Shown piece after piece: positions 1 to 64,000 of a DNA stretch of 64,000 nt (position 1 is the first letter of the stretch; each line of letters begins with the position of its first letter). The stretch is taken from assembly GCF_900090275.1 (NCBI RefSeq), contig NZ_LT607755.1:1116001-1180000 (forward strand), read 5' to 3'. The notes under the pieces were generated by a model, which was given only the letters and a program-made list of their open reading frames with translations, was not told where the DNA came from and did not search any database. The stretch is from Micromonospora zamorensis (lineage in GTDB: Bacteria; Actinomycetota; Actinomycetes; Mycobacteriales; Micromonosporaceae). A program made the position numbers and the translations under genes.

Positions 1-1
1 C

Positions 2-97
2 AGGTGCGCGGTGCGATGGTCGGGCCACCACCGGCTGTCGCCGGAGGACGAGGAGGCGTCGGTGGCGGCTGTGGCCGCGCAGGGTGAGACTGGGTGA
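2..97 (+). CDS. 3' end of an unidentified protein (cut by window edge)
   Basis: An open frame enters from the left edge and ends with TGA at 95-97 after 31 codons. The tail is acidic and alanine-rich and shows no recognisable motif. The stop overlaps the ATG of the next fragment (TGATG), the normal coupling seen in actinomycete operons, which is the main reason to regard the frame as real. Nothing can be said about function. Confidence 0.35.
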   Translation, partial: RCAVRWSGHHRLSPEDEEASVAAVAAQGETG

Positions 98-213
98 TGA
101 CGATGACGAAGCACGCCGTCCAGGCCGCACGGATGTTCGACGGCGAGCGCCTCGTGGACGGCGGAGTGCTGGTCCTGCTCGACGGCGGCCGCATCGCTCC
201 CGATGCTGATTAA
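97..213 (+). pseudogene. N-terminal fragment of an amidohydrolase (imidazolonepropionase-like)
   Basis: The ATG at 97 overlaps the preceding stop. The 38 residues read like the start of a secondary-metabolism or imidazolonepropionase-like amidohydrolase: a short beta strand, then AARMFDGERLVDGG and VLVLLDGGRI, which is the composite beta-sandwich entry typical of that superfamily. Full-length members have about 400 residues, with the metal-binding HxH well beyond this point. Here the frame stops at TAA 211-213 just after LLDGGRIAPDAD, so no catalytic part remains. I read it as a truncated relic. The family call rests on a short stretch and is moderately uncertain. Confidence 0.45.
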
Positions 214-419
214 GCCAGACGCGCGCCCGGATCCGGACGGCCCACCGGGGTACGACGGGTCAGCATTCACCAGATCAATCCTCGCCGGACACGATAACCC
301 GGCGATTCGCCCCGCCGCCTCCCCGCCGACGCAATGCATCACGACCGCGACGCTCATAGCCTGTTGGAGCGGCCGGGTCTCGATCTGGACCCCAGCCGCC
401 TGAGGAGAGAGGCAACGCC

Positions 420-929
420 GTGCGAGCAATCCCGCTGTTCGTCGTGGCACTGGTGCTCTGCGGGTGTACTGCACCAGCCCCGCCCGCCGCCGGCCCGGCC
501 TCGCCGGCCGGGTCGGCGCCGGTGCCGTCGGCGCCGGCCGCGTCGCCGCCGGTGCCGGCCTTCCAGCAGAGCCTGCCCGGCAGCGCCCGGCGCGAGTGCG
601 TCGCGGTGCCCGGCGACGCCACGCTGGTGCGCTCGGGCGACTTCATCGCCGGGGACTTTGTGGAGTACCGCCGGCAATGGCATCCTGACCTCGGCCCCGA
701 CCTGGGCAAGCTGTTCTGGCTGCCGGCCCGCCCCCAGCTCAACGCTGCGCTCACCGTGACCGCGACCTCCGGCGGCCGCACCGAGACCTACAGCGCCGGC
801 TCGCTGGCGACCAACGACGCCGGGCAGGCGATGTACCCCAGCGGCATCCCGTTGCCGGCCGCCGGAACGTGGAAGCTCGTCGCGCAGGCCGGCGACGGGT
901 GGGGGTGCTTCGAGCTGACACTGCTCTGA
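420..929 (+). CDS. Small secreted lipoprotein of unknown function
   Basis: The protein has 169 residues. The GTG at 420 is chosen because a GAGGAGAGAG ribosome site lies just upstream and because the N-terminus becomes a perfect lipoprotein signal: MRAIPLFVVALVLCGC, with lipobox LCGC and Cys16 as the lipidated residue. A low-complexity Pro/Ala linker follows (about residues 17-45), as is common for lipoproteins that must span the thick wall. The remaining ~120 residues form a compact domain with two further cysteines (in RRECVAV and GWGCFEL, near its two ends) that could pair in a disulphide. The TVTATSGGRTETYSAG stretch suggests a beta-rich fold. It is probably an exported, membrane-anchored protein. 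I do not recognise the family. The neighbours are gene fragments, so context gives no clue. Confidence 0.75.
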   Translation: MRAIPLFVVALVLCGCTAPAPPAAGPASPAGSAPVPSAPAASPPVPAFQQSLPGSARRECVAVPGDATLVRSGDFIAGDFVEYRRQWHPDLGPDLGKLFWLPARPQLNAALTVTATSGGRTETYSAGSLATNDAGQAMYPSGIPLPAAGTWKLVAQAGDGWGCFELTLL

Positions 930-961
930 CCGGCGTTCGGCGCGCGCCCGGGCCCAGCTCA

Positions 962-1207
962 GCGGACAACACCAACGCCAGTCAGCTCCGATCCCAAATG
1001 AACGGCTACGTCAAAGACGGGGCGCTCAACAGCTACCACGTCTCCTGCGCCAGGGCCATCGCCGACATCACCCGGGACCGTGGCCTGGACAAGCGGGCGG
1101 CGCTCATCGCCATCACCACCGCGATCGCCGAAAGCAGCCTGCACAACTACACCGAGCCCAACGACTTGGCGCGGCGGCCGGTGCGATCGAGAGCTGGCGG
1201 GACGTGA
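962..1207 (+). pseudogene. Remnant of a secreted lysozyme/peptidase-type wall protein
   Basis: One frame here contains a stretch typical of actinomycete phage-tail-lysozyme-like or M23-associated wall proteins: CARAIADITRDRGLDK, then AALIAITTAIAESSLHNY. These proteins normally continue with a DSLGLFQQRPSQGWG-type segment, which is absent: the frame diverges after TEPND and ends at 1207. No convincing start or ribosome site is present, and the N-terminal secretion signal is missing. I therefore call it a broken internal fragment. Nothing else coding is visible in the surrounding non-coding stretch 930-1465. Confidence 0.4.
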
Positions 1208-1465
1208 CCCGCATCAGCAGCAGGAAGGCCGCTCGGCATCTCCGAAGTCGAGTCCAGCGATCCGGTAGGAAGGCCGCGCTGGCGTGCTCGATGAGCGCCA
1301 AATAACACCCGGTACCGACAAGTCAACCCGCCGTGATTTGGGCAATCGGCATCAAGGGCCGGCTGCCGCCCTGGCGCATCCGGGCTGACGCTCTACATTG
1401 ACATCTGACGTCATGTGCTAATTGTGCTGATAGCTTGGCTCGTCGGCGTCCCCAAGGGAGTGCAC

Positions 1466-2050
1466 ATGCCCAACGTGGCCCTCATCGCCGGCCCGGTAGT
1501 CGACCTGGCTTCCGCTGCGTCGGCCCTGGCAGCCACCGGCCTACAGGTCGTCAGCGCAGGCAACGTCTTCCGCCAACACGTGCAGCAGCAGACTCCGCTG
1601 GGCGAAGAGGCGAACGGGTATATGCAGGCCGGACATCTTGTCCCGGATGAGCTGATGGTCGGAGTGGTCGCTGAAGCCCTAGCCAACGTCGACGGCGGCT
1701 GGGTGCTGTACAACTTCCCTCGCAAGATCCGTCAGGCCGAGTTGCTGACGCAGAGCGGTCACGGGCCCGACACAGTGATCGAGCTCGTCCTGACTGAGGA
1801 CCAACTCCGTCTCGCCGTTCACCGCCGGGTAGAACGACGGATAGAACTGGACCCCCAGCAAGCCGAGCGACGCCAGGAACTCCTGCTCATGTACACGCAT
1901 TCACAAGAGAACCACCAAGAGCAGATCGAGCCGTTGCGCGCCTATTACCGGACCCACGGCCTGTTGCAAACCGTCAGTGGCTTCGGCGACCTCGAAGACG
2001 TAGCAGCCAGACTGATCCCAATCGCCTCCGATGGCCAACGCCACCCGTGA
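1466..2050 (+). CDS. Adenylate-kinase-like protein with degenerate P-loop
   Basis: The protein has 194 residues. The ATG at 1466 follows AAGGGAG at 6-nt spacing, and upstream codons lack any family pattern, so this start is preferred. The framework is that of nucleoside monophosphate kinases: an N-terminal beta strand (VALIAGP), a helix, VSAGNVFRQHV where kinases bind NMP, then TPLGEEANGYMQAGHLVPD, which matches the family's G-x-L-V-P-D element, then GWVLYNFPRK in place of the usual DGFPR, and RVERR at the LID. The Gly-rich GxPGxGK loop is replaced by IAGPVVDLAS, and the Asp of DGFPR is Asn. These are the residues that hold ATP phosphates, so phosphotransfer is doubtful. It may be a regulatory or nucleotide-binding pseudoenzyme. 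It stands alone, upstream of the sigma-factor operon. Confidence 0.65.
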   Translation: MPNVALIAGPVVDLASAASALAATGLQVVSAGNVFRQHVQQQTPLGEEANGYMQAGHLVPDELMVGVVAEALANVDGGWVLYNFPRKIRQAELLTQSGHGPDTVIELVLTEDQLRLAVHRRVERRIELDPQQAERRQELLLMYTHSQENHQEQIEPLRAYYRTHGLLQTVSGFGDLEDVAARLIPIASDGQRHP

Positions 2051-2075
2051 GATCGGGCAGGTAGCGAAGCTGGGC

Positions 2076-2105
2076 CCGCAGCCGCAGCCGCAGCCGCAGC
2101 CGCAG
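2076..2105 (+). repeat. Five perfect tandem copies of CCGCAG
   Basis: A 30-bp microsatellite of exactly five CCGCAG units lies in the 171-bp gap between the kinase-like gene and the sigma-factor gene. Hexamer tracts of this kind can vary in copy number by slippage. The position upstream of a sigma gene allows, but does not show, an effect on its expression. Confidence 0.9.
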
Positions 2106-2221
2106 ATCGCCGCTGAGAGGTCGCTATTGGGCGACCGCTTGCCGTCGGACCTCGGCGCCTGAACACTTCCCCGCCTGATCGGCAATGTCAGGGTGAAGCG
2201 CGGACTTTGCCGAGGAGGGCC

Positions 2222-2794
2222 ATGGATTCGGATGCGGATTTGATAGGCCGGTCGCTGGATGGCGATGTCGACGCCTTCGTGGAGGTGGTCGAGCGCCATG
2301 AGGCCGCCGTCGGTTCGTACCTCGTTCGCCGGGCGGGGCGGGATGCGGCTGAGGACCTCCTGGGCGAGGTTTGGGTTGCGGCGTTCGAGTCGCGGCGATC
2401 GTACGACCGGTCGTACAACGATGCGCGGCCGTGGCTGTACGGGGTGGCATTGAATCGCTTGCGACGCTACTGGCGGTCCCGGCCGGCCGAGGACCTGGTC
2501 GCGGACGTACCGGACGTGGCTACTGGATGGGATCCGTGGTCGGCGGTGGACCTCGGCATGGACGCCCGGGCGGTGCTCCGGTCGGCCCTCACGCGGCTCA
2601 AACCCGAAGAGCGGGAGGTCCTGAGGCTCGTCGCCTGGGAGGACCTGACCGCAGCCGACGCCGCGCGGGCACTCGGCATACCAGCGGGCACCGCGCGGCG
2701 GCTGCTGAGCCAGGCCAGGACGGCAGTGCGCGACGCCCCGGGGGTGTCCGCGCTTCTGAAGGACCGCAACAGCACGAAGGAGAGACACCGATGA
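2222..2794 (+). CDS. ECF-family RNA polymerase sigma factor
   Basis: The protein has 190 residues. The ATG at 2222 is set by GAGGAGG immediately upstream; an in-frame TTG at 2207 would place that ribosome site inside the gene. Region 2 is clear (VVERHEAAVGSYLVRRAG, AAEDLLGEVWVAAF, then ARPWLYGVALNRLRRYWR) and region 4 is clear (ALTRLKPEEREVLRLVAWE, then AARALGIPAGTARRLLSQAR with the helix-turn-helix). It directs RNA polymerase to a specific set of promoters. Its stop overlaps the ATG of the CU044_5270 gene (ATGA), so the two are translated together. In actinomycetes this pair is common, and the partner is thought to control or report to the sigma factor. What signal it senses cannot be told. 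Confidence 0.92.
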   Translation: MDSDADLIGRSLDGDVDAFVEVVERHEAAVGSYLVRRAGRDAAEDLLGEVWVAAFESRRSYDRSYNDARPWLYGVALNRLRRYWRSRPAEDLVADVPDVATGWDPWSAVDLGMDARAVLRSALTRLKPEEREVLRLVAWEDLTAADAARALGIPAGTARRLLSQARTAVRDAPGVSALLKDRNSTKERHR

Positions 2795-3936
2795 CCGACG
2801 AGCTCGATCTGGTCGGTGCGTTGGGCAGCGCAGAACCACTACGCCCGGAGGCGTATCAGCGGGCGCGGGCGGTGCTGCGGGCGGCTATGGCCGACCCCGG
2901 AACCGTGCGGCTGCTGGGCGCGATATCAGCGGAGAACACGACTATGGAGGCGACTTCAACCATGGAAACGACGACAACCACGCGGGACCACGAATCCAGC
3001 CCGGCGATTCAGCGCCGCCGCCGGATCGGTATCGCGGGCCGATTGGGCATCGGCGCCGGGGTGGGGGTTGCCGCCGCGGCGGCAGTCGTCGCTGTGGTGC
3101 TCAACTCGCCGGCGACCGGGGGCATCGAGGCCGGCAAGGATTCGTCAGCCGCCACCTCGAGCTCGACCACCGTCGACGGGTCCGCAGAGCGCGCGCCGCT
3201 GATGACCCTGGCCGGGTCCATCAAGACGGTTACCCCGTCGGCGGGCGACGCGTGGCTGGTGAAGGCGACGCAGGTCCACGGCACCAAGACCATGCAGGTC
3301 GTCTACACGCTGTACACCGACGATCACGCGATCTATACGGGCAACAGCGTGAAGGACATCAAGCGTGCGATCGCCCGTCACCAGGACCAGATGACGGACG
3401 GCGGCTACGCTCCGCTCCTCAAGGCAGCCGTCGCCGCGGCGGACAGCAGCCCGGCCGACGGCCGGACCCAGATGCTCAAGGCAGCCAAGGATCCGCTGGT
3501 GGGCCTCGACCCCGCAGCGCAGAAGGCGGTATGGGACAAGCAGCAGGCGTCCGCGCAGGTGATCATCAAGCAGAAGGGCGGCAACGCCAAGCCGAAGCCG
3601 TACAGCCCCCAGGCCGTTCAGCGGCACTTCGACAACGCCCTATGGACCTACAGCACCCAAGCGCTGTCCGCTGGCGACGGCAACACGCAGGTCCGGGCCG
3701 GCGTGCTGCGTCTGCTGTCCACCATCTCCGCGGTCAGCGTCAAGAACTCGACCACCCACGGCAAGGCCACGCTGACGATCACCGCCAGCCCCGAGGTGTT
3801 CGGCGGCGAGGCTGGCGAGGTGCTGACCATCGACGCCACGACCGGCATGCTGGTCAAGGACATCTCCACCGTGCCGGGCCTCCCCCAGGCCTCCACGACG
3901 TACGAATCCTCCCGCGTGACGAAGGCCGACCTGTAG
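2791..3936 (+). CDS. CU044_5270-family membrane protein, sigma-factor partner
   Basis: The protein has 381 residues; its start codon overlaps the sigma gene stop. Layout: a cytoplasmic segment (1-70) with LRPEAYQRARAVLRAAM near the front; a basic stretch RRRRIG; one transmembrane helix at about residues 77-105 (IGAGVGVAAAAAVVAVVL); a Ser/Thr-rich linker; and a large extracytoplasmic domain with the strand-rich TPSAGDAWLVKATQVHGTKT and VYTLYTDDHAIYTG. This is the organisation of the CU044_5270 family encoded beside ECF sigma factors. By position it probably acts as an anti-sigma-like or sensory partner, but the classic zinc-binding anti-sigma HxxxCxxC motif is absent. Confidence is high for family and topology, low for mechanism. 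Confidence 0.8.
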   Translation: MTDELDLVGALGSAEPLRPEAYQRARAVLRAAMADPGTVRLLGAISAENTTMEATSTMETTTTTRDHESSPAIQRRRRIGIAGRLGIGAGVGVAAAAAVVAVVLNSPATGGIEAGKDSSAATSSSTTVDGSAERAPLMTLAGSIKTVTPSAGDAWLVKATQVHGTKTMQVVYTLYTDDHAIYTGNSVKDIKRAIARHQDQMTDGGYAPLLKAAVAAADSSPADGRTQMLKAAKDPLVGLDPAAQKAVWDKQQASAQVIIKQKGGNAKPKPYSPQAVQRHFDNALWTYSTQALSAGDGNTQVRAGVLRLLSTISAVSVKNSTTHGKATLTITASPEVFGGEAGEVLTIDATTGMLVKDISTVPGLPQASTTYESSRVTKADL

Positions 3937-3985
3937 GCCGGGAACTCCCACCCGCCAGCGGGCGTAACGCGCCCGGCGATCGATA

Positions 3986-4019
3986 ACGGTGCGGGCCGCC
4001 CAGAGGCGGCCCGCACCGT
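3986..4019 (+). terminator. Strong rho-independent terminator
   Basis: A perfect 15-bp inverted repeat (3986-4000 with 4005-4019) around a CAGA loop, followed by CGTTTTGTTGTT. It lies 49 nt after the CU044_5270 stop and closes the sigma operon. Confidence 0.88.
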
Positions 4020-4065
4020 CGTTTTGTTGTTCGCACGGCCCGCGCCTGACTGCGATGATCGACGC

Positions 4066-4206
4066 GTGACGTACATCCCGGACCTGGCGCCCTGTGACTA
4101 CTACCCGGGCGCCCCGGACGCCATTGCCATTGGTTGGCTGGATTCGAGCATGCCCTTTACTGCAGGAGCCTGCCCGCGAGACGACTTGCACAGAGCTTGT
4201 AAGTGA
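4066..4206 (+). pseudogene. Short N-terminal fragment of a conserved hypothetical protein
   Basis: The frame starts at GTG 4066 and begins MTYIPDLAPCDYYPG, then AIAIGWLDSSMPFTAG. That phrasing resembles the opening of a small actinobacterial family whose members start with a TYIPDLAPY-type motif followed by xxxGWL and are 100-150 residues long. Here the frame changes character after ACPR and stops at 4206, with 46 residues in all. I therefore read it as the surviving first third of a decayed gene. No ribosome site is visible. It could also be chance coding. Confidence 0.35.
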
Positions 4207-4536
4207 GTAATCCCGGACGTCGCAAGATCCGGAACATGCACCGAATGATCAGGATCATCGGCCGGGAGTCGGTGGACGAATGTCCTGGCAGGACGGGAGG
4301 TGGCGCGGGCGGCGCTATCTCCTTCCTGAACCGTGTGCGTCTGATGCCGCCTGGGGCGCGTCCGGGTTACGGCATCAGCCGACCCAAGATCATGTCGATC
4401 TCAGGTCGTCTTAGGTGGACCAGCAGTGACTACCAATGACCGGCTAGGACTCTTCATGCCCAGGTCACGAGGCGTCTCGTCCACTTGATCGACTGTGCCC
4501 ATCGCCGGCATCAATACAAAGCCAAGTGTTGAACGC
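4207..4536. other. Non-coding stretch, nothing recognised
   Basis: About 330 bp between the decayed fragment and the convergent HD-domain gene. Base composition is less GC-skewed than in the flanking genes. I see no gene, RNA or clear repeat here. Confidence 0.6.
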
Positions 4537-5115
4537 TTACGCGTGCGGCGGGGGAGCGAGCCAAGCCAGGGGCTGTCCGCTGAGGGCGGCGTCGGCAAGG
4601 CGGTGGGCGCTGGCGGTCTTCAGAGCCGCTCGTGAGCTGTCGATCCAGCGCTGCACGTTGTCGACGCCTTGGTGGCGGTACTCGACGGCTTGGACGAGGC
4701 ATTCCAGCTTGTCAGCGTCACGAGCGACGACGGCTTCCAGTGTCTCGCCAGCTTCGTACTCGGCGACGGCGGCGGTGATGACGTCGGCGACGGCTGGGGG
4801 ACAGGCGGCGACCTGGTCGGCGGTGACGGCGGTGTTGGGTACGGCGGTGAGATAGCGCTTGGCGATGTGTGGGATGTCGGTGATTCGGGTTTCCTGAGTG
4901 TCGTGCAGGGTGCAGAGCATCGACACTCGGGCTGGGTCGGCGCCCTCCATGGCGGCGAGCATCATTCCGATGAGCGCCGTTCGGAAGGAGTGCTCGGCGA
5001 TGGACTCGGGTTGCTTGACGCCGGCGAACCACCATCCGGTCCGGGCAGCGCGTTTGAGGACGCCAGCTTCGAAGATGAAGTTCATCGCTCCGGCGGCGTC
5101 GTGATCGTCGGTCAT
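4537..5115 (-). CDS. HD-domain phosphohydrolase (YfbR-like 5'-nucleotidase family)
   Basis: The protein has 192 residues. The metal-binding H...HD...D pattern of the HD superfamily is complete: His42 in IAEHSFR, His71-Asp72 in TLHDTQE, and an Asp in ARDADKLEC (about residue 133-135). The fold order and length match the HD_3/YfbR branch, which removes phosphate from deoxynucleoside 5'-monophosphates or related small phosphoesters in the cytoplasm. Its ATG overlaps the stop of the XRE regulator gene transcribed just before it (ATGA, 5112-5115), so the two form a coupled operon. The regulator may therefore respond to a nucleotide or control this enzyme. The exact substrate is not visible. Confidence 0.82.
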   Translation of the reverse strand: MTDDHDAAGAMNFIFEAGVLKRAARTGWWFAGVKQPESIAEHSFRTALIGMMLAAMEGADPARVSMLCTLHDTQETRITDIPHIAKRYLTAVPNTAVTADQVAACPPAVADVITAAVAEYEAGETLEAVVARDADKLECLVQAVEYRHQGVDNVQRWIDSSRAALKTASAHRLADAALSGQPLAWLAPPPHA

Positions 5116-6239
5116 CTGCCCGTCCCTGTGCCGGTGAGTCCGTCCGCCCGCAGGCTGTAGACGATAGAGGTTAGTTCCTGCCGCGACTGTGCGGAGATCC
5201 GGTCACTGTCCAGGAGCGGGACACTGCGGTCGAGGAGCGCCCGAGTCGCGGCGGGGTTGTCGAGAGCGAGACCGCGTCGTGCGGCCAGCAGAGCCCAGAC
5301 ATTGTGGATGTTGAGGTCAACGAAGGAATGCCCCGGATTGAGGCGATGAACCAGGTGCCGAAGAAGGATTGAGCCATTCCAGTCAGCGAGCGCTTCGGGC
5401 ATGAAGGAGTCGTCGCGGTGGCGGTACGGGATCTCGCCCACCCAGTAGGCCGAGTAGTTGAGAGCCGCTCGCTCGCAGGAGTCATCGGGATGCGCGCGAG
5501 CGATGAAGTCTCGTAACGGTTCCGGGTCGCCCTGGTTAGCGAGGGACGTGACGACGGAGCGAGCGTCGGGCCACAGCGGTGACCAGGTGTGAAAGGTGGT
5601 CGTGCGGTGTGATCGGGCGGTGGTCTGGGTGAGCCAACCTGCTGCTGCCTTCGTGGGGTCCATGCCGGCAAGGAAGCAGGCTTGCCGGTGCAGCAGCACG
5701 TTCCGATGCCGTCCGGCTGCGGCGCGATCGGCGAGCACGTGAAGGTGAGTAAAGAACGCACGTTGCTCGTCGACGGGCAAGGTTGGCCCGGACGCGACTG
5801 GACCCCGTCGGGGATGGGCGATGGGTAGCCCTCGGGCGAAGGTCGGTGTCTGCCCGAGGACGGCCCAGAGGATCAAGTCGGTCAGACGGTGGGTGAGTAC
5901 GGACCAGCCCAGCGGCTGTTCGGCGATGTCGCAACGGCCCACATTCTCGTTGAGGACGGCGGCAAGGATGAGATCCGCCTCAGCGGCGTCGTCAAGTGCT
6001 GCGAGCAGGGTTGTGTTCGCGCCGAGCCGTCCGAGCCGGCGTCGAACGGCGATCGCCTGCCCGAGCGGTACCGCGGTGAATGGTCGGCGCCCGGACTCCC
6101 AGCTCTGCACGGTCACGCGATCGACGTCCAGGTCGACGGCGAGCTGCTCCTGCGTGAGCGGGATGGACTCCCGGATCAGCTTGAACAGGTAGCCGGTCAC
6201 CTCGCCGCGATGTGGTGCTGATCGTCCGTGACCTTTCAT
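5112..6239 (-). CDS. XRE-family transcriptional regulator with large C-terminal domain
   Basis: The protein has 375 residues. An HTH_3-type domain lies at about residues 17-60: LFKLIRESIPLTQEQLAVDL, then VDRVTVQSWESGRRPF, the recognition helix and the SWExGRR signature of Xre/Cro regulators. The remaining ~300 residues are helical and resemble the tetratricopeptide-like ligand-sensing part of the large actinobacterial XRE proteins; the phrase NVLLHRQACFLAGMDPTKAA is typical. The 220-bp gap upstream separates it from the divergent small-gene operon at 6462 and is the likely place for both promoters. It is translationally coupled to the HD phosphohydrolase downstream. Its role as DNA-binding regulator is firm; its ligand is unknown. 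Confidence 0.82.
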   Translation of the reverse strand: MKGHGRSAPHRGEVTGYLFKLIRESIPLTQEQLAVDLDVDRVTVQSWESGRRPFTAVPLGQAIAVRRRLGRLGANTTLLAALDDAAEADLILAAVLNENVGRCDIAEQPLGWSVLTHRLTDLILWAVLGQTPTFARGLPIAHPRRGPVASGPTLPVDEQRAFFTHLHVLADRAAAGRHRNVLLHRQACFLAGMDPTKAAAGWLTQTTARSHRTTTFHTWSPLWPDARSVVTSLANQGDPEPLRDFIARAHPDDSCERAALNYSAYWVGEIPYRHRDDSFMPEALADWNGSILLRHLVHRLNPGHSFVDLNIHNVWALLAARRGLALDNPAATRALLDRSVPLLDSDRISAQSRQELTSIVYSLRADGLTGTGTGR

Positions 6240-6461
6240 ACGTCATCCCTACGTTGACCCGTGGTCGACGTTTCGCCGTGAAACCACTGCTGCGGCGGCT
6301 CATCTGGCCTGCTCACTCGTACTGCGGGTGAGTCCCACCGCCGCCGTCGTGATCGTAGCGTCGCAGTTACCGAACGTTCCAGATTTGATCCCGTCGTTTC
6401 GGGGTCGGCCGTGGAGTGCTGCCCGGTGGAGGGAGCCAGTGATGGGGGACAGGACACCACC

Positions 6462-6647
6462 ATGGCGACGAGTGACCTACGACCAGTACCTGATCGCCGT
6501 CGCGATGACCCTGGACGGCGACACCGCCCGGCTTGGTCGTGGCAGAGGTGGAACTGGGTCTGCCGCTGTGGGGCGGAACTGCCCTGTCACAGCCGACACC
6601 GCATTCCGATCAACCGGGGGCACTGGCCCGCCGAGGAGGAGCAGTGA
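6462..6647 (+). CDS. Small Cys/Trp-rich protein, first of four coupled small genes
   Basis: The protein has 61 residues. The ATG at 6462 follows GGGGGACAGG. The C-terminal half is distinctive: SWQRWNWVCRCGAELPC, then RHRIPINRGHWP, with a CxCx5C arrangement that could bind a metal. This half looks selected rather than random, because the arginine/cysteine pattern is regular and the neighbours are coupled by overlapping codons. The stop (6645-6647) overlaps the next GTG. I recall short proteins of this style in Micromonosporaceae genomes next to XRE regulators, with no known function. It lies divergent from the XRE gene at 5112. Confidence 0.55.
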   Translation: MATSDLRPVPDRRRDDPGRRHRPAWSWQRWNWVCRCGAELPCHSRHRIPINRGHWPAEEEQ

Positions 6648-6823
6648 GCAACGATGCGGAGCGGCAAATCCTGGTCGTGCACCTGCTCGCTAACGACGGC
6701 CTGTGCACCGGTTGCCGGGCGTGGTGGTCGCGGCTCACGCCGTACCCATGCTGGCAGGTGGACTGGGCGACCAGCCGGCAGGCCCGGTCGATGACGGCGG
6801 CGCTGCTCGGAGGTCGCACATGA
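6644..6823 (+). CDS. Small protein with CxxC motif, second of four
   Basis: The protein has 59 residues and starts at a GTG inside the previous stop (GTGA). It contains LCTGCRAWWSRLTPYPCW, with CxxC and a third Cys 14 residues later, and hence a possible zinc site. An N-terminal helix (AERQILVVHLLANDG) precedes it. The stop overlaps the ATG of the third gene. Function unknown. The strict overlap chain is the best evidence that it is expressed. Confidence 0.55.
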   Translation: MSNDAERQILVVHLLANDGLCTGCRAWWSRLTPYPCWQVDWATSRQARSMTAALLGGRT

Positions 6824-7038
6824 CCACGCACGGCCCGGTGCTGCCGATCTGGAGCTGTGGCGGCTGCGATGCGCCCTGGCCCTGCCGTACGCGGCAGCGC
6901 GAGCTACGCGCCGAGTTCGACGACGCTCCGATCTCCCTGGCTCTCTACCTAGGTGCGCAGCTGGTGCGGGCCTCCGAGGACCTGACCTGGGTGCCGGCGG
7001 GTGCGCTGCACAGACGCTTCCTCGGGTGGCTTCGGTGA
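6820..7038 (+). CDS. Small Cys-rich protein, third of four
   Basis: The protein has 72 residues; its ATG overlaps the previous stop (ATGA). It opens with LPIWSCGGCDAPWPCRTRQ, a CxxCx5C cluster very like those in the two preceding products, followed by a helical stretch EFDDAPISLALYLGAQLVRA and a closing LHRRFLGW. The shared cysteine pattern suggests that the three proteins arose from or belong to one metal-binding set. Similar short proteins are sometimes labelled flavin reductase in public genomes. I see no flavin-binding feature and would not use that name. Confidence 0.6.
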   Translation: MTTHGPVLPIWSCGGCDAPWPCRTRQRELRAEFDDAPISLALYLGAQLVRASEDLTWVPAGALHRRFLGWLR

Positions 7039-7208
7039 GCATCCTGCGGCCGGGTGACGAGAAGTTCCACTACAGCGACGGCTCCCACAAATGGATCCCG
7101 CCGGACCCGGACTACGACCAAGAGGTCTGGGACGAGCAGGTCCGGCAGCACAAACACAGCCACGTCCGGAACGAGCGTCCGAAGGTCCGCATCCAGCGTC
7201 TCGTCTGA
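7035..7208 (+). CDS. Small charged protein, last of four
   Basis: The protein has 57 residues. The GTG at 7035 overlaps the previous stop (GTGA); an alternative GTG at 7026 adds three residues. The sequence is polar and rich in His, Asp and Arg (FHYSDGSHKWIPPDPDYDQE, then RQHKHSHVRNERPK) with no hydrophobic core. It is therefore probably disordered or a partner of the three Cys-rich proteins encoded before it. It is the last gene before the tRNA fragment. Unknown function. Confidence 0.5.
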   Translation: MSILRPGDEKFHYSDGSHKWIPPDPDYDQEVWDEQVRQHKHSHVRNERPKVRIQRLV

Positions 7209-7321
7209 CGCCAGCCGTACAGCAGCGAAGTGCAGCAACGGTCCCGGCCGAACCGGCCCGAAAGGCGCGTCAGCAGGCCGTCTGACCTCGCATCAAGCCC
7301 GATCCAACCGGGTTGCCGAGA

Positions 7322-7366
7322 GTTCACACCGAAGAGGTCGCTGGTTCGATACCAGCATCGCCCACT
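7322..7366 (+). other. 3' half of a tRNA-Val(CAC) gene: probable attachment-site remnant
   Basis: The sequence can be read as a tRNA from position 31 to its end: anticodon loop TTCACAC (7323-7329, anticodon CAC), 3' anticodon strand CGAAG (7330-7334), variable AGGTC, a perfect T-arm GCTGG-TTCGATA-CCAGC (7340-7356), acceptor ATCGCCC (7357-7363) and discriminator A. The D-arm, the 5' acceptor (expected GGGCGAT) and the 5' anticodon strand are absent upstream. A tRNA 3' half next to the native terminator is what remains at one end of an element integrated by a tyrosine recombinase. The flanks (7209-7321 and 7415-7683) hold no recognisable gene. Confidence 0.8.
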
Positions 7367-7384
7367 GTCAGTTCCGCAGGTCAG

Positions 7385-7414
7385 AGGCCGCTTCCCGGGT
7401 TCGGGAGGTGGCCT
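7385..7414 (+). terminator. Terminator of the original tRNA-Val gene
   Basis: A 13-bp stem (7385-7397 with 7402-7414, two G-T pairs) around GGTT, followed by TTTCTG, 20 nt past the tRNA discriminator base. It belongs to the ancestral tRNA locus, which indicates that the integrated DNA lies to the left of 7322. Confidence 0.75.
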
Positions 7415-7683
7415 TTCTGCTGTCGTGCAGCGGCTAGTCCTGCAACGGCGTCAGTGGCCGAGTGAATCGCCAGGCGCTTGAGCGAGTCTCTGGTCGCCTT
7501 GTTCGAGACCTGCATCCGGGAGGTCGCTGCGGTTCTTCGGGTCGACGGCGCGACACTGCATCCGAACGAACCGTCAATGCCACCGCGTGCCACGCCTGCC
7601 ACAGGACGGCGGAGGTTCGAAGAGGCCCGCCCGCTGTCGAGTTGCCGGAGAGGCAGCTCGGGCTCGGCGTCGTGGCCTGTGGT

Positions 7684-8643
7684 CTAGGTGCTCGCGCCGC
7701 GGCCGAAGGAGCGGCGGTAGGCGGTCGGTGTGGTGTTCACCGTGGTGCGGAAACGGCGGCGCAGGTTGGTGGCCGTGGATAGGCCCACTCTGGTAGCAAT
7801 TGTCTCGACCGGCAGTTCGGTCTCCTCCAACAGGGCTCGCGCGGCCGTGATGCGTTGCTGGAGCAGCCACTGTCCTGGGCTGATACCCAGTTGCGCGGTG
7901 AATCTGCGGGCGAGTGTGCGCGGGGACATTTTGGCCTGTGCGGCGAGGTCGTTGACGGTGAGCGGCTCGTGCAGTCTCTCCGCGGCCCAGTCGAGGACGG
8001 GGGCCACGGACACCGGGGTACGCGCGGTCAGGGGTGTTGCCGCGTACTGCAGCTGCCCGCCCTCGCGATGTGGCGGCATGACCATGTGCCGGGCGATCTG
8101 ATTGGCGTGAGCGGCGCCGTGGTCATTGCGGACCAGGTGCAGGCACAGGTCGATGCCGGCGGCGGTGCCTGCGCTGGTCGCGACGTCGCCGTGGTCGATG
8201 TACAGGCTGTCGGCTTCGACGTGCACGCCCGGAAACTGGGCAGCGAACTCGGCGGCCATCCGCCAGTGAGTGGTCGCCCTGCGCCGATCGAGCAGCCCGG
8301 TGTGGGCGAGTAGGAAGGCGCCGGAGCAGATGGCGACGATGCGGGCGCCGCGTCTGTGGGCGCGCTGCAGCGCATCGATCACGGTGGGCGGAGCGGGCTG
8401 CTCGCGGCGTTGCCAGCCGGGGATCACCACCGTGTCCGCGGTCTCGAGCGCGTGCAGCCCACTGGTGACCGCCATGTCGTATCCCGCCATCGTGGACACG
8501 ATGCCCGGTTGCTCGGCACACACCTCGAACCGGTAGCTGACTGGTAGGCCGGGGCGCTGCACGCCGAACACCTCAGCGACACACGCCAGTTCGAACGTGG
8601 ACTGCGGCGGCAGGACGAGGGCGACCACCCGATGAATGATCAT
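7684..8643 (-). CDS. GlxA-type regulator: DJ-1/PfpI domain plus AraC HTH
   Basis: The protein has 319 residues. Residues 1-170 form a DJ-1/PfpI-like domain with the nucleophile-elbow region AICSGAFLLAHTGLLDRR. A double helix-turn-helix AraC/XylS DNA-binding domain follows at about 215-315 (LAAQAKMSPRTLARRF, ATRVGLSTATNLRRRF). This is the standard GlxA layout: a cytoplasmic activator whose N-terminal domain senses an unknown small ligand. It is divergent from the cupin gene, with the two 5' ends only about 70 bp apart, so the cupin gene is the most likely target. Length and domain order are complete; no defects seen. Confidence 0.9.
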   Translation of the reverse strand: MIIHRVVALVLPPQSTFELACVAEVFGVQRPGLPVSYRFEVCAEQPGIVSTMAGYDMAVTSGLHALETADTVVIPGWQRREQPAPPTVIDALQRAHRRGARIVAICSGAFLLAHTGLLDRRRATTHWRMAAEFAAQFPGVHVEADSLYIDHGDVATSAGTAAGIDLCLHLVRNDHGAAHANQIARHMVMPPHREGGQLQYAATPLTARTPVSVAPVLDWAAERLHEPLTVNDLAAQAKMSPRTLARRFTAQLGISPGQWLLQQRITAARALLEETELPVETIATRVGLSTATNLRRRFRTTVNTTPTAYRRSFGRGAST

Positions 8644-8713
8644 GGCAAGAATGTACCTGGCAACGTCATTCCAGACACTGGCCGGTAAGGGCCGACACGA
8701 CGATCATGACTGC

Positions 8714-9037
8714 GTGACGCATGAATCCGATGATGTGCAGATCCTGCAGGTCGATGAGGTGGAACCCGTCGAGGTCGTCCCCGGCATCGTCGGACGGCGC
8801 CTGCCGGCGACCGAGCGGGCCCGTGGCTGGATGTACGACTTCGCCCCGGGAACGGAGTGGCCAGAGGTGGACGTGCACGACGGCGAAGAGCGCTACTACG
8901 TGGTGTCGGGCGAGTTCATCGATCGGGGCCACCGCCTGGGCCCCGGCAGTTACGTGGTGTTTGCTCCGGGCAGCACGCACCGCCCGCGTACCGAGACCGG
9001 CGCACGCATGATCGGCATCAGCATCGTCGCGATGTAG
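8714..9037 (+). CDS. Small cupin-domain protein
   Basis: The protein has 107 residues from GTG 8714; in-frame ATGs at 8636-8651 lie inside the divergent regulator's start region and are less likely. It is a single cupin barrel: DFAPGTEWPEVDVHDGEER in cupin motif 1 and GHRLGPGSYVVFAPGSTHRP in motif 2, with His and Glu ligands for a metal. It resembles the ChrR-type cupins that act as small-molecule sensors or simple metalloenzymes. It is divergent from the GlxA-type regulator and is probably controlled by it. The reaction, if any, is not evident. Confidence 0.75.
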   Translation: MTHESDDVQILQVDEVEPVEVVPGIVGRRLPATERARGWMYDFAPGTEWPEVDVHDGEERYYVVSGEFIDRGHRLGPGSYVVFAPGSTHRPRTETGARMIGISIVAM

Positions 9038-9208
9038 CCGGCGGTCCCGAACGCGCCGTCGGAGATCGGGCTCGCGACCTGGTCGGCGACCCAAGGACGG
9101 AAACTCGGCTCACATGGCGGTCGAAACAATCCACAGTGGCTGCTCAGCGCACCTCAAGACTGCACGTGCAACCCGAAACGTCCTACAACCTCCAGCTAGG
9201 AGCGGTAG

Positions 9209-12169
9209 ATGAGGAAGACCCTGGCTCTGGTCATGGCGACGGTAGTTCTGGCCGGGGCAGTGTCTACCAGTGGCGCTGCGCAGGCAGCCCCCGACCCAGA
9301 CACCGCGCGAGCCGCCAGCCGTGCCATTGGCACCGCTCCAGCGCCGCACACCCCCAAGCCGGACCTGAATACCCCGCCGGTCCCGAGGCCCAAGCCGTTC
9401 GAGGAGGCCCCGCCCAGCATTGCGCCGCACAAGGCAGTCACTCCGCCCGACTTTGGACCGGGCGAACGGATCCTCTCGGCGTACCACCGGGGAAAGCTTT
9501 CCCGGGACGACGCGGTGCGGTACGGACTCACCGCGCTTCGCTCGCCCCGGGCAGTACCCGCCCACCTACGGCAGACCGGTGCCATCCGCGACCCGCAGCG
9601 GTACCTGACCTACCTCTCGATGCTGGCAGCGAACGCTGAGCCCGAGGCGGCGAGGATGATCGCGCCGGACGTCGCCGCGCCGGCTGCCGCCCCTGCGGCG
9701 GCCGGCTACGACGACTGCGCCGCGGAGCCGTTCGACTATCTCGGTGTCACCTACCGCTGCCGGGCATCTGCCGGCGAGTTCCTCATCCTGTTCAACATCG
9801 CCGGAGCAGGCGGGCCGGGCATTCCGGCGGACTACCATTCCAACGGGCGGGCCAAGGCGGTCCAGCACCTGCTGAATTCGCTCGCGATCGCTGTCGACGA
9901 GTATCGCGAGATGGGTTACCCGCTGCCGGTGCGCGACGGCAAGCCGTGGGTGTTGGTCTACGGCGTTGACGAGATCCCTGTCGTCGGCGGCCTCGGGTTG
10001 GAGATTGACGCGCCTTTCGTGTTGCCGTTCGGGCTCAATCAGCAGGCCACCATGCTGGTGCCCAACGGGCAGGACGACTGGGATTACCTGCCCCGGCATG
10101 AGCTGTTCCACGTCATGCAGTACCAGTACTGGGACAAGTCTGACGTCAGCCTCGATTTCCTTGCCACCTTGGTGCGCGGTGAGGAGTTCGGTTCAATGAA
10201 CTGGTGGATGGAGGCCACCGCCGAGTGGGCCGCCCACCAGACCTACGCCCGCGAGCCGTACGTGCCCATCCCCGGCGAGGAGAAGCTGTATGCGCGCAAC
10301 GTCTACGACGTGCTCAGCAAACCAGGGTCGGCGCTCAACTCGTGGGGCGGCCTGGCAGAGGGCCCGCAGTACGGCGCATTCCTGCTACCCACGTACCTTA
10401 CCGAGCAGATCGACCCGGTCTTCGTGCGGCGGACCTGGGAAAGCATCCGGGACCACGACCATCTGCCGATCGAGGCGATCCGGCACGCCGCGCAGGGCTA
10501 CGGCCTGAACTTCAAGGACATGCTGCTGGGCTACCACATCGCCAACTATCGGCTGGCCAAGGCGAACGCCGCCCCCGCCCCGACGGTGGACGCGTGGCGC
10601 AGCTACGGCTACACGGATTCCGACACGAAACTGTGGCGTGACAACATCTCCTCCCTGAGTGGGACGAGCGGCGACGTTCTTGGCGGCGCGAGGCCGGCCC
10701 GCAAGAGTCACTCGACACCCGCTGGCATGCACGTGGAGTACCAGGACATCCTGCGTAAGGGCGGCGCCGTCTACCATGATTTCCGGGCCGTTCAGAATTC
10801 TGGCGACCCGGGCTGCGGGTACTGCTCGACGCTGCTGATCGACACGGGCAAGGATGCCAACCGCAGCTCCGCGGTGGTCATCTGGTCGCCGGCTGGCAGC
10901 GCTGGCACGCAGGTGAAGTACCCGAGCATCCAGACGGTGCGCTACCCCGACGCCGGCGGTCTGATCACCGTGGCGGACTTCGCGTACCCCATGGTCGCCA
11001 CCCTGGTGACGACCTGGACCGAGCTGGACATCCACTCCGCCGACGCGGACAGCAGCCCGAAGACGTTCAGCACCTACGTGGAGACCACACTGCCGCTCAC
11101 AGGCCGCTCGTGCGTCCTGCGGCCGCTGTCGGTGAACAGCGTGGAGACCACCGTCGAGCCGGAGGGCACATTCAACCGGTACGCGGCCAGCACGCCGGAC
11201 GGCTGGACCGGCGGCGACTCCACGTACTCGGTGAAGCTGCCCGACGGGCGGATCGTCTGGCTGTTCTCCGACACCTGGATGGGGCCGCTCAACGGCGACG
11301 GCACCAGACCAGTGAGCGCACCGCTGGTGAACAACACGTTCGTGGTGCAGAACGGCGGCAGCCTGACCACGTATCAGGGCGGCACCGCCGGGGCACCCCG
11401 GGCGTTGATGCCTCCGTCCGGACCCGGCAAGTGGTACTGGGTCGGCGACGGCCACGTCTCCGGCGGTCAGCTGCAGGTGGTGTACCAGGAGTACGAGCGC
11501 TTCGGGTCCGGCGCCTGGGACTGGCGATTCAACCGCAACGTGGTGGCGAACTTCGCCCTGTCCAACCTACGAGCCCCGGTCAGCGTCCGACAGCTGCCCT
11601 CGGCCAGCGGCGTCGCCTGGGGATCGGGGCTGCTGCCGGCCAGCCGCAGCGGCGACGGCTACACCTACGTCTACGGCGTGGACGACTCCCCGATCAACAA
11701 GCAGATGCGCATCGCCCGGGTGTACGGAAGCGACCTTGCCAGCGGCACCTGGCAGTACCACACGCCGTGGGGCTGGACGTTCCGAGAGCAGAACTCTCGC
11801 AACCTGCTGACCGGCATCGCCAACGAATACAGCGTCACCCCCTGGGGCGGGCAGTTCCTCCTGCTCAGCCAGGACAGCACCCTGGCGTTCAGCGGTCAGA
11901 TCAACGCGTGGACGTCCTGCTCACCGTACGGTCCCTTCACCGACAAAACCCCGGTCTACCGGATGCCCGAACCCGGTCCGTACGGCAGCTACTGGAATCC
12001 GAACGTCATCTCGTACAACGCCCACGTGCACGCGGCACTCAGCTCCGGCGACACGTTCATCGCCTCGTACAACGTCAACAGCATGGACACCCGTATCTCC
12101 CCCGACGCGGACCACTACCGCGACCCGGGCATCTACCGCCCCCGCTTCTTCCGCTTCACCCTCGGTTGA
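9209..12169 (+). CDS. Large secreted protein: HExxH metallopeptidase-like domain plus DUF5005-like domain
   Basis: The protein has 986 residues. The ATG at 9209 follows CTAGGAGCGG. A Sec signal peptide (MRKTLALVMATVVLAGAV..., cleaved near AQA-AP, about residue 27) and a Pro-rich stretch come first. The central part contains PRHELFHVMQYQYW, so HExxH is at about residue 297, followed by WWMEATAEWAAH some 35 residues later, which could supply the third zinc ligand as in gluzincins. From about residue 640 the protein resembles DUF5005/DUF4185 beta-propeller domains (GRIVWLFSDTWMGP, WYWVGDGHVSGGQ), which are related to glycoside-hydrolase-type folds. It is therefore an exported two-part protein acting outside the cell, perhaps on glycosylated or surface polymers. 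Monocistronic; substrate unknown. Confidence 0.75.
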   Translation: MRKTLALVMATVVLAGAVSTSGAAQAAPDPDTARAASRAIGTAPAPHTPKPDLNTPPVPRPKPFEEAPPSIAPHKAVTPPDFGPGERILSAYHRGKLSRDDAVRYGLTALRSPRAVPAHLRQTGAIRDPQRYLTYLSMLAANAEPEAARMIAPDVAAPAAAPAAAGYDDCAAEPFDYLGVTYRCRASAGEFLILFNIAGAGGPGIPADYHSNGRAKAVQHLLNSLAIAVDEYREMGYPLPVRDGKPWVLVYGVDEIPVVGGLGLEIDAPFVLPFGLNQQATMLVPNGQDDWDYLPRHELFHVMQYQYWDKSDVSLDFLATLVRGEEFGSMNWWMEATAEWAAHQTYAREPYVPIPGEEKLYARNVYDVLSKPGSALNSWGGLAEGPQYGAFLLPTYLTEQIDPVFVRRTWESIRDHDHLPIEAIRHAAQGYGLNFKDMLLGYHIANYRLAKANAAPAPTVDAWRSYGYTDSDTKLWRDNISSLSGTSGDVLGGARPARKSHSTPAGMHVEYQDILRKGGAVYHDFRAVQNSGDPGCGYCSTLLIDTGKDANRSSAVVIWSPAGSAGTQVKYPSIQTVRYPDAGGLITVADFAYPMVATLVTTWTELDIHSADADSSPKTFSTYVETTLPLTGRSCVLRPLSVNSVETTVEPEGTFNRYAASTPDGWTGGDSTYSVKLPDGRIVWLFSDTWMGPLNGDGTRPVSAPLVNNTFVVQNGGSLTTYQGGTAGAPRALMPPSGPGKWYWVGDGHVSGGQLQVVYQEYERFGSGAWDWRFNRNVVANFALSNLRAPVSVRQLPSASGVAWGSGLLPASRSGDGYTYVYGVDDSPINKQMRIARVYGSDLASGTWQYHTPWGWTFREQNSRNLLTGIANEYSVTPWGGQFLLLSQDSTLAFSGQINAWTSCSPYGPFTDKTPVYRMPEPGPYGSYWNPNVISYNAHVHAALSSGDTFIASYNVNSMDTRISPDADHYRDPGIYRPRFFRFTLG

Positions 12170-12308
12170 GCGCTCCTGTGGATTCAAGCGCGACGGCGGT
12201 GAGCCTCGGCGAGGCACTTCTCGTAGCTCGCTCCGGATGTCTGGTGCCTCATTCCGTTCGAGGCCGCGCGCACCTCGCCGGAAACAGCGGTGCGGGCCTG
12301 GCCAGGGC

Positions 12309-12848
12309 TCAGTCGAGCAGATAGCTGGCAGGGACCGCGTTGGTGAGCCAGACACCGTTGGCGCTGCGGTGGAACACGTGCCCGTCGGCGGCCATCGCCG
12401 CCGCGTCGATGGTGAGGATCACGACCCGACCGGCGCGTCGGGCGCCGACCCGGTGGGCGGTCTCGGTTTCGGCGGAGAGATGGACGTGGTGCCGGCCGCC
12501 GCGGTGCAGGCCGGCGGCCCGGATCGACTCCAGCGCGCCGGCGCTGGTGCCGTGATAGAGCCGGTCCGGTGGGGTGACCGGGGGCAGCCCGAGGTCCACC
12601 GGGACTGAGTGGCCCTGGTTGGCCCGGATCCGCAGCACCCCGTCGGCGCCGCGCTCGACAGCGAACCGCTGCTTGTCGTTGCCGGCGACGACCGCGTCCA
12701 GCTCGGCCCGCTCGATCCGTAGGGCGGCGAGCAGAGCGTCGACGGGAGTCCAACCGGCGGGATCGAGCACCAGGCCGGCCCGCTCGGGATCGTGCCGGAG
12801 TGCCTTCGACATCCGTTTGCTCAACTTCACCAGGCGCTCGCGTTCCAC
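12309..12848 (-). CDS. kptA: RNA 2'-phosphotransferase (KptA/Tpt1 family)
   Basis: The protein has 179 residues from the GTG at 12848; this start gives the usual family opening VERERLVKLSKRMSKALRHDPE, whereas upstream in-frame codons read as unrelated sequence. Conserved elements are present in order: LRHDPE with the Arg-His pair, AGWTPVDALLAAL, NDKQRFAV, RANQGHS, YHGTSAGALESIRAAGL, RHHVHLSAE and ANGVWLTNAVPASYL. The enzyme removes a 2'-phosphate from RNA using NAD+, giving ADP-ribose 1'',2''-cyclic phosphate. In bacteria its natural RNA is unclear, since tRNA splicing of the eukaryotic kind is absent. It stands alone. Confidence 0.9.
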   Translation of the reverse strand: MERERLVKLSKRMSKALRHDPERAGLVLDPAGWTPVDALLAALRIERAELDAVVAGNDKQRFAVERGADGVLRIRANQGHSVPVDLGLPPVTPPDRLYHGTSAGALESIRAAGLHRGGRHHVHLSAETETAHRVGARRAGRVVILTIDAAAMAADGHVFHRSANGVWLTNAVPASYLLD

Positions 12849-13067
12849 GCTGGCATTGTGGTCGATCCGCGTCACTCGAATCGAGAGGTTTTCCGGCGAC
12901 ACCGATCCCGGGTCTTTTCTCCGGTGGGCCTGTCGGGTACGAACCGCCGGCTCCAACCTGTCCACTGCGGAGGCGGGTCACCCCGAAGATCGTCGCGTAC
13001 CGGACCCTCAAGGAGGCCGGCTTCGGTGCCCGGGGAATCGGCAGGAACCTGGCCGAGGCGAGGGGGC

Positions 13068-14330
13068 TCAGACCCGGGTGATCCGCACCGCGTCGGCGAC
13101 CACGAGTCCGGTGCCGCTGGTCCAGCGACTCACGCCGACCTTGTTGCCCGTGCCCGCAGCCAGGGTGAACACGCCGATCGAGACCCACCTACCGCCGTTG
13201 GCCCGCTGATTGACGGAGACGGACCTGCTGCCTGTGGTGGTCTCCACAAGGTATGGCGTCTGGTTGTTGTAGCCCGCGTCGGCCGGGTACCAGACTGAGA
13301 TCTCATAGCTTCCGGTCGCCGGGATGGTCGACCGGAACCAGGCGACGTCGCTGGACGACACCGGACTGGTAAACCGGTAGTCGGTGCCGAACCGTTGGCT
13401 GGAGTAGGCCGACGTGCCCCATGCAGTGCTCGCGGTGAACCCGCCCGAGGCGCTGTTGTCGATGGTCGTGGTCCACTGCTGCGGCGGCGGGGTCTGCGTA
13501 ACCCTCACGTCGAGGTAGTTGCGGTCGATCTTCATCGTGACGCCACCCCACGTCTCGGTGACCTCCCCGGCGTACTGGTGCAAGCGCTGCTGGTTCGCGT
13601 AGTAGGCATCGGCGCAGTAACTTCCGGCATCGGTGTCAGCCACCCCGTTCCACCAGGCGATCCAGATCTGGTCGAGTCGCGTGTAGCTCGGGTTGTCGTA
13701 TGCCTCGCAGACGTCCTTGATGCCGGACGAACCGCTGGAGTACATGCCGGCGAGGTAGCCCCGTACGTGCAACTGCTCGGTCCAACCGGACAGGAACGAC
13801 AGCACGGCGGCCCGGCACGACGCGTTCGACGGGTACTGCTCGATGTCGTTGTAGATGGTGCTCGCAGTGCCGATGCCCAGTGCCTGGGCGGCATTCGCGG
13901 CGCTGTTGGCCGCGGAGACGCCTTGCGACCGGGCGGTGGTGGGATCGGCGGACATCTTCGGCGTGCGGGTGCCGCACGGTGCCTGGTAACCCAGTTCGAT
14001 GGGGATCAGTCGCCATCCGTTGCTGGTCTGGTTTGCCACCCAGCTTGCGGTGAGGTTGGGCTGGGAACAGGAGCGGCTCGCCCCGCTGATGTAGATGCCG
14101 ACCGCGCCGTAGGGCGAACTGGCCCGCCACGCGTTCATCGTGGTCTGTGACGGAGCGGCGCAGGTGTCGAATCCCCGGCCGGTGAAGGTGCCGGGTTGCG
14201 GGCCGGTGGCCAGCGGCGTCACTGCAGTCGATGCTTGTGTGGGTGTCGCGGCCACAGCAATCGACTGGGCGGGCGCCACGATTGCTGCGGCAAGGATGAG
14301 ACTCGCCAGCCACCCGGCAGTGACTCTCAC
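13068..14330 (-). CDS. Secreted DUF1906 (Rv2525c-like) protein with golvesin-like C-terminal domain
   Basis: The protein has 420 residues. The GTG at 14330 is fixed by GGAGGCAAC directly before it and by the signal peptide that follows (VRVTAGWLASLILAAAIVA, cleavage near AVAA). The mature part begins with GFDTCAAPSQTTMNAW, a glycoside-hydrolase-like TIM barrel of the DUF1906/Rv2525c type, with IYNDIEQYP on a catalytic-face strand and WIAWWNG near the end. After about residue 285 comes a golvesin C-terminal-like beta domain (TIDNSASGGFTAS, AGYNNQTPYLVE). These proteins are exported and thought to act on the cell wall or polysaccharide; the true substrate is not known. Confidence 0.8.
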   Translation of the reverse strand: MRVTAGWLASLILAAAIVAPAQSIAVAATPTQASTAVTPLATGPQPGTFTGRGFDTCAAPSQTTMNAWRASSPYGAVGIYISGASRSCSQPNLTASWVANQTSNGWRLIPIELGYQAPCGTRTPKMSADPTTARSQGVSAANSAANAAQALGIGTASTIYNDIEQYPSNASCRAAVLSFLSGWTEQLHVRGYLAGMYSSGSSGIKDVCEAYDNPSYTRLDQIWIAWWNGVADTDAGSYCADAYYANQQRLHQYAGEVTETWGGVTMKIDRNYLDVRVTQTPPPQQWTTTIDNSASGGFTASTAWGTSAYSSQRFGTDYRFTSPVSSSDVAWFRSTIPATGSYEISVWYPADAGYNNQTPYLVETTTGSRSVSVNQRANGGRWVSIGVFTLAAGTGNKVGVSRWTSGTGLVVADAVRITRV

Positions 14331-14437
14331 GTTGCCTCCGTCTGAAGAAATTATTGCCTGGGAACGGGCAGTGCGAAAGATTTCTACCACGAATCGATGA
14401 GTAGCAATAGAGGGCCGCCGCCGACCCGGCGCCGAGG

Positions 14438-14785
<348 letters not shown>

Positions 14786-14805
14786 TCACAGGGCAGGGGA
14801 CCAGC

Positions 14806-16143
14806 GTGCATCGCAGCCAGGAAGACACCGCCGCCGCGCCGGAGGTCGGCGAGCAGGCCACCACGTTCGGCCCGCTCCAGCTCTCACCGGGCACGACCCG
14901 GGCCAACATCAGCGGGTACTACTGGCTGGCGCTGACGTCGATCATGACGTTCACGTTCATCCCGGCCGCGCAGACGGCGCTACTCACCTCCATCCTGGGT
15001 GTGCCCAAGGGGGAGCAGGGTTCGATCGTGGGCACCGCTGGGCTGATCAGTGAAATCGTCCTGATCGCGGCGGTCGGCCTGGCCGGTGCCTGGTCCGACC
15101 GCCTCGGACGGCGCCCGATCGTGGTCAGCGGTTACATTCTGCTTGGCCTCGGCGTCGGCATGGCACCGTTCGTCGGCTCGGTCCTGCCCTACTACCTGGC
15201 CCGGGGTGTCGCCGCCGTCGGCGTGGCGATGGTCACCGTGATGCTCACGGCAGTGGTCGCCGACTACGTCCAGGACACCACCCGCGGCAGGGCCAACGGC
15301 ATCCTCGGCTTCTGCAACGGTCTCGGCGCGCTCGTCACGTTCTTCGTGCTGGTCAAACTGCCGGACATCTTCGAGGGCATGGGGATGGACACGATCGCCG
15401 CGCTGCGGGCGACCTACCTCATCGTCGGCGGGCTGGCCCTGCTCACCGCGATCCTGATGCGGCTCACCCTCCGGGGCGGGCTGGCGACAACGCACTCCGA
15501 GCACATCCCGATCCCGAGGCTGCTGCGCGAGGGCGTCGCCGAGATCCGGCGCCCCGGCGTCTCCTTCGCCTACCTCAGCGCCTTCGTCGCCCGAGCTGAC
15601 CTGGCGCTCGTCGGTGCCTACCTCACCCTCTGGGCACAGCAGTACGGCACCCAGCACCTCGGGCTCAGCGAAGCCGAGGCGCTGGCCAAGGCAGGTCTGT
15701 TGCTGGGAGTGGCCAACGGCATCGCGTTGATCGGGGCACCGGCCATCGGCATCATCGCCGACCGGCTGTCCCGCACCGACGCGGTGCTGATCTCCCTGGG
15801 GACCGCCGCCCTCGGCTACACCGCCACGATCTTCGTCGGGGACCCGTTCAGCCCGCTCGGCTACGCCGTCGCCGCGCTGATCGGCCTCGGCCAGGTCAGC
15901 GCCGTCATCTCCAGTCAGGTGCTGATCGCCGAACAGGCTCCCAGCCGTACCCGGGGGTCGGTCATCGGAACGTTCGCGCTCAGCGGCGGCATCGGCATCA
16001 TGATCGCGTTCGCCGCCGGTGGCACCCTGTACGACAACTGGCGCCCCGCCGGCCCGTTCGTCCTGTTCGGCATCCTGGCCGGGCTGGCCTGCCTGTACGG
16101 CCTGGCCGTCCGATCGAGGATCCCCAACCACCCGGTGGGCTGA
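14806..16143 (+). CDS. MFS transporter
   Basis: The protein has 445 residues. The GTG at 14806 is chosen because of CAGGGGAC just upstream and because it keeps the operator outside the gene. About 12 hydrophobic helices are visible. The signature loop between helices 2 and 3 is present (GAWSDRLGRRPIVVSGY, i.e. D-R-x-G-R-R) and its repeat occurs in the second half (GIIADRLSRTDAVLISLG). It moves small molecules across the inner membrane using a gradient. The operator ahead places it in the GGAAAC regulon, so it may import or export a catabolite of the pathway. No feature reveals its substrate. An FAD oxidoreductase gene follows. Confidence 0.88.
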   Translation: MHRSQEDTAAAPEVGEQATTFGPLQLSPGTTRANISGYYWLALTSIMTFTFIPAAQTALLTSILGVPKGEQGSIVGTAGLISEIVLIAAVGLAGAWSDRLGRRPIVVSGYILLGLGVGMAPFVGSVLPYYLARGVAAVGVAMVTVMLTAVVADYVQDTTRGRANGILGFCNGLGALVTFFVLVKLPDIFEGMGMDTIAALRATYLIVGGLALLTAILMRLTLRGGLATTHSEHIPIPRLLREGVAEIRRPGVSFAYLSAFVARADLALVGAYLTLWAQQYGTQHLGLSEAEALAKAGLLLGVANGIALIGAPAIGIIADRLSRTDAVLISLGTAALGYTATIFVGDPFSPLGYAVAALIGLGQVSAVISSQVLIAEQAPSRTRGSVIGTFALSGGIGIMIAFAAGGTLYDNWRPAGPFVLFGILAGLACLYGLAVRSRIPNHPVG

Positions 16144-16189
16144 AAACCCCAGCCACACCCCGCAGGACGTTTGACGGTGTCCGAATTTA

Positions 16190-16206
16190 TGGAAACACTG
16201 TCACAT
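16190..16206 (+). promoter_or_regulatory. Degenerate copy of the GGAAAC operator
   Basis: A left half-site TGGAAAC with ACTGT matches the copies at 49319 and 51333; the right half is degraded. It lies 35 bp before the FAD oxidoreductase gene and may give that gene its own weaker control. Confidence 0.5.
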
Positions 16207-16240
16207 CCAGAGAAACGCAACGGGAGTGCCGGAGGTGGGT

Positions 16241-17647
16241 GTGCCGACCATGATCGTTGTGGGCGCAGGGCCGGGCGGCCTGGCCTGTGCCATCGCCGCC
16301 GCCGACGCGGGCGGCACCGTGCTGCTGTTGGAGAAGGCGCCGGACGTTGGGGGCGCCCTGCCGTACTCGGGTGGGCACCTGTCCGCCGGCGGCTTCTCGC
16401 TGCAGCATGAGCGGGGCATCAGCGACGACCCCGAGCGGCACTTCGACGACGTCTGGCGGATCAGCCGGGGCGCCGCACGGGCCGACCTGACCCGGCTGAC
16501 GTTGCGCGAACAGCCGGCGGTGCTGGAGTGGCTGCTCGCCGCCGGGCTCACCGTCGATCCGGGTACGCCCCGCATCGTGTACGGGCACGAGCCGTACCGC
16601 ACGCCGCGGACCGTCCACGCCACCACCGTCCCCGGCGGTCCGGCCATTCTGGCCGTGCTGCGCCCGATGCTCGACGCGCATCTGGCCGCCGGCCGCATCG
16701 ACCTGCGCTGCGAGGTGCGCGTCACCGAGCTGCTGACCGAGGGCGGCGCGGTGGTCGGGGTGGCCACCGCCGACGGCGCGCGGTGGCGGGCACCCGCCGT
16801 CGTGCTCGCCACCGGCGGATTCGGGTACGCGCCGGAGCTGTTCGCCGAGCTGGAGGGCGCGCCGCTGACCACCTCGGCGGCGCCCACCTCGACCGGCGAC
16901 GGCCTGCTCATGGGTCGGTCGGTCGGCGCCGGCCTGCAGGGCCTGGGCCGCTACATCCCCACCTTCGGCGGGCTGCCCCCGGTCGACGGCGACCTTCGGG
17001 TCGACTGGGCGCACCGGCCGCACCTGGTGGCGCCGGAGCGGCCGCCCTGGGAGATCTACGTCGACCGCGCCGGAAGTCGCTGGATCGCCGAGGATGAGCC
17101 CAGCATCGACCACAAGGAGCGGGTGCTGACCACTGTCGACCGGATGACCTTCTGGACGGTCTTCGACGCCCATGCCCTACGCGAGTCGTACCCGATGGTG
17201 CACGGCTGGAGCGCGGCCGAGCTGGACGCCCAGTGCGGCCGGCGCCGCGGCGTGCACCGGGCGTCCGGGCTGGCGGAGCTCGCCGGGTTGGCCGGCATCG
17301 ACCCGGCGGGGCTGTCGGCCACGGTGGCCCGCTACAACGGTTTCGTCGCCGACGGCCGGGATGCCGACTTCGGCCGAACGTACCTGCCGGCGCCGATCGT
17401 CGAGCCGCCGTTCTACGCGCTGGAGAACCATCCGGTCACCCTGATCACGTTCGCCGGCCTGGACGTGGACGAGCTGCTGCGGGTCCGCCGTGCGGACGGC
17501 ACGACGATCCCCGGTCTGTACGCCGTCGGTGAGGTGATCGGCTCCGCCGCTGTCAATGGCAACGCGTTCTGCTCCGGCATGTGCCTGACCCCGGCCATGG
17601 CCTTCGGTCGGCTGGTCGGGCGCCGGCTCGCGGGGACCGCCGGCTGA
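16241..17647 (+). CDS. FAD-dependent oxidoreductase (fumarate reductase/ketosteroid dehydrogenase-like)
   Basis: The protein has 468 residues. The GTG at 16241 sits five bases after GGAGG. The dinucleotide fold is at the start (MIVVGAGPGGLACAIAAADA, then LLLEKAPDVGG), followed by GGALPYSGGHLSAGG as in the fumarate-reductase flavoprotein family, an ATGGFGYAPEL strand, and the C-terminal FAD site GLYAVGEVIGSAAVNGNAFC with SGMCLTPAMAFGRLVG. Family members catalyse flavin-linked C=C formation or reduction, for example 3-ketosteroid dehydrogenases and urocanate reductase. It is co-directional with the MFS gene after a 97-bp gap that carries a weak operator. In this locus it could reduce or desaturate a pathway intermediate; the substrate is unknown. 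Confidence 0.8.
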   Translation: MPTMIVVGAGPGGLACAIAAADAGGTVLLLEKAPDVGGALPYSGGHLSAGGFSLQHERGISDDPERHFDDVWRISRGAARADLTRLTLREQPAVLEWLLAAGLTVDPGTPRIVYGHEPYRTPRTVHATTVPGGPAILAVLRPMLDAHLAAGRIDLRCEVRVTELLTEGGAVVGVATADGARWRAPAVVLATGGFGYAPELFAELEGAPLTTSAAPTSTGDGLLMGRSVGAGLQGLGRYIPTFGGLPPVDGDLRVDWAHRPHLVAPERPPWEIYVDRAGSRWIAEDEPSIDHKERVLTTVDRMTFWTVFDAHALRESYPMVHGWSAAELDAQCGRRRGVHRASGLAELAGLAGIDPAGLSATVARYNGFVADGRDADFGRTYLPAPIVEPPFYALENHPVTLITFAGLDVDELLRVRRADGTTIPGLYAVGEVIGSAAVNGNAFCSGMCLTPAMAFGRLVGRRLAGTAG

Positions 17648-17695
17648 GCCGGTCTCGGCCGGCCCGTCCACAGCGGACGCAGGATGCGGGCCGAG

Positions 17696-18514
17696 TCAGT
17701 GTGCGAAGGCGAAGCCCTCCGCGCGCAGCTTGCCGGAGCTGATCGGCACGAACGGGGTCCTGATCTCACCCCGGTAGGTCAGCGCGGGCCAGCCCCCGGC
17801 GGCGCAGAGCTCGTCGAGGACGGCCTGGTTGGTCTGCGGCACGACCGCGTCCGGTACCGCGTTGAACACGCCCGTGAGGTCGCGGGTCACCACGAAGTCG
17901 AGCGCGGCGGCGGCGTCGCGGTAGTCGATGCGGTAGTGCAGGGCCTCGGCCGAGAACGGCACGCTGCCGCCGAGCATCTCGTGGGCCAGCTTCACCCGGG
18001 TCGGATAGTCGAGGTCGCGCGGATGCCCGTACACGTCGGGGATCCGCAGCGCGGCGCCGCGCGGGGCGGCCAGCACGGCGGCCTCGGCGGCGGCGAAGTT
18101 GCGGGGGGAGGCGTCCGGGTCGTCGGTGACCGGGGTTGCCTCGTCGACCAGCGCGCCATGGCCGGCACCGTAGACCGACACCGAACTGGTGAAGACCACC
18201 CGGGGATGCACGGCGGCGGCGGTGCGCGCGGACGCGGTGAGCGTGTCGGCGTACTCGGCGATGCGCTGGTCGGCGTCGAAGGCTCGGGCGATGCGCGGGC
18301 TCACGGTGAGCACGACCGCGTCGGCGTCGTGAGTGACCCGCTCGACGGCGGGACGGTCGCTGCCACGGAGGACCGCCACCTCGGTGCAGACGGGGGCCAG
18401 CTCGGGCACCCGGTCGGGGGAGGTGGTCGTGCCGATCACCTGGTGGCCGGCCGAGACCCAACGACGGGCCAGCTCCATGCCGACGTTGCCGCACCCGATG
18501 ATCACGTAACGCAC
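17696..18514 (-). CDS. NAD(P)-dependent epimerase/reductase (extended SDR)
   Basis: The protein has 272 residues. The GTG at 18514 follows GAGGAGGTCCAG. It starts with a Rossmann motif (VRYVIIGCGNVGMELARRW) in which the glycine pattern is GCGNVG, then VVLTVSPRIARAF and FTSSVSVYG. The Tyr of SSVSVYG is present but the classical YxxxK lysine is not evident, so catalysis may be atypical or the protein may act as a redox sensor. It is transcribed alone, away from the surface-protein operon, with a perfect operator 14 bp upstream of its start, and so belongs to the same regulon. Convergent with the FAD oxidoreductase gene. Confidence 0.75.
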   Translation of the reverse strand: MRYVIIGCGNVGMELARRWVSAGHQVIGTTTSPDRVPELAPVCTEVAVLRGSDRPAVERVTHDADAVVLTVSPRIARAFDADQRIAEYADTLTASARTAAAVHPRVVFTSSVSVYGAGHGALVDEATPVTDDPDASPRNFAAAEAAVLAAPRGAALRIPDVYGHPRDLDYPTRVKLAHEMLGGSVPFSAEALHYRIDYRDAAAALDFVVTRDLTGVFNAVPDAVVPQTNQAVLDELCAAGGWPALTYRGEIRTPFVPISSGKLRAEGFAFAH

Positions 18515-18527
18515 CTGGACCTCCTCA

Positions 18528-18544
18528 TGGAAACGCCGTTTCCA
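18528..18544 (-). promoter_or_regulatory. Palindromic operator (TGGAAACGCCGTTTCCA)
   Basis: A perfect 7-3-7 palindrome just upstream of the SDR gene on the minus strand, so close that bound regulator would block its promoter or initiation. Confidence 0.8.
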
Positions 18545-18705
18545 CACTCTGCCCCATCTCGGGCCCCCTGCCAAGGCCGTGCCGCCGAACCCGCCCGTCG
18601 GCGCTGCGCTGGCCCGGGGAATCGATCACATCGGCCGGAGTCAAATCGCCTGTCGGGCTATTGACAGGAGGGTCGGCCGGCTGCCTTTATGAACCTATCC
18701 AATTT

Positions 18706-18723
18706 TGGAAACTGCTGTTTCCA
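18706..18723 (+). promoter_or_regulatory. Operator of the surface/ABC operon, with 4-bp spacer and extra half-site
   Basis: TGGAAAC-TGCT-GTTTCCA has perfect arms but a four-base spacer, unlike the three-base spacer elsewhere. A further half-site GCGAAAC follows at 18727-18733, forming GTTTC-N7-GAAAC with the right arm, so two regulator dimers could bind. It lies 58 bp before the WxL gene. Confidence 0.75.
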
Positions 18724-18781
18724 CTAGCGAAACGGCAGCCAGGGGTGCACCGTTCCCCACAGGAAGGAGAGCGGGACCGCA

Positions 18782-20434
18782 ATGGGATTGCTCAGAACTA
18801 CGGCAACAGCGGTGGGCGTAGCGGCGTTGGCCGCCGCCGCGACCGCGGTCTGCGTGTCCCCCGCGCAGGCGTACGGCCCCACCCCGGGCAACCTGGGATG
18901 CCGGCTGTACTTCAACGACGCCGGTACCGGCAGCTCGCCGACGAACTGGGCCGACTCGTTCGGGCTCACTCAGACGCCGGCGACGCCGAGCCCGGGTCAG
19001 ACCGTGACGGTGACCTTCACCGCTGCGGCCGGTCCGAACAACGGCCCGGTCGCGATCAACCCCGGTGACGTGCCGATCGTCGTGGAGGCGGCGCTGGGTG
19101 GCTCACAGAGCGGCCCGGTCACCCTCCAGCAGACCAACTACCCCGCCGGTCCTGTCCCCGGCAACACCCCCACCGGCCCGATCACCGCCACCGGCACCTA
19201 TGTGGCCGGAGCGACCGGAGCCGCGACGCTCACCGTCAACCGGGTGATCCTCAACAACCCGATCGCCAAGACGTACTGCTCCGCGGCTGGCGACCGGGAC
19301 CACAAGGCAGCACCGGTCCCGACCTCCATCGTGGAGAGCTTCACCGTCTTCGGCGGCACGGTCTCGGTCACCTCGGTGACCGGCCAGACCGTGACCGGGG
19401 CTGCCCGGGCCGGCAACGTCATCAACTACGCGGTGACCGGTCTCGCGCCGTCCACCGCACTGACCGCAACACTGCGCGCGGCCGACGGCACCGGAACGGC
19501 CGAAGGCTCCGGCACGGGCACGACCGACGCCGCCGGCGTCGGCACCGGCACGCTCACGGTGCCCAGCGGCGCCACCACGGGAGCACGTACCGTGGCGGTC
19601 TCGGACGGGACCAACACGGTCTCCGTCCCGATCACGATTCTCGGCTCGCCGGGCATCGCGATCACTCCCAGCGGTGGCGGCTCCGGCACCGTGGTGACGG
19701 TCACCGGCACCAACTGGAACCCGGGCAGCACAGTCACGATCGGCGGTTACAAGGCGCTCACCGGCGCCCCGCCGCCGCCCGCGACGAGCGACCCGGCAAC
19801 GACGGCCACGGCCGGCGCCACCGGTGGGATCAACGCCACCTTCACCGTCACGGACAGCGCCACCGCGTACATCGGCGCGCAGTCCGGCGCCCTGTTCGCG
19901 ATCTCCGCGTGGACCGGGTCGGCTGACTCGTGCACCGCCAAGACCGGCTCGGCCACGACCGGCAACTGCACCCTGTCGTACAACCTGTCGGAGACCGTGA
20001 CCGCCGGAAACCTGTCGATGGCTCGCGCCGCCGGCACCGGCAACATCCCGTTCTCCGGCGTCACCGTCGGCGGCAGCGTGCAGACGGCGACGGGCAACCT
20101 GTCGACCGTCACGGTGACCGACCACCGGGGCAGCACCTTCGGGTGGAGCCTCGTCGGCACGGTCACCGACTTCACCGGCACCCCGGGCGGAACCATCGCC
20201 AAGAGCAACCTGTCCTGGACACCGGCCTGCGTCGACACCGCGGGCGCGACCAACGCGGTCACCGCGGTGGCCGGCACCCCGGGCACGGTCGACGCGGCGA
20301 CGCTCTGCTCCGCACCGACCAGCGCCACCGGTACGGGCGGCAGCTTCGACGCCTCAGCCGGGCTGACCCTCTCCGTGCCGGCGAACCAGCTCGCCGGTAC
20401 CTACGCCGCGACCCTCACGCTCACCCTGAGCTGA
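18782..20434 (+). CDS. Secreted WxL-type surface protein
   Basis: The protein has 550 residues. A signal peptide ends near SPAQA-YG (about residue 30). Residues 35-200 form a beta-rich domain beginning LGCRLYFNDAGTGSSP and closing with CSAAGDRDHK and PTSIVESFTV; the same domain occurs in the product of 29723. Ig-like segments follow (VTVTGTNWNPGSTVTIGGY). The last ~200 residues resemble a WxL domain: FGWSLVGTVTDF with the Trp at about residue 455, then SNLSWTPAC. In Firmicutes, WxL domains bind peptidoglycan and work with DUF916 proteins, and a DUF916-like gene is next. It opens an operon of surface proteins and importer genes. Likely role: capture of an external substrate at the wall (inferred). 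Confidence 0.7.
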   Translation: MGLLRTTATAVGVAALAAAATAVCVSPAQAYGPTPGNLGCRLYFNDAGTGSSPTNWADSFGLTQTPATPSPGQTVTVTFTAAAGPNNGPVAINPGDVPIVVEAALGGSQSGPVTLQQTNYPAGPVPGNTPTGPITATGTYVAGATGAATLTVNRVILNNPIAKTYCSAAGDRDHKAAPVPTSIVESFTVFGGTVSVTSVTGQTVTGAARAGNVINYAVTGLAPSTALTATLRAADGTGTAEGSGTGTTDAAGVGTGTLTVPSGATTGARTVAVSDGTNTVSVPITILGSPGIAITPSGGGSGTVVTVTGTNWNPGSTVTIGGYKALTGAPPPPATSDPATTATAGATGGINATFTVTDSATAYIGAQSGALFAISAWTGSADSCTAKTGSATTGNCTLSYNLSETVTAGNLSMARAAGTGNIPFSGVTVGGSVQTATGNLSTVTVTDHRGSTFGWSLVGTVTDFTGTPGGTIAKSNLSWTPACVDTAGATNAVTAVAGTPGTVDAATLCSAPTSATGTGGSFDASAGLTLSVPANQLAGTYAATLTLTLS

Positions 20435-20507
20435 GGACCGCATCGAGGTGAGGGCGGTCGGTGCGAGCCGGCCGCCCCCACACCGACCAGTCGAAGGGTG
20501 GAACCGC

Positions 20508-21536
20508 GTGCGTCACCCCCTCTGGCCACGCCGCCTCCGCACCGGTGCGGCAGCCCTCGCCGCCGCAGTCGCCGCTGTCACGCTGACCGTCGTCCCGATC
20601 AGGCCGGCCGCCGCTGCGGACAACGGCGAGTGGGCCGTCGTGCCCACCCCGCCGGCCAACGCCGGACCCACCCCCCGGCTCTACTTCTTCCTCGAGTCAC
20701 CCGCCGGCCGGACCCTCACCGACTCCGTGCGGGTGATCAACCGCACCGACACCGAGCGCACCTTCACCGTGTACGGCGCGGACGCCTACAACACCGCCCG
20801 CGACGGCGGATTCGCGCTGCGCCAGCTCACCGAGAAGCAGTCGGACATCGGGGTGTGGACGGTGGTCGGCGCCGGCACCGTGGTGCTCCCGCCCAAGGCG
20901 CAGGCCGACATCCCGTTCACCATCACCATCCCCACGAACGCCAGCCCCGGCGACCACATCGGCGGCATCGTCGCGATGGAGTCCGTCCCGGGCGGTCGGA
21001 GCGAGCAGAACGGCGTCGCCGTCGCGGTGCAGCGGGCCGTCGGCGCCCGCATCTACCTGCGGGTGGCCGGGCCGGAGATGCCCGGGCTCAACCTCGCCGA
21101 CCTGGACCTGACGCACCCGACGCCCTGGCTGCCCACGCCGGTCGACGGTGCCCTGGAATACACCCTGGCCAACACCGGCAACCTGCGCCTCGCCCCCACC
21201 ATCACGGTCACCGCCTCCGGCATGTTCGGCCACCGGATCCACCAGCGTGGCGCCACCCCACAGCTCGACCTGGTCCCGGGCGCCGAGTCGCGGATGCGTA
21301 CCCGGTTCACCGGCCTGTGGCCGGTCGACGTCGTCACCGCCACCGTGACGGCGAAGGCCGACGGCGGCGTGCTCACGGTGCGGACCACCCGTACCGTCGT
21401 CGTCTCCTGGACCGGCGTCGCCGCACTCGCCGCGCTGATCGCCGCCGCAGTCGTGGCCTGGCGCAGGCGCCGCCGCGCCCAGGTGGCCCGCCCCCGGGGC
21501 GTCTCACGCGTCCGCGCGCACGCGGAGGTCGGATGA
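20508..21536 (+). CDS. DUF916-like WxL-partner surface protein, membrane anchored
   Basis: The protein has 342 residues from the GTG at 20508 (AAGGGTGG upstream). A signal peptide runs to about residue 40 (AAAVAAVTLTVVPIRPAAAA). The ectodomain has DUF916-like phrases: RLYFFLESPAGRTLTDSVRV, then NRTDTERTFTVYGADAYN and DIPFTITIPTNASPGDHIGG. A single C-terminal helix (WTGVAALAALIAAAVVAWRR) and a basic tail keep it in the membrane. In WxL systems such proteins bind peptidoglycan and hold the partner. It starts 74 bp after the WxL gene and overlaps the next gene by ATGA. Confidence is high for topology, moderate for family. Confidence 0.7.
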   Translation: MRHPLWPRRLRTGAAALAAAVAAVTLTVVPIRPAAAADNGEWAVVPTPPANAGPTPRLYFFLESPAGRTLTDSVRVINRTDTERTFTVYGADAYNTARDGGFALRQLTEKQSDIGVWTVVGAGTVVLPPKAQADIPFTITIPTNASPGDHIGGIVAMESVPGGRSEQNGVAVAVQRAVGARIYLRVAGPEMPGLNLADLDLTHPTPWLPTPVDGALEYTLANTGNLRLAPTITVTASGMFGHRIHQRGATPQLDLVPGAESRMRTRFTGLWPVDVVTATVTAKADGGVLTVRTTRTVVVSWTGVAALAALIAAAVVAWRRRRRAQVARPRGVSRVRAHAEVG

Positions 21537-22726
21537 CGAGGATCGGACGCACCCTGACCGCCGTCGTGTGCGGGCTGGTCATCGGGCTGGCACTGCCCAC
21601 CGGGCCGGCGTGGGCAGCCGAGGGACTGACCCTCGCCGCCCCGGCGGCGGCACCGGGCGACCGGCTCGGGGTGAACGGCACCGGCTGGCCCGGCGGCGCA
21701 CTGGTCCAGCTCGTCACCTGCGGGCAACTCGCCATCGGCGGTTCGGCCTCCTGCGACACACGTGCCGCCCTGGCTGTTCCGGTGCGCCCGGACGGCACCT
21801 TCGCGGTGCAACTCGTGCTCGGCACCCCGCCGGTGCCCTGCCCGTGCGTCGTGCACGCCACGCTCGTCGGCGGCACCGCGCGCGGCCAGGTCGACGCGCC
21901 GCTGGAACTCACCGGGCACACCATGGGAGAGACCCCCACCGTCTCGGCCGCCCCGGTCCGCCTCGACCTGGTCGAGGCGAGGATCGCCGGCCGACCGGGC
22001 TGGCGGAGCCTGTTCGGCGCCGCCGCGACCCGGACCCTCGTCTACACAGTGCACAACCCCGGGCCGCACCCGCTGCCCAACCCGCCCCTCAACGTCCGGA
22101 TCGGCCGGGACGGCGGCGGCGACCGGGTCAGCACGCCCGGCACCGGCAGTATCCGGCCGGGCGAGACACGCACCTACCGGATACCCGTCACCACCCCGTT
22201 CGCCGCGTTCGGCCGGTACACCGTGCAGGCCGACCTGGGCGGGTTCGGCCCGGCCGAGGTGACGCTCCGGACGTACCCGTGGGGCCTGTTCCTGGTGCAC
22301 CTGCTCGGCGGGACGCTGATCGTCGTGGGCATCGCCCGCCGCATCGCCAACCGCCGCGACCGCCCGCCGCTGCCCGCGATGGCCGCCGCCCCGACCGGCA
22401 CGCTGCTGCCGTCCGTCGTGCGGGTCGGCTCACTCGGGGCGTACCTCGTCTTCGACGACGCTCCCGGCGCCGGCCGGCTACGTCGACGGGCCAACGCCCA
22501 CCTGAGCGTCGCCGCGCTGCGGGACCTGCTCGGCGACACCGGACTGCCGAACGCATCCGGCACCGAGGCCGCCGGCACCGCGGTCATCGACCTCACCGCC
22601 CTCGACGCGGTGCTCGCCGCCCGCCCAGGCGCGGCCACGCCGGCCGGAGCACGCGCCGGCAACCAGAGCGCCGCCGCCGTGATCGATCTGGCCGCGCTCG
22701 ACACCTACCTCGGGAGCCCTCGATGA
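21533..22726 (+). CDS. Exported membrane-anchored protein, neocarzinostatin-like N-terminal domain
   Basis: The protein has 397 residues; its ATG overlaps the preceding stop. A signal peptide (about 1-28, ending AWAAE) precedes an Ig-like domain that recalls the neocarzinostatin fold: GDRLGVNGTGWPGGALVQLV, with four cysteines arranged as TCGQLA, SCDTR and CPCVVHA. A second beta domain (YTVHNPGPHPLPNPPLNVRI) is followed by a transmembrane helix near residue 260 (WGLFLVHLLGGTLIVVGIA). The ~130-residue cytoplasmic tail contains two similar segments ending in AVIDLTALDAVLAARPG and AVIDLAALDTYLG. The tail repeat is unusual and may dock to another protein. Part of the surface/importer operon. Confidence 0.65.
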   Translation: MTRIGRTLTAVVCGLVIGLALPTGPAWAAEGLTLAAPAAAPGDRLGVNGTGWPGGALVQLVTCGQLAIGGSASCDTRAALAVPVRPDGTFAVQLVLGTPPVPCPCVVHATLVGGTARGQVDAPLELTGHTMGETPTVSAAPVRLDLVEARIAGRPGWRSLFGAAATRTLVYTVHNPGPHPLPNPPLNVRIGRDGGGDRVSTPGTGSIRPGETRTYRIPVTTPFAAFGRYTVQADLGGFGPAEVTLRTYPWGLFLVHLLGGTLIVVGIARRIANRRDRPPLPAMAAAPTGTLLPSVVRVGSLGAYLVFDDAPGAGRLRRRANAHLSVAALRDLLGDTGLPNASGTEAAGTAVIDLTALDAVLAARPGAATPAGARAGNQSAAAVIDLAALDTYLGSPR

Positions 22727-24081
22727 GTCGCGACCCTGGCACCCACACCACCGGCTGGGACCGGGCCCTGACGGTACGGGCGGCCATCGCCACCGTCGCC
22801 GCGCTGCTCGCCTTCGTCGGCTGCGGCGCGGTGCTGCCCGGAGTGGGCGGCGCCGACGGCACCGGCGTCGGACCCGGCGTCACCGCCGACGCGGTCACCG
22901 TCGTGTTCGTCGGCACCGACCTGACCAGGACGGCGAACCTGACCGGGTTCAACACCGCCTCGGCCGGCGACCCGGTACGCCAGATGCGGGCGCTGGAAAG
23001 CCACGTCAACGCCAACGGCGGCATCGCCGGCCGGCGGATGCGAGCGGTCTTCCGCAACTACGAGGCGAGCGACGACTCACCGGCCGCCGAAGAGAAGCTC
23101 TGCAACCAGATCACCCAGGACGACCGCGCGTTCGCGGTCGTGCTCACCGGTCAGTTGCAGGCCAACGCCCGCCCCTGCTACGCACAGCGGCACACCCTGG
23201 TGCTCGACGCCACCCTGATCACCATCGACCAGGCAACGAACGAGCGCCTCGCGCCATACCTGTTCGCCCCGGCCTATCCCGCGTACGACGACTTCGTGCG
23301 CGCGTACCTGCCGGCGCTGGCCGCGCAGGGCTTCTTCGACGGTGCCCGGCAGGCGGGCATCGTCGCGGTCGACGCACCGGCCAACCGCGCGATGTACGAG
23401 CAGCACGTGGTGCCGTACCTGAAGCAGCGGGAAATCACCCCGACCGTGGCCTGGATCGACTCCACCGACCTGGGCACCCTCAACACCGGGCTCAACCAGG
23501 CCGCCGTCGACCTGCGGGCCAAGCGCGTCGAGCGGGTCTTCTTCCTCGGCGGGACCCGGCTGGCCTCCTTCTTCCTCACCTCCGCCTCCGCGCAGGGCTT
23601 CACCGCCCGGTACGGCATCTCCAGCTACGACAATCCCAGCTTCCTGATCGGCAACCCGGACATCATTCCGCGCGAGGCACTGACCGGGGCGGTGGGCATC
23701 GGCTTCAACCCCAGCCAGGACGTCGCCGACCGGGAGTACGCCTTCCCCGCCACCGACCCCGAACGAGCCTGCCTGGGCATCTTCGCCGCAGCGGGGGAAT
23801 CGTTCGGCACCCGCGAGAACGCCCGCGTGGCCTTCCCGTACTGCGACGCGGTCCTGCTGCTGCAGACCGGCGCGAAGGACCTCGGCGCGGACCTCAACGC
23901 GCACCGGTGGCTGGCGGCCGTGGGCAGGCTCGACACGCAGTTCCAGCCGGCCACCGGATTCTCCGGGCGGCTCGGCCCGGACCGGTTCGCCGCCTCGAAC
24001 GGCTACCGGGCGTTCGGCTACGACAGCGGCTGCGCCTGCTTCACCTACCGCGGGGAGGACGTGTCCTTTGCGACCCGATGA
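22723..24081 (+). CDS. ABC-importer substrate-binding lipoprotein (branched-chain amino acid/amide type)
   Basis: The protein has 452 residues; its start overlaps the previous stop (ATGA). A long lipoprotein signal ends in LLAFVGCGA, so the Cys at about residue 35 would be lipidated. The body follows the type-I periplasmic fold used by Liv/urea/amide and aromatic-acid importers: GFNTASAGDPVRQMRALESH, then VNANGGIAGRRMRAVFRNYE, LCNQITQDDRAFAVV and RVERVFFLGGTRLASFF. It delivers ligand to the membrane parts encoded by the next two genes. Related receptors bind hydrophobic or aromatic acids as well as amino acids. The catabolic context suggests a pathway substrate, but the ligand cannot be read from the sequence. 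Confidence 0.85.
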   Translation: MSRDPGTHTTGWDRALTVRAAIATVAALLAFVGCGAVLPGVGGADGTGVGPGVTADAVTVVFVGTDLTRTANLTGFNTASAGDPVRQMRALESHVNANGGIAGRRMRAVFRNYEASDDSPAAEEKLCNQITQDDRAFAVVLTGQLQANARPCYAQRHTLVLDATLITIDQATNERLAPYLFAPAYPAYDDFVRAYLPALAAQGFFDGARQAGIVAVDAPANRAMYEQHVVPYLKQREITPTVAWIDSTDLGTLNTGLNQAAVDLRAKRVERVFFLGGTRLASFFLTSASAQGFTARYGISSYDNPSFLIGNPDIIPREALTGAVGIGFNPSQDVADREYAFPATDPERACLGIFAAAGESFGTRENARVAFPYCDAVLLLQTGAKDLGADLNAHRWLAAVGRLDTQFQPATGFSGRLGPDRFAASNGYRAFGYDSGCACFTYRGEDVSFATR

Positions 24082-26149
24082 CAACACCCGCCGGAGCGTC
24101 CCGCCGGGCACCGCCCGCGACGGTGCAAGAGCATGGCGTTCCCGCAGCGCGGGCTGGGGAGCGGGTACGGCCAGCGGCTTGCTGACCGGGGTGCCGCTGC
24201 TCGGCGCCGCGGGACTCGCCCGGAGTCTCGATGTCGACCTGACCAGCGTGCTGACCGCGGTGATCGCCGCCGCGGTGGTCGGCGCGGCAGCGACCGTCGC
24301 GGTCGTGCAGCGGGTACCGCACCGCCATTCGGTACGCGCCGCGCTGCTCGCCGGCGCCGGGCTGGGCGCCGCGCTGCTGCTGGTGGTCAACGTCGCCGTC
24401 CCGGTGCCGGGGCTGCTCGCGCTCACCGCGCTCGGACTGCCCTGGGCGGTCCTGGTGGTGTCCGGCCGCGCGATCGCCGCCGCGACGGCCGCCCTGCGGT
24501 ACTGGCACGTGGGGCTGCTGAACGGGCTCGGCCTGGCCGCGCTGCTCGCCAGCGGCACGGGCGGCGGATCCGGTTACCACTGGGCGGCGGCGGGCGTCCT
24601 CGCGGCGCTCGGCGTGCTGGCCGGGGCGACCGCCGCGGAACTGCCGGGCGATGCCGGCTGGCCACCGGCGCTACGCACCCTGTTCGACAACGCCACCCGC
24701 CCACGCACCGCGCGTACCGCCGTGCTGGCCCAGGCCGGCCTCGGCATGATCGTGCCCGGCGCGCTGATCTTCGCCGTCGACGTGCTGCGCACCGGGTTCG
24801 GCCTCGGTCCGCGCGGCGCCGTCGGAGTCATCGGCGACGCGCTGCTCGCCGGGGCCGCGCTTGCGGTGCTCGTGCGCGGGGAGCGGGCGCTGCGCCTCGC
24901 CGTCGCCGCAGCCCCGGCCGGGTTGCTCGTCGCCGCCGGTGCCCTGTCCGTCGGGGCCACGGTCGGCGTCGTGCTGTTCGCATCCGGCCTGGCCGTCGCC
25001 GTCGGTGCGCTGGTCGCGCTCGCCGTCTCGGGCGAACGCATCGCCGCCGAGGTGCTCCACCCCGACGCCGGCCCCGCGTTCGTGGCGGCGACATCGGTGC
25101 TGTCCCTGGCCGGTGGCCTGGGCGGCGCCGGCCTGCTCGCCCTGCTCAACACCCGGTACGGCGCCGGTCCGGCGTTGGCGGTGGCCGCGGCGGCGGTGCT
25201 GGTCGGCGCCGGCTACGCCCGACGGCTCCGGCGCACCGCCGCCGCTGACGCCGAACGGTTGGCCCGGGTGCTCGCCGACGAGGCGGAGGTCGCCCGGCTA
25301 CGGCACAGCGGCGCACGTCCGGCCGCTCTCTCCTGCTCCGGCATCGACGCGGCGTACGGTCCGGTCCAGGTGCTCTACGACGCGGCCGTACGCGTCGGCG
25401 ACGGCGAGATGGTGGCGATCTGCGGCCCGAACGGGGTCGGCAAGACCACGTTCCTGCGGGTGCTCTCCGGCCTGCATCGCCCCGCAGCCGGGGTGGTCCG
25501 GCTCGGCGGGGCCGACGTGACCGCGCTGACCGCGCCCCGCCGGATCGAGCTCGGCATGTCCACGGTGGTCGGTCAGGCGGTGTTCGGCTCGCTCACCGTC
25601 ACCGAGAACCTGCGCATGCACGGCTACGCGCTGGGCCGGCGCAGCGACGCGGTGCACCGGGGGGTCGACGCGTCGTTCGCCGTCTTTCCCCGCCTCTACG
25701 AGCGGCGCGACCAGGTCGCCGCCACCCTGTCGGGCGGTGAGCGGCAACTGCTCGTGCTCGCCAAGACGCTGATCCAGCGCCCCCGGATGCTGCTGGTCGA
25801 CGAGTTGTCGCTCGGCCTGGCCCCGGTCGTCGTCGGCGGCCTGCTGGAGATGCTGCGCCGACTCAACGCGCTGGGCACCTCGGTGCTGGTGGTGGAGCAG
25901 TCCGTCAATGTGGCGCTGTCGCTGGCCGACCGGATCTACTTCATGGAGAAGGGTGCGATGGTCGCCGAGCACACCGCGGGCGAGCTGGCCGGTCAGCCGG
26001 ACCTGGTCCGGGCCCTGATGCTCGGCGGCCACGCGCCAGCCGAGGACACCGAGCCCGCGCCCCAGGCGCACGACACCGAGCCCGCGCCCCAGGCGCAGGA
26101 CGCGCCCACGTCGGAGGCCACCCCGGTGGACGGGGCGGTGATCCGATGA
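24068..26149 (+). CDS. Fusion: MFS-like membrane domain plus LivF-type ABC ATPase
   Basis: The protein has 693 residues, starting with TTG at 24068, which overlaps the receptor gene by 14 nt; no ATG or GTG offers a better start. Residues ~30-395 are a string of Ala/Gly/Leu/Val-rich helices (about 10-12) with an MFS-like feel. From ~420 to ~655 there is a complete ATPase: Walker A GPNGVGKTT near residue 452, signature LSGGERQ, Walker B MLLVDEL, then VLVVEQSVNVALSLADRIY, which is the LivF subtype. The tail carries a repeated EPAPQAxDTEPAPQAQ segment. It supplies one of the two ATPases of the importer. Attaching a many-helix membrane domain to LivF is unusual. Confidence 0.85.
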   Translation: MRPDDNTRRSVPPGTARDGARAWRSRSAGWGAGTASGLLTGVPLLGAAGLARSLDVDLTSVLTAVIAAAVVGAAATVAVVQRVPHRHSVRAALLAGAGLGAALLLVVNVAVPVPGLLALTALGLPWAVLVVSGRAIAAATAALRYWHVGLLNGLGLAALLASGTGGGSGYHWAAAGVLAALGVLAGATAAELPGDAGWPPALRTLFDNATRPRTARTAVLAQAGLGMIVPGALIFAVDVLRTGFGLGPRGAVGVIGDALLAGAALAVLVRGERALRLAVAAAPAGLLVAAGALSVGATVGVVLFASGLAVAVGALVALAVSGERIAAEVLHPDAGPAFVAATSVLSLAGGLGGAGLLALLNTRYGAGPALAVAAAAVLVGAGYARRLRRTAAADAERLARVLADEAEVARLRHSGARPAALSCSGIDAAYGPVQVLYDAAVRVGDGEMVAICGPNGVGKTTFLRVLSGLHRPAAGVVRLGGADVTALTAPRRIELGMSTVVGQAVFGSLTVTENLRMHGYALGRRSDAVHRGVDASFAVFPRLYERRDQVAATLSGGERQLLVLAKTLIQRPRMLLVDELSLGLAPVVVGGLLEMLRRLNALGTSVLVVEQSVNVALSLADRIYFMEKGAMVAEHTAGELAGQPDLVRALMLGGHAPAEDTEPAPQAHDTEPAPQAQDAPTSEATPVDGAVIR

Positions 26150-28956
26150 TCGGCGGTTTCGACGTCGGCCCGGACCGCATCGTGCTGGGCCTGTTCACCG
26201 GCCTCACGTACGGGCTGCTGGCGGTCGGGCTGGTGCTGGTCTACCGGTCCAGCCGGTTCGTCAACTTCGCACACGGCGCGGTCGGGGTGTTCGGCGCCGC
26301 CGTGCTCGGCCGGCTGGTCGGTGACGGGGTGCTGCCGTACTGGCTCGCCCTGCCGGTCGGGATGCTCGCCGCCGCCGCGGTCTCCGGCGCGATCGAGCTG
26401 AGCGTGGTCCGCCGGCTGCGGCACCGGCCCCGGGTGATCGGCATGATCGCCACCCTCGGGCTGTCCCAGTTCGTGCTCGTGCTCGCCCTGCTGGTGAACA
26501 GCTCGGGAGCCAGCGGCCCGGCGTTCCCGGCGCCGCCCGGCATGCCGTCGTTCACCATCGGCAACACCCCGGTCGGCCCGGCGTTCACCGCGATGCTGCT
26601 GCTCACTCCGGTGCTGCTGGTCGGGCTCGCCATGTTTCTCAAGCGCAGCCGGTTCGGGCTGGCGATCCGGGCCGCCGCCGACGCCCCCGACGCGGCCACC
26701 CTCAACGGCGTCACCGCGGCCCGGATGGCGACCCTCGCCTGGTCGATCGCCGGTGCCGTGGCCGCCTTCTCGGCGATCCTCATGGCGCCGACCCAGGGCA
26801 CCCAGTCGATTGAGTCGCTCGGCCCGGCCCTGCTGGTGCGGGGCCTCGCCGGCGCGGTGATCGCCCGGTTCTCCTCCGTCCCGATCGCGTTCGGCGCCTC
26901 GCTGGGCATCGGGGTGGGGGAGCAGATCCTGCTGTCCGGTCAGTCCAGCGGCGGCCTCGTGGAGCTGGCCCTGGTCGCGGTCATCCTGGTCGCGCTGCTG
27001 GCCCATCCGGTCCGCGCGCGCCGCGACGGCGAGGACGGCGGCTGGGGCCGGATCGGTGCGCCGCCGCTGCCCGCCGCCTACCAGCGGATCTGGCTGCTGC
27101 GCAACCTGGGCCGGGTCGTCGCCGGGGTGGGCTTTGCCGTCGCCGCCGTGCTGGCCTTCGTGATCAGCAATGAGACCGCCTCGGTGCTCATCGCGATCAT
27201 CGGCTTCACCCTGGTGGGCCTGTCGATCGGGCTGGTCACCGGTGTGGCCGGCGAGCTGTCCCTGGGCCAGTTCGCGTTCGCCGGCATCGGCGCCGCGGTG
27301 TCGGTGCAGGTCTCCGTGCGGACCGGCAACCTGTTCCTGGGGATCCTCGCCGGCTGCGCGGCGGCGGCGCTGGCCGCAGTCGCGGTCGGCGTGCCGGCGC
27401 TGCGCCTGCGCGGGCTCGCCCTCGCCGTCACCACGCTCGCCTTCGCGCTGGCCACCAGCACGTTCCTGCTGCGGCAGGGTTGGCTGCTCGGCGATGGCGC
27501 GCAGGTGCCCAAGCCGCGCATCCTCGGCCACACCTTCGACCTGGCCACCGACTACTACCTGTTCGCGCTGGTGGTGCTGCTGCTGGGCCTGTGGGTCACC
27601 GCCAACCTGCGCGCCGGCGCCTTCGGGCGGATCCTGGTGGCGCTGCGTGACAACGCCGACGCCGCCCGCGCGTTCACCGTCGCGGTGCCGGTGCGGGTCC
27701 TGCAGGCGTACGCGGTCGCGGGCGCGCTCGCCGGTCTCGGCGGGGCGGTGATCGGCCACGGGCAGAGCCAGCTCACCGTGAACACGTTCCCGGCGTCGGC
27801 CAGCATCGACGTCGTCGCCACAGTGGTGGTCGGCGGGATCACGCTGCTGGGCGGCCCGCTGCTCGGGGCGTTCCTGATCGTCGGCGTACCCGGATTCCTG
27901 GAACTGGACATCATCGGCCAGGCCGCGCTGACCCTGGTCTGGCTGGTCGTGGTGATCGCGCTGCCGGCCGGACTCGGCGGGCCGGTGCTGTGGCTGCGTG
28001 ACCGGATCGCCGCGCTGATCGCCCGCGGGCGCGACGCACCGACGCCGTCCGCCACCGAGGAGATGGGCGGGCCGGCGCAGGCCGCCAGCGGCGGTGGCCC
28101 GATCACGCTCCCGCCGCGCACCGTCCCGCTGCGACCGGCGGCGACCGGCGAGCCGCTGCTCTCGGTGCGGGAGGTGGCCCGCTCCTTCGGCGGCGTGCGG
28201 GCCGTCGCCGGGGCCAGCCTGGACGTCGCCGCCGGCGAGGTGGTCGGCATCATCGGCCCGAACGGCGCCGGCAAGACCACCCTGTTCGAAATCATCGCCG
28301 GCTTCACCCGCCCCGACCGGGGCGCGGTCCTGTTCGCCGGCCGCCCGGTCACCGGGCTGTCGCCGCAGCGGCGGGCCGGTCTCGGGCTGGTGCGCTCGTT
28401 CCAGGACGCCCGGCTCTTCGCCACCATGACGGTGCTGGAGACCGTCATGGTGGCAGGTGAACGCACCGCACCGACCAGCCTCGTCGCCGCGGCTCTTGGT
28501 GCCACCGGGCCGGACCAGGCCAAGCGCCACCGGGCCGAGGAACTTGTCACGCTGATGGGCCTGGCCCCGCTCGCCGATCGGTTGGTCGGGGAACTGTCCA
28601 CCGGCACCCGCCGGATCGTCGAGATCACCTGCCTGCTGGCGCTGGAGCCAGCGCTGCTGCTGCTCGACGAGCCCTCATCAGGAGTGTCCCAGACCGACGG
28701 CGTCGCGCTGGGCGAGGTGCTGCGCCGGATCCACGACGAACTCGGGGTCACCATGGTCATCATCGAGCACGACCTGCCGCTGCTCGCCCGGCTCGCCGAC
28801 CGCCTGGTCGCGATGGACGGCGGCCGGGTCATCGCCGACGGCACCCCGCAGGAGGTCCGCGCCCACCCCGACGTGGTCCGCTCCTACCTCGGCACCGACC
28901 ACGCCGCCGTCAACCGCTCCGGCGTGCCCGCTCAACGTACGACGGTGCCGTCGTGA
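26146..28956 (+). CDS. Fusion LivH-LivM-LivG: both permeases and one ATPase in one chain
   Basis: The protein has 936 residues; its ATG overlaps the previous stop. Residues 1-290 are a LivH-type permease (GLTYGLLAVGLVLVYRSSRF, then VNFAHGAVGVFGAAVLG). Residues ~300-610 are a LivM-type permease (GFTLVGLSIGLVTGVAGELS, LGQFAFAGIGAAV, and VIGHGQSQLTVN in the last third). Residues ~660-930 are a LivG ATPase with GPNGAGKTTLFEIIAGF near residue 703, signature LSTGTRRIVEI, Walker B LLLLDEPSSGVS, and VTMVIIEHDLPLLARLADR. Signature Gly-Gly is altered (STGT). With the two previous genes this gives a complete importer in three polypeptides, where five are usual. The operon continues with more surface proteins. 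Confidence 0.9.
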   Translation: MIGGFDVGPDRIVLGLFTGLTYGLLAVGLVLVYRSSRFVNFAHGAVGVFGAAVLGRLVGDGVLPYWLALPVGMLAAAAVSGAIELSVVRRLRHRPRVIGMIATLGLSQFVLVLALLVNSSGASGPAFPAPPGMPSFTIGNTPVGPAFTAMLLLTPVLLVGLAMFLKRSRFGLAIRAAADAPDAATLNGVTAARMATLAWSIAGAVAAFSAILMAPTQGTQSIESLGPALLVRGLAGAVIARFSSVPIAFGASLGIGVGEQILLSGQSSGGLVELALVAVILVALLAHPVRARRDGEDGGWGRIGAPPLPAAYQRIWLLRNLGRVVAGVGFAVAAVLAFVISNETASVLIAIIGFTLVGLSIGLVTGVAGELSLGQFAFAGIGAAVSVQVSVRTGNLFLGILAGCAAAALAAVAVGVPALRLRGLALAVTTLAFALATSTFLLRQGWLLGDGAQVPKPRILGHTFDLATDYYLFALVVLLLGLWVTANLRAGAFGRILVALRDNADAARAFTVAVPVRVLQAYAVAGALAGLGGAVIGHGQSQLTVNTFPASASIDVVATVVVGGITLLGGPLLGAFLIVGVPGFLELDIIGQAALTLVWLVVVIALPAGLGGPVLWLRDRIAALIARGRDAPTPSATEEMGGPAQAASGGGPITLPPRTVPLRPAATGEPLLSVREVARSFGGVRAVAGASLDVAAGEVVGIIGPNGAGKTTLFEIIAGFTRPDRGAVLFAGRPVTGLSPQRRAGLGLVRSFQDARLFATMTVLETVMVAGERTAPTSLVAAALGATGPDQAKRHRAEELVTLMGLAPLADRLVGELSTGTRRIVEITCLLALEPALLLLDEPSSGVSQTDGVALGEVLRRIHDELGVTMVIIEHDLPLLARLADRLVAMDGGRVIADGTPQEVRAHPDVVRSYLGTDHAAVNRSGVPAQRTTVPS

Positions 28957-29021
28957 GCCCGCTCCGCGTCGCCCCGCCACGTGCCCGTGCCGGCCTGCGC
29001 CGAACCTGTCAGGAGATCGCC

Positions 29022-29726
29022 GTGCGAACCTTCCGCCGCCGGGCGCTCACGCTCGCCGCCCTGCTCGCCACCAGCAGTGGCCTCGCCGTCGTGGCAGCAC
29101 CCCCGGCCGCGTTCGCCGCGCCGGCCCTCACCGTCAGCGTGACCACCGGGCTGACGGACAAGCAGCAGGTCATCGTCAACGGTTCGGGTTTCGCCCCGAA
29201 CCTGAAGCAGATCGCCGTCGGTCAGTGCGTCGCCGGCTTCAAGGGCCCGACCGACTGCAATCTGTCCGGCGGCGCCGCGTTCGTCAACGCCGACGGCAGC
29301 GGGAAGCTGCCCACGGTCACCCTGAAGCTGGCCCAGAAGTTCGGCGCGTTCGACTGCACCAAGCGCGAGTGCGTGGTCGCGGCGCAGATCCTGCCCACGA
29401 GCGGCAACGCCGACCAGGTCGAGGCCAACAAGGTCTCGGTGACGTTGACGTTCGGCAAGAAGCCGGCGCAGAAGCCCGCACCGGCAACCCCGTCCGCGAC
29501 CCCAGCCGCGCCGGCGGCACCCTCGGCCACACCGGCCGCCACCACCTCACCCCCGACCGGGCCGGCGGGCGCCGCCGGCACATCGGCCCCGACGCTGGTC
29601 AACGCCAACCGGGTGAACGCCGGCCCGGACCGGTACGCCGTCACCGTGCTGGTCGGCTCCGGCCTGCTGTTGCTCTGCATCGGCCTGCTCGTGCTGATGC
29701 CCTACCGGAACCGGAGGTCCTCATGA
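29022..29726 (+). CDS. Neocarzinostatin-family surface protein, membrane anchored
   Basis: The protein has 234 residues from the GTG at 29022, set by CAGGAGATC and by the signal peptide MRTFRRRALTLAALLATSSG (cleaved near AFAAP). The mature ~110-residue domain has the neocarzinostatin pattern: VIVNGSGFAPNLKQIAVGQC, TDCNLSGGAAFVNADGSGKL, then DCTKRECVVAAQIL with paired cysteines. A Pro/Ala/Thr linker and one C-terminal helix with a basic tail (VLVGSGLLLLCIGLLVLMPY) anchor it. Classical members bind a hydrophobic chromophore in a groove of this fold. In this operon it could hold a hydrophobic substrate for the receptor; that is inference. The start lies 65 bp after the permease gene. Confidence 0.75.
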   Translation: MRTFRRRALTLAALLATSSGLAVVAAPPAAFAAPALTVSVTTGLTDKQQVIVNGSGFAPNLKQIAVGQCVAGFKGPTDCNLSGGAAFVNADGSGKLPTVTLKLAQKFGAFDCTKRECVVAAQILPTSGNADQVEANKVSVTLTFGKKPAQKPAPATPSATPAAPAAPSATPAATTSPPTGPAGAAGTSAPTLVNANRVNAGPDRYAVTVLVGSGLLLLCIGLLVLMPYRNRRSS

Positions 29727-31099
29727 CCCGACGTCGTTTCCCCGTCCGGATGGCAGCGCCCGCGCTCGTCCTGGCGCCGCTGCTGCTGACGATCCCAGCG
29801 GCGGCCCCCGCCCGGGCGGCGCCACCGGCCGCGGCGATCGGTCCCACGGCCGCGACGCTGGGCTGCCGGCTCTACTTCAACGACGCCGGCACCGGCAGCT
29901 CGCCGACGGTCTGGCAGGACACCTTCACCCTGACCCAGTCGCCGGCCGAGCCGAAGGTCGGCGACACGGTGACCGTCACACTCACCGCGCCCACCGGCCC
30001 CGACAACGGGCCGGTGGGGCTGAACGCCGGTGACGTTCCGGTGAACGTCACGCTGGCCCTGGGCGGTTCGCTCTCCGGCAGCGCGACGCTGCGGATGTCC
30101 TCGTACCCCGCGCGGGCCGTCGCCCCGGCGCAACCGCTCGGCCCGATCACCGCGACCGGCACCTACTTCGCCGCCGCGGCCGGGGCGGCGACGCTCACCG
30201 TCGGCCGGGTCACCTTCGCCAACGCCTCGGCCACGACGCACTGCTCGGCGGCCGGCGACCGCGACCACAAGGCCGCACCGGTGCCGACCTCTATCGTGGA
30301 GAGCTTCACCGTCGGCGGTACCGGCACCGCGACCCCACCGCCGAGCCCGTCCGCCTCCGCAACGCCGCCGCCCTCCGCGAAACCGTCGCCGTCGCTCCCG
30401 CCGTCCGCGACGGACGACCCGCCGCCGACGGCAACCGACGAGGTCGACACGTCGGCCCAACCCTTCGGCCCGAAAAGCGTGAAGCTGAACTGCAAGACGC
30501 TGAGCAGCCTCTCGACGTGGACCGCCACGCACACGCTGAGCATGTCGCCCAGCAACCCCGGTCGGGGTGCCAAGGTGACGGTGAGCCTGAAGTTCTCAGC
30601 CGGCCCGAAGAGCGGACCGGTGCCTGTCGGCGCCGGTGACCTGGTGCCCAAGGCGACCGTCAAGGTCGGCGGGGTGGGCAGCGGCACGGTCAACCTGACG
30701 GGCCCGGCGTACGGCGCGATCGACGCCAACGCGATACTGCCCGGCGCGACGCTGACCGGGACCTACACCACCTCGCAGGCGGGCCTGGTCAGTCTGACGG
30801 TCACCAACGTCGTCTTCGATCACCCGCAGGTCGACACCGAGTGCAACGCCGGCGCCGATCCGGTCACCGGCCCGAAGGAGACGTCGATCGTCGCCAAGTT
30901 CACGGTGAAGTCGCGGGCCGCGACCGACGACGAGGGCGAAGGCGGTGGCGGTGGCAACGGCGACGGTGGTGGGTCGCTCCCGACCACGGGCGAGGGGGGC
31001 GTGACGACGCTGATACTGCTCTGGTCGAGCGCGGCGCTCCTGCTCGGTGTCGGTCTGGTCGTGGTGCTGCCGAGGCGTCGCCGTCTGCTGCGCAGCTGA
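29723..31099 (+). CDS. LPXTG surface protein with two copies of the LGCRLYF-type domain
   Basis: The protein has 458 residues; its ATG overlaps the previous stop. The signal peptide ends near ARAAP. The first domain (about 45-190) nearly repeats the N-terminal domain of the WxL protein at 18782 (LGCRLYFNDAGTGSSP, then CSAAGDRDHK and PTSIVESFTV). A Pro/Ser linker leads to a second, diverged copy (VKLNCKTLSSLSTWTA ... ETSIVAKFTVK). The end has a sortase-like signal: SLPTTGEGG, a hydrophobic helix and PRRRRLLRS. It is therefore probably covalently fixed to the wall. Last gene of the operon; a strong terminator follows. Probably displays substrate-binding domains outside the wall (inferred). Confidence 0.75.
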   Translation: MTRRRFPVRMAAPALVLAPLLLTIPAAAPARAAPPAAAIGPTAATLGCRLYFNDAGTGSSPTVWQDTFTLTQSPAEPKVGDTVTVTLTAPTGPDNGPVGLNAGDVPVNVTLALGGSLSGSATLRMSSYPARAVAPAQPLGPITATGTYFAAAAGAATLTVGRVTFANASATTHCSAAGDRDHKAAPVPTSIVESFTVGGTGTATPPPSPSASATPPPSAKPSPSLPPSATDDPPPTATDEVDTSAQPFGPKSVKLNCKTLSSLSTWTATHTLSMSPSNPGRGAKVTVSLKFSAGPKSGPVPVGAGDLVPKATVKVGGVGSGTVNLTGPAYGAIDANAILPGATLTGTYTTSQAGLVSLTVTNVVFDHPQVDTECNAGADPVTGPKETSIVAKFTVKSRAATDDEGEGGGGGNGDGGGSLPTTGEGGVTTLILLWSSAALLLGVGLVVVLPRRRRLLRS

Positions 31100-31108
31100 A
31101 CCGGCGAA

Positions 31109-31144
31109 CGGCGCGGGCCGGGGATGCTGCCCCGGCCCGCGCCG
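31109..31144. terminator. Bidirectional terminator between convergent operons
   Basis: A perfect 15-bp inverted repeat (31109-31123 with 31130-31144) around a six-base loop, between the end of the surface/ABC operon and the end of the minus-strand operon. There is no long T-run on either side, as is usual in high-GC actinomycetes. Confidence 0.75.
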
Positions 31145-31168
31145 CTTGCGTTTGCCGACAGCGCCGTG

Positions 31169-31912
31169 TCAGTGCTCGCGCAGCAGGGAACCGGCGCCGT
31201 ACACCTTGTCGGTGATCCCGTTCTCGCGCAGCGCCATCCACCAGGTCGCCGCGTTGATGGCGATCACCGGCTTGCCGAGCCAGCGCTCGGCCTCGTCGGC
31301 CAGCCCGACCATCGACAGGTTGGTGCCGCATTGGACCAGGGCGTCGACGTCCGGGCCGTCCACGGCCAGCAGCGCCCGGCGCAACTCGTCCTCCGGAACG
31401 TGGGCGATGGAGACCGCGGTCGGGCACTTGAGTCCCTCGATCGCGGCCACCTCGAAGCCGATCTCGGAGAAGAACTGCACGACGTTCGTGTCGCCGATCG
31501 GTTGGTACGGTGTGACCACGCCGATGCGGCGTGCGCCGTAGAGGCGCAGTGCCCGCTCACACGCCTCCGCGCCGGTCGCCACCTCCAGCCCGGTGATCGC
31601 CTTGATCTGGGCGACGAACTGCCGGTTGCCCTCGACGCCGCCCCAGAACGTCTCGGCGGACATGCCCATCACCATGTAGTCGGGCTCGCAGGTCAGCACC
31701 CGCTCGCAGGCCCCGCCGATCTCGTCGCGGATCTGGGTCAGGAGGTTCTCGAAGTTGCCGTCGCTGGAGAGGTCCTGGTCGCGGATGTGGATCCGGGAGA
31801 AGTGCGCGGTCACCCCGGGCACTGTCATCCGGTAGAAGTCCGGCTCCACGATGGTGTTGGTCGACGGGGCGATGACGCCGAACTTGCGGCGCCAGCCGAG
31901 CGCGTCGGTCAT
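31169..31912 (-). CDS. Maleate isomerase/arylmalonate decarboxylase-family enzyme
   Basis: The protein has 247 residues; its ATG at 31912 overlaps the previous stop. It belongs to the Asp/Glu racemase superfamily: FGVIAPSTNTIVEPDFY at the N-terminus, MGMSAETFWGG after the first catalytic strand, GARRIGVVTPYQPIGD, and VQCGTNLS with the C-terminal catalytic cysteine. Maleate isomerases use two cysteines. Here the N-terminal position reads MGMSAE with no Cys, so one-cysteine chemistry (isomerisation by another route, or decarboxylation as in arylmalonate decarboxylase) is possible. It is the last gene of the nine-gene operon with the Rieske and RCCR-like proteins. It could act on a maleate-type ring fragment; that is a hypothesis. 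Confidence 0.78.
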   Translation of the reverse strand: MTDALGWRRKFGVIAPSTNTIVEPDFYRMTVPGVTAHFSRIHIRDQDLSSDGNFENLLTQIRDEIGGACERVLTCEPDYMVMGMSAETFWGGVEGNRQFVAQIKAITGLEVATGAEACERALRLYGARRIGVVTPYQPIGDTNVVQFFSEIGFEVAAIEGLKCPTAVSIAHVPEDELRRALLAVDGPDVDALVQCGTNLSMVGLADEAERWLGKPVIAINAATWWMALRENGITDKVYGAGSLLREH

Positions 31913-32592
31913 GAGCGGACGGCTCCTTCCTGGGCGGGGGTCGGGTGGGACGTGGTCGAGGCCGGGTGGTGAGCGCGCACGGTCAGCCACGCCGCGGCCA
32001 GCAGCGCCGCCTGTCCGAGGGTGTTGGTGCCCTGCTCCACCCACTGCATGGCCAGGGTTTCGTGATCGGGGTGGTTGCGCAGCGGCACCAGCAGCAGCAC
32101 GCAGGCCAGCCCGGCGACGTAGAGCGCCACCGCGCCCCAGGCACGCCGCCGGCCGGCGATGATCGCGGCCAGGACGCTGACGGTGGTCACGCCCGTGGTG
32201 GCGAGGGCGAAGATGGGGGCGAAGATGGCGTACGCGGCGGCCACGCCGGCGGTCACGGCCAGCACGGCGGCGAACGGCCACCACGGCACGCTACGCCCGC
32301 GCAGCGCGCTCGCCAGGCCCCAGATCAGCCCGACCGCGCCGACCGCCATCAGCGGGAACAGCGCCGCCTCCAGCCAGGGCAGGTCGATCGAGAATCCGGC
32401 CAGCAGCAACTTCCAGGTCGACTTGGCCAGGCCGCCGAGGCCGATCAGGACGGCGCTGACGCGGGCGACCGGGCCCACTTGCGGCACGACCCGGGCGGCC
32501 ACGCTGGCCAGGATCCAGAACCCGACCAGCGCCAGACCGGTCGGCACGAAGTCCTCCAGCGCGAGGACGACGGTGTAGTCGCTGCCGTTCAC
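31909..32592 (-). CDS. Polytopic membrane protein of unknown function
   Basis: The protein has 227 residues from a GTG that overlaps the SDR stop (GTGA). About six or seven hydrophobic helices are visible, including LALVGFWILASVAARVVP, AVGAVGLIWGLASAL, PFAAVLAVTAGVAAAYAIF and LYVAGLACVLLLVPL. The ends are short and polar. I do not recognise the family. Full translational coupling on both sides (GTGA and ATGA) ties it to the pathway enzymes, so it may transport an intermediate or hold the oxygenase at the membrane. No conserved heme- or metal-ligand pattern is obvious. Confidence 0.65.
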   Translation of the reverse strand: MNGSDYTVVLALEDFVPTGLALVGFWILASVAARVVPQVGPVARVSAVLIGLGGLAKSTWKLLLAGFSIDLPWLEAALFPLMAVGAVGLIWGLASALRGRSVPWWPFAAVLAVTAGVAAAYAIFAPIFALATTGVTTVSVLAAIIAGRRRAWGAVALYVAGLACVLLLVPLRNHPDHETLAMQWVEQGTNTLGQAALLAAAWLTVRAHHPASTTSHPTPAQEGAVRS

Positions 32593-33437
32593 GACAGGTG
32601 CTCGCGCCGGGTCACCGCGGGGCCGCCGACGGGCTCGCCGAAGAGGTCGCGCTTGCGGAAGGCGGCGACGGCGAACCGAGCGGCGGCCTTGCGGCTGGTC
32701 AGCCAGGCGGCCCGGCTGCCGTTGCGGCCCCCGGCGAGGACCCGGTCGGCCAGCCACGGGGTGACCGTCTCGACCCGGTCACCGAGGATGTTGAAGACCT
32801 TCTTGGCCTTCGCCAGCTCGTCCGGCGGGTAGTCGTGGGTGAGCAGGTCGGTCACGACGATGCCGGGGGAGAGGTGGTGCACGGTGACCCTGTCGGCGAC
32901 CCCGGCTGCGGCGAGCTCCTTGGCCAGCCCGTCGGTCAGGTAGGTGACCGCGCGCTTCGATGCCCCGTACCCGGTCAGCCCCGGCCGGGCCTGGCCGTTG
33001 GAGCCGAAGCCCTCCATGTTCCACAGCGCGCCGCGGCCCTGCTCGATCATCGCGGCGAGCACCACCGCGCTGGCCCGTGCCACCCCGCCCAGGTTCGCCG
33101 CGAGCACTCCGTCCAGCTCTGCCGGCGGCAGCTCCCACAGTGGGCGGCGGGCATGGTTCGTGCCCGCGTTGTTGATCCAGATGTCGACCCCGCCGAACGC
33201 CTCGGCGGCCGTCGCCCAGAGCACGGACACGTCGGCGCGGTCGGTGACGTCCGCACGTACCCCGAGCACCTCGGCTCCGGCCGGCACGGAGGCTTCGGAA
33301 CGCAGTGTGGCGAGCGCAGTTGCCACCGACTCCGCGCTGCGTCCGCAGAACGCGACCCGGGCGCCGCGGGCCAGCAGCGCGCGTACCAGGCCGGCACCGA
33401 TCCCGCGGGTGCCGCCGGTCACCACCACCGCGGTCAT
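32589..33437 (-). CDS. SDR of the NOL/NYC1 (chlorophyll b reductase) type
   Basis: The protein has 282 residues; its ATG overlaps the preceding stop. Classical SDR features: VVTGGTRGIGAGLVRALL for the cofactor, VDIWINNAGTNHARRPLW, and YGASKRAV with the catalytic Tyr and Lys. What sets it apart is the match with plant NOL/NYC1 recalled by eye: DIWINNAG(S/T)N, then the N-(I/M)-(D/E)-G-x-GS-(D/N)-G motif (NMEGFGSNG here), YGA(T/S)KR(S/A)V, VHHLSPGIVVTDLL, and a late (F/K)NILxxxxETVxPWL. The catalytic-Ser position is shifted within the glycine-rich loop, as in NOL. The plant enzymes reduce the C7 formyl group of chlorophyll b. The true substrate here is inferred only. Confidence 0.72.
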   Translation of the reverse strand: MTAVVVTGGTRGIGAGLVRALLARGARVAFCGRSAESVATALATLRSEASVPAGAEVLGVRADVTDRADVSVLWATAAEAFGGVDIWINNAGTNHARRPLWELPPAELDGVLAANLGGVARASAVVLAAMIEQGRGALWNMEGFGSNGQARPGLTGYGASKRAVTYLTDGLAKELAAAGVADRVTVHHLSPGIVVTDLLTHDYPPDELAKAKKVFNILGDRVETVTPWLADRVLAGGRNGSRAAWLTSRKAAARFAVAAFRKRDLFGEPVGGPAVTRREHLS

Positions 33438-34423
33438 TCGGCCGGCTCCCAGGCGAGCAGGCCGTGTAGGACGCTGTCCAGCACGTTGCCCCGGAACAGC
33501 TCGTACACCACGGCGAGGCGCCCGCCGGCGGACATGCCCGGTTCGGCGTCGATGGCGAACTCGCGGCCCTTGACCTTCCACACGTCGCCGCCGTCAGCGT
33601 GAAAGTGCCAGGACGGGTAGCTGGCCCGGCCGAAGCCCTGCGCGTTGCCCCAGGCGTCGGGGCCCTCGAAGAACAGCCGGTCACCGTCGCGGCGCTGCTC
33701 GACCACGTACCGCCGGTCCAGGCCAGCACCGGCCCAGCTGACCACCCGCCGGGTGCGCAGCAGATCGATCGGCTCCAGGTCGAGGCGCACCGCGACCTCG
33801 CCGCGCAGCTGCTGGTCGGCGCCCCACAGCTCGCAGCTGCCGGTGAACGCGCCGGCCTGCTTGGTCGGCAGGATGTACGGCACCGGACCGCGCCGCTCCT
33901 CGGCGGACAGGAACCGCGCCACCCGCTCGCGGGTGTCGGGGTTGGTGTCGTGGTCGAAGCTTCGGGTGTAGACGCCGTTGAAGCAGCCCACCACCGTCCA
34001 GCCCTGGTAGAGCATCGACGAGTAGACCTGGGTCTCGCCGTCGGGCAACACCTGATTCCAGGTGTTCAGGTCGACCTGCCAGCCGGGGCCGTAGTAATGC
34101 GAGTCTACAAAGGAGCCGTACGGCTGGCCGGTGCCGAAGAAGTCGGGGCCGGTGTAGACCCGGTCGGCGTCGGAGTCGATGACGCCGAAGGCGAACGGCG
34201 CGCCCAGCCGGTAGCGCCCGGCCAGCTCGCCCCCGCCGACCAGCCCGCCGTCCATGAAGTACGTGGTGACGCCGTCGGCGAAGACCGACGAGCGGCGGAT
34301 CTTCTCGAAGCCCTGCCACACACCGGTGGCGGTGAACAGCGACGGCCGGCCGTGCCACTCGCCGGCGATCCGCTGCTGCCACTCGCTCGGTTCAGCCGCC
34401 GCCGGTGCGGTCGGTTCACCCAT
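33434..34423 (-). CDS. Unknown protein, possibly a duplicated lipocalin-like barrel
   Basis: The protein has 329 residues; it overlaps the RCCR-like gene before it by 8 nt and the SDR gene after it by 4 nt. It is rich in beta strands with Trp/Gly spacing: RIAGEWHGRPSLFTATGVWQ, TTYFMDGGLVGGGELAG, then LNTWNQVLPDGETQVYSSML, and in the second half GAFTGSCELWGADQQLRGEV and YVVEQRRDGDRLFFEGPD. The spacing suggests two calycin/lipocalin-like halves, a fold that often binds hydrophobic ligands, including tetrapyrroles. No known active site is evident. Its fixed place between an RCCR-like and a NOL-like gene argues for a pathway role such as substrate binding or an unrecognised enzyme step. Confidence 0.6.
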   Translation of the reverse strand: MGEPTAPAAAEPSEWQQRIAGEWHGRPSLFTATGVWQGFEKIRRSSVFADGVTTYFMDGGLVGGGELAGRYRLGAPFAFGVIDSDADRVYTGPDFFGTGQPYGSFVDSHYYGPGWQVDLNTWNQVLPDGETQVYSSMLYQGWTVVGCFNGVYTRSFDHDTNPDTRERVARFLSAEERRGPVPYILPTKQAGAFTGSCELWGADQQLRGEVAVRLDLEPIDLLRTRRVVSWAGAGLDRRYVVEQRRDGDRLFFEGPDAWGNAQGFGRASYPSWHFHADGGDVWKVKGREFAIDAEPGMSAGGRLAVVYELFRGNVLDSVLHGLLAWEPAE

Positions 34424-35138
34424 TGCCGATCAGCTCCGCCCGGATCCGGTCGGTCGCCGGCTCGCCGATCAGCCGGGTGACCCGGGCCCAGACCGGGTCG
34501 ACGTCGGGACTGAACAGGTTGACCCGCACGGCGGTGTCGCGGGCGGCCAGGTCGGTGTCGGCCAGGCCCGCCACGACGTCGGCCGGTAGGCCGTCGGTCA
34601 CCAGCGCGGACCAGTGCTCGGCGTACGCGGAGACGGCGGCTCCGATCTTCCGGAACGCCTCCTCGGTGGCCCGGCTGACCAGCATCCACGGCGACATCAG
34701 CGCGTGCTGGCGCGGCCCGATGTCGGCCCGGCTCAGCCCGTCCATCGCGCTGGCCTCGGTGAAGACCGGGGTGAGCGGCTGGTACGCCGCGTCCAGGTAG
34801 GGCAGGTGGCTGCTCAGCTCGGCCCGGGGAATCAGGTCGAGGTGGTAGGCGTAGTAGTCGCCGCCGTACACCGAGTCCAGGGTGAAGTGCGGGACCGCGC
34901 TGTCGGCGGCGGTGAAGGCGAAGACCATGTGGCTGTCGAGGCGGATCATCGGAACGACCAGCCCGACGTAGACCACCTTGGCCACCGGCTGACCGGGTGC
35001 GCCCTGCCAGACCCGCAGCGCACCCACCGGGTCGGGCGACATCGGGCTGCTCAGCGGCTCGTCGATGACCGCGGTGAGCGGGTGCCGGGCGGTCAGGTGG
35101 GCCACCGCGTTCTCGCAGAGTTCCAGCGGGAGACTCAT
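34416..35138 (-). CDS. RCCR/bilin-reductase-like protein (first copy)
   Basis: The protein has 240 residues; its ATG overlaps the Rieske stop. It aligns by eye with plant red chlorophyll catabolite reductase: AVPHFTLDSVYGGDYYAYHL, then DLIPRAELSSHLPYLDAAYQ (plant: APNF..., ILDLPxRKDLVLxPDYLxxYYQ), SPWMLVSR at the plant SPTA strand, and ARDTAVRVNLF with an Asp where RCCR has RRDKSFRR. RCCR is a ferredoxin-dependent bilin reductase relative that reduces a linear tetrapyrrole made by the Rieske enzyme PaO, and a PaO-type gene sits directly upstream. Paired with a second RCCR-like gene at 37393. Family assignment is probable; activity is untested. Confidence 0.68.
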   Translation of the reverse strand: MSLPLELCENAVAHLTARHPLTAVIDEPLSSPMSPDPVGALRVWQGAPGQPVAKVVYVGLVVPMIRLDSHMVFAFTAADSAVPHFTLDSVYGGDYYAYHLDLIPRAELSSHLPYLDAAYQPLTPVFTEASAMDGLSRADIGPRQHALMSPWMLVSRATEEAFRKIGAAVSAYAEHWSALVTDGLPADVVAGLADTDLAARDTAVRVNLFSPDVDPVWARVTRLIGEPATDRIRAELIGNG

Positions 35139-36400
35139 GCCTGCTCCTTCGTCGTCGCGCTGCTGGTGGGGCTCGCCTGCGCCTCGGCTCCTGCGGCGGC
35201 GTCGGCGCCCTCTTCCTCGGTGATGCGCTTGAGCCCGATCCGCTGCGCCTCCGCCACGGTCGGGTGGTCGCCCTTGGCCTTGTGCACCCAGGCGCGGGCC
35301 AGCTCCGGGTTCTCCCGGCGGGCCGGCGAGGGGATGACGGTCGCCTCCCGGCGCGGCACGTCGCCCGTGATCCGGTCGGCGTCGGAGAGCATCCAGCCTC
35401 GTTCGGCCAGCTCCTGGCGGCGTCGCCGGTAGTGCACCGCGATGAGGTCGCTCTTGACGTGCAGTTCCGCGCCGAGGTCGAACGGAAGCAGCTCGGGGCG
35501 GACGTTGTTCACCACCTCGGCGTCCTGGTAGAAGATCTTGAGTACGCGCTGCACGGCGTTGCGGTTGGCCCACGCCCCGGTGAAGAAGGTGCGCAGTGCG
35601 ACCCACTTGACCAGCGTGGTCGTCTCGTCCACCGGAATGTTGGTGTCGTAGATGATCAGTTCACCGATCGACAGCCGGACGTGCAGCTTGATCATGTTGG
35701 GCAGCATCCAACCGGCCGAGGTGACCACCGGCGGGCGGTTGGCCAGGTCCGCGTTGTTGCGGTTGACCAGCGACCAGAGGCCCTTGGAGCGCGGCGGGTG
35801 CAGGCTGACCGTGGCGTACGCCGACCACTCGTCGGGGATTTCGAGCTCGTACTCGGGAACCTCGGGCTTCTGCGGGTTGCCGAATGCGCCGCCGTGCACG
35901 AAGGGCGCGTGCGCGATGTCGCAGCCGTTCTCCAGGATCCGCTCGTAGTTGGCCTTCCACAGGAACTCGCCGGTCACCGCGCGGAACTTGCCGCCGTTCT
36001 CCACCAGGTTGTCGAACTCCGGCCAGACCGGGATCGGCGGTCGCTCGGCCTCGGGCAGGTCGCCCATGAAGACCCAGACGAAGCCGTAGCGCTCCTGCAC
36101 GGGGTACGAGTCGACCCGGGCCTTGTTCGGGATGCCCCGGCCGGGCTGGTTCGCCGGGATCTTCGTGCACGCCCCACCCGGCTCGAACTCCCAGCCGTGA
36201 TACGGGCAGACGATGTTCTCGCCGGCCGTCGAACCGCCGGAGAGCGCCGCGCCTCGGTGCACGCACAGGTCGGACAGAGCCACCACGCGCCCGCGCGGGG
36301 TGCGGTAGAGGGCCAGGTACTGGCCGAGCACGGTGATCCGGGCCGGCTTGGTGGTGACCCGGTCCGAGAACTCGACCGCGTACCAGAAGTTCTTGAGCAT
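35135..36400 (-). CDS. PaO-type Rieske non-heme iron oxygenase
   Basis: The protein has 421 residues. The ATG at 36400 follows GGAGGTAAG. The opening LKNFWYAVEFSDRVTTKPAR and GQYLALYR are typical of the single-component Rieske branch that includes pheophorbide a oxygenase, Tic55 and similar bacterial enzymes. The [2Fe-2S] ligands are complete: CVH, 16 residues, then CPYHGW. The mononuclear iron site is NGCDIAHAPFVH (Asp, His, His). A Glu/Ala-rich tail of ~40 residues follows. The enzyme needs electrons from ferredoxin and a reductase, and none is encoded nearby. Flanked by a chlorophyllase-like hydrolase and an RCCR-like protein, it is the candidate ring-opening enzyme; the substrate is inferred. 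Confidence 0.85.
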   Translation of the reverse strand: MLKNFWYAVEFSDRVTTKPARITVLGQYLALYRTPRGRVVALSDLCVHRGAALSGGSTAGENIVCPYHGWEFEPGGACTKIPANQPGRGIPNKARVDSYPVQERYGFVWVFMGDLPEAERPPIPVWPEFDNLVENGGKFRAVTGEFLWKANYERILENGCDIAHAPFVHGGAFGNPQKPEVPEYELEIPDEWSAYATVSLHPPRSKGLWSLVNRNNADLANRPPVVTSAGWMLPNMIKLHVRLSIGELIIYDTNIPVDETTTLVKWVALRTFFTGAWANRNAVQRVLKIFYQDAEVVNNVRPELLPFDLGAELHVKSDLIAVHYRRRRQELAERGWMLSDADRITGDVPRREATVIPSPARRENPELARAWVHKAKGDHPTVAEAQRIGLKRITEEEGADAAAGAEAQASPTSSATTKEQA

Positions 36401-36406
36401 GGTGGC

Positions 36407-37396
36407 TTACCTCCGACGGAACGAGGCGATCGAAGAGGTGGTGCCGAGCTGTGCCAGCAATCGGTCGAAGCCGTCGGTCGGTTCGCCGCGAAGGTGGACG
36501 GCGAGGAACCCGGACAGCAGGTCGACCAGGAGCGCGCGGGTGGCTTCCGGCTCGGCGGTCGCCTCCTCGTCGAGGAAGGCGCGCGCCGAGGTGGGATCGA
36601 GCGGGTGCACGATGCTGAAGTGGTTGGCGCCGGCCAGCCGCACCAGCAGGTTGGTGCCGCCCGCGTCGGGCAGCGCCTCGTCGAAGGTGCGGGTGATCGG
36701 GTCGGCGCGGGTGGCCGTGTCCTCGCCGTACCGGTCGGCCGAGCCGTTGATCACGCCGTCGTGGGTGCCGGCGAGCAGCATGACCGGGCAGTCCACCTGG
36801 GCCGGCAGCACGGTGCCGGCCGGCCAACCGAGCATGGTCGCCACCATGGTGTGCGCCCCGTAGCTGGCCACCGCACGGACCTCGGGCAGGAACCGCGCCG
36901 ACTGCAGCGCGACCGTACCGCCGGCCGAGTGACCCACCAGCGCCACCCGGTCGAGGTCGAGCAACCCGTCGAGCGGCCCGGTGAGCTGCGCCAGCGCGTC
37001 GAGCACCGGGCGCAGCGAGGGGCTGGTCGGTCGGCTGCCGTAGCCGTCCGGCCGGGCCGCGTCCAGGTCGACGCCGGGAGTGATCCCGTGCAGGCCGGCG
37101 AAGAGCACTCCGACCCAGTCGTAGGTCACCGCGACGACGCCCCGGGCGGCCAGTTCCATTGCCAGCCAGCGGTAGGCGTCCTGCCCGACGTTGACGCCGG
37201 AGACCAGCAGGGCCACCGGGTACGGGGCACCGGCCGGGTCGGCCGCCAGGACCCCGCTGAGCCGCTCGGCGTCCGAGCCGGTGGGCCGGGCCGGGTAGTA
37301 GACCCGCAGGTGCGCGGTGTCGAACGGTGCCGGCGCGCCGGGGACGCGTACGGCCCACCAGACCGACCGGACACCGCCTTCCTGCCCACCGCTCAT
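36407..37396 (-). CDS. Chlorophyllase-like alpha/beta hydrolase
   Basis: The protein has 329 residues; its ATG overlaps the RCCR-like stop. It has an alpha/beta-hydrolase core with nucleophile elbow LVGHSAGGTVALQ, acid strand VMLLAGTHDGVI and a late histidine in ANHFSIVHP. The segment PVALLVSGVNVGQDAYRWLA, then MELAARGVVAVTYDW, parallels the chlorophyllase family (PVLLLLHGxxLxNxxYxxLL, HxASHGFIVVAPQ) more than ordinary esterases, and the GHSxGG elbow fits. Chlorophyllases remove phytol from chlorophyll. Alternatives are other ester or lactone hydrolases. It ends 6 bp before the Rieske start. The neighbours raise the chlorophyllase reading but do not prove it. Confidence 0.65.
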   Translation of the reverse strand: MSGGQEGGVRSVWWAVRVPGAPAPFDTAHLRVYYPARPTGSDAERLSGVLAADPAGAPYPVALLVSGVNVGQDAYRWLAMELAARGVVAVTYDWVGVLFAGLHGITPGVDLDAARPDGYGSRPTSPSLRPVLDALAQLTGPLDGLLDLDRVALVGHSAGGTVALQSARFLPEVRAVASYGAHTMVATMLGWPAGTVLPAQVDCPVMLLAGTHDGVINGSADRYGEDTATRADPITRTFDEALPDAGGTNLLVRLAGANHFSIVHPLDPTSARAFLDEEATAEPEATRALLVDLLSGFLAVHLRGEPTDGFDRLLAQLGTTSSIASFRRR

Positions 37397-38199
37397 GCCG
37401 ACGGCCGGGGGAGTTCGCGGTCGCCGCCCCAGAGCGCGCGGACGAGCTGGTTGGTGGTCTCCTCGCCGAAGTAGCGCACGCCCATCACGTTCGCCGGGTC
37501 GCGGTCGGCGATATTGCGGCGGATCCGCAGATCGGTCTCGGCGAGCGCGGCCCGCTCCTCGGCTGGCACCGGCTCGGCCTCGTCGACCCAGCGCAGCCAG
37601 CGGTCGACGTGGGCGTGGGTCACCTGGCTGACCTTCTCGATGTTCTCCGGGCTGCGGTCGAAGGAGTAGCAGTACGCCGTCGGTGACAGGCTGGCCCGGA
37701 TGAACCCGGCGCGGCTGACGAAGTAGTCGAACGCCGGGTCGTTGCGCAGTTGCAGCCACTCTTCGTTGGCCGGCTCGTAGTACCTGTCGTAGTAGTCGCC
37801 GTCCTCGACCATGTTGACCCGGGGCACCGAGTCGACGTAGAACCAGCCGCCGGGCCAGACCAGCAGGGCCAATCCCAGGTGCGGCACCCTGACCTGCGGG
37901 CCCAGCCAACACGTCAGGTGCAGGTTGGCGAAGCTGGCACCCGGGTTGCCCAGCCAGGAGTGCACGAGCCAGTCGACCTCGGGTCCGGTGTACGCGGCGA
38001 GCGAGCCGCCCGGTCCGTTCGGGTAGTCCCCGTAGTTTTCCAGCGCCTCGGTGGACGGGTCGCGGGTCAGCGCGAACCGTGCGGTGATCTTGTCCTTCAG
38101 CTCATTCAGGAGTGCCTGGTACCGGTGGAACGTCTCGTGGACGTCGACAGTGGGGGAGTCGTCGAGCATCTCCTCGACGTGTTTCAAGGTGTCGGCCAC
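37393..38199 (-). CDS. RCCR-like protein (second copy)
   Basis: The protein has 268 residues from the GTG at 38199 (GAAAGG upstream). The alignment by eye to plant RCCR is the clearer of the two: RVPHLGLALLVWPGGWFYVD, then YYDRYYEPANEEW, FIRASLSPTAYCYSFDRSPE (plant: VRSAFSPTASMLKI), THAHVDRWLRWVDEA where the plant has RDHVxPxAKxVLxxW, and LAETDLRIRRNIADRD with the Asp at the expected place, ending in FGEETTNQLVRAL (plant: FGEEVSSRVVHAI). It lies first after the nitrilase-like gene and is coupled to the hydrolase. Two different RCCR-like chains in one operon suggest a heteromer or two successive reductions. Confidence 0.72.
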   Translation of the reverse strand: MADTLKHVEEMLDDSPTVDVHETFHRYQALLNELKDKITARFALTRDPSTEALENYGDYPNGPGGSLAAYTGPEVDWLVHSWLGNPGASFANLHLTCWLGPQVRVPHLGLALLVWPGGWFYVDSVPRVNMVEDGDYYDRYYEPANEEWLQLRNDPAFDYFVSRAGFIRASLSPTAYCYSFDRSPENIEKVSQVTHAHVDRWLRWVDEAEPVPAEERAALAETDLRIRRNIADRDPANVMGVRYFGEETTNQLVRALWGGDRELPRPSA

Positions 38200-38201
38200 G
38201 G

Positions 38202-39842
38202 TCAGCGCCTTTCGGTAAGGGCCTGGACGAGCCGCCACGGGCGGCCGTCGACGAGGTCGGTGCGGCGGGAGACGAGCCTGTTCGCCGCCTGCGCCGGCGC
38301 CACGACGGCATGCGTGACGGACCGGTCGGCGGCGATGTCGGTGCGCAGTGGGCTGCTGATCCGGCCGGTGAACGGCCCGGCCCAGGTGGTCCAGAGGGTG
38401 AAGTCGGCGCTGAGGGCGAAGACCGCGGCGCCGGTGCCGAGCGGCCCGGCGGCGATCACGTTGAGCCGGTTTTCCGCAGCCCGCTCCGGCAGGCCCAGCG
38501 CCAGCTCCCATGGCTCGCGCGGGGTGAACGGCACGGCGACCACATCGGCGTCGGCGAGCGCGGCGAGCCGGAACGTCTCCGGGAAGATCGCGTCGTCGCC
38601 GACCACGATCGCCAGCCGCCCCCAGGGCAGGTCGAAGGTGCGCAGCGCGTCTCCGGGCCGCACGGCGTCGCGGGCCGCGCCGGCCCGATGCAGTTGTGGC
38701 TGCTCGCCGAGCACGCCATCCGGGCCGATGAGCAGCCCGACCGGGCCGTCGGCGGTGCGGGCGGTGGCCACCGCGTACCCGTTGGTGCCACGCAGTTTCG
38801 GTGTCAGCGCCGCGGCCACCTCGGCCGGCCCGACGTGCGTGCCGAGGGCGTTCTCGGCGAGCACGGCGAGCAGCGCGCCCTCGGCGACCGCCTTGGCGAG
38901 CAGGTCGGCAGCCTGGCCGGGCTCCCGCGGCCGGACCACGGCGACCGGCAGGCTCGACGCGCTGGGCGGCCGCCGGCGGCCGGTCGGCGCGTCCCCGAGC
39001 GGGCCGTAGAGCTCCGGCCGGCGGGCCGCGAGGATGTCGCTGCCGTCCGGGCGGTGCTTGTCGTCGGCGCACTCCGGAGCGATGTCGGCGATGACGACCG
39101 CCTCACCGGTACGCGGCCCCTTGGCCAGCACCGTGCCGTCCGGTGCGACGATCTGCGACTCGCCGGCCCCGTGCAGCCACTGCTCCGGCACGCCCAGGCC
39201 GCGGCTCATGGCCGGCAGATGCTCGGCGGGCAGCAGCGGGCCGACCTTGTTGGCGGCGATCACCCAGGCCCGGTTCTCCGCGGCCCGCACCGGAATGTGC
39301 AGCGCTGCCTCATCGGTGGCGAACGAGTTCAGGCTGTTGAGCAGCACCTGCGCGCCGCGCAGCGTGAGCCCGCGGGTGGTCTCGGGAATGACGCCCTCCA
39401 TGCAGGCGTACATGCCGAGCCGGCCGATCGGGGTGTCGAGCACCGGTCCGACCTCGGTCGCCGGGTCGAGGTGGTCGTTCTCGGCACCCATCAGGACCTG
39501 CTTGTCGCAGCTGCCGAGCAGCGCCCCGTCCGGGCCGAAGAGGAAGTTGGTGCCGCCGGTGCGTCCGTCGGGATAGGCGTGCGTGACATTGATCTTGATA
39601 TACACCCGGTGCTCGGCGGCGCTCGCGGAGATCGCGGTGAGGAAATCGTCGCCCGGCCGGGTGGCCAGAGCGTGCGCCTGGGCGCGGTCGGTGTACCAGG
39701 CCAGATGGTTGCAGAACTCGGGTAGCACCACGAGCTGTGCGCCCTGTCGGGCGGCGTCGGTGACCAGGCGCAGGCAGGTGGCCAGATTGGCCCCGATGTC
39801 CTGGCCGGCCTCGAACTGTACGGCGGCAACCCTGATGGTCAT
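38202..39842 (-). CDS. Tandem carbon-nitrogen hydrolase: active domain fused to an inactive one
   Basis: The protein has 546 residues from the ATG at 39842; it is the first gene of the nine-gene operon, 20 bp from a GGAAAC operator. Domain 1 (1-275) has the nitrilase triad: Glu in VVLPEFCNHLAW, Lys in GSCDKQVLMGAENDH and Cys in LGMYACMEGVIPE. Domain 2 (about 305-540) repeats the fold (VLAENALG, IVVGDDAIFPETF) but lacks the cysteine, so it is probably structural. Such enzymes hydrolyse amides, carbamoyl groups or nitriles in the cytoplasm. In a tetrapyrrole scheme it could open an amide or imide fragment; that is a guess. Ordinary members have one domain of ~280 residues. Confidence 0.82.
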   Translation of the reverse strand: MTIRVAAVQFEAGQDIGANLATCLRLVTDAARQGAQLVVLPEFCNHLAWYTDRAQAHALATRPGDDFLTAISASAAEHRVYIKINVTHAYPDGRTGGTNFLFGPDGALLGSCDKQVLMGAENDHLDPATEVGPVLDTPIGRLGMYACMEGVIPETTRGLTLRGAQVLLNSLNSFATDEAALHIPVRAAENRAWVIAANKVGPLLPAEHLPAMSRGLGVPEQWLHGAGESQIVAPDGTVLAKGPRTGEAVVIADIAPECADDKHRPDGSDILAARRPELYGPLGDAPTGRRRPPSASSLPVAVVRPREPGQAADLLAKAVAEGALLAVLAENALGTHVGPAEVAAALTPKLRGTNGYAVATARTADGPVGLLIGPDGVLGEQPQLHRAGAARDAVRPGDALRTFDLPWGRLAIVVGDDAIFPETFRLAALADADVVAVPFTPREPWELALGLPERAAENRLNVIAAGPLGTGAAVFALSADFTLWTTWAGPFTGRISSPLRTDIAADRSVTHAVVAPAQAANRLVSRRTDLVDGRPWRLVQALTERR

Positions 39843-39861
39843 TCCCGCTCCGGTTCCCCTG

Positions 39862-39878
39862 GCGAAACGCTGTTTCCA
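39862..39878. promoter_or_regulatory. Operator between the divergent nitrilase and Dabb genes (GCGAAACGCTGTTTCCA)
   Basis: A 7-3-7 site with the left arm GCGAAAC and a perfect right arm. It lies 20 bp from the start of the nine-gene operon and 44 bp before the Dabb gene, and can therefore control both directions. A plausible -10-like ACATACACT follows on the plus strand. Confidence 0.72.
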
Positions 39879-39921
39879 GAACATACACTCGGGCGACGCC
39901 GGGGAACAGGGGGAAGAACAG

Positions 39922-40197
39922 GTGTTTACGCACGTGGTACTCATGAAGTTCGACGATGCGGCCGATGCTGCCAAGGCGAGGTCGCTGCTGGAAGGTCTGG
40001 CCAGCTCAATTGATGAGATCGCGACGCTGACCGTCGCCCTGGACACGCTGCGGACCCCGGTCTCCTACGACCTGTGCATGATCAGCACACACACCGACGT
40101 GGACGCGTTGCGCGCCTACCAGTCCCACCCCGCCCACCTGGAGGTGGCGGGCTGGCTCAAGCCGCGCCTCGCGGCCCGCGTCGTCGTCGACTACTGA
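39922..40197 (+). CDS. Dabb-family (stress-responsive A/B barrel) small protein
   Basis: The protein has 91 residues. The GTG at 39922 follows GGGGGAAGAACAG. The sequence fits the dimeric alpha/beta barrel fold: MFTHVVLMKFDDAADAAKAR opening, a central helix (LLEGLASSIDEI), DLCMISTHTDVDALRAYQSH and PAHLEVAGWLKPRL near the end, a typical Dabb closing. Members are small cytoplasmic proteins; some are cyclases or bind small aromatic ligands. It is transcribed divergently from the nine-gene operon and shares its operator, so it is part of the pathway regulon. Specific role unknown. Confidence 0.78.
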   Translation: MFTHVVLMKFDDAADAAKARSLLEGLASSIDEIATLTVALDTLRTPVSYDLCMISTHTDVDALRAYQSHPAHLEVAGWLKPRLAARVVVDY

Positions 40198-40226
40198 CGG
40201 CAGCGCTCGACCGACGCGGCCCGGCC

Positions 40227-41696
40227 TCAGCCCGGGTACGCGTTGGCGGGCAGCCCGGCGCCACCCGGCCGGAACGGGCCGGGCGCGTGCACGACGCAGG
40301 TCTGCGCGTACTCGGCCAGCCCCTCCTCGGCATACTCACGGCCGTAGCCGGAGCGCTTCACCCCACCGAACGGCGCCCGCAGCGACAGCCCGGTGCGGTT
40401 GTGCGTGTTGACGAAGACGAAGCCCGCCTCGACCCGACGGGCCAGCGCGAACGCCCGCTCCTCGTCGGCCGACCAGACCGAGCCGCCAAGGCCCAGCTCG
40501 TCGGCGTTGACCCGGGCCAGCAGTTCCTCCTCGTCGTCGTAGAGCAGCAGCGGCACCGTCGGCCCGAACTGCTCCCCGGTGATCACCTCGGCGTCGTCCG
40601 GCGCGTTCAGCACGAGGGTCGGGGCCACGAAGTACCCGCCGGCCAGGTCGGTGCCACCGTCGACAGTGCCCAGCGGCAGCGCCGTGGCACCCCGGGCGAC
40701 GGCCGCCGCGACGATCCGCTCGATCCGGGCGACGGCACCGGCCGAGATGACCGGGCCCATGCTCACCCCCGGCGTGAGCGCGTCACCGACGCGCAGCACC
40801 TCCGCCGCGGCGGCCCGGTACGCCGCCACGAACTCGTCGCGGCGGTCGCGGTGCACATACAGGCGCTTGGCGGCCATGCACACCTGGCCGCTGGTGGCGA
40901 AACTCGCCAGGACCAGCCGGCGCATCGGCTCGGTGCCCAGGTCGGCGTCCGGCAGGAAGATCGCCGCGTCGTTGCCGCCCAGCTCCAGCACGACCGGTGT
41001 GGTCTGGGTGGCCGCGGTCGCCGCCACCTGCCGGGCCGCCACGCCGCCGCCGGTGAACGCCACCTTGCGCACCAGCGGGTGCCCGACCAACGCCGCACCG
41101 GCGGCGGCGTCGCCGTGGACGACCGCCAGCGTCCCGCCGGGCAGCGCCCCGGCGAGCAGGCGCAGCACCTCCGAGACCGCCAGCGGGGCCAGCGGCGAGG
41201 GCTTGACCACCACCGCGTTGCCGGCGGCGAGGGCCGGGGCCACCTTGAGCAGGGTGAGGATGATCGGCGCGTTCCACGGCGTGATCGCGGCGACCACACC
41301 GTACGGCCGGGGCAGCCGCAGCAGCCGACCGGCCGCGTCGTCGATCTCCCGATCCGCGTACGCCGCCGGGGCGTGCTCGACGACCCAGCGCAGGTACGTG
41401 CCGGCGAACCCGACCTCGCCGCGGCAGTCGGCGAGCACCTTGCCCGACTCCCGGGCCAGCAGCTCGGCCAACGGTTCGAGCCGCCCGGCGATCGCGTCGG
41501 CGCCAGCGGCCAGCGCAGCGAGCCGCCGCGCGATGCCGGTGGCCGCCCAGCTGCGCTGCGCGGCGTCGGCCCGGCGGACCAGGGCGTCCACCCGCTCGGG
41601 CCCGCTGACACCGACAGTGCCGACCAGCTCGCTGGTCCTGGACGGGTTCTCCCGCTCGATCACCGCGCCGCGCGGGCCGTCGCCGGGTGCCGTCAT
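40227..41696 (-). CDS. NAD(P)-dependent aldehyde dehydrogenase
   Basis: The protein has 489 residues; its ATG overlaps the monooxygenase stop. Conserved ALDH elements are in order: GVVAAITPWNAPIILTLLKV, VVVKPSPLAPLAV, VAFTGGGVAARQVA, LELGGNDAAIF, SGQVCMAAKRLYV with the catalytic Cys, and EQFGPTVPLLLYDDEEE. FGGVKRSGYGRE is the usual ending. It oxidises an aldehyde to an acid in the cytoplasm. It is the last gene of the six-gene minus-strand operon and is convergent with the Dabb gene. A second ALDH gene lies at 43818 in the same operon, so two different aldehydes, or two chain lengths, may arise in the pathway. Confidence 0.9.
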   Translation of the reverse strand: MTAPGDGPRGAVIERENPSRTSELVGTVGVSGPERVDALVRRADAAQRSWAATGIARRLAALAAGADAIAGRLEPLAELLARESGKVLADCRGEVGFAGTYLRWVVEHAPAAYADREIDDAAGRLLRLPRPYGVVAAITPWNAPIILTLLKVAPALAAGNAVVVKPSPLAPLAVSEVLRLLAGALPGGTLAVVHGDAAAGAALVGHPLVRKVAFTGGGVAARQVAATAATQTTPVVLELGGNDAAIFLPDADLGTEPMRRLVLASFATSGQVCMAAKRLYVHRDRRDEFVAAYRAAAAEVLRVGDALTPGVSMGPVISAGAVARIERIVAAAVARGATALPLGTVDGGTDLAGGYFVAPTLVLNAPDDAEVITGEQFGPTVPLLLYDDEEELLARVNADELGLGGSVWSADEERAFALARRVEAGFVFVNTHNRTGLSLRAPFGGVKRSGYGREYAEEGLAEYAQTCVVHAPGPFRPGGAGLPANAYPG

Positions 41697-42898
41697 GCCC
41701 GGGCCGCCGGCTGCCCGGCGTCGGGGCGCAGCGAGGCGATCATCGAGCTGCGCAGCAGGTACGCCCGGGCCGCCGCCGGATCCTCGGCCAGCGCGCGCAG
41801 GCCGGCCAGCTGCGCGGACCGCACCTGCGGATCGGTGGCCCGCATCCGGCGGTAGTTCTGGTCGGAGACCTCCTGCACGTAGGTCAGGGCGATCCGGCGC
41901 CGCTCGTCGGCCACCGCCGTCACCGCCCGGTCCAGCTCCCCGCCGTCCGGTGCCGGGCGGCCCGAGGCCAGCACCTGCGCGTAGGCGACCGCGTCGTGGA
42001 TGCCCGAGTTCATGCCCAGCCCACCGAGCGGGTTGTTGACGTGCGCGGCGTCGCCGGCCAGCAGCACCCGCCCCTGCCGGAACGTCGCGGCGACCCGCTG
42101 GTGCACCCGGTACAAACTGGCGTGCGCCACCCGCCACGGCCGGCCCGGATCGGCGATCGCCCGCAGCCGCCCGTCGAGCCGGTCCAGCTCGTGCGCGTCA
42201 GGGGTGTCCTCGGGGGTGGGCAGCAGCACCCGCCAGTGGTCCGGCGTGCGCAGCAGCACCGACCACTCGACCGGGTCGAAGACGTAGTTGACGTACGCCA
42301 GCGGGCCGAGCAGCGCCGGCAGGTCCTCGTCGGTGGAGGCCACCAGGAACCGTTCGGGGTAGGTGATCCCGTCGAACGGCAACTCCAGCGCCCGCCGCAC
42401 CGCCGAACTGGCGCCGTCGGCCGCGATCAGCCAGTCGCCGGCCACCTCCCGGCCGTCCCCGGCGACAGCGACCACACCGCCGTCGGCCTGATCCGCGGCC
42501 TGTCGTACCGAGTCGACCGGCCAACCGAAGCGGACCCGGGCCGTCGGCTGCCGGGCCAGGTGCGCCAGCAGGATCACGCACAGCTTGGACTGCTCGCACT
42601 GCACCCGGTACGGGAACGGGGTGTCCTCGGCGAGCACCGAGAGGTCCAGCTCCGCGATCAGTCCCTCCCGGCGATCCCGGTAGGCGAACGTCGGCGCCAC
42701 CAGCCCGCGCGCCAACAGGTCCGCGCCGACCCCCAATGCGTCGAGCATCTCCAGCGTCGGCGGGTGGAACGTGGAGGCACGGGACTCGGCGGCGAGGTCG
42801 TCACCGGCCTCCAGCACTGTCACCTCGCAGCCCCGGCGGGCCAGCGCGAGCGCCGCGGTCAGCCCGACCGGCCCCGCTCCGGCGATCAGCACGTGCAT
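41693..42898 (-). CDS. FAD-dependent aromatic hydroxylase-like monooxygenase
   Basis: The protein has 401 residues from the ATG at 42898, which overlaps the preceding stop by one base. It is a group A flavoprotein: LIAGAGPVGLTAALALARRG for the ADP part, the internal IAADGASSAVRRAL (DG motif) and VLLAGDAAHVNNPLGGLGMN (GD motif). Length matches p-hydroxybenzoate-hydroxylase-type enzymes, which insert one oxygen into a phenolic or heteroaromatic ring using NAD(P)H. It lies between the ICL-type lyase and an ALDH gene. A pyrrolic or phenolic intermediate is plausible; nothing shows which. Confidence 0.85.
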   Translation of the reverse strand: MHVLIAGAGPVGLTAALALARRGCEVTVLEAGDDLAAESRASTFHPPTLEMLDALGVGADLLARGLVAPTFAYRDRREGLIAELDLSVLAEDTPFPYRVQCEQSKLCVILLAHLARQPTARVRFGWPVDSVRQAADQADGGVVAVAGDGREVAGDWLIAADGASSAVRRALELPFDGITYPERFLVASTDEDLPALLGPLAYVNYVFDPVEWSVLLRTPDHWRVLLPTPEDTPDAHELDRLDGRLRAIADPGRPWRVAHASLYRVHQRVAATFRQGRVLLAGDAAHVNNPLGGLGMNSGIHDAVAYAQVLASGRPAPDGGELDRAVTAVADERRRIALTYVQEVSDQNYRRMRATDPQVRSAQLAGLRALAEDPAAARAYLLRSSMIASLRPDAGQPAARA

Positions 42899-43821
42899 CA
42901 GGCGTACCTCCGATCGAGAGTCAGCGCATCGTCCTGGCCGACCAGCGCGGTGAACGACGACCAGGCGAGCCGGGGCACCGCGTCGGCGTGACCGTGCCGG
43001 CCGATCGCGGCGTAGGCGGCGGCAGCCGCGCGCAGCGCGGCCAGCATCGGCGCGACCGGGTGCAGCACGACCCGGACCCCGAGCGCGCCGAGCGCGTCGT
43101 CGGGCGGGAAGGCGCGCACACCAGCCGCCTCCGAGCGATTCACCACCAGGGGTACGCCGGGCAGCGCGTTACGCACCGCCGCCAACTCCTCGGCGGTGTC
43201 CACACCCTCCAGGAAGACCGCGTCGGCGCCGGCGTCGGCGAACCGGCCGGCCCGCTCGATCGCCTCGTCGAGGCCGGCCACCGAGTAGGCGTCGGTGCGG
43301 GCGATCAGCACCAGACCGGTACCCGCCTCGGCGATCGCCCGGATCTTCGCCGTCGCACCCGCGATGTCCAACAGCTCCTTGCCGTCCAGGTGGCCGCAGC
43401 GCTTCGGGCTGACCTGGTCCTCCAGGTGCAGCCCGGCGACGCCGGCCGCCGCGTACCGCTGGGCGGTCCAGACCGCGTGCAGCGGATTGCCGTAGCCGGT
43501 GTCCGCGTCGGCGATCAGCGGCACGCCGGCCAGCGCCGGGACGAGCCGGGCGGCCCGCTCCGCGACGTGTGTGCCGTGCAGGTATCCCAGGTCGGGAAGG
43601 CCCAGCTCGACCGCGGCGCAGACCGCACCGGACAGGTGCACGACGCGGTGTCCGGCCCCGGCGGCCAGCGCGGCGGTGAGCGGGTCGTGTACGCCGGGGG
43701 CGTGCACCGGCGACGGGCCGCCCAACAGCGCCCGCAGCACGTCGGCCGGGCGTGCGGTCGCCGCGCCGCCGGCCGTGAGCGGGGGCGGAGCCTGCGCCGG
43801 GGCGGTCTCGCCCGGGGTCAT
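42898..43821 (-). CDS. Isocitrate lyase/PEP mutase-superfamily C-C lyase
   Basis: The protein has 307 residues; its ATG at 43821 overlaps the ALDH stop. It has a TIM barrel with the superfamily's marks: DADTGYGNPLHAVWTA (Mg2+ site), HLEDQVSPKRCGHLDGKEL with the KRCGH catalytic loop used by isocitrate, methylisocitrate and dimethylmalate lyases, IARTDAYSVAGL, and VFLEGVDTAEEL. The KCGH-type cysteine argues for retro-aldol cleavage of a 2-hydroxy-diacid rather than PEP mutase chemistry. Dimethylmalate lyase is an attractive model, since alkylated malates would come from alkyl-maleates. That link is inference. N-terminal ~25 residues are Pro/Ala-rich and probably disordered. Confidence 0.82.
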   Translation of the reverse strand: MTPGETAPAQAPPPLTAGGAATARPADVLRALLGGPSPVHAPGVHDPLTAALAAGAGHRVVHLSGAVCAAVELGLPDLGYLHGTHVAERAARLVPALAGVPLIADADTGYGNPLHAVWTAQRYAAAGVAGLHLEDQVSPKRCGHLDGKELLDIAGATAKIRAIAEAGTGLVLIARTDAYSVAGLDEAIERAGRFADAGADAVFLEGVDTAEELAAVRNALPGVPLVVNRSEAAGVRAFPPDDALGALGVRVVLHPVAPMLAALRAAAAAYAAIGRHGHADAVPRLAWSSFTALVGQDDALTLDRRYA

Positions 43822-45311
43822 GACCGGCCGTGCAGCGCGAAGCCGCCTTCGACGCCGACGACCCGCGGGTTGGTGAAGAACCGCAGGGTCTCGGCGGTGC
43901 CCTCCTCGCCGTACCCGGACAGCCCGAACGCCGGGCGCGGGCTGAACAGGTGCAGGCTGAGCACCGAGGAGCCGTTGACCTTGACCTCACCGGCCCGGAT
44001 CCGGCGGGCCACGGCCAGCGCGGCCTCCTCGTCCGCGCCGAGCACGTACGCCTCCAGCCCGTACGACGTGCCGTTGGCCAGCGCCACCGCCTCGTCGACG
44101 GTGGCGTACGGGTGCACCGCTGCCACGGGCCCGAAGATCTCGTCGCCGGTGTGCGCGGCGGCGACGCCGGTGACCAGCGTCGGGGCGAGGAAGTTCCCGC
44201 CGGCCAGCGGCCCGGCCGCCGGCAGCGTGGTGCCGGTGACAGCGGTCCCGCCGTGGGCCAGCAGGTCGTCGCGGGCGGCCACCACCCGGGCCAGGTGCCG
44301 GGAGTGCACCAGCGGACCGAGGTCGGTCGCGGGGTCCAACGGCGCGCCGGCGACCAGGCCGGCGAGCCGGTCGGCGATCGCGGCGACGATCTCGTCGTGC
44401 CGGTCGGCGGGCACGATCAGCCGACCCAGCGCCCGGCACCACTGCCCGTTGAGGGTGCTGAGCAGGTCGACCGCGGCCCGGGCGACATCGGCGGCGTCGG
44501 CGTCGGGGAGCACGACCAGCGGGTTGTTGCCGCCGAGCTCGAGCTGCACCGGCTTGATGTCGTAGGCGCAGGCTGCCGCGACCGCCCGCCCGGCGGCGAG
44601 CCCGCCGGTGAAGGAGACCGCCCGGATCCGGGGATCGCCGACCACTGCCGCACCGGCCTCGGCCCCGCCGTGCACGAGCTGGAACACCCCGGCCGGCACG
44701 CCGGAGGCGGCGAGCGTGGCCCCGACGACGGCGGCGAGCCGTTGGCTGCCGTGCGGGGCGTACTCGCTGGGCTTGAGGATCGTGGGGCAGCCCGCGGCGA
44801 GCGCGTTCGCGACCTTGTGCGCGGCCATCGGCGCGGGCGCGTTCCACGGCACCACACAGGCGGCCGGACCCCAGGGCAGTCGTTCGGCGTACGCGATCCG
44901 GCCGTCCTCGCGCTGGAACTCCTGGCTCTGCGGGCCCTGCCGTAGCTGGGCGGCGGCCAGCCGGAACGAGCCGCCGAGGATCACGCCCAGCGGTGTGGTC
45001 TGCCGGATCGGCACACCGGTGGTCGCCGACTCCAGCGCGCAGATCTCGGCCGCGACGCCCTCGACCGCCTCGGCGACGGCGTCCAGTACGTCGGCGCGAT
45101 CAGGGGCCGGTAGCGCGGCCCAGCTCCCGGCCTCGTGCGCCGCCGACGCGGCGGCGACGGCGGCCTCGATCCGGTGCGACGGCGTGCCGGCAGCGGGTCG
45201 CCGCACCGCACCGGTCGCCGGATCCTCCAGGTCGAACCCGAGCGGTGCGTCGCTGGGCGTCCAGACCCCGTCGACCAGGTCGGCGAGATCGGGCAGGTCC
45301 GGCTGGGTCAC
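43818..45311 (-). CDS. NAD(P)-dependent aldehyde dehydrogenase (second copy)
   Basis: The protein has 497 residues, starting at a GTG that overlaps the acyl-CoA-dehydrogenase-like gene's stop. ALDH elements: RLPWGPAACVVPWNAPAPMA, TILKPSEYAPHGS, VSFTGGLAAGRAVA, LELGGNNPLVVLPDAD, LNGQWCRALGRLIV with the catalytic Cys, and GDEIFGPVAAVHPY. The ending LSGYGEEGTAETLRFFTNPR is typical. It differs strongly from the ALDH at 40227, so this is not a recent duplication. Oxidises an aldehyde to an acid; the aldehyde is unknown. Coupled on both sides within the six-gene operon. Confidence 0.9.
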   Translation of the reverse strand: MTQPDLPDLADLVDGVWTPSDAPLGFDLEDPATGAVRRPAAGTPSHRIEAAVAAASAAHEAGSWAALPAPDRADVLDAVAEAVEGVAAEICALESATTGVPIRQTTPLGVILGGSFRLAAAQLRQGPQSQEFQREDGRIAYAERLPWGPAACVVPWNAPAPMAAHKVANALAAGCPTILKPSEYAPHGSQRLAAVVGATLAASGVPAGVFQLVHGGAEAGAAVVGDPRIRAVSFTGGLAAGRAVAAACAYDIKPVQLELGGNNPLVVLPDADAADVARAAVDLLSTLNGQWCRALGRLIVPADRHDEIVAAIADRLAGLVAGAPLDPATDLGPLVHSRHLARVVAARDDLLAHGGTAVTGTTLPAAGPLAGGNFLAPTLVTGVAAAHTGDEIFGPVAAVHPYATVDEAVALANGTSYGLEAYVLGADEEAALAVARRIRAGEVKVNGSSVLSLHLFSPRPAFGLSGYGEEGTAETLRFFTNPRVVGVEGGFALHGRS

Positions 45312-46585
45312 CCGGCCACCGCCGCGAACAGGTCGTTGGACCGGTCGCTGGTCACCGAACTGGCCGCCTCCAACCGGCCGCGCTCCGGCGGGAACGTCAT
45401 CACCAGTCCCATCGCCAGATCGCGCAGCGCCCGGCCGACGGACCCGTTCATGGTGGCGCCGGACGTGCCGGACGCCTTGAGCGCGCCGACCGCCACGTCG
45501 AAGCACGCCTCGCAGATCGAGCCCTTGGCCAACCGCCACTGCCGGTAGACCTCGGCGTGCGGGCGTAGCGGCGGCTCACTGGTCTCCAGCAGCAACTGGC
45601 GGCGCAGCCAGAGGTACGCGGTCTCCAACCGTTCCGTCATGTTGCCGATGATCACCTGGTGCATGGGGCTCTCCGCAATCGGCCGACCGGTGTCGGCGAA
45701 GGTCTTCTGGGTGAGGCTGGTCAGCGTGTCGTCGTAGACACTCTGCGCCGCACCGACGTAGACCGCCGTGATGGCCAGCTGGTTGCCGACGAAGCTGCCC
45801 CGACTGCACTGCAACATCTTCACGAACGCGCCGGGCACGGTGAGCGCCTCGTCGGCCGGAATGAAGACGTCGTCGAGCCGGATGCCGTGGTTGGCCGAGC
45901 CGCGCATGCCGATGCCGTCCCAGGCCGGCCGTGAGGCGACCCCGGGGGCATCGCGGGGGACCAGGAACAGGGCCAGTCCGTCCGCCGTCTCGTGCCCGGC
46001 GAGCCGGGCGGTGACCAGGTAGGTGTCGGCGACGCCGGTGGCGCAGCCGAACGACTTTTCGCCGGTGAGCGACCAGCCGTCGACGCCGTCGCGGCTCGCC
46101 GGCGTGGCGGTGGTGGAGATGGCGATGTTGGCCGACGAACTCTTCACCGCCTCGCTGGCGAAGTTGGCCAGCCACACCCCACCAGCCATCCGGGTCAGCA
46201 CCTTCTCGGCGAAGGCCTGCACGGCGGGGACGTCGGCGTCGTCGAAGAGGCCGCGCTCGATGGCCTCCAGCGGCAGCAGACCACGGGAGGCGCTGGTGTT
46301 GTGGAAGAAGAAGGCCAAGGCCGTCGACGGGCACGCGCTGCCCATGGCGAAGGTGGCGGCGGCGAGGTCACGCAGGCCACCGCCAAGACCGCCGTACTCC
46401 TGCGGAACCACCAGGCCGAGCAGCCCGGCATCGCGCAGCAGCGCGACGTGCGCGGCGGGGAACACCCCGTCGGCGTCGGCCTGCGCGGCGGCGGCCCGCA
46501 GCGCGGGCAGCACCTTCTCCACTCGGGCCGCGCGATCCTGCTCTGCCGGGGTGAGGTCGTCGATGAGCCGTCCGCCGGTGGACAT
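45308..46585 (-). CDS. Acyl-CoA-dehydrogenase-fold flavin monooxygenase (HpaB/DszC-like)
   Basis: The protein has 425 residues. The ATG at 46585 follows AGAGGAG. It has the acyl-CoA dehydrogenase fold: LLRDAGLLGLVVPQEYGGLG, WSLTGEKSFGCATGVADTYL, VPRDAPGVASRPAWDGIGMR, and late RALRDLAMGLVMTFPPERGR. The catalytic Glu of true acyl-CoA dehydrogenases is not evident, and the gene is paired with a flavin reductase five bases downstream of that gene's stop. It is therefore more likely the oxygenase half of a two-component monooxygenase that uses free FMNH2 or FADH2. It would add oxygen to a pathway intermediate. A role as an ordinary acyl-CoA dehydrogenase cannot be excluded. Confidence 0.75.
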   Translation of the reverse strand: MSTGGRLIDDLTPAEQDRAARVEKVLPALRAAAAQADADGVFPAAHVALLRDAGLLGLVVPQEYGGLGGGLRDLAAATFAMGSACPSTALAFFFHNTSASRGLLPLEAIERGLFDDADVPAVQAFAEKVLTRMAGGVWLANFASEAVKSSSANIAISTTATPASRDGVDGWSLTGEKSFGCATGVADTYLVTARLAGHETADGLALFLVPRDAPGVASRPAWDGIGMRGSANHGIRLDDVFIPADEALTVPGAFVKMLQCSRGSFVGNQLAITAVYVGAAQSVYDDTLTSLTQKTFADTGRPIAESPMHQVIIGNMTERLETAYLWLRRQLLLETSEPPLRPHAEVYRQWRLAKGSICEACFDVAVGALKASGTSGATMNGSVGRALRDLAMGLVMTFPPERGRLEAASSVTSDRSNDLFAAVAG

Positions 46586-46590
46586 GTGGG

Positions 46591-47544
46591 TCACTCCTCT
46601 GGTTTGTTGGCGGGGAGCCGGGGACAGGACACCCCGAGTTGCCGGGCGAGAAAGACCAGGTCGCGGGTGCGCAGGGCGCTCGCTCGACCGCTGAGGGTGG
46701 TGTCGAAGCCGGTGACGCCGCTCTTCATCGCGACCATGGCGTTGACCAGGCCGAGCCCGCGCTGGGGCCGCAGCCGCACCCGGAGTGAGGCGCGACGGGC
46801 GCGTACCGTGGCGTCGGCGAGCACGGCCCGCACCTGCACCGGGCTGGCGTCGGCCTCCTCGACCAGGGTGACGGCGGTGTGCCCGGCACGCAGCAACTGG
46901 TCCAGCTCGGCGAGGGTGGCATCCTCGCCGCCGGGCCGGAAGGCGTCGGCGATCATCGGGCCGGGGGTTGCCCGCACCGTGAAGCCGGCCGTCAACAGGG
47001 TGTTCGCGCGCAGGCGGGAGAGTCGGCCCCCGATCGCGATGTCGATCTTCTCCGGCAGCGGGTCGGCGAGCTGACTCCACGCGCTGGAGTGGAACAGCAG
47101 CGGGGCACCGACCCGGGGGGTGCTGGCCGCGAGCACCTCGCCGACGAAGATCGTGTGGTCGCCGCCGGGATAGGCGTGCACGACCCGGCAGTCCAGCCAG
47201 GCGGTCGCGTTGGCCAGGACCGGGCAGCCGGTCTCGGCGTGCGCCCAGTCCAGCCCGGCGAAGCGGTCGGTGACCTCGGGACGCATGCCGGCGAAGCGCT
47301 GGCCGATGCCGGCCTGGCCCTTGCCGAGAAAGCTGATCGCGAAGACGCCGGCCCGCTCCACCAGGGCGTGGCTGGGAAGGTGGACGCCCAGGCAGACGGA
47401 GACCAGCGGCGGGTTGAGGCTGACCGACGAGAACGAGCTCGCGGTCATGCCGTGCCGCTGGCCGTCGATGACCGTGGTCACGACACCGACGCCACTGGGC
47501 CACTGGGCGAGGGCCGAGCGGAACGTGATGCTGTCGACCGACAC
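46591..47544 (-). CDS. Flavin reductase fused to a degenerate HMGL-like domain
   Basis: The protein has 317 residues from the GTG at 47544 (GGAG nine bases upstream); it is the first gene of the six-gene operon, just below an operator. Residues 1-160 form a flavin-reductase-like split barrel: FRSALAQWPSGVGVVTTVID, HGMTASSFSSVSLNPPLVSV, FAISFLGKGQAG. It supplies reduced flavin to the oxygenase encoded next. The C-terminal ~150 residues resemble the end of an HMGL-type aldolase barrel (GLGLVNAMVAMKSGVTGFDT, then TRDLVFLARQLGV), but the metal-binding HxH is replaced (RVRLRPQRG), so that part is probably not catalytic. The fusion is unusual. Confidence 0.75.
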   Translation of the reverse strand: MSVDSITFRSALAQWPSGVGVVTTVIDGQRHGMTASSFSSVSLNPPLVSVCLGVHLPSHALVERAGVFAISFLGKGQAGIGQRFAGMRPEVTDRFAGLDWAHAETGCPVLANATAWLDCRVVHAYPGGDHTIFVGEVLAASTPRVGAPLLFHSSAWSQLADPLPEKIDIAIGGRLSRLRANTLLTAGFTVRATPGPMIADAFRPGGEDATLAELDQLLRAGHTAVTLVEEADASPVQVRAVLADATVRARRASLRVRLRPQRGLGLVNAMVAMKSGVTGFDTTLSGRASALRTRDLVFLARQLGVSCPRLPANKPEE

Positions 47545-47567
47545 TGGCAGGTTCTCCGTTTCGCATG

Positions 47568-47584
47568 AGGAAACGTCGTTACCA
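47568..47584 (-). promoter_or_regulatory. Operator of the six-gene operon (AGGAAACGTCGTTACCA)
   Basis: Matches the consensus at 12 of 14 arm positions and lies 24 bp upstream of the flavin reductase start. A neighbouring GTTTCGCATGAGGAAAC also forms a GAAAC dyad, so two overlapping sites may exist. Confidence 0.62.
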
Positions 47585-47664
47585 GAAACGTAACGACGGG
47601 TGGTGGCCCGTGTCAACCGCCGATCGGTCCGGGCGCCTCGCCGCCGAAAATCGGTGACCCGCTC

Positions 47665-47681
47665 AGGACACGGTGTTTCGC
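47665..47681 (+). promoter_or_regulatory. Weak operator copy before the IclR gene (AGGACACGGTGTTTCGC)
   Basis: Matches 10 of 14 arm positions, 69 bp before the IclR start. The TTTCGCTAG on its right repeats, inverted, the CTAGCGAAAC at 18724 and 51379. Consistent with autoregulation; the weakest copy in the set. Confidence 0.45.
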
Positions 47682-47749
47682 TAGGTGAAATCGAGCGCCC
47701 TACACTGCTCTGGAGACGGACGCACGAACAGCGCTGTGGAGGCCCAACC

Positions 47750-48568
47750 ATGCCCAGTCGGACATCGGAGGCGAAGGCACCGGCCGCGGAGGACGGCGAC
47801 GGCCAGTCCCGCTCGATCGCGGCGGTCGAGCGGGCGATGGACGTGCTGCTCTACTTCGGGCGCAGCGGGCGCCCTGACCTGGGCGTCACCGAGATCGCGA
47901 CCGCGCTGGACCTGACCAAGGCCGCCGTGCACCGTATCCTCACGGCGCTGCGCAGCCGGGAGCTGATCACCGTCGACCCGAGCACCCGTCGCTACGCGCT
48001 GGGCCACGCGGCCGTCACGCTCGGCCGGGCCTACCTGGCCCGCACCGACCTGCGCGCGATGGCCGGCCCGGAGCTGCGCGGGCTGGCGGCCGAGACGGGC
48101 GAGACCGCCACGCTGTCGCTGCGCCGGGGCGACACCCGGCTGTACGTCGACCAAGTGGTGCCCGATCAGGAGCTGCGGCTGGACGTCAACATCGGCATCC
48201 CGTACCCGCTGCATGCCGGCAGCTCGTCCAAGGCGTTCCTGGCCTTCGTCGACGACGACGAGCTCGACGTCTACCTGGAGCGGCACCGGCTCGACGAGAT
48301 CACCGACCGCACCATCACCGACCCGGCGAAGCTGCGCAAGGAGTTGGCCGCCATCCGTAAGCGCGGCTACGCCACCTCGCGCGGCGAACGCCAGCCCGGC
48401 GCGACGTCGATCGCCGCACCGGTCTACGACCACGACGGGCACGTGGTGGCGGTCGTCAGCGTGGCCGGGCCGGTGGGGCGGTTCAAGCCGGACTCGCCCG
48501 AGCTGGCGAAGTCGCTGCTGAAGGCGACCGGCCGGATCTCCGCTCAGCTCGGCTACAGCGGCGCCTGA
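47750..48568 (+). CDS. IclR-family transcriptional regulator
   Basis: The protein has 272 residues. The ATG at 47750 follows GTGGAGG. The N-terminal winged helix-turn-helix is clear (VTEIATALDLTKAAVHRILT, then RSRELITVDPSTRRYALG). The C-terminal effector domain is complete (TGETATLSLRRGDTRLYVDQ, then PLHAGSSSKAFLAF, KRGYATSRGERQPGATSIAA, PVYDHDGHVVAVVSVAGPVG). IclR proteins bind short palindromes as dimers of dimers and respond to a pathway metabolite. It is the only regulator between 14.7 and 63.6 kb, and the GAAAC-centred palindromes in that span resemble the KdgR class of IclR sites. It is therefore the natural candidate for the whole regulon. Confidence 0.92.
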   Translation: MPSRTSEAKAPAAEDGDGQSRSIAAVERAMDVLLYFGRSGRPDLGVTEIATALDLTKAAVHRILTALRSRELITVDPSTRRYALGHAAVTLGRAYLARTDLRAMAGPELRGLAAETGETATLSLRRGDTRLYVDQVVPDQELRLDVNIGIPYPLHAGSSSKAFLAFVDDDELDVYLERHRLDEITDRTITDPAKLRKELAAIRKRGYATSRGERQPGATSIAAPVYDHDGHVVAVVSVAGPVGRFKPDSPELAKSLLKATGRISAQLGYSGA

Positions 48569-48582
48569 CCGACCTGCCCGGG

Positions 48583-49290
48583 TTACAGCGCCGCGAGCGG
48601 CTTCAGCACGCCGAGCGCCGCGGCCGCCAGCACGCTGCCCCAGATGCCCCACACGTAGGGCAGGCAGCCGTCGATCGCCCGCCGCATCGCGTGCTCCACC
48701 TCCGGCGTGGAGCCTGTCGTCATCAGCGCGCCGAAGGCCGGCCCGAACGGGCGCAGGGTGAGCCGGATGCCCAGTCCGCAGGCGATCGCGATGCTGTAGA
48801 GCAGGATCTTGCCGCCCAGCCACCTCGGGTTGGTGTCCACCCCGAACGGTGCGGCGGCGAAGAGCGTGTAGAGGGCGGTCCCGGCCAGGCCGGCGATCAG
48901 CACGGTCCGGACCGTCCAGTCCGCCCGGCGTACCCACCGACGGTGGCCTGGGCGGTGGTGGTCGGAGATCGTGGCGGCCAGCCACGCCGCCGCGAACACC
49001 CAGACCAGTGCGACGATCGGCCAGCCGAACGGGTTGATCCCGAAGACCTGCGCGCCGTGCGGGTCCAGCGCCATCAGCGTGACGCCGCTGGGCAGGAAGA
49101 GCACCAGGCAGATCTTGGGCCCCAGGTCGAGCCCGCCCATGATCTTCAGCGCGGTGGCCCGGGCGGCCGGCGTGAGGTCGGGCTTGAGGACGAACCGGCT
49201 CGACCAGAAGACCCCGAGATCCCCGCCCAGCCAGAAGACGAAGAGCACGATGTGCAGCAGAATCCACCAGCCGTGCGGGTGCGGTCCCAT
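48583..49290 (-). CDS. Four- or five-helix membrane protein (HemJ/DUF2269/CopD-like)
   Basis: The protein has 235 residues. It starts with His-rich MGPHPHGWWILLHIVLFVFW, and further helices include ICLVLFLPSGVTLMAL, WPIVALVWVFAAAWLAATI, TVLIAGLAGTALYTLF and YVWGIWGSVLAAAALGVL. Histidines in or near helices (LLHIV, DHHRPGHRRW) fit heme-binding small membrane proteins such as HemJ or DUF2269, but the match is loose. The gene is divergent from the HpcH-type lyase across an operator, so it is in the regulon. It could carry electrons to the oxygenases or handle a tetrapyrrole at the membrane. Neither is shown. Confidence 0.6.
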   Translation of the reverse strand: MGPHPHGWWILLHIVLFVFWLGGDLGVFWSSRFVLKPDLTPAARATALKIMGGLDLGPKICLVLFLPSGVTLMALDPHGAQVFGINPFGWPIVALVWVFAAAWLAATISDHHRPGHRRWVRRADWTVRTVLIAGLAGTALYTLFAAAPFGVDTNPRWLGGKILLYSIAIACGLGIRLTLRPFGPAFGALMTTGSTPEVEHAMRRAIDGCLPYVWGIWGSVLAAAALGVLKPLAAL

Positions 49291-49318
49291 GGGGCCTCCT
49301 TGACGTCTCGACCACTAA

Positions 49319-49335
49319 TGGAAACACTGTATCCG
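49319..49335. promoter_or_regulatory. Operator in a divergent promoter (TGGAAACACTGTATCCG)
   Basis: Matches 12 of 14 arm positions between the membrane-protein gene (minus) and the HpcH-type lyase gene (plus). A second GAAAC half-site follows at 49341. Can serve both directions. Confidence 0.68.
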
Positions 49336-49368
49336 CAGCCGAAACAATGGCCGCATCGCCGGAGCATC

Positions 49369-50235
49369 GTGGAACGGAAGGGCGCGAAGCCGTTGAGGTC
49401 GTACCTGTACGTGCCCGGGGACGCGCCCGACAAGCTGGCCAAGGCGGCGGGGCGCGGCGCGGACGCGGTGATCGTCGACCTGGAGGACGCGGTGCCGCAG
49501 GCCGGCAAGGACGCCGCCCGCTCGGCGGTCGCCGCCTTCCTGCGCTCCGCACCACCCGGGGTCGCCTGGTGGGTGCGGATCAACCCGGGCCGGTTGGGCC
49601 ACGTCGACGCGGCGACCGTCGTGGGGTCGGGGCTCGCCGGGCTCTGTGTGGCGAAGGCCGAGTCCGCCGCCGAACTGGTCGCCCTGGACGAGGTGCTCGG
49701 CGCGGCCGAGTCGGCGGCTGGGTCGCCGGTGGGCACGACCCCCGTGGTGCCGCTGCTGGAGTCGGCGGCGGCCGTGGTCGCGGCCCTCGACATCGCCCGC
49801 GCACCCCGGGTACGGCGGCTGCAACTCGGCGAGGCGGACCTGCGCGCCGACCTCGGTGTCACGCTCGGGCCGGACGAGCGCGAACTGCTCTTCGTCCGCT
49901 CGCAGGTGGTGCTGGCCAGCGCGGCGGTCGGCATCGAGCCGCCGGTGGGGCCGGTCAGCACCGACTTCCGGGACCTGGTCGCGCTGCGCGAGTCGACGAT
50001 GGCGCTGCGGCGGCTCGGCTTCGTCGGCCGGGCCTGTATCCACCCTGCGCAGGTCGCGGTGGTGAACGAGGTGTTCACCCCCGCACCCGACGAGGTGGCG
50101 ACGGCGGCTGACCTGGTGGCCCGCTTCGACGCGGCGGTCCGCGACGGCGTGGGAGTCTGCCTCGACGCACAGGGCCGGCTGGTGGACGAGGCGGTGGTCC
50201 GCTCCGCCCGGCGCCTGCTCGCCCTGGCCGTGTAG
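49369..50235 (+). CDS. HpcH/HpaI-family (citrate lyase beta-like) C-C lyase
   Basis: The protein has 288 residues from the GTG at 49369 (GGAG four bases upstream). It shows the CitE-like pattern: LRSYLYVPGDAPDKLAKAAG, then ADAVIVDLEDAVPQAGKDAA, WWVRINPGRLGHVDA, PLLESAAAVVAALDIARAP, and LGFVGRACIHPAQVAVVNEV near the end. The Glu and Asp that bind Mg2+ in this family are in place. Stand-alone CitE-like enzymes cleave or build malyl-, citramalyl- or hydroxymethylglutaryl-CoA-type thioesters. It could split a CoA-bound hydroxyacid produced by the 51408-63588 operon. Monocistronic, divergent from the membrane-protein gene, convergent with the cupin gene. Confidence 0.85.
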   Translation: MERKGAKPLRSYLYVPGDAPDKLAKAAGRGADAVIVDLEDAVPQAGKDAARSAVAAFLRSAPPGVAWWVRINPGRLGHVDAATVVGSGLAGLCVAKAESAAELVALDEVLGAAESAAGSPVGTTPVVPLLESAAAVVAALDIARAPRVRRLQLGEADLRADLGVTLGPDERELLFVRSQVVLASAAVGIEPPVGPVSTDFRDLVALRESTMALRRLGFVGRACIHPAQVAVVNEVFTPAPDEVATAADLVARFDAAVRDGVGVCLDAQGRLVDEAVVRSARRLLALAV

Positions 50236-50285
50236 ACGCCCGCCCGGGACCCGGGCACTCGCCGGCACGCGCGGCTGCGTGTGAC

Positions 50286-50327
50286 CGGGGTGTGACGCGG
50301 CGGTGGTCGTGGCCGCGACACACCCCG
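50286..50327. terminator. Hairpin between convergent genes
   Basis: Nested arms CGGGGTGTG/CACACCCCG (50286-50294, 50319-50327) and GCGGC/GCCGC inside. It lies between the lyase and cupin stops and can end both transcripts. A smaller dyad GCCCGGGACCCGGGC precedes it at 50242. Confidence 0.6.
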
Positions 50328-50333
50328 TCGCCA

Positions 50334-51200
50334 TCACATCCCGTCGCCGGACCAGGGACCGCGCGAACGGGACCGCACCGGCAGGGTGGAGATGACCGGC
50401 GCCTCGTCGTGCTCGTGGTAGTTGGTCGCCGTGCCGCCCCACTTGACCCACTCGTCGGTGGTGTACCAGTTGATCAGCTCGCCGTCCGACCGGATGATCC
50501 AGTCGATGTCGGTCTCGGCGACGAAGTGGCCGTGCTTCACCCCGGCCGGCCGGAAGCAGTAGGTGCCCTCGTCGATGTCGCCGAAGTTGTACGCCATCTT
50601 CCCGCCGAGCGTGTAGAACTCCTCATAGCAGGGGTGGTGGGCCAGCCGGTGGTCGCTCCAGCCCTTGTGGGCCCGGATCAGGCGGGTGTAGAAGTTGGTC
50701 ACCGGGTCGCGGTGCAGCAGCTTGATGTAGAGCGGGGTGATCGGCCCGACCGTCGGGGCGGCGGTCCACTCCATGTCGTTGGAATCCACCACCGTCACCT
50801 CGCCGACGGCGGACTCCCACCGCGCTGAGGCCGGGCTCCACTGTGCTTTCCCGACGTCGAAACCGCAGTCGCCGTACTCGCGCCAGTGCAGCACCGACGA
50901 GCCCTCGCGGATCTTGATCCAGTCCATCGGCACGCCTCGGGGCACCTGAAGATAGCCGCCCGGGCCGATCTCCTGACCGCCGTAGATCAGCGAGCCGGAC
51001 CGCACGAAGAACTCGGTGTCGGCGTGCGGCACACCGGGCCCGCGCCCCCAGTCGCTGTCGAACCGCAACGCCAGCGAGGACGATCCGTCCTCCTCGTCTG
51101 TGGAGAGCCGGCGTTCGTGGACCCCGCCCTCGCCGTGCGGCAGCTCCCCGACGTGCCAGATGTAGTCATTCTCGTGAATCAGTTCGACGTGCGCTCGCAC
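50334..51200 (-). CDS. Bicupin-type (DUF4437-like) protein
   Basis: The protein has 288 residues from the GTG at 51200, placed by GAGGAG at 10-nt spacing. Two cupin-like halves are visible: ADTEFFVRSGSLIYGGQEIG with GPGGYLQVPRGVPMDWIKIR in the first, and HPCYEEFYTLGGKMAYNFGD with YCFRPAGVKHGHFVAETDID in the second, where Glu and His could bind iron or another metal. The fold is used by dioxygenases and isomerases. In this locus it might cleave or rearrange a ring fragment. It is alone on its transcript, with a perfect operator at 51333. Function otherwise unknown. Confidence 0.72.
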   Translation of the reverse strand: MRAHVELIHENDYIWHVGELPHGEGGVHERRLSTDEEDGSSSLALRFDSDWGRGPGVPHADTEFFVRSGSLIYGGQEIGPGGYLQVPRGVPMDWIKIREGSSVLHWREYGDCGFDVGKAQWSPASARWESAVGEVTVVDSNDMEWTAAPTVGPITPLYIKLLHRDPVTNFYTRLIRAHKGWSDHRLAHHPCYEEFYTLGGKMAYNFGDIDEGTYCFRPAGVKHGHFVAETDIDWIIRSDGELINWYTTDEWVKWGGTATNYHEHDEAPVISTLPVRSRSRGPWSGDGM

Positions 51201-51332
51201 CCGCTGCTCCTCACTTCGCGTTTCAGGGTCTTCCCGGCGGCGTTTGCGGGCGGCGCCCCCAGCCGGAGGTGCAGGGCGCCAGGCAGCCGGCGATGGTGAG
51301 ATCGGCGCCGTCCGGGACCAGCATGGCTGCAA

Positions 51333-51349
51333 TGGAAACACTGTTTCCA
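51333..51349 (-). promoter_or_regulatory. Perfect operator (TGGAAACACTGTTTCCA)
   Basis: A perfect 7-3-7 palindrome 133 bp upstream of the cupin start and 34 bp from the next copy. It probably controls the minus-strand transcript, perhaps with both sites bridged. Confidence 0.8.
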
Positions 51350-51381
51350 TGGGCACGGCAAGCCCCGCAATGTTCCCCCTA

Positions 51382-51398
51382 GCGAAACGGTGTATCCA
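51382..51398 (+). promoter_or_regulatory. Operator of the 13-gene operon (GCGAAACGGTGTATCCA)
   Basis: Matches 11 of 14 arm positions and ends 10 bp before the first usable ATG (51408). GCATACGAT right behind it could be the -10 element, so the transcript may be nearly leaderless. Confidence 0.65.
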
Positions 51399-51407
51399 GC
51401 GCATACG

Positions 51408-52091
51408 ATGCGTCGAATGAACGGTGCCGAGCTGTCCGCCACCCCCGGCGGCACCGCGCGCGGCGGCAGGCTCGATGCCGACTACGCCGGTGCCGGGTTC
51501 GCCCGCCGGCTCGGCTGGGGCACCCGGCCCGCGCTCGTGCTGGTCGACCCCGTCGCCGCGTACGCCGTACCCTCGTCGCCGCTGTTCCTCGCCACCGCGG
51601 AGGCCGCGCTGGCCGCGATGGCCGCGCTGGTGGCGGCGGCGCGTGCGGCCCGGATTCCGGTGGCTTTCACCGCGGTGCGGTACGCCGACGAGTCCTGCGC
51701 CGAAGCACCCCTGTTCGCCGCGAAGGTGCCGGCGCTGTCCGCGTTCGCCGCCGGCAACCCACTCGGCGACTTCCCGACCCAGGTCACGCCCGCCCCGGGC
51801 GATCACATCGTGTACAAGCACTACGCCAGCGCCTTCGCCGGAACCGCCCTGGCCGCCTGGCTCACCGCGGCCGGCGTCGACACGGTGGTGCTCGGCGGCT
51901 TCTCCACCAGCGGCTGCGTCCGCGCGTCGGCGGTGGACGCCCTGCAACACGGGTTCCGCCCGATGGTGGTGCGCGAGGCGTGCGCCGACCGCGATCCCGG
52001 CCCGCACGAGGCCAACCTCTTCGACCTCGACGCCAAGTATGCCGACGTGGTGCCGCTGGCCGACGCGGTCGCCCGGTTGGCCGGCCACTGA
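51408..52091 (+). CDS. Isochorismatase-like cysteine amidohydrolase
   Basis: The protein has 227 residues from the ATG at 51408; a second in-frame ATG at 51417 is equally possible and no ribosome site is seen before either. The catalytic triad of the isochorismatase/amidase branch is present: Asp in ALVLVDPVAAY, Lys in IVYKHYASAFAGT, Cys in FSTSGCVRASAVDAL. Relatives include N-carbamoylsarcosine amidase and maleamate amidase, which release ammonia from a small amide. As first gene of the CoA-thioester operon it could hydrolyse a maleamate-like half-amide; this is inferred from context. The residues cannot separate the possible substrates. Confidence 0.85.
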   Translation: MRRMNGAELSATPGGTARGGRLDADYAGAGFARRLGWGTRPALVLVDPVAAYAVPSSPLFLATAEAALAAMAALVAAARAARIPVAFTAVRYADESCAEAPLFAAKVPALSAFAAGNPLGDFPTQVTPAPGDHIVYKHYASAFAGTALAAWLTAAGVDTVVLGGFSTSGCVRASAVDALQHGFRPMVVREACADRDPGPHEANLFDLDAKYADVVPLADAVARLAGH

Positions 52092-52130
52092 CCGGACCCG
52101 TTCTCCCGACTTGAGTGGGCAGGAGCAGTC

Positions 52131-52928
52131 ATGCGTAAGGCAGTCATCACCGGCAGCACCAGGGGGATCGGCTTCGCGCTCGCCCGCGAGCTGCTCTCGC
52201 GGGGCCACTCAGTCGTCGTCTCCGGGCGCTCGCGGACGGCCGTGGACGACGCCGTCGCACGGCTGCGCCCGCGGGCCCTCACGGCAGCGACGGTCCACGG
52301 GTTCGCCGTGGACGTCACCGACGCCGAGCAGGTCGAGCGGATGTGGAGCGCCGCGGTCGACGCGCTGGGCGGCGTCGACCTGTGGATCAACAACGCCGGC
52401 GTCGCCAACACCACCCGGCCGATCGTCGACACCGCGCCGGAGGACGTCCGGACGATGGTCACCACGAACATGCTCGGCACCGTGTACGGGTCGCAGGTCG
52501 CCGTCCGCGGCATGCTCACCGCCGGCGGCGGCCAGGTTTTCAACGTGCTCGGCGGGGGCAGCGACGGCCGGATCCGCCCCGGCATGGGGGTCTACGCGGC
52601 CACCAAGCGTGGTCTGGACTCCTTCACCCGGGCACTGGCCAAGGAGGTCACCGGTACCGGCGTGCGGATCGGCCAGATCCGCCCAGGCATCCTCATCACC
52701 GAGGGGTGGCTGCGCGAAGCCGCCGCCGCGCCGGAGCAGGTGGCGCGGCAGCGCAGGTGGCTGAACATCCTCTGCGACCACGTCGACGACGTCGCGCCGT
52801 ACCTGGTCGAACGAATGCTGACAAGCACCAGGAACGGCGACGCGATCGCGTGGCTCACCACCGGCCGGATGACCCGCAAGGTCCTCATCCCCGGCAAGCG
52901 GGACGTCCTCGCCCGCTACGGACTCTGA
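52131..52928 (+). CDS. Second SDR of the NOL/NYC1 type
   Basis: The protein has 265 residues. The ATG at 52131 follows GGCAGGAG. The cofactor motif is VITGSTRGIGFALARELLSR (plant NOL: VITGSTKGIGYALA). VDLWINNAGVANTTRPI, VFNVLGGGSDGRIRPG in place of the plant FNIDGAGSDGRPTP, YAATKRGLDSF with Tyr and Lys, QIRPGILITEGW, and NILCDHVDDVAPYLVERML complete the resemblance. It shares these with the SDR at 32589 but is clearly diverged from it. The reaction would be NAD(P)H-linked carbonyl reduction or its reverse. Located 39 bp after the isochorismatase gene. NOL-likeness is visible; the substrate is inferred. Confidence 0.72.
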   Translation: MRKAVITGSTRGIGFALARELLSRGHSVVVSGRSRTAVDDAVARLRPRALTAATVHGFAVDVTDAEQVERMWSAAVDALGGVDLWINNAGVANTTRPIVDTAPEDVRTMVTTNMLGTVYGSQVAVRGMLTAGGGQVFNVLGGGSDGRIRPGMGVYAATKRGLDSFTRALAKEVTGTGVRIGQIRPGILITEGWLREAAAAPEQVARQRRWLNILCDHVDDVAPYLVERMLTSTRNGDAIAWLTTGRMTRKVLIPGKRDVLARYGL

Positions 52929-52974
52929 CCGGAGCCGTCGTGCACATCAATGACTCAGGGAAGGACGACACCGG

Positions 52975-54516
52975 GTGAAGGGTGTGCAGCTCAACATGGC
53001 CGCCGGGATCCGCGAGTTCGGCCGGGCCACGCCGGGCCGGGTCGCGGTCGTCGACGGCGACCACGCCGTGACGTTCGGCGCGCTCGACGAGCGCTCCAAC
53101 CAGCTCGCGTCCGCGACGCTCGCGCACGGCATCGCCCCCGGTGAGCGGATCGCGGTGCTGAGCAACAACCGCTACGAGTACTTCGAGATATCGGCGGCGA
53201 TGGCCAAGGCCGGCATCCCGACCGTGCCGCTGAACACGAAGAACAACAGCTCGGACAACGCCTACATCCTCGCCCACTCCCGGGCGAGGGGGATCATCCT
53301 GGCCGACGAGCTGGCCGGCAACGTCGACGGCCTGCTCGACGACCTGCCGCTCGTGCTCAGCTTCGCCGGCGAGGTCGGCCAGCGGTACGAGACGTTCCTG
53401 GGACAGGGCCGTGCGATCGATCCGCAGGTCCCCGTCGACGAACTCGACCCGTTCTGCATCACCTACACGTCCGGCACGACCGGGCGGCCCAAGGGCGTCC
53501 TGCTGACCCACCGCGGACGGGTCCTCACCGCGTTCGGAGTCGGGCTGGACTACGGGCTCGGCCCCAATCGCAGCACGATCGCCGTCGCACCGATGTACCA
53601 CGGCGCGGGGTTCGCGTTCGCCTACACCGCCCCGATGCTCGGCGGCTCGTGCAGCGTGCTGCCGACCTGGGATCCGGAGCGGCTGTTGGACCTGATGGCC
53701 TCCAGTCGCGCCTCCACGGTGTTCCTGGTGCCCACGCACGCCCAGCACCTCCGCCGGTTCTGCGAGGAGCCGGCCGCCCGGTACGACCTGTCGGCGCTGC
53801 GGACGCTCTACTTCAACGCCGCCGCGTTGCCGGTCGCGCTGAAGGAGTGGGTGATCGCCGCGTTCCCCGGCGTCGACGTGCACGAGCTGTACGGCTCGAC
53901 CGAGTGCTCCATCGTCACCAACCTGCGCCCCGAGTTCGCCCTGGAACGGGCCGGCAGCGTCGGGCATCCCTGGTTCTGGAACGAGATCCGGCTCAAGGAC
54001 GACGACGGCAACGAGGTCGGGCCGGGTGAGCCCGGCGAGCTGTTCGCCCGCTCGCCGCTGCTGCTGGCCGGGTACCTCGACGACGAGGAGGCCACCCGGG
54101 CCGGATACGACGCCGACGGGTTCTTCTCCGTCGGCGACGTGGCCGTGCGCGACGAGGAGGGCTTCATCACCATCTTCGACCGGAAGAACGACATGATCAT
54201 CGCGGGCGGGGTCAACATCTTCCCGCGCGAGATCGAGGAGGTCATCGCCCGCCACCAGCCGGTCGACGAGGTCGCCGTCATCGGCGTGCCCGACGAGGTG
54301 TACGGCGAGCGCATCGCCGCGTTCGTGGTGGGCCGCCCAGGGACGCGGATCGACGTCGGAGCCCTGGAGGGCCACGTCCGGCAGCACGTGGCGCGTTACA
54401 AGGTGCCCCGCGAGTGGCACGTCGTCGACGCGTTGCCGCGCAACCCGAGCGGCAAGATCCTCAAGCGGATGATCCGCGACGGGTACCTCGCGCGTTGTCA
54501 GAAGGAGATTGACTGA
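52975..54516 (+). CDS. AMP-dependent acyl-CoA ligase
   Basis: The protein has 513 residues, from a GTG at 52975 behind AGGGAAGGACG. ANL-superfamily motifs are all present: A3 ITYTSGTTGRPKGVLLTHRG, A5 ELYGSTECSIV, A7 DGFFSVGDVAVRDEEGF, A8 RKNDMIIAGGVNIFPREIEE and the terminal NPSGKILKRMIRD with the catalytic Lys. It activates a carboxylic acid with ATP and CoA in the cytoplasm, the entry step for the acyl-CoA dehydrogenase, MaoC and thiolase-like enzymes encoded downstream. The acid may be a side-chain carboxylate of the pathway substrate. Length and motifs are typical. Confidence 0.93.
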   Translation: MKGVQLNMAAGIREFGRATPGRVAVVDGDHAVTFGALDERSNQLASATLAHGIAPGERIAVLSNNRYEYFEISAAMAKAGIPTVPLNTKNNSSDNAYILAHSRARGIILADELAGNVDGLLDDLPLVLSFAGEVGQRYETFLGQGRAIDPQVPVDELDPFCITYTSGTTGRPKGVLLTHRGRVLTAFGVGLDYGLGPNRSTIAVAPMYHGAGFAFAYTAPMLGGSCSVLPTWDPERLLDLMASSRASTVFLVPTHAQHLRRFCEEPAARYDLSALRTLYFNAAALPVALKEWVIAAFPGVDVHELYGSTECSIVTNLRPEFALERAGSVGHPWFWNEIRLKDDDGNEVGPGEPGELFARSPLLLAGYLDDEEATRAGYDADGFFSVGDVAVRDEEGFITIFDRKNDMIIAGGVNIFPREIEEVIARHQPVDEVAVIGVPDEVYGERIAAFVVGRPGTRIDVGALEGHVRQHVARYKVPREWHVVDALPRNPSGKILKRMIRDGYLARCQKEID

Positions 54517-55055
54517 TGGGGCTCAAGCAAGGCTGGACCGGGCGGTTCTTCGAGGACTTCGAAATCGGAGACGTCTACCAGCATCCGCTGGGACGCACCG
54601 TCACGGAGACCGACAACACCTGGTTCACGCTGCTGACCATGAACACCAACGAGATGCACTTCAACGCCGAGTACGCCGCACGGTCGGAGTTCGGCAAGCC
54701 GCTCGTGGTGTCGACGCTCACGGTGGCCATCGCGGTCGGGCAGAGCGTCACCGACCTGACCCAGAACGCGTTCGCGAACCTCGGCTGGGACGAGATCCGG
54801 ATGACCCACCCGGTGTTCGCCGGTGACACGCTCTACAGCGAGTCACTCGTGCTGGAGAAGCGCGAGTCCGCGTCCCGCCCGCATGCCGGCATCGTCACGG
54901 TGCGCACCCGCACGCTGAACCAGCACGGCGACGAGGTCTGCTCCTTCAAGCGCACGTTCTACGTGTACCGCCGGGGCGCCGAACAGCTGGAAAACCTCTT
55001 CCCGGTGGGGAAGTCCCCACTCTCCCTCGACGGCGACAGCAAGGAAACGGCATGA
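54516..55055 (+). CDS. MaoC-like enoyl-CoA hydratase
   Basis: The protein has 179 residues; its ATG overlaps the ligase stop (TGATG). It is a hotdog fold with an R-hydratase-type motif: RTVTETDNTWFTLLTMNTNE, then MHFNAEYAARSEFGKPLVVS (Asn/His dyad equivalent to D-x4-H), and TRTLNQHGDEVCSFKRTFYV at the end. It adds water to an enoyl-CoA or resembles mesaconyl-CoA hydratases, which share this longer layout. It lies between the ligase and the LLM-class oxidoreductase genes. Two further, shorter MaoC-type genes lie at 59962 and 60459, so this one probably acts at a different step. Confidence 0.85.
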   Translation: MGLKQGWTGRFFEDFEIGDVYQHPLGRTVTETDNTWFTLLTMNTNEMHFNAEYAARSEFGKPLVVSTLTVAIAVGQSVTDLTQNAFANLGWDEIRMTHPVFAGDTLYSESLVLEKRESASRPHAGIVTVRTRTLNQHGDEVCSFKRTFYVYRRGAEQLENLFPVGKSPLSLDGDSKETA

Positions 55056-56086
55056 GGCTCACGTACCAGCCGTGGGGGGAGACGCTCGCGGAGCTGGCCG
55101 ACGCCGGGCGCCGGGCGGAACGCGCGGGCGCCGAGGTGCTGTGGGCCTCGGAGCTGCACCGGAGCGCGACCGGCACCGCCGCGGCCCTGGCCGGGGCGAC
55201 GTCGACCGCACGGATCGGCACCTCGATCGTCCTGGCGTTCACCCGCAGCCCGATGATCACCGCGCTGGAGGCGCTCGACCTGGACGAGCTGTCCGGTGGC
55301 CGGTTCGTGATCGGCCTCGGCTCCGGGGTGCGCCGGCTCAACGAGCAATGGCACAACGTGCCGTTCGGCAAGCCGGTCGGTCACCTGCGCGAGACGGTCT
55401 ACAACATCCGGCTGTTCTGGGACGCCTGCACCACCGGCGCCGAGATCCGTGCCGACGGCGAGTTCGAGCCGATGCACATCCGCGGTTACGAGCGGCCGTA
55501 CGCCGTTCCGGAGCGGCCGATCCCGGTGTACCTGGCCGCGATGGGCCCGCTGATGACCCGGCTGGCCGGCGAGATCGGCGACGGCTGGATCAGCCACGAG
55601 CTGTGCTCACCCGGGTACCTGCGGGAGCACATCCTGCCCGACCTCACGCTCGGCATCGACCGCGCGGACGGCAAGACGCGCCACGACGTCGACGTCGTCG
55701 TCTCCGCGTGCTGCTCGGTGGCCGCCGACCCGGCGCTCGCCCGCCGCCGCGCCGCCGGTGTGGTCGGCTTCTACGCCACGGTCCGCACCTACGCCGACTT
55801 CTTCGCGTTCCACGGCCTCGCCGAGGACCAGCAGGCCGTCATCGACGCGTTCCGGGCCGGTGCCGGCGCGGACCACCTCGCGGGCAGCGTCAGCGACCGG
55901 ATGGTCGACGCGCTCACCATGGCCGGCACCCGCGACGACGTCGCCGCCCGGATCGCGGCCTATGACGGCATCGCCGACACCGTGAAGCTGAGCCCGCCGA
56001 CCCACGGGCTGCCGGCCGTCGAGATCCGCGCGGCCCAGGACGAGATCATCGCGCTGATCGGTGAGCTGACGGGAGCGACCACGTGA
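55052..56086 (+). CDS. LLM-class F420-dependent oxidoreductase
   Basis: The protein has 344 residues; its ATG overlaps the previous stop. It has the luciferase-like barrel: VLWASELHRSATGTAAALA, RIGTSIVLAFTRSPMITALE, then GGRFVIGLGSGVRRLNEQWH and RPIPVYLAAMGPLMTRLAGE, with GWISHELCSPGYL. These phrases are typical of the F420-binding branch in actinomycetes. It would transfer hydride between F420H2 and a carbonyl or C=C bond, at lower potential than NADPH allows. In this operon it may reduce an unsaturated ring or acyl intermediate. The substrate is unknown. Confidence 0.85.
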   Translation: MRLTYQPWGETLAELADAGRRAERAGAEVLWASELHRSATGTAAALAGATSTARIGTSIVLAFTRSPMITALEALDLDELSGGRFVIGLGSGVRRLNEQWHNVPFGKPVGHLRETVYNIRLFWDACTTGAEIRADGEFEPMHIRGYERPYAVPERPIPVYLAAMGPLMTRLAGEIGDGWISHELCSPGYLREHILPDLTLGIDRADGKTRHDVDVVVSACCSVAADPALARRRAAGVVGFYATVRTYADFFAFHGLAEDQQAVIDAFRAGAGADHLAGSVSDRMVDALTMAGTRDDVAARIAAYDGIADTVKLSPPTHGLPAVEIRAAQDEIIALIGELTGATT

Positions 56087-57342
56087 GACCGCTGGAGGAC
56101 CTGCGCATCATCGCGGTCGAGCAGTACGGTGCCGGGCCGTTCGGCAGCGTGCACCTGGCCGACCTCGGCGCCGAGGTCATCAAGATCGAGGACCCGCGGG
56201 CCGGCGGCGACGTCGGCAGGTACGTGCCGCCGTACGCCGAGGACGAGGACTCGCTCTTCTTCGAGACGTTCAACCGCAACAAGCGCAGCGTCTCTCTCGA
56301 TCTGGCTACCGCCGCCGGGCGTGGCGTCTTCGAACAACTCGTCGCGGTCTCCGACGTCGTCTACTCCAACCTGCGCGGGGACGTGCCGGAGAAGCTGCGC
56401 ATCCGGTACGACGACCTCAAGCACCTCAACCCGCGCATCGTGTGCGTGTCGCTGACCGGGTTCGGGATGACCGGACCGCGCAAGCAGGAACCCGGCTACG
56501 ACTACGTGTTGCAGGGTCTCGCTGGCTGGATGGAGCTGACCGGTGAGCCGGACGGACCGCCCACCAAGTCCGGACTGTCACTGGTGGACTACTCGGGCGG
56601 CTTCGTGGCCGCGATCTCGCTGCTGGCCGGGGTGCACGCCGCCCGCCGCGACGGCGTCGGGATGGACTGCGACGTCAGCCTCTACGACACTGCGGTGTCG
56701 ATGCTGACCTATCCCGCGACGTGGCACCTGAACGCCGGGTTCCAGCCGGCCCGCACACACCACTCGGCCCACCCGTCGCTCGTGCCGTTCCAGGCGTTCG
56801 AGGCCAAGGACGGTTGGATGGTCGTCGGCTGCGCGAAGGAGAAGTTCTGGGCCCGGCTGTGCCAGATCGTCGGCCACCCGGAGTGGGCCGAGGCCGGCTC
56901 GCCGTACGCGACCTTCGCCGGCCGGCGGGAGCAGAGCAGCGACCTGGTGCCCCGGTTGGAGGCGATCTTCCGGCAGAAGACCGTCGACGACTGGCTCACG
57001 CGGCTCTACGCCGGGTCGATCCCGTGCGGCCCGATCAACGACGTCGGCGCGGCCCTGGCGGACGAGCACACCGCCGCCCGGAACCTCGTGGTCACCACCG
57101 ACCACCCCCGCTACGGCGAGGTACGGCAGCTCGCGTCCCCGGTGCGGGTCGGCGACGAGACGCCCACCTACCGCCGGGCACCGCAGCGCAACGAGGACCT
57201 GGCACTCGTCACCGAGGAGATCCTGGGCCTGGACGCGCAGCAGGTGGTGGCGCTGCGGGCCGCCGGCGCGTTCGGCGATGCCGAGCCGGCACACGGCGCG
57301 AACACCCCTGACAGCCTCGACACCACAGCCACGTCACGATGA
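56083..57342 (+). CDS. CaiB/BaiF-family (class III) CoA-transferase
   Basis: The protein has 419 residues, starting at a GTG that overlaps the previous stop. The family opening is clear: EDLRIIAVEQYGAGPFGSVH, then LADLGAEVIKIEDPRAGGDV, NRNKRSVSLDLATAAGRGVF, and YDYVLQGLAGWMELTGEPDG with the catalytic Asp region. The C-terminal lobe has AGSIPCGPINDVGAALADEH. It moves CoA from a donor thioester to an acid through enzyme-bound intermediates. It offers a second way of making CoA esters in the operon beside the ligase, perhaps for a mesaconate- or citramalate-like diacid. Confidence 0.9.
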   Translation: MRPLEDLRIIAVEQYGAGPFGSVHLADLGAEVIKIEDPRAGGDVGRYVPPYAEDEDSLFFETFNRNKRSVSLDLATAAGRGVFEQLVAVSDVVYSNLRGDVPEKLRIRYDDLKHLNPRIVCVSLTGFGMTGPRKQEPGYDYVLQGLAGWMELTGEPDGPPTKSGLSLVDYSGGFVAAISLLAGVHAARRDGVGMDCDVSLYDTAVSMLTYPATWHLNAGFQPARTHHSAHPSLVPFQAFEAKDGWMVVGCAKEKFWARLCQIVGHPEWAEAGSPYATFAGRREQSSDLVPRLEAIFRQKTVDDWLTRLYAGSIPCGPINDVGAALADEHTAARNLVVTTDHPRYGEVRQLASPVRVGDETPTYRRAPQRNEDLALVTEEILGLDAQQVVALRAAGAFGDAEPAHGANTPDSLDTTATSR

Positions 57343-58733
57343 TCGCCGAGGAGCTTGCCGAGTGGGGCACGGGCCACGTCGAAGTGCCGGCCGCGGTCCG
57401 GGCCGCAGCGCTGCGGCACCTGCTCGACGGGGTCGGAACGGCGCTGGGTGGGCTGCGCGCCAGCCCGATGACGGGGGAGCCCGGTGGGCGGTCGCCGATA
57501 CCGGCCGTCGTCGTCGCCCGGGGACTCGGCGGGCCGCCGGAGGCGACGATCATCGGGTCGCGGGGCCGGGTCGGTGCGCCGGCCGCCGCGCTCGCCAACG
57601 GCACCCTCGTGCACGCACTGGACTTCGACGACACCCACGCCGGCGGCCTCGTGCACGCCACAGCCGTGGTGCTGCCGGCCGCGTTCGCCGTCGGCGAGCA
57701 GGTCGGCGCGCCCGGCCGAGCCGTGCTCGAGGCCGCCGTCGTCGGCTACGAAACCGTGTGCCGGGTCGCCGCCGCCGCGTCGCACGGCTTCCACGCCCGC
57801 GGGCTGCACGCCACGATGGTGGCCGGCGTGTTCTCCTCGGCGATCGTCGCGTCCCGGCTGCTCGGCCTCGACGCCGCGCGGACGACCGACGCGCTCGGCA
57901 TCGCCGGCAGCCAGGCCGGCGGGCTCCTGGCGTTCCTGCACAGTGGAGCCTCGACGAAGCAGCTGCACCCGGGATTCGCCGGGCACGCCGGCATCCTCGC
58001 CGCCCGGCTGGCCGCGGCCGGGGCCGGCGGCCCCGCTAACGTCCTCGACGGCCCGCACGGTGTCTACGACGCACTGGCCGCCGGCGCGGTCGACCTCGCG
58101 TCCATCACCGCCGAGCTCGGCACACGCTGGGAGACCACCCGGATCGGCATCAAGCCGTACCCGGCGTGCCAACTCTCCCACGCCGCGATCGACGCGGTCC
58201 GCGACGCGGTGCGCCGCGGCGGTGTCCGTTCCGGCGACGTCGCCTCGATCGACGTCGACGTTCACCCCGACTCGGTGCCCACGGTCTGCGACACCCGGCG
58301 GGACCTGGCGCGACCGGCGTCGCCGTACGCGGCGAAGTTCTCGCTGCCGTGGAGCATCGCCGCCGCCGTCGTCGACGGTGACCTGACCACCGCAACGTAC
58401 GAGCCGGACTCGCTCGTCCGACCCGAGGTGGAACGCGTTGCCCGGCTGGTGCGTTGGCACGTTGCCCCCACCGGCGGCCCCGCGGCCGACGCGCCCGGCA
58501 CCGCCCGCATCACGCTCGTCGACGGCTCGGCCGTTCCCGGCAGCGTGCCACGCAGCGCGGGTGGCCCGGACAACCCGCTGACCGACGAGCAGCTCGTCGC
58601 GAAGTTCCACGGCAACGCCGGTGGCGACACCACAGACGTCATCGACCTGCTGTCCCGTCTCGACGAGCTGGACACCATCGAACCGCTCATGGCGGCGCTG
58701 GCCGCCGCCGGTACAGGCAGGGACCGCCCGTGA
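57339..58733 (+). CDS. MmgE/PrpD-family protein
   Basis: The protein has 464 residues; its ATG overlaps the previous stop. It is typical MmgE/PrpD: AALRHLLDGVGTALGGLRAS, ANGTLVHALDFDDTHAGGLV with the D-F-D-D-T-H motif, then HPSA-like AVVLPAAFAVGEQVGA, GFHARGLHATMVAGVFSSAI and IGIKPYPACQLSHAAIDAV. Family members include 2-methylcitrate dehydratase, iminodisuccinate epimerase and cis-aconitate decarboxylase, so dehydration, epimerisation or decarboxylation of a branched polycarboxylate is possible. With the ICL-type and HpcH-type lyases it suggests methylcitrate- or citramalate-like chemistry, which remains inference. Confidence 0.88.
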   Translation: MIAEELAEWGTGHVEVPAAVRAAALRHLLDGVGTALGGLRASPMTGEPGGRSPIPAVVVARGLGGPPEATIIGSRGRVGAPAAALANGTLVHALDFDDTHAGGLVHATAVVLPAAFAVGEQVGAPGRAVLEAAVVGYETVCRVAAAASHGFHARGLHATMVAGVFSSAIVASRLLGLDAARTTDALGIAGSQAGGLLAFLHSGASTKQLHPGFAGHAGILAARLAAAGAGGPANVLDGPHGVYDALAAGAVDLASITAELGTRWETTRIGIKPYPACQLSHAAIDAVRDAVRRGGVRSGDVASIDVDVHPDSVPTVCDTRRDLARPASPYAAKFSLPWSIAAAVVDGDLTTATYEPDSLVRPEVERVARLVRWHVAPTGGPAADAPGTARITLVDGSAVPGSVPRSAGGPDNPLTDEQLVAKFHGNAGGDTTDVIDLLSRLDELDTIEPLMAALAAAGTGRDRP

Positions 58734-59965
58734 CACCACACGCTATCAAACCGCCCTCCTTCCGCTGGTTCCCGTACGACGGCTTCACGTTCTGCCTCGG
58801 CCTCGCAGAGGGCGACGCGGCCTGGACCTCCGGCCACACCTCCGCCGCGTTCGACGAGGCCGTCGGCAGGATGACGGTCACCGGGGACATGGCGGCGCAG
58901 GCGCGCACCGCGTACGAGAAGGTGCTGACGATCCTGGCGGCCGCCGGGTTCGGGCCGCAGGACGTCACCCGAATCACCGAGAACGTGACGGTCGCCGGGC
59001 TCGCCGAGTACGAGGCGGCCGCGGCGGTCCGGCGGGAGGTCTTCGGCGACCACGAGCCCGTGCTGCGGACGGTCGTCGTCGAGCGGCTCGTGCGGCGTAC
59101 CGCGCTGCTGGAGGTCGAGCTGCACGCGGTCCGCGGCGGCGGCGAGGTGCTGGCCGCCAGCGAGCCCCGGCCGGCCGGCACCTGGCAGGCCTCCACCGTG
59201 CGGGCGGGCCACGACGGTGCGGTGTACCTACCGACGATGGTCCCGGTCGACGCCACCGGCGCCGTGGTCCACCCGGGGGACTTCGCCGCGCAGTACGCCT
59301 ACTGCCTGGACCGGGCGGGCGACCTGCTCACGGCGGTCGGGCTGTCCCTCGACGCGGTCGTCACGACGTACGACTACTCGACGCCGGAGACCCGCGACGT
59401 GTACCGCCGGACGCACCGCGTGCGGCGGGAACGCCTCGGCGGCGCCGGCGTCTACCCGGGCGCGGGCGGCATCCTGATGAGCCGGCTGCACCACCCGGAC
59501 GCGCTCGTCGCGATCGACGTCACCGCCTCCCGGCACCCCCTGGAACTGGTCAACCCCGGCTGGTCCCGCTACGACACGCTCACCTACGCACCCGGGGTCA
59601 GGGCCGGCCGGACCCTGTACATGTCCGGGTTCGCGGCGCTGGACATGCAGACGCAGCAGGCCCTGCACCCCGACGACATCGTGGCGCAGGCCGAGGCGAC
59701 GTACGGCGCGATCCTGCACCTGCTGCGCCACGCCGGCCTCGGACCGGAGCACCTGCTGGAGACAACCGAATACTGCGTCGAGTCCGCGCTGTCGGCGTAC
59801 CGGGGCGTGGCCGGCGTGCGGGAACGGCTGCTCAGCCCGCCCTGGCCGGCGTCGACCGGAGCGATCTGCAAGGCCCTGCTGCGCCCCGAGTTCCTGCTCG
59901 AGGTGTTCCCGACGGCGCTGTACCCGGTATCAGCGCCGCGCGGCGTGGCGGAGGAGACGGCATGA
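58730..59965 (+). CDS. Protein with three tandem RidA domains
   Basis: The protein has 411 residues from a GTG that overlaps the previous stop. Three RidA/YjgF-type repeats of ~130 residues are visible: 1 (SGHTSAAFDEAVGRMTVTGD ... VLRTVVVERL ... LLEVELHAV), 2 (VYLPTMVPVDATGAVVHPGD ... GILMSRLHHPDALVAIDVTA) and 3 (LYMSGFAALDMQTQQALHPD ... GAICKALLRPEFLLEVFPTA). Only repeat 1 keeps both the active-site Arg (LRTVVV) and the Glu (LEVEL). Repeats 2 and 3 have lost the Arg. Normal RidA enzymes are single-domain trimers that hydrolyse reactive enamines or imines. This chain may be a one-piece trimer with one working site. Confidence 0.82.
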   Translation: MTPHAIKPPSFRWFPYDGFTFCLGLAEGDAAWTSGHTSAAFDEAVGRMTVTGDMAAQARTAYEKVLTILAAAGFGPQDVTRITENVTVAGLAEYEAAAAVRREVFGDHEPVLRTVVVERLVRRTALLEVELHAVRGGGEVLAASEPRPAGTWQASTVRAGHDGAVYLPTMVPVDATGAVVHPGDFAAQYAYCLDRAGDLLTAVGLSLDAVVTTYDYSTPETRDVYRRTHRVRRERLGGAGVYPGAGGILMSRLHHPDALVAIDVTASRHPLELVNPGWSRYDTLTYAPGVRAGRTLYMSGFAALDMQTQQALHPDDIVAQAEATYGAILHLLRHAGLGPEHLLETTEYCVESALSAYRGVAGVRERLLSPPWPASTGAICKALLRPEFLLEVFPTALYPVSAPRGVAEETA

Positions 59966-60462
59966 GCCTGCTGACCGACGATCTGCGTGCACTGCTGGGC
60001 ACGAGGAAGGTCTACACCGCGCCGGAACCGCTCGGCGCCGCGGCCGGCCGGTACTTCGGCATGGCCGTCGGCGACGACAACCCGCTCTACTCCGACCCCG
60101 AGTTCGCCCGCGCGCAGGGCCTGCCGGGCGTGACCGCCCCACCGACGCTCATCTGCGAGACCAACCAGTACGCGAACCTCCCGATGGACAGCGACGGCTA
60201 TGCGGGGCACTCCTGGCACCTCGACCTCCCCGGTACCCGCCAGGTCCGCGGCGGCAACAGCTACACGTTTCACCGCCGGGTACGCCCCGACGACGTCATC
60301 ACCGCGAGCTGGGAGATCCACGACCTGACCGAGAAGCGGACCCGCACCGGCGCGGACATGCTCGTGGTCTCCTCGCGCGCGACGTACACCAACCAGGACG
60401 GCGAACTGCTCGCCGTCAACGAGGAGACGATCATCCTGGTCGGCCTGGACGGTGCCGCATGA
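59962..60462 (+). CDS. MaoC-like hydratase subunit (hydratase/aldolase module)
   Basis: The protein has 166 residues; its ATG overlaps the previous stop. It resembles the FAS1/MaoC N-terminal half-hotdog: YTAPEPLGAAAGRYFGMAVG, then DDNPLYSDPEFARAQGLPGV with a D-N-P-L-Y motif close to the D-x4-H hydratase dyad, TAPPTLICETNQYANL, and NSYTFHRRVRPDDVITASWE. It is followed by a second short MaoC gene, a thiolase-like gene and a DUF35 gene, the same order of functions as ChsH1/ChsH2/Ltp2 in steroid side-chain removal. The pair probably forms one heteromeric enoyl-CoA hydratase. Confidence 0.82.
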   Translation: MSLLTDDLRALLGTRKVYTAPEPLGAAAGRYFGMAVGDDNPLYSDPEFARAQGLPGVTAPPTLICETNQYANLPMDSDGYAGHSWHLDLPGTRQVRGGNSYTFHRRVRPDDVITASWEIHDLTEKRTRTGADMLVVSSRATYTNQDGELLAVNEETIILVGLDGAA

Positions 60463-60902
60463 CACCTCCGGTGCCACCGAACATCGGGGCTGCGCTGCCC
60501 ACGCTGGAGCGCACCATCACGCTCACCGACATGGTCGCCTACGCCGGCGCCACCTGGGACTGGTACCGCCTGCACTTCGACAGCGAGTTCGTGGCCGCCG
60601 CGCGGGTCCCGGGCCCGGTCGTGGACGGGCAGGTGTTCGGGGCGCTCTTCGTCGAGCTGCTGCAGGACGCGCTCGGTCCACGCTGCTTCGTGCACGAGCT
60701 GTCGTTCACGTTCCGGAACCTGATGTTCGCCGGCGAGACCGTGCGGTGCGAGGCGACAGTGGTCGAGGTCGGCGCCGACCGCGTCCGGGTCGAACTCGCC
60801 GCCACGATCCTGGCCAGCGAGTACGGCCCGCAACGGCCCGCCGTCCGCCCTGCCCACGCGACGGTCCTGCTGGGCACGGCCGACGGGCCGGGCGCGCAGT
60901 GA
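60459..60902 (+). CDS. Second MaoC-like hydratase subunit
   Basis: The protein has 147 residues; its ATG overlaps the previous stop. Hotdog-fold elements: TITLTDMVAYAGATWDWYRL, then HFDSEFVAAARVPGPVVDGQ with the A-T-W-D-W-x-x-x-H dyad typical of ChsH1-like MaoC subunits, VHELSFTFRNLMFAGETVRC and a closing VELAATILASEYGPQ. It is probably the catalytic half of a heteromer with the product of 59962. Its stop overlaps the GTG of the thiolase-like gene. The specific enoyl-CoA substrate is not known. Confidence 0.82.
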   Translation: MTPPVPPNIGAALPTLERTITLTDMVAYAGATWDWYRLHFDSEFVAAARVPGPVVDGQVFGALFVELLQDALGPRCFVHELSFTFRNLMFAGETVRCEATVVEVGADRVRVELAATILASEYGPQRPAVRPAHATVLLGTADGPGAQ

Positions 60903-62041
60903 CCGGCGTGGCGATCGTGGGCGCGGCCGAGTGCGACCTCGGCAGCACCGGGAAGTCCACGCTCACGCTTCAGACCCAGGCCGTCACCCGGGCGCTCGCC
61001 GACGCCGGGCTGACCCTCGCCGACGTCGACGGACTGGCCACCACCGGAGTGTCCCGCTTCTCCACCACACAGCTCGCCGAGTATCTCGGGCAGCAGCCCC
61101 GCTGGGTCGACTCGACGTTCGTCGGCGGGTCGGCCGCCGAGATGATGGTCGCCCGCGCCACCCAGGCCATCGACGCCGGTCAGGCATCCACAGTGGTCAT
61201 CAGCTTCGCGTCGAACCAGCGCTCCGCGCGCTCGCGCAGCCTCGGCGGGATCGTCGAGGAGCACACCCCGGAGGCCCAGTTCGAGGCGCCGTACGCCCCG
61301 TTGTACCCGCTGTCGTACTACGCGATGGCGGCGCAGCAGTACTTCCACCGGTACGGCGGCACGCGGGAGAAGCTGGCCGAGATCGCGGTCGCCGCCAGGG
61401 AGTGGGCGCTGCTCAACCCGGCCGCGTTCCGCTACGGCGCCGGGCCGCTGACCGTCGACGACGTGCTCGCCGCGCCGATGGTCTCCAGCCCGCTGACCGT
61501 CGCCGACTGCTGCCTGGTGACCGACGGCGGCGGAGCGGTCGTGATCACCACGCTCGACCGGGCCCGCGACCTGCGGCACCCGCCGGTACGGGTCCTCGGG
61601 TACGGCGAACGGTCGACGAACACGTCGATGACCGCTGTCGAGGACCTGACGGTCGCCGGCGCGCGCGAGTCCGGCCGGGAGGCGTTCGCCCGGGCCGGCA
61701 TCACACCGGCTGACGTGGACGTGCTGGAGGTGTACGACTCGTTCACCATCACGGCCGCGCTCAGCATCGAGGCACTGGGCTTCTGCGGACCGGGGGAGGT
61801 GCTCGACTTCATACAGGGCGGCCGGATCCGTCCCGGCGGTGAGTTGGCGCTGGACACCTCCGGCGGTGGCCTGTCGTACTGCCATCCCGGTCAGTACGGG
61901 GTGCTGCTGCTGGTGGAGGCGGTCCGCCAACTGCGCGGCGAGGCGGGAGCCCGGCAGGTGCCCGACGCCCGGGTGGCCGTGGCGCACGGCACCGGCGGGA
62001 TCCTGTCCACGCACGCGACGGTCGTGCTGGGGGTGCGGTGA
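60899..62041 (+). CDS. Thiolase-superfamily protein lacking the nucleophilic Cys (Ltp2-like aldolase)
   Basis: The protein has 380 residues, starting at a GTG that overlaps the previous stop. It has the thiolase fold in the lipid-transfer/SCP-x branch: MTGVAIVGAAECDLGSTGKS, TFVGGSAAEMMVARATQAID where true thiolases have their Cys, SYYAMAAQQYFHRYGGTREK, VYDSFTITAALSIEALGFCG, GGGLSYCHPGQYG and AHGTGGILSTHATVVLG. With no Cys in the first motif, it fits Ltp2-type retro-aldolases, which cleave beta-hydroxyacyl-CoA and need a DUF35 partner. That partner is encoded immediately downstream. It would release a short acyl-CoA from a side chain. Confidence 0.85.
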   Translation: MTGVAIVGAAECDLGSTGKSTLTLQTQAVTRALADAGLTLADVDGLATTGVSRFSTTQLAEYLGQQPRWVDSTFVGGSAAEMMVARATQAIDAGQASTVVISFASNQRSARSRSLGGIVEEHTPEAQFEAPYAPLYPLSYYAMAAQQYFHRYGGTREKLAEIAVAAREWALLNPAAFRYGAGPLTVDDVLAAPMVSSPLTVADCCLVTDGGGAVVITTLDRARDLRHPPVRVLGYGERSTNTSMTAVEDLTVAGARESGREAFARAGITPADVDVLEVYDSFTITAALSIEALGFCGPGEVLDFIQGGRIRPGGELALDTSGGGLSYCHPGQYGVLLLVEAVRQLRGEAGARQVPDARVAVAHGTGGILSTHATVVLGVR

Positions 62042-62418
62042 TGCACGTGCCGCCACCCGACGACGTGACGGCCGGCTGGTGGGACGCCACCCGGGAGCAC
62101 CGCTACACGCTGCAGACCTGCGGGTCCTGCGGGCACGTCCAGCATCCGCCGCGTGCGCTGTGCACCGCCTGCTCGTCGATGGTGGATCTCGGGTTCGTCG
62201 AGGCGTCCGGCCACGGCGTCGTGGACACGTTCACCGTGGTGCACCGGGCACCCGTGCCGGGGGCTGCCGTGCCGTACACGATCGCCCGGGTCCGGCTCAC
62301 CGAGGGACCACTCGTGCTGTCCACCCTCGAAGGGCAGGACTGGCGGATCGGTGACCCGGTCCGTGTCGGTTGGCTCGACCTCGACGACGGCCGGGCGCTG
62401 CCGGTCTTCCACCGCTGA
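62041..62418 (+). CDS. DUF35 OB-fold/zinc-ribbon partner of the thiolase-like protein
   Basis: The protein has 125 residues. The ATG at 62041 overlaps the stop before it (TGATG); a GTG at 62038 is also possible. An N-terminal helix is followed by a zinc ribbon (TCGSCGHVQHPPRALCTACS, four Cys) and an OB fold (GHGVVDTFTVVHRAPVPG, VPYTIARVRLTEGPLVLSTL). In steroid catabolism the DUF35 domain of ChsH2 binds and activates the aldolase Ltp2. The same arrangement here supports a hydratase/aldolase complex from genes 59962 to 62418. Confidence 0.88.
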   Translation: MHVPPPDDVTAGWWDATREHRYTLQTCGSCGHVQHPPRALCTACSSMVDLGFVEASGHGVVDTFTVVHRAPVPGAAVPYTIARVRLTEGPLVLSTLEGQDWRIGDPVRVGWLDLDDGRALPVFHR

Positions 62419-62430
62419 CGGAGGCTACCC

Positions 62431-63588
62431 ATGGACTTCACGCTCACCGAGGAGCAGCAGGACTTCCGCGCCCTGCTCCGCACGTTCGTCGACCGGGAGA
62501 TCATCCCGGTCGCGCGGGAGTGGGAGCAAACCGGGCGGTACCCGACGGAGATCGTGCGGGGGATGGCCGAGATGGGGCTGTTCGGCATCACCGTGCCCGA
62601 ACAGTACGGCGGCCTCGACCTCGACCCGGTCTCGTTCGCGCTGGTGTTCGAGGAACTCGCCCGCGGCTGGATGGGCATCGCCGGCATCCTCGGCAGCCAC
62701 TCCCTGGCCTGCCGGATGATCGCCATACACGGCACCGAGGAGCAGAAGCAGGCCTACCTGCCCGACCTCGCCACCGGCGCCCGGCGGAGCGGCATCGGCC
62801 TCACCGAGCCGGACGCCGGCACCGACCTGCAGGGCATCCGCACCACCGCCCGCCTCGACGGCGACCACTACGTCGTCAACGGCACCAAAATGTGGATCAC
62901 CAACGCGCGGTACGCTGACCCGCTGCCGGTGCTGGTAAAGACCGACCCGCACGCCACGCCCGCGCACACCGGCATGAGCGTGCTGCTCGTCGACGCGACG
63001 CTGGACGGCTTCCAGGTCCTGCGGGACATCCCGAAGCTCGGCTACAAGGGCACCGAGTCCTGCGAGATCCTCCTCGACAACGTGCGGGTACCGAAGGACC
63101 GGTTGCTCGGTGGCGTCGAGGGCGTCGGCCTCAAGCAGGCGTTGTCCGCCCTGGAGTGGGGCCGGGTCAACATCGCCGCGCGGTCGGTCGGCATCGCGCA
63201 GCGCGCCCACGACGAGGCGCTGGCGTACGCCCAGCAGCGCAAGGCGTTCGGCAAGCACATCGCCGAGTTCCAGGCGATCCAGCTCAAGCTCGCCACCATC
63301 GCGATCCAGCTCCAGGCCGCCCGCCTGATGGCGTACTGGGCGGCCGACGCGGTCCGGCGCGGTCGCGCCGACGGGCAGACCGGGATGGCCAAGGTGTTCT
63401 GCTCGGAGGTGGCCCTCGAGGCCGCGATCGACGCGATGAAGGTGCACGGCGGCTACGGCTACTCCACCGAGTTCGAGGTCGAGCGCCTCTACCGGGACTC
63501 GATCCTGATGAGCATCGGCGAGGGCACGAACGACATCCTGCGGACCGTCGTCGCGAAGGCGCTCGTACGCGGCGACCTGACGGTCTGA
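62431..63588 (+). CDS. Acyl-CoA dehydrogenase
   Basis: The protein has 385 residues. The ATG at 62431 follows GGAGGCTAC. All family elements are present: FGITVPEQYGGLDLDPVSFA, GIGLTEPDAGTDLQGIRTTA, NGTKMWITNARYADPLPVLV, DNVRVPKDRLLGG, then QQRKAFGKHIAEFQAIQLKL and VHGGYGYSTEFEVERLYRDS with a catalytic-base region near YRD. FAD-dependent introduction of a C=C bond next to the thioester is expected, giving the enoyl-CoA for the MaoC hydratases. It is the last gene of the 13-gene operon. No terminator is obvious within the following 100 bp. Confidence 0.93.
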   Translation: MDFTLTEEQQDFRALLRTFVDREIIPVAREWEQTGRYPTEIVRGMAEMGLFGITVPEQYGGLDLDPVSFALVFEELARGWMGIAGILGSHSLACRMIAIHGTEEQKQAYLPDLATGARRSGIGLTEPDAGTDLQGIRTTARLDGDHYVVNGTKMWITNARYADPLPVLVKTDPHATPAHTGMSVLLVDATLDGFQVLRDIPKLGYKGTESCEILLDNVRVPKDRLLGGVEGVGLKQALSALEWGRVNIAARSVGIAQRAHDEALAYAQQRKAFGKHIAEFQAIQLKLATIAIQLQAARLMAYWAADAVRRGRADGQTGMAKVFCSEVALEAAIDAMKVHGGYGYSTEFEVERLYRDSILMSIGEGTNDILRTVVAKALVRGDLTV

Positions 63589-63672
63589 CACTCCCACCAG
63601 GGCGGGTTCGTCGTGCCCGGCCGACGACCGCCTCCTGTTGACGTCCGAAGTGGTCACCTCTCGCTGCTCCAC

Positions 63673-63858
63673 ATGCCGAACCCCCTCCACGGGAGTTGGG
63701 AGCAGCGCGGCTGGTTCTTGGTTCGGGACGCCATGGACCCCGCTCGGCTAATCGAGCTGATTTGCGGTCCCGAGCGAGCCTGCTGGCTAGATGACGACGT
63801 TCGGTCGCTGTCGGCGAGGAACCTTGCGGCCCAGGCGGACCGGATAACTCGATCTTGA
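63673..63858 (+). CDS. Short open frame, possible truncated gene
   Basis: The frame has 61 codons from ATG 63673. It begins plausibly (GSWEQRGWFLVRDAMDPARL), rather like the first helix-strand of phytanoyl-CoA-dioxygenase-type proteins, but ends after 61 residues without any iron-binding HxD. There is no ribosome site. It may be a decayed gene or chance coding. The gap 63589-63672 shows nothing. Confidence 0.25.
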   Translation: MPNPLHGSWEQRGWFLVRDAMDPARLIELICGPERACWLDDDVRSLSARNLAAQADRITRS

Positions 63859-63879
63859 TCGGCGTGCCACAGTTCGCCA

Positions 63880-64000
63880 GTGGAGATCGCTGAAATCAAG
63901 CCCGGTGACGACGAGCGTCTGGCGCGGGTGCTGCTGTCGTTACAGCAGGCGGCCTACGCGGTGGAGGCGTCGATCATCGGTGATGATCGAATTCCGCCTT
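63880..64000 (+). CDS. GNAT-family N-acetyltransferase, 5' part (cut by window edge)
   Basis: From GTG 63880 the frame stays open to the window end, giving 40 complete codons. The phrase RLARVLLSLQQAAYAVEASI, then IGDDRIPP, is the usual opening of a branch of GNAT acetyltransferases in actinomycetes (LxxLQxxAYxxEAxLIGDxxIPPL). The acetyl-CoA-binding part lies beyond the edge. Start codon uncertain, since no ribosome site is seen. Confidence 0.5.
   Translation, partial: MEIAEIKPGDDERLARVLLSLQQAAYAVEASIIGDDRIPP

Follow-up and report, generated by a model that had tools for sequence, protein, structure and literature searches.

Chlorophyll is destroyed in vast amounts every year, and plants, which break it down along the PaO/phyllobilin pathway (RCCR, PaO, chlorophyllase/PPH, NYC1/NOL), stop at phyllobilins. 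We know of no bacterial gene set described for chlorophyll catabolism, and neither such a set nor an actinobacterial operon of the kind reported here was found among the matches listed in the open-access literature, the only papers searched. Genes of the FDBR superfamily do occur in conserved clusters of heterotrophs, the pre-PcyA/PcyA clusters of non-photosynthetic bacteria, in which the reductase gene is accompanied either by genes for heme oxygenase, bilin-binding globins, V4R proteins and an Fe-S protein or by those for a globin and a B12-binding protein (PMC10151467). The same source places sequences of Ca. Schekmanbacteria in the RCCR outgroup, and the word 'Actinobacteria' is absent from its main text (PMC10151467). 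Two further described groups bear on the locus, namely the arylmalonate decarboxylase / maleate isomerase / EutA superfamily and the DUF3598/BFA1 proteins of cyanobacteria and chloroplasts, the structure 2o62 being titled as of unknown function.

The window analysed here is a stretch of 64,000 nucleotides from the soil actinomycete Micromonospora zamorensis (contig NZ_LT607755.1 of GCF_900090275.1, positions 1,116,001–1,180,000 of the forward strand), and all coordinates are positions within it. It harbours an operon of nine minus-strand ORFs at 31169–39842 (Table 1). An earlier note on this DNA had described these genes as coupled, which was borne out: with refined starts, the eight junctions measure +2, -4, +6, -4, -8, -4, -4 and -4 bases, and thus lie between -8 and +6. 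The 5' ends of several operon genes had been overextended in that first reading. A tRNA-Thr called at 33126–33218, antisense to the SDR coding sequence that contains it, is apparently spurious. As in the plant PaO/phyllobilin pathway, members of the RCC reductase family are found together with a short-chain dehydrogenase/reductase (SDR), a hydrolase and an oxygenase of the Rieske type, and the note had seen in the operon a mirror of that pathway. The operon, its two RCCR-like proteins and the complete Rieske ligands stand, whereas the wordings 'PaO-type', 'chlorophyllase-like' and 'NOL/NYC1-like' are not confirmed and an enzyme-by-enzyme correspondence is not supported. None of the partner families of the pre-PcyA/PcyA clusters (PMC10151467) was found among the window genes scanned.

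Table 1. Genes of the operon and its surroundings (window coordinates). Loci, number of loci in which the gene was recognised; counts for upstream genes are limited by flank length.
Gene	Position	Strand	Length (aa)	Loci	Remarks
nit2, tandem carbon-nitrogen hydrolase	38202..39842	-	546		
RCCR1, red chlorophyll catabolite reductase family	37393..38199	-	268		
abh, alpha/beta hydrolase	36407..37396	-	329		
Rieske mononuclear-iron oxygenase, VanA_C type	35135..36400	-	421		
RCCR2, second RCCR/FDBR-superfamily reductase	34416..35138	-	240		
unk33, double lipocalin-like beta-barrel protein, DUF3598/BFA1 fold	33434..34423	-	329		
SDR, short-chain dehydrogenase/reductase	32589..33437	-	282		
mem, polytopic membrane protein	31909..32592	-	227		no Pfam match
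amdase, arylmalonate decarboxylase / EutA / maleate isomerase superfamily	31169..31912	-	247		
Dabb-domain protein	39922..40197	+		52/80	divergent from operon; start approximate, inside ORF 39583-40197
ALDH2, aldehyde dehydrogenase	40227..41690	-		72/80	start approximate, inside ORF 40227-42137
FAD-dependent monooxygenase (FAD_binding_3)	41693..42898	-		66/80	
PEP mutase/isocitrate-lyase family C-C lyase	42898..43821	-		20/80	
ALDH1, aldehyde dehydrogenase	43818..45302	-		65/80	start approximate, inside ORF 43818-45539
Acyl-CoA-dehydrogenase-fold flavin monooxygenase component	45311..46588	-		54/80	start approximate, inside ORF 45311-47566
Flavin reductase	46591..47520	-		36/80	limited by 10-kb flanks; start approximate, inside ORF 46591-47751
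IclR-family regulator	47600..48568	+		36/80	limited by 10-kb flanks; divergent; coordinates are those of the ORF
Lipoprotein-like substrate-binding protein	22723..24081	+			no Pfam match; related copy matches Peripla_BP_6
ABC ATPase fused to hydrophobic N-terminal region	24068..26149	+			
LIV-type permease pair fused to ATPase	26146..28956	+			
Neocarzinostatin-family protein	28953..29726	+			signal-like N-terminus and hydrophobic C-terminus, read from sequence
Secreted-looking repeat protein, LPTTG sorting-type C-terminus	29723..31099	+			read from sequence; no Pfam match

RCCR1 and RCCR2 are both members of the RCCR/FDBR superfamily, as the earlier note had suggested from alignment by eye, and neither a missing RCCR match nor an unrelated fold was encountered. 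RCCR1 exceeds the gathering score of the Pfam RCC_reductase profile (PF06405; 45.7 bits against a cut-off of 24.9, and 48.1 bits in a genome-wide search), and its family profile, compared with solved structures, ranks plant RCCR first (E 4e-22) with the bilin reductases well behind. RCCR2 lies under that score (11.6 bits, E 0.16), with 21 of 32 aligned family members matching at E<=1 (best 2.4e-5). It is homologous to RCCR1 by profile comparison (hhalign, 98.7%, E 4.7e-16), and its model (pLDDT 95.8) has the RCCR/FDBR fold, the first nine Foldseek hits all being plant RCCR (best E 5e-11). Since homology is established at the level of the superfamily but the Pfam score is below the cut-off, RCCR2 is filed as a superfamily paralogue rather than as an RCC reductase. 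The counterpart of plant Asp291, a numbering deduced from the position of F218V on the alignment, is D234 in RCCR1 (100/100 rows) and D214 in RCCR2 (95/97 rows, two gaps). At the position of plant Glu154 neither protein has Glu; it is A111 in RCCR1 (Ala in 95 of 100 rows, Val in four, Thr in one) and D88 in RCCR2 (Asp in 95/97 rows, two gaps), a position that we take to be that of Asp105 in PcyA.

The Rieske protein possesses, in agreement with the note, intact cluster ligands (C46/H48/C65/H68, CxH..CxxH) and an intact mononuclear-iron motif (N158/D161/H164/H169, N-D-H-H), kept in 93–94 of 94 rows. Its assignment to the PaO type is rejected at the family level: VanA_C (PF19112) is matched by all 25 family members scanned and the PaO domain (PF08417) by none of them, even at E<=10. 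The closest solved relatives, SxtDIOX, SxtT, the methylxanthine demethylase NdmA and dicamba demethylase, are enzymes with small-molecule substrates. The hydrolase abh, with a presumed S157-D213-H259 triad, scores 14.8 bits against the Chlorophyllase profile (PF07224; cut-off 26). Across its family this profile (20/20 members at E<=1, best 4.8e-7) stands about level with the PETase and DLH profiles (19/20 members each; best E 1.4e-7 and 5e-7), and a chlorophyllase identity is therefore not established. The SDR, for which the note's label 'NOL/NYC1-like' is putative, keeps Y157 and K161 and has Gly143, in a W-N-M-E-G stretch, aligned with the usual catalytic serine; its nearest solved structures (best 60 of 323 matches) and its profile match are generic SDRs.

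Beyond these parts, the operon goes further than the plant pathway. The pairing of RCCR paralogues, the tandem nitrilase, the protein of DUF3598 fold and the relative of arylmalonate decarboxylase have, to our knowledge, no equivalent there; together with the nitrilase and the Amdase-type enzyme the operon has what is likely a mineralisation tail. The nitrilase, nit2, scores 146 bits against Pfam CN_hydrolase; its N-terminal domain has E42-K114-C147 (kept in 86–87 of 88 rows, the remainder gaps), whilst in the C-terminal domain an aspartate, D417, replaces the cysteine (82/88 rows). amdase matches Pfam Amdase (70.1 bits) and a putative maleate isomerase in the PDB (E 1.8e-14) but stays far short of the EutA and AMDase equivalog cut-offs. 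Its C195 occupies one maleate isomerase cysteine position, where 19 of 107 rows have Val, but the other is Met84, a Met in 107/107 rows, and identity is accordingly assigned at the superfamily level and not as a maleate isomerase. The double lipocalin-like barrel of unk33 spans the whole chain in a DUF3598/BFA1 fold, with lobes resembling nitrobindin and CpeS, and the protein is a putative pigment-binding protein. At the sequence level, a Pfam scan of 27 family members gave no DUF3598 match and nothing else meaningful.

The family alignments join the window protein with 31 of 34 references for RCCR2 (A2), 26 of 28 for unk33 (A3, 27 members), 24 of 31 for the Rieske protein (A4, 25 members) and 19 of 26 for abh (A5, 20 members), and with 18 of 31, 15 of 26 and 18 of 26 in alignments A6, A7 and A8; references for A2–A8 came from 21 of 80 named loci plus ten others. 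Alignment A1 has 20 rows out of 33 references, with P0010 representing the window protein.

The note had proposed looking for the set in other genomes. The operon is conserved and occurs in many other actinobacteria, with copies of RCCR1 and RCCR2 in Micromonospora rubida amongst others, and eight of its nine genes were found within the same locus of about 20 kb in 74 of 80 loci. These 80 were the best by RCCR1 similarity among 240 confirmed loci, so that co-occurrence was measured among close relatives, and a gene counted as present if it scored at least 100 bits (for mem, 40) at any place in the locus, irrespective of adjacency. Clustering is far more frequent than chance would give, on figures that treat the genomes as unrelated. 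Exceptions were loci lacking abh (L093, L095), unk33 (L130) or nit2, mem and amdase (L102, a 5.7-kb contig), distant lineages with a partial or rearranged set (L051–L055), a rearranged operon (L081) and nit2 on the opposite strand (L085). Among 394 genomes of the class, RCC_reductase and RCCR2 pick out the same 15; unk33 is absent from three of them (G209, 86% complete; G226, 76%; G214, 99%), and a weak thirteenth unk33 hit (G430, E 4.7e-4) falls outside the 15. Two genomes of 1.4–1.7 Mb have eight sites each with genes of the RCCR type; sizes in this small-genome family (f7) are assembly sizes at 60–100% completeness, and some of the sites are genes cut off by the end of a contig. A mobile origin was rejected after searches in which no viral relative of RCCR1 was confirmed (15 stretches of viral contigs matched a pattern) and none of 72,556 plasmid records matched.

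The lipocalin-like unk33, the conserved oxidative genes and IclR regulator upstream, and the surface and ABC uptake module downstream, all of them new here, point to catabolism. The C-C lyase has 2-methylisocitrate lyase and 2,3-dimethylmalate lyase among its PDB matches, and the lipoprotein-like substrate-binding protein is related to two proteins adjoining a LIV-type transporter at locus L138. An AMP-binding enzyme and other enzymes are encoded elsewhere in the window.

Because of the fold, the conserved acid residues, the co-occurrence and the genes for catabolism and uptake around the operon, the locus as a whole is probably a catabolic island for a tetrapyrrole pigment. Chlorophyll, pheophorbide, phyllobilin and another bilin are the candidate substrates; a chlorophyll-derived one (pheophorbide, chlorophyllide or a ring-opened product) is the most likely, though at slightly less than even odds. 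The operon thereby hints at bacterial uptake and digestion of chlorophyll-like pigments along a route resembling the yellowing of leaves in autumn. Against tetrapyrrole catabolism stand the Ala of RCCR1 at the Glu154 position, the placement of the Rieske enzyme outside the PaO family amongst enzymes of small molecules, the unspecific hydrolase, and the structural Z scores of the RCCR2 model, which tie plant RCCR (23.8) with PebB (23.7) and HY2 (23.3). The LIV transporter, moreover, occurs in only 14 of 105 loci (a flank-limited count, with several genomes counted twice), the PEP-mutase lyase in 20/80 and a recognisable mem in 54/80; in two of the 80 loci (L090, L098) RCCR1 stands alone, with no further gene of the operon, and the operon is rare in the genus (5/160).

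That tie also bears on a sub-case of tetrapyrrole catabolism, in which external non-chlorophyll bilins (biliverdin, bilirubin, algal or cyanobacterial phycobilins) are degraded and the substrate of the Rieske enzyme is a linear bilin or a fragment, with no macrocycle to open. The superfamily acts on linear tetrapyrroles, RCCR2 has Asp where plants have Glu154, and the unk33 lobes are CpeS-like and nitrobindin-like; we nevertheless regard this version as unlikely, as the RCCR1 profile ranks plant RCCR well above the bilin reductases and a Rieske gene is present in 78/80 loci, as expected if ring opening belongs to the pathway. The small-molecule substrates of the Rieske relatives, and the generic catabolic character of the nitrilase, Amdase-superfamily enzyme, FAD monooxygenase and aldehyde dehydrogenases, would fit degradation of some other natural product, aromatic or pyrrolic and containing nitrogen, by recruited RCCR-fold reductases, the likeness to chlorophyll breakdown being incidental, but two RCCR-fold paralogues with conserved plant-like acids, in one operon with a protein built of lobes similar to barrels that handle heme and bilins, make this improbable. 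That the genes make rather than degrade a bilin-like secondary metabolite, as Actinobacteria do with many such compounds and as the patchiness in the genus and the AMP-binding and other enzymes in the window might hint, is very hard to credit given the nearby IclR, aldehyde dehydrogenases, uptake-type transporter, C-C lyase and CoA-transferase relatives, the presence and expansion in small genomes, and a genome that yielded no heme oxygenase as a bilin source of its own (PF01126; 0/1, with the control search positive in 3/14 known genomes).

For tetrapyrrole catabolism, a route can be proposed. The neocarzinostatin-like and LPXTG-like wall proteins and the LIV-type ABC transporter would bind the pigment, whole or in fragments, and bring it into the cell, after which the alpha/beta hydrolase may take off a phytyl or methyl ester and the SDR reduce a carbonyl side group. 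The Rieske oxygenase, with its cofactor sites in place, would then open or oxidise the macrocycle. RCCR1 and RCCR2 may each reduce a different double bond of the linear product, held meanwhile by lipocalin-like unk33; at this step the folds of RCCR2 and unk33 and the key acids are observed features. Flavin monooxygenases and aldehyde dehydrogenases could cut and oxidise the product to pyrrole-derived lactams or maleimides, whose C-N bonds the nitrilase would open. The substituted maleate-type acid so formed may be isomerised or decarboxylated by the Amdase-superfamily enzyme, and its carbon would reach central metabolism through the PEP-mutase/ICL lyase or, in other lineages, through relatives of HMG-CoA-lyase and CoA-transferase. 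Control of the locus probably lies with IclR.

Taken jointly, and tentatively, these features may mean that many actinobacterial genera own a chlorophyll-eating island that captures the pigment at the surface, imports it through an ABC transporter, opens the ring with a VanA-type Rieske enzyme, reduces the product with paired RCCRs and mineralises the pyrrole rings, that some small-genome lineages with about eight RCCR-type genes each are specialised for it, and that the plant-type RCC reductase belongs to an older bacterial catabolic family. If true, this would make the degradation of chlorophyll or bilins by microbes traceable through marker genes and open to tests with purified enzymes, give the RCCR family a bacterial setting and indicate a possible nutrient source for small-genome actinobacteria.

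Nine minus-strand genes occupy 31169-39842 of the Micromonospora zamorensis window, and their eight junctions, in gene order from nit2, measure +2, -4, +6, -4, -8, -4, -4 and -4 bases. The genome (7.1 Mb, single contig) contains one RCC_reductase match and one RCCR2-type match. The C-terminal nitrilase domain of nit2 carries Asp at the expected catalytic cysteine position in 82 of 88 rows and seems to be a pseudo-enzyme domain. The tRNA-Thr predicted by ARAGORN is probably a false call.

Features of the operon and its surroundings (starts of the nine operon genes are refined)
Feature	Position	Strand	Description
nit2	38202-39842	-	tandem carbon-nitrogen hydrolase
RCCR1	37393-38199	-	RCC_reductase (PF06405) family protein
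abh	36407-37396	-	alpha/beta hydrolase
Rieske	35135-36400	-	VanA_C-type oxygenase
RCCR2	34416-35138	-	second RCCR/FDBR-superfamily reductase
unk33	33434-34423	-	double lipocalin-like barrel
SDR	32589-33437	-	short-chain dehydrogenase/reductase
mem	31909-32592	-	polytopic membrane protein
amdase	31169-31912	-	arylmalonate decarboxylase superfamily
tRNA-Thr call	33126-33218		antisense to SDR
LPTTG-ended protein	29723-31099	+	repeat protein
Neocarzinostatin-family protein	28953-29726	+	
WxL-domain and WxL-interacting pair	18782-21536		
Further gene set	52131-63588	+	includes AMP-binding enzyme, 52975-54516

Near relatives of RCCR1 (94-99% identity) occur in Micromonospora arida, M. rubida and Micromonospora sp. 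HK10. The distribution of RCC_reductase is patchy, both in the genus (5/160 congeners) and in the class (15/394 genomes), with M. zamorensis counted in each case; as a single query, RCCR1 matched 3 of 396 phylum genomes: that of M. zamorensis itself and, at 44-48% identity, those of two further lineages. Of the 394 class genomes, the 15 that carry RCCR2 are precisely those with PF06405, and unk33 matches strongly in 12 of the 394, all within those 15, with one weak match outside them. Scanning named genomes confirmed 240 loci, the best 80 of which include Micromonospora, Actinoplanes, Catellatospora, Dactylosporangium, Actinomadura, Nonomuraea, Streptosporangium, Streptomyces, Nocardia and others. 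Among these 80, all nine genes share one locus in 51, and the eight other than mem do so in 74 (at least 100 bits). In Actinomadura sp. J1-007 (L081), the operon ends with unk33 and the Rieske gene, both relocated and inverted. In many Nocardia loci a further amdase-like gene lies close to the operon (e.g. L110:16278-17018, L041:1893-2633). Val replaces the amdase cysteine in 19 of 107 rows, among which are this second L110 copy and the L051, L052 and L055 amdases, and because of this substitution a different chemistry is likely there.

The same families are found in the distant small-genome family f7 (assemblies of 1.0-1.7 Mb at 60-100% completeness; GC 0.55-0.61 in three loci measured). Here, the operon order is RCCR1-abh-Rieske-unk33-unk33-SDR-(233-aa protein)-amdase, adjoined on the opposite strand by a LIV transporter (L138). 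Two of these genomes (G163 and G191, 1.4-1.7 Mb; L014-L033, L137-L141) each carry RCCR-superfamily genes, some partial, at eight distinct places in the union of the RCC_reductase and RCCR2 searches. In a second cluster (L137), nit2, FAD monooxygenase, ALDH, abh and the gene of an NMT1-like protein accompany a pair of RCCR2 genes, and two more RCCR2-type copies lie amid housekeeping genes without the operon set (L140, L141). At L051, the set is accompanied by isochorismatase-type hydrolase, HMG-CoA-lyase-like, CoA-transferase, ALDH and PEP-mutase genes. The strongest argument that these accessory families would serve one shared, catabolic pathway is their repeated presence around RCCR paralogues in a genome whose layout is unrelated. 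A third paralogue type, RCCR3 (N-terminus TKTI[HP]EFL), is present in f7 and in another family, f29, where it lies 18-21 kb from the main operon.

The region upstream holds, on the same strand and with occurrences among the best 80 of 240 loci (flanks up to 10 kb), ALDH1 (65) and ALDH2 (72), an FAD monooxygenase (66), a PEP-mutase/ICL-type lyase (20), an acyl-CoA-dehydrogenase-fold monooxygenase (54) and a flavin reductase (36), together with a divergent Dabb gene (52) and IclR regulator (36). The best PDB relative of the lyase is carboxyvinyl-carboxyphosphonate phosphorylmutase, and others include 2,3-dimethylmalate and 2-methylisocitrate lyases; a dialkylmalate lyase activity would suit pyrrole-ring-derived acids.

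Downstream, on the plus strand, a substrate-binding protein and a fused LIV-type ABC transporter adjoin the neocarzinostatin-family and LPTTG-ended proteins, which could possibly form a cell-wall relay for a hydrophobic pigment. In flank-limited counts that include some genomes twice, 14 of the 105 loci have an LIV-permease relative (E<=1e-30) and 37 have one of neocarzinostatin type (E<=1e-10), with other families represented by L046, L047 and L049 for both and L138 for the permease. The WxL pair, in this actinomycete host, adjoins the transporter module, and relatives of both proteins adjoin the operon of another family in L050.

The earlier note held that the operon mirrors the plant chlorophyll-breakdown (PaO/phyllobilin) pathway. 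The nine-gene set stands, with some labels corrected, and the reading survives in its general form, tetrapyrrole catabolism, but not as an enzyme-by-enzyme plant parallel. Cofactor sites, two folds and the conservation are observed. In the favoured reading, a tetrapyrrole, probably chlorophyll-derived, would be imported and then broken down, the substrate of every enzyme being one that we infer. The main alternative is that other bilins are broken down; no heme oxygenase was found in the M. zamorensis genome, which counts only against self-made heme-derived bilins. Among the matches listed in open-access literature excluding bioRxiv, where subscription work, preprints and unlisted papers could be missed, the relevant one was PMC10151467. 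The pre-PcyA clusters that this paper describes in heterotrophs carry globins and V4R proteins along with heme oxygenase, and it assigns sequences from Ca. Schekmanbacteria to the RCCR outgroup; its main text does not use the terms Actinobacteria, Rieske, Micromonospora or Streptomyces. In M. zamorensis, RCC-reductase-family proteins form part of a probable bacterial catabolic island that has an oxygenase of a different kind and a likely mineralisation tail.
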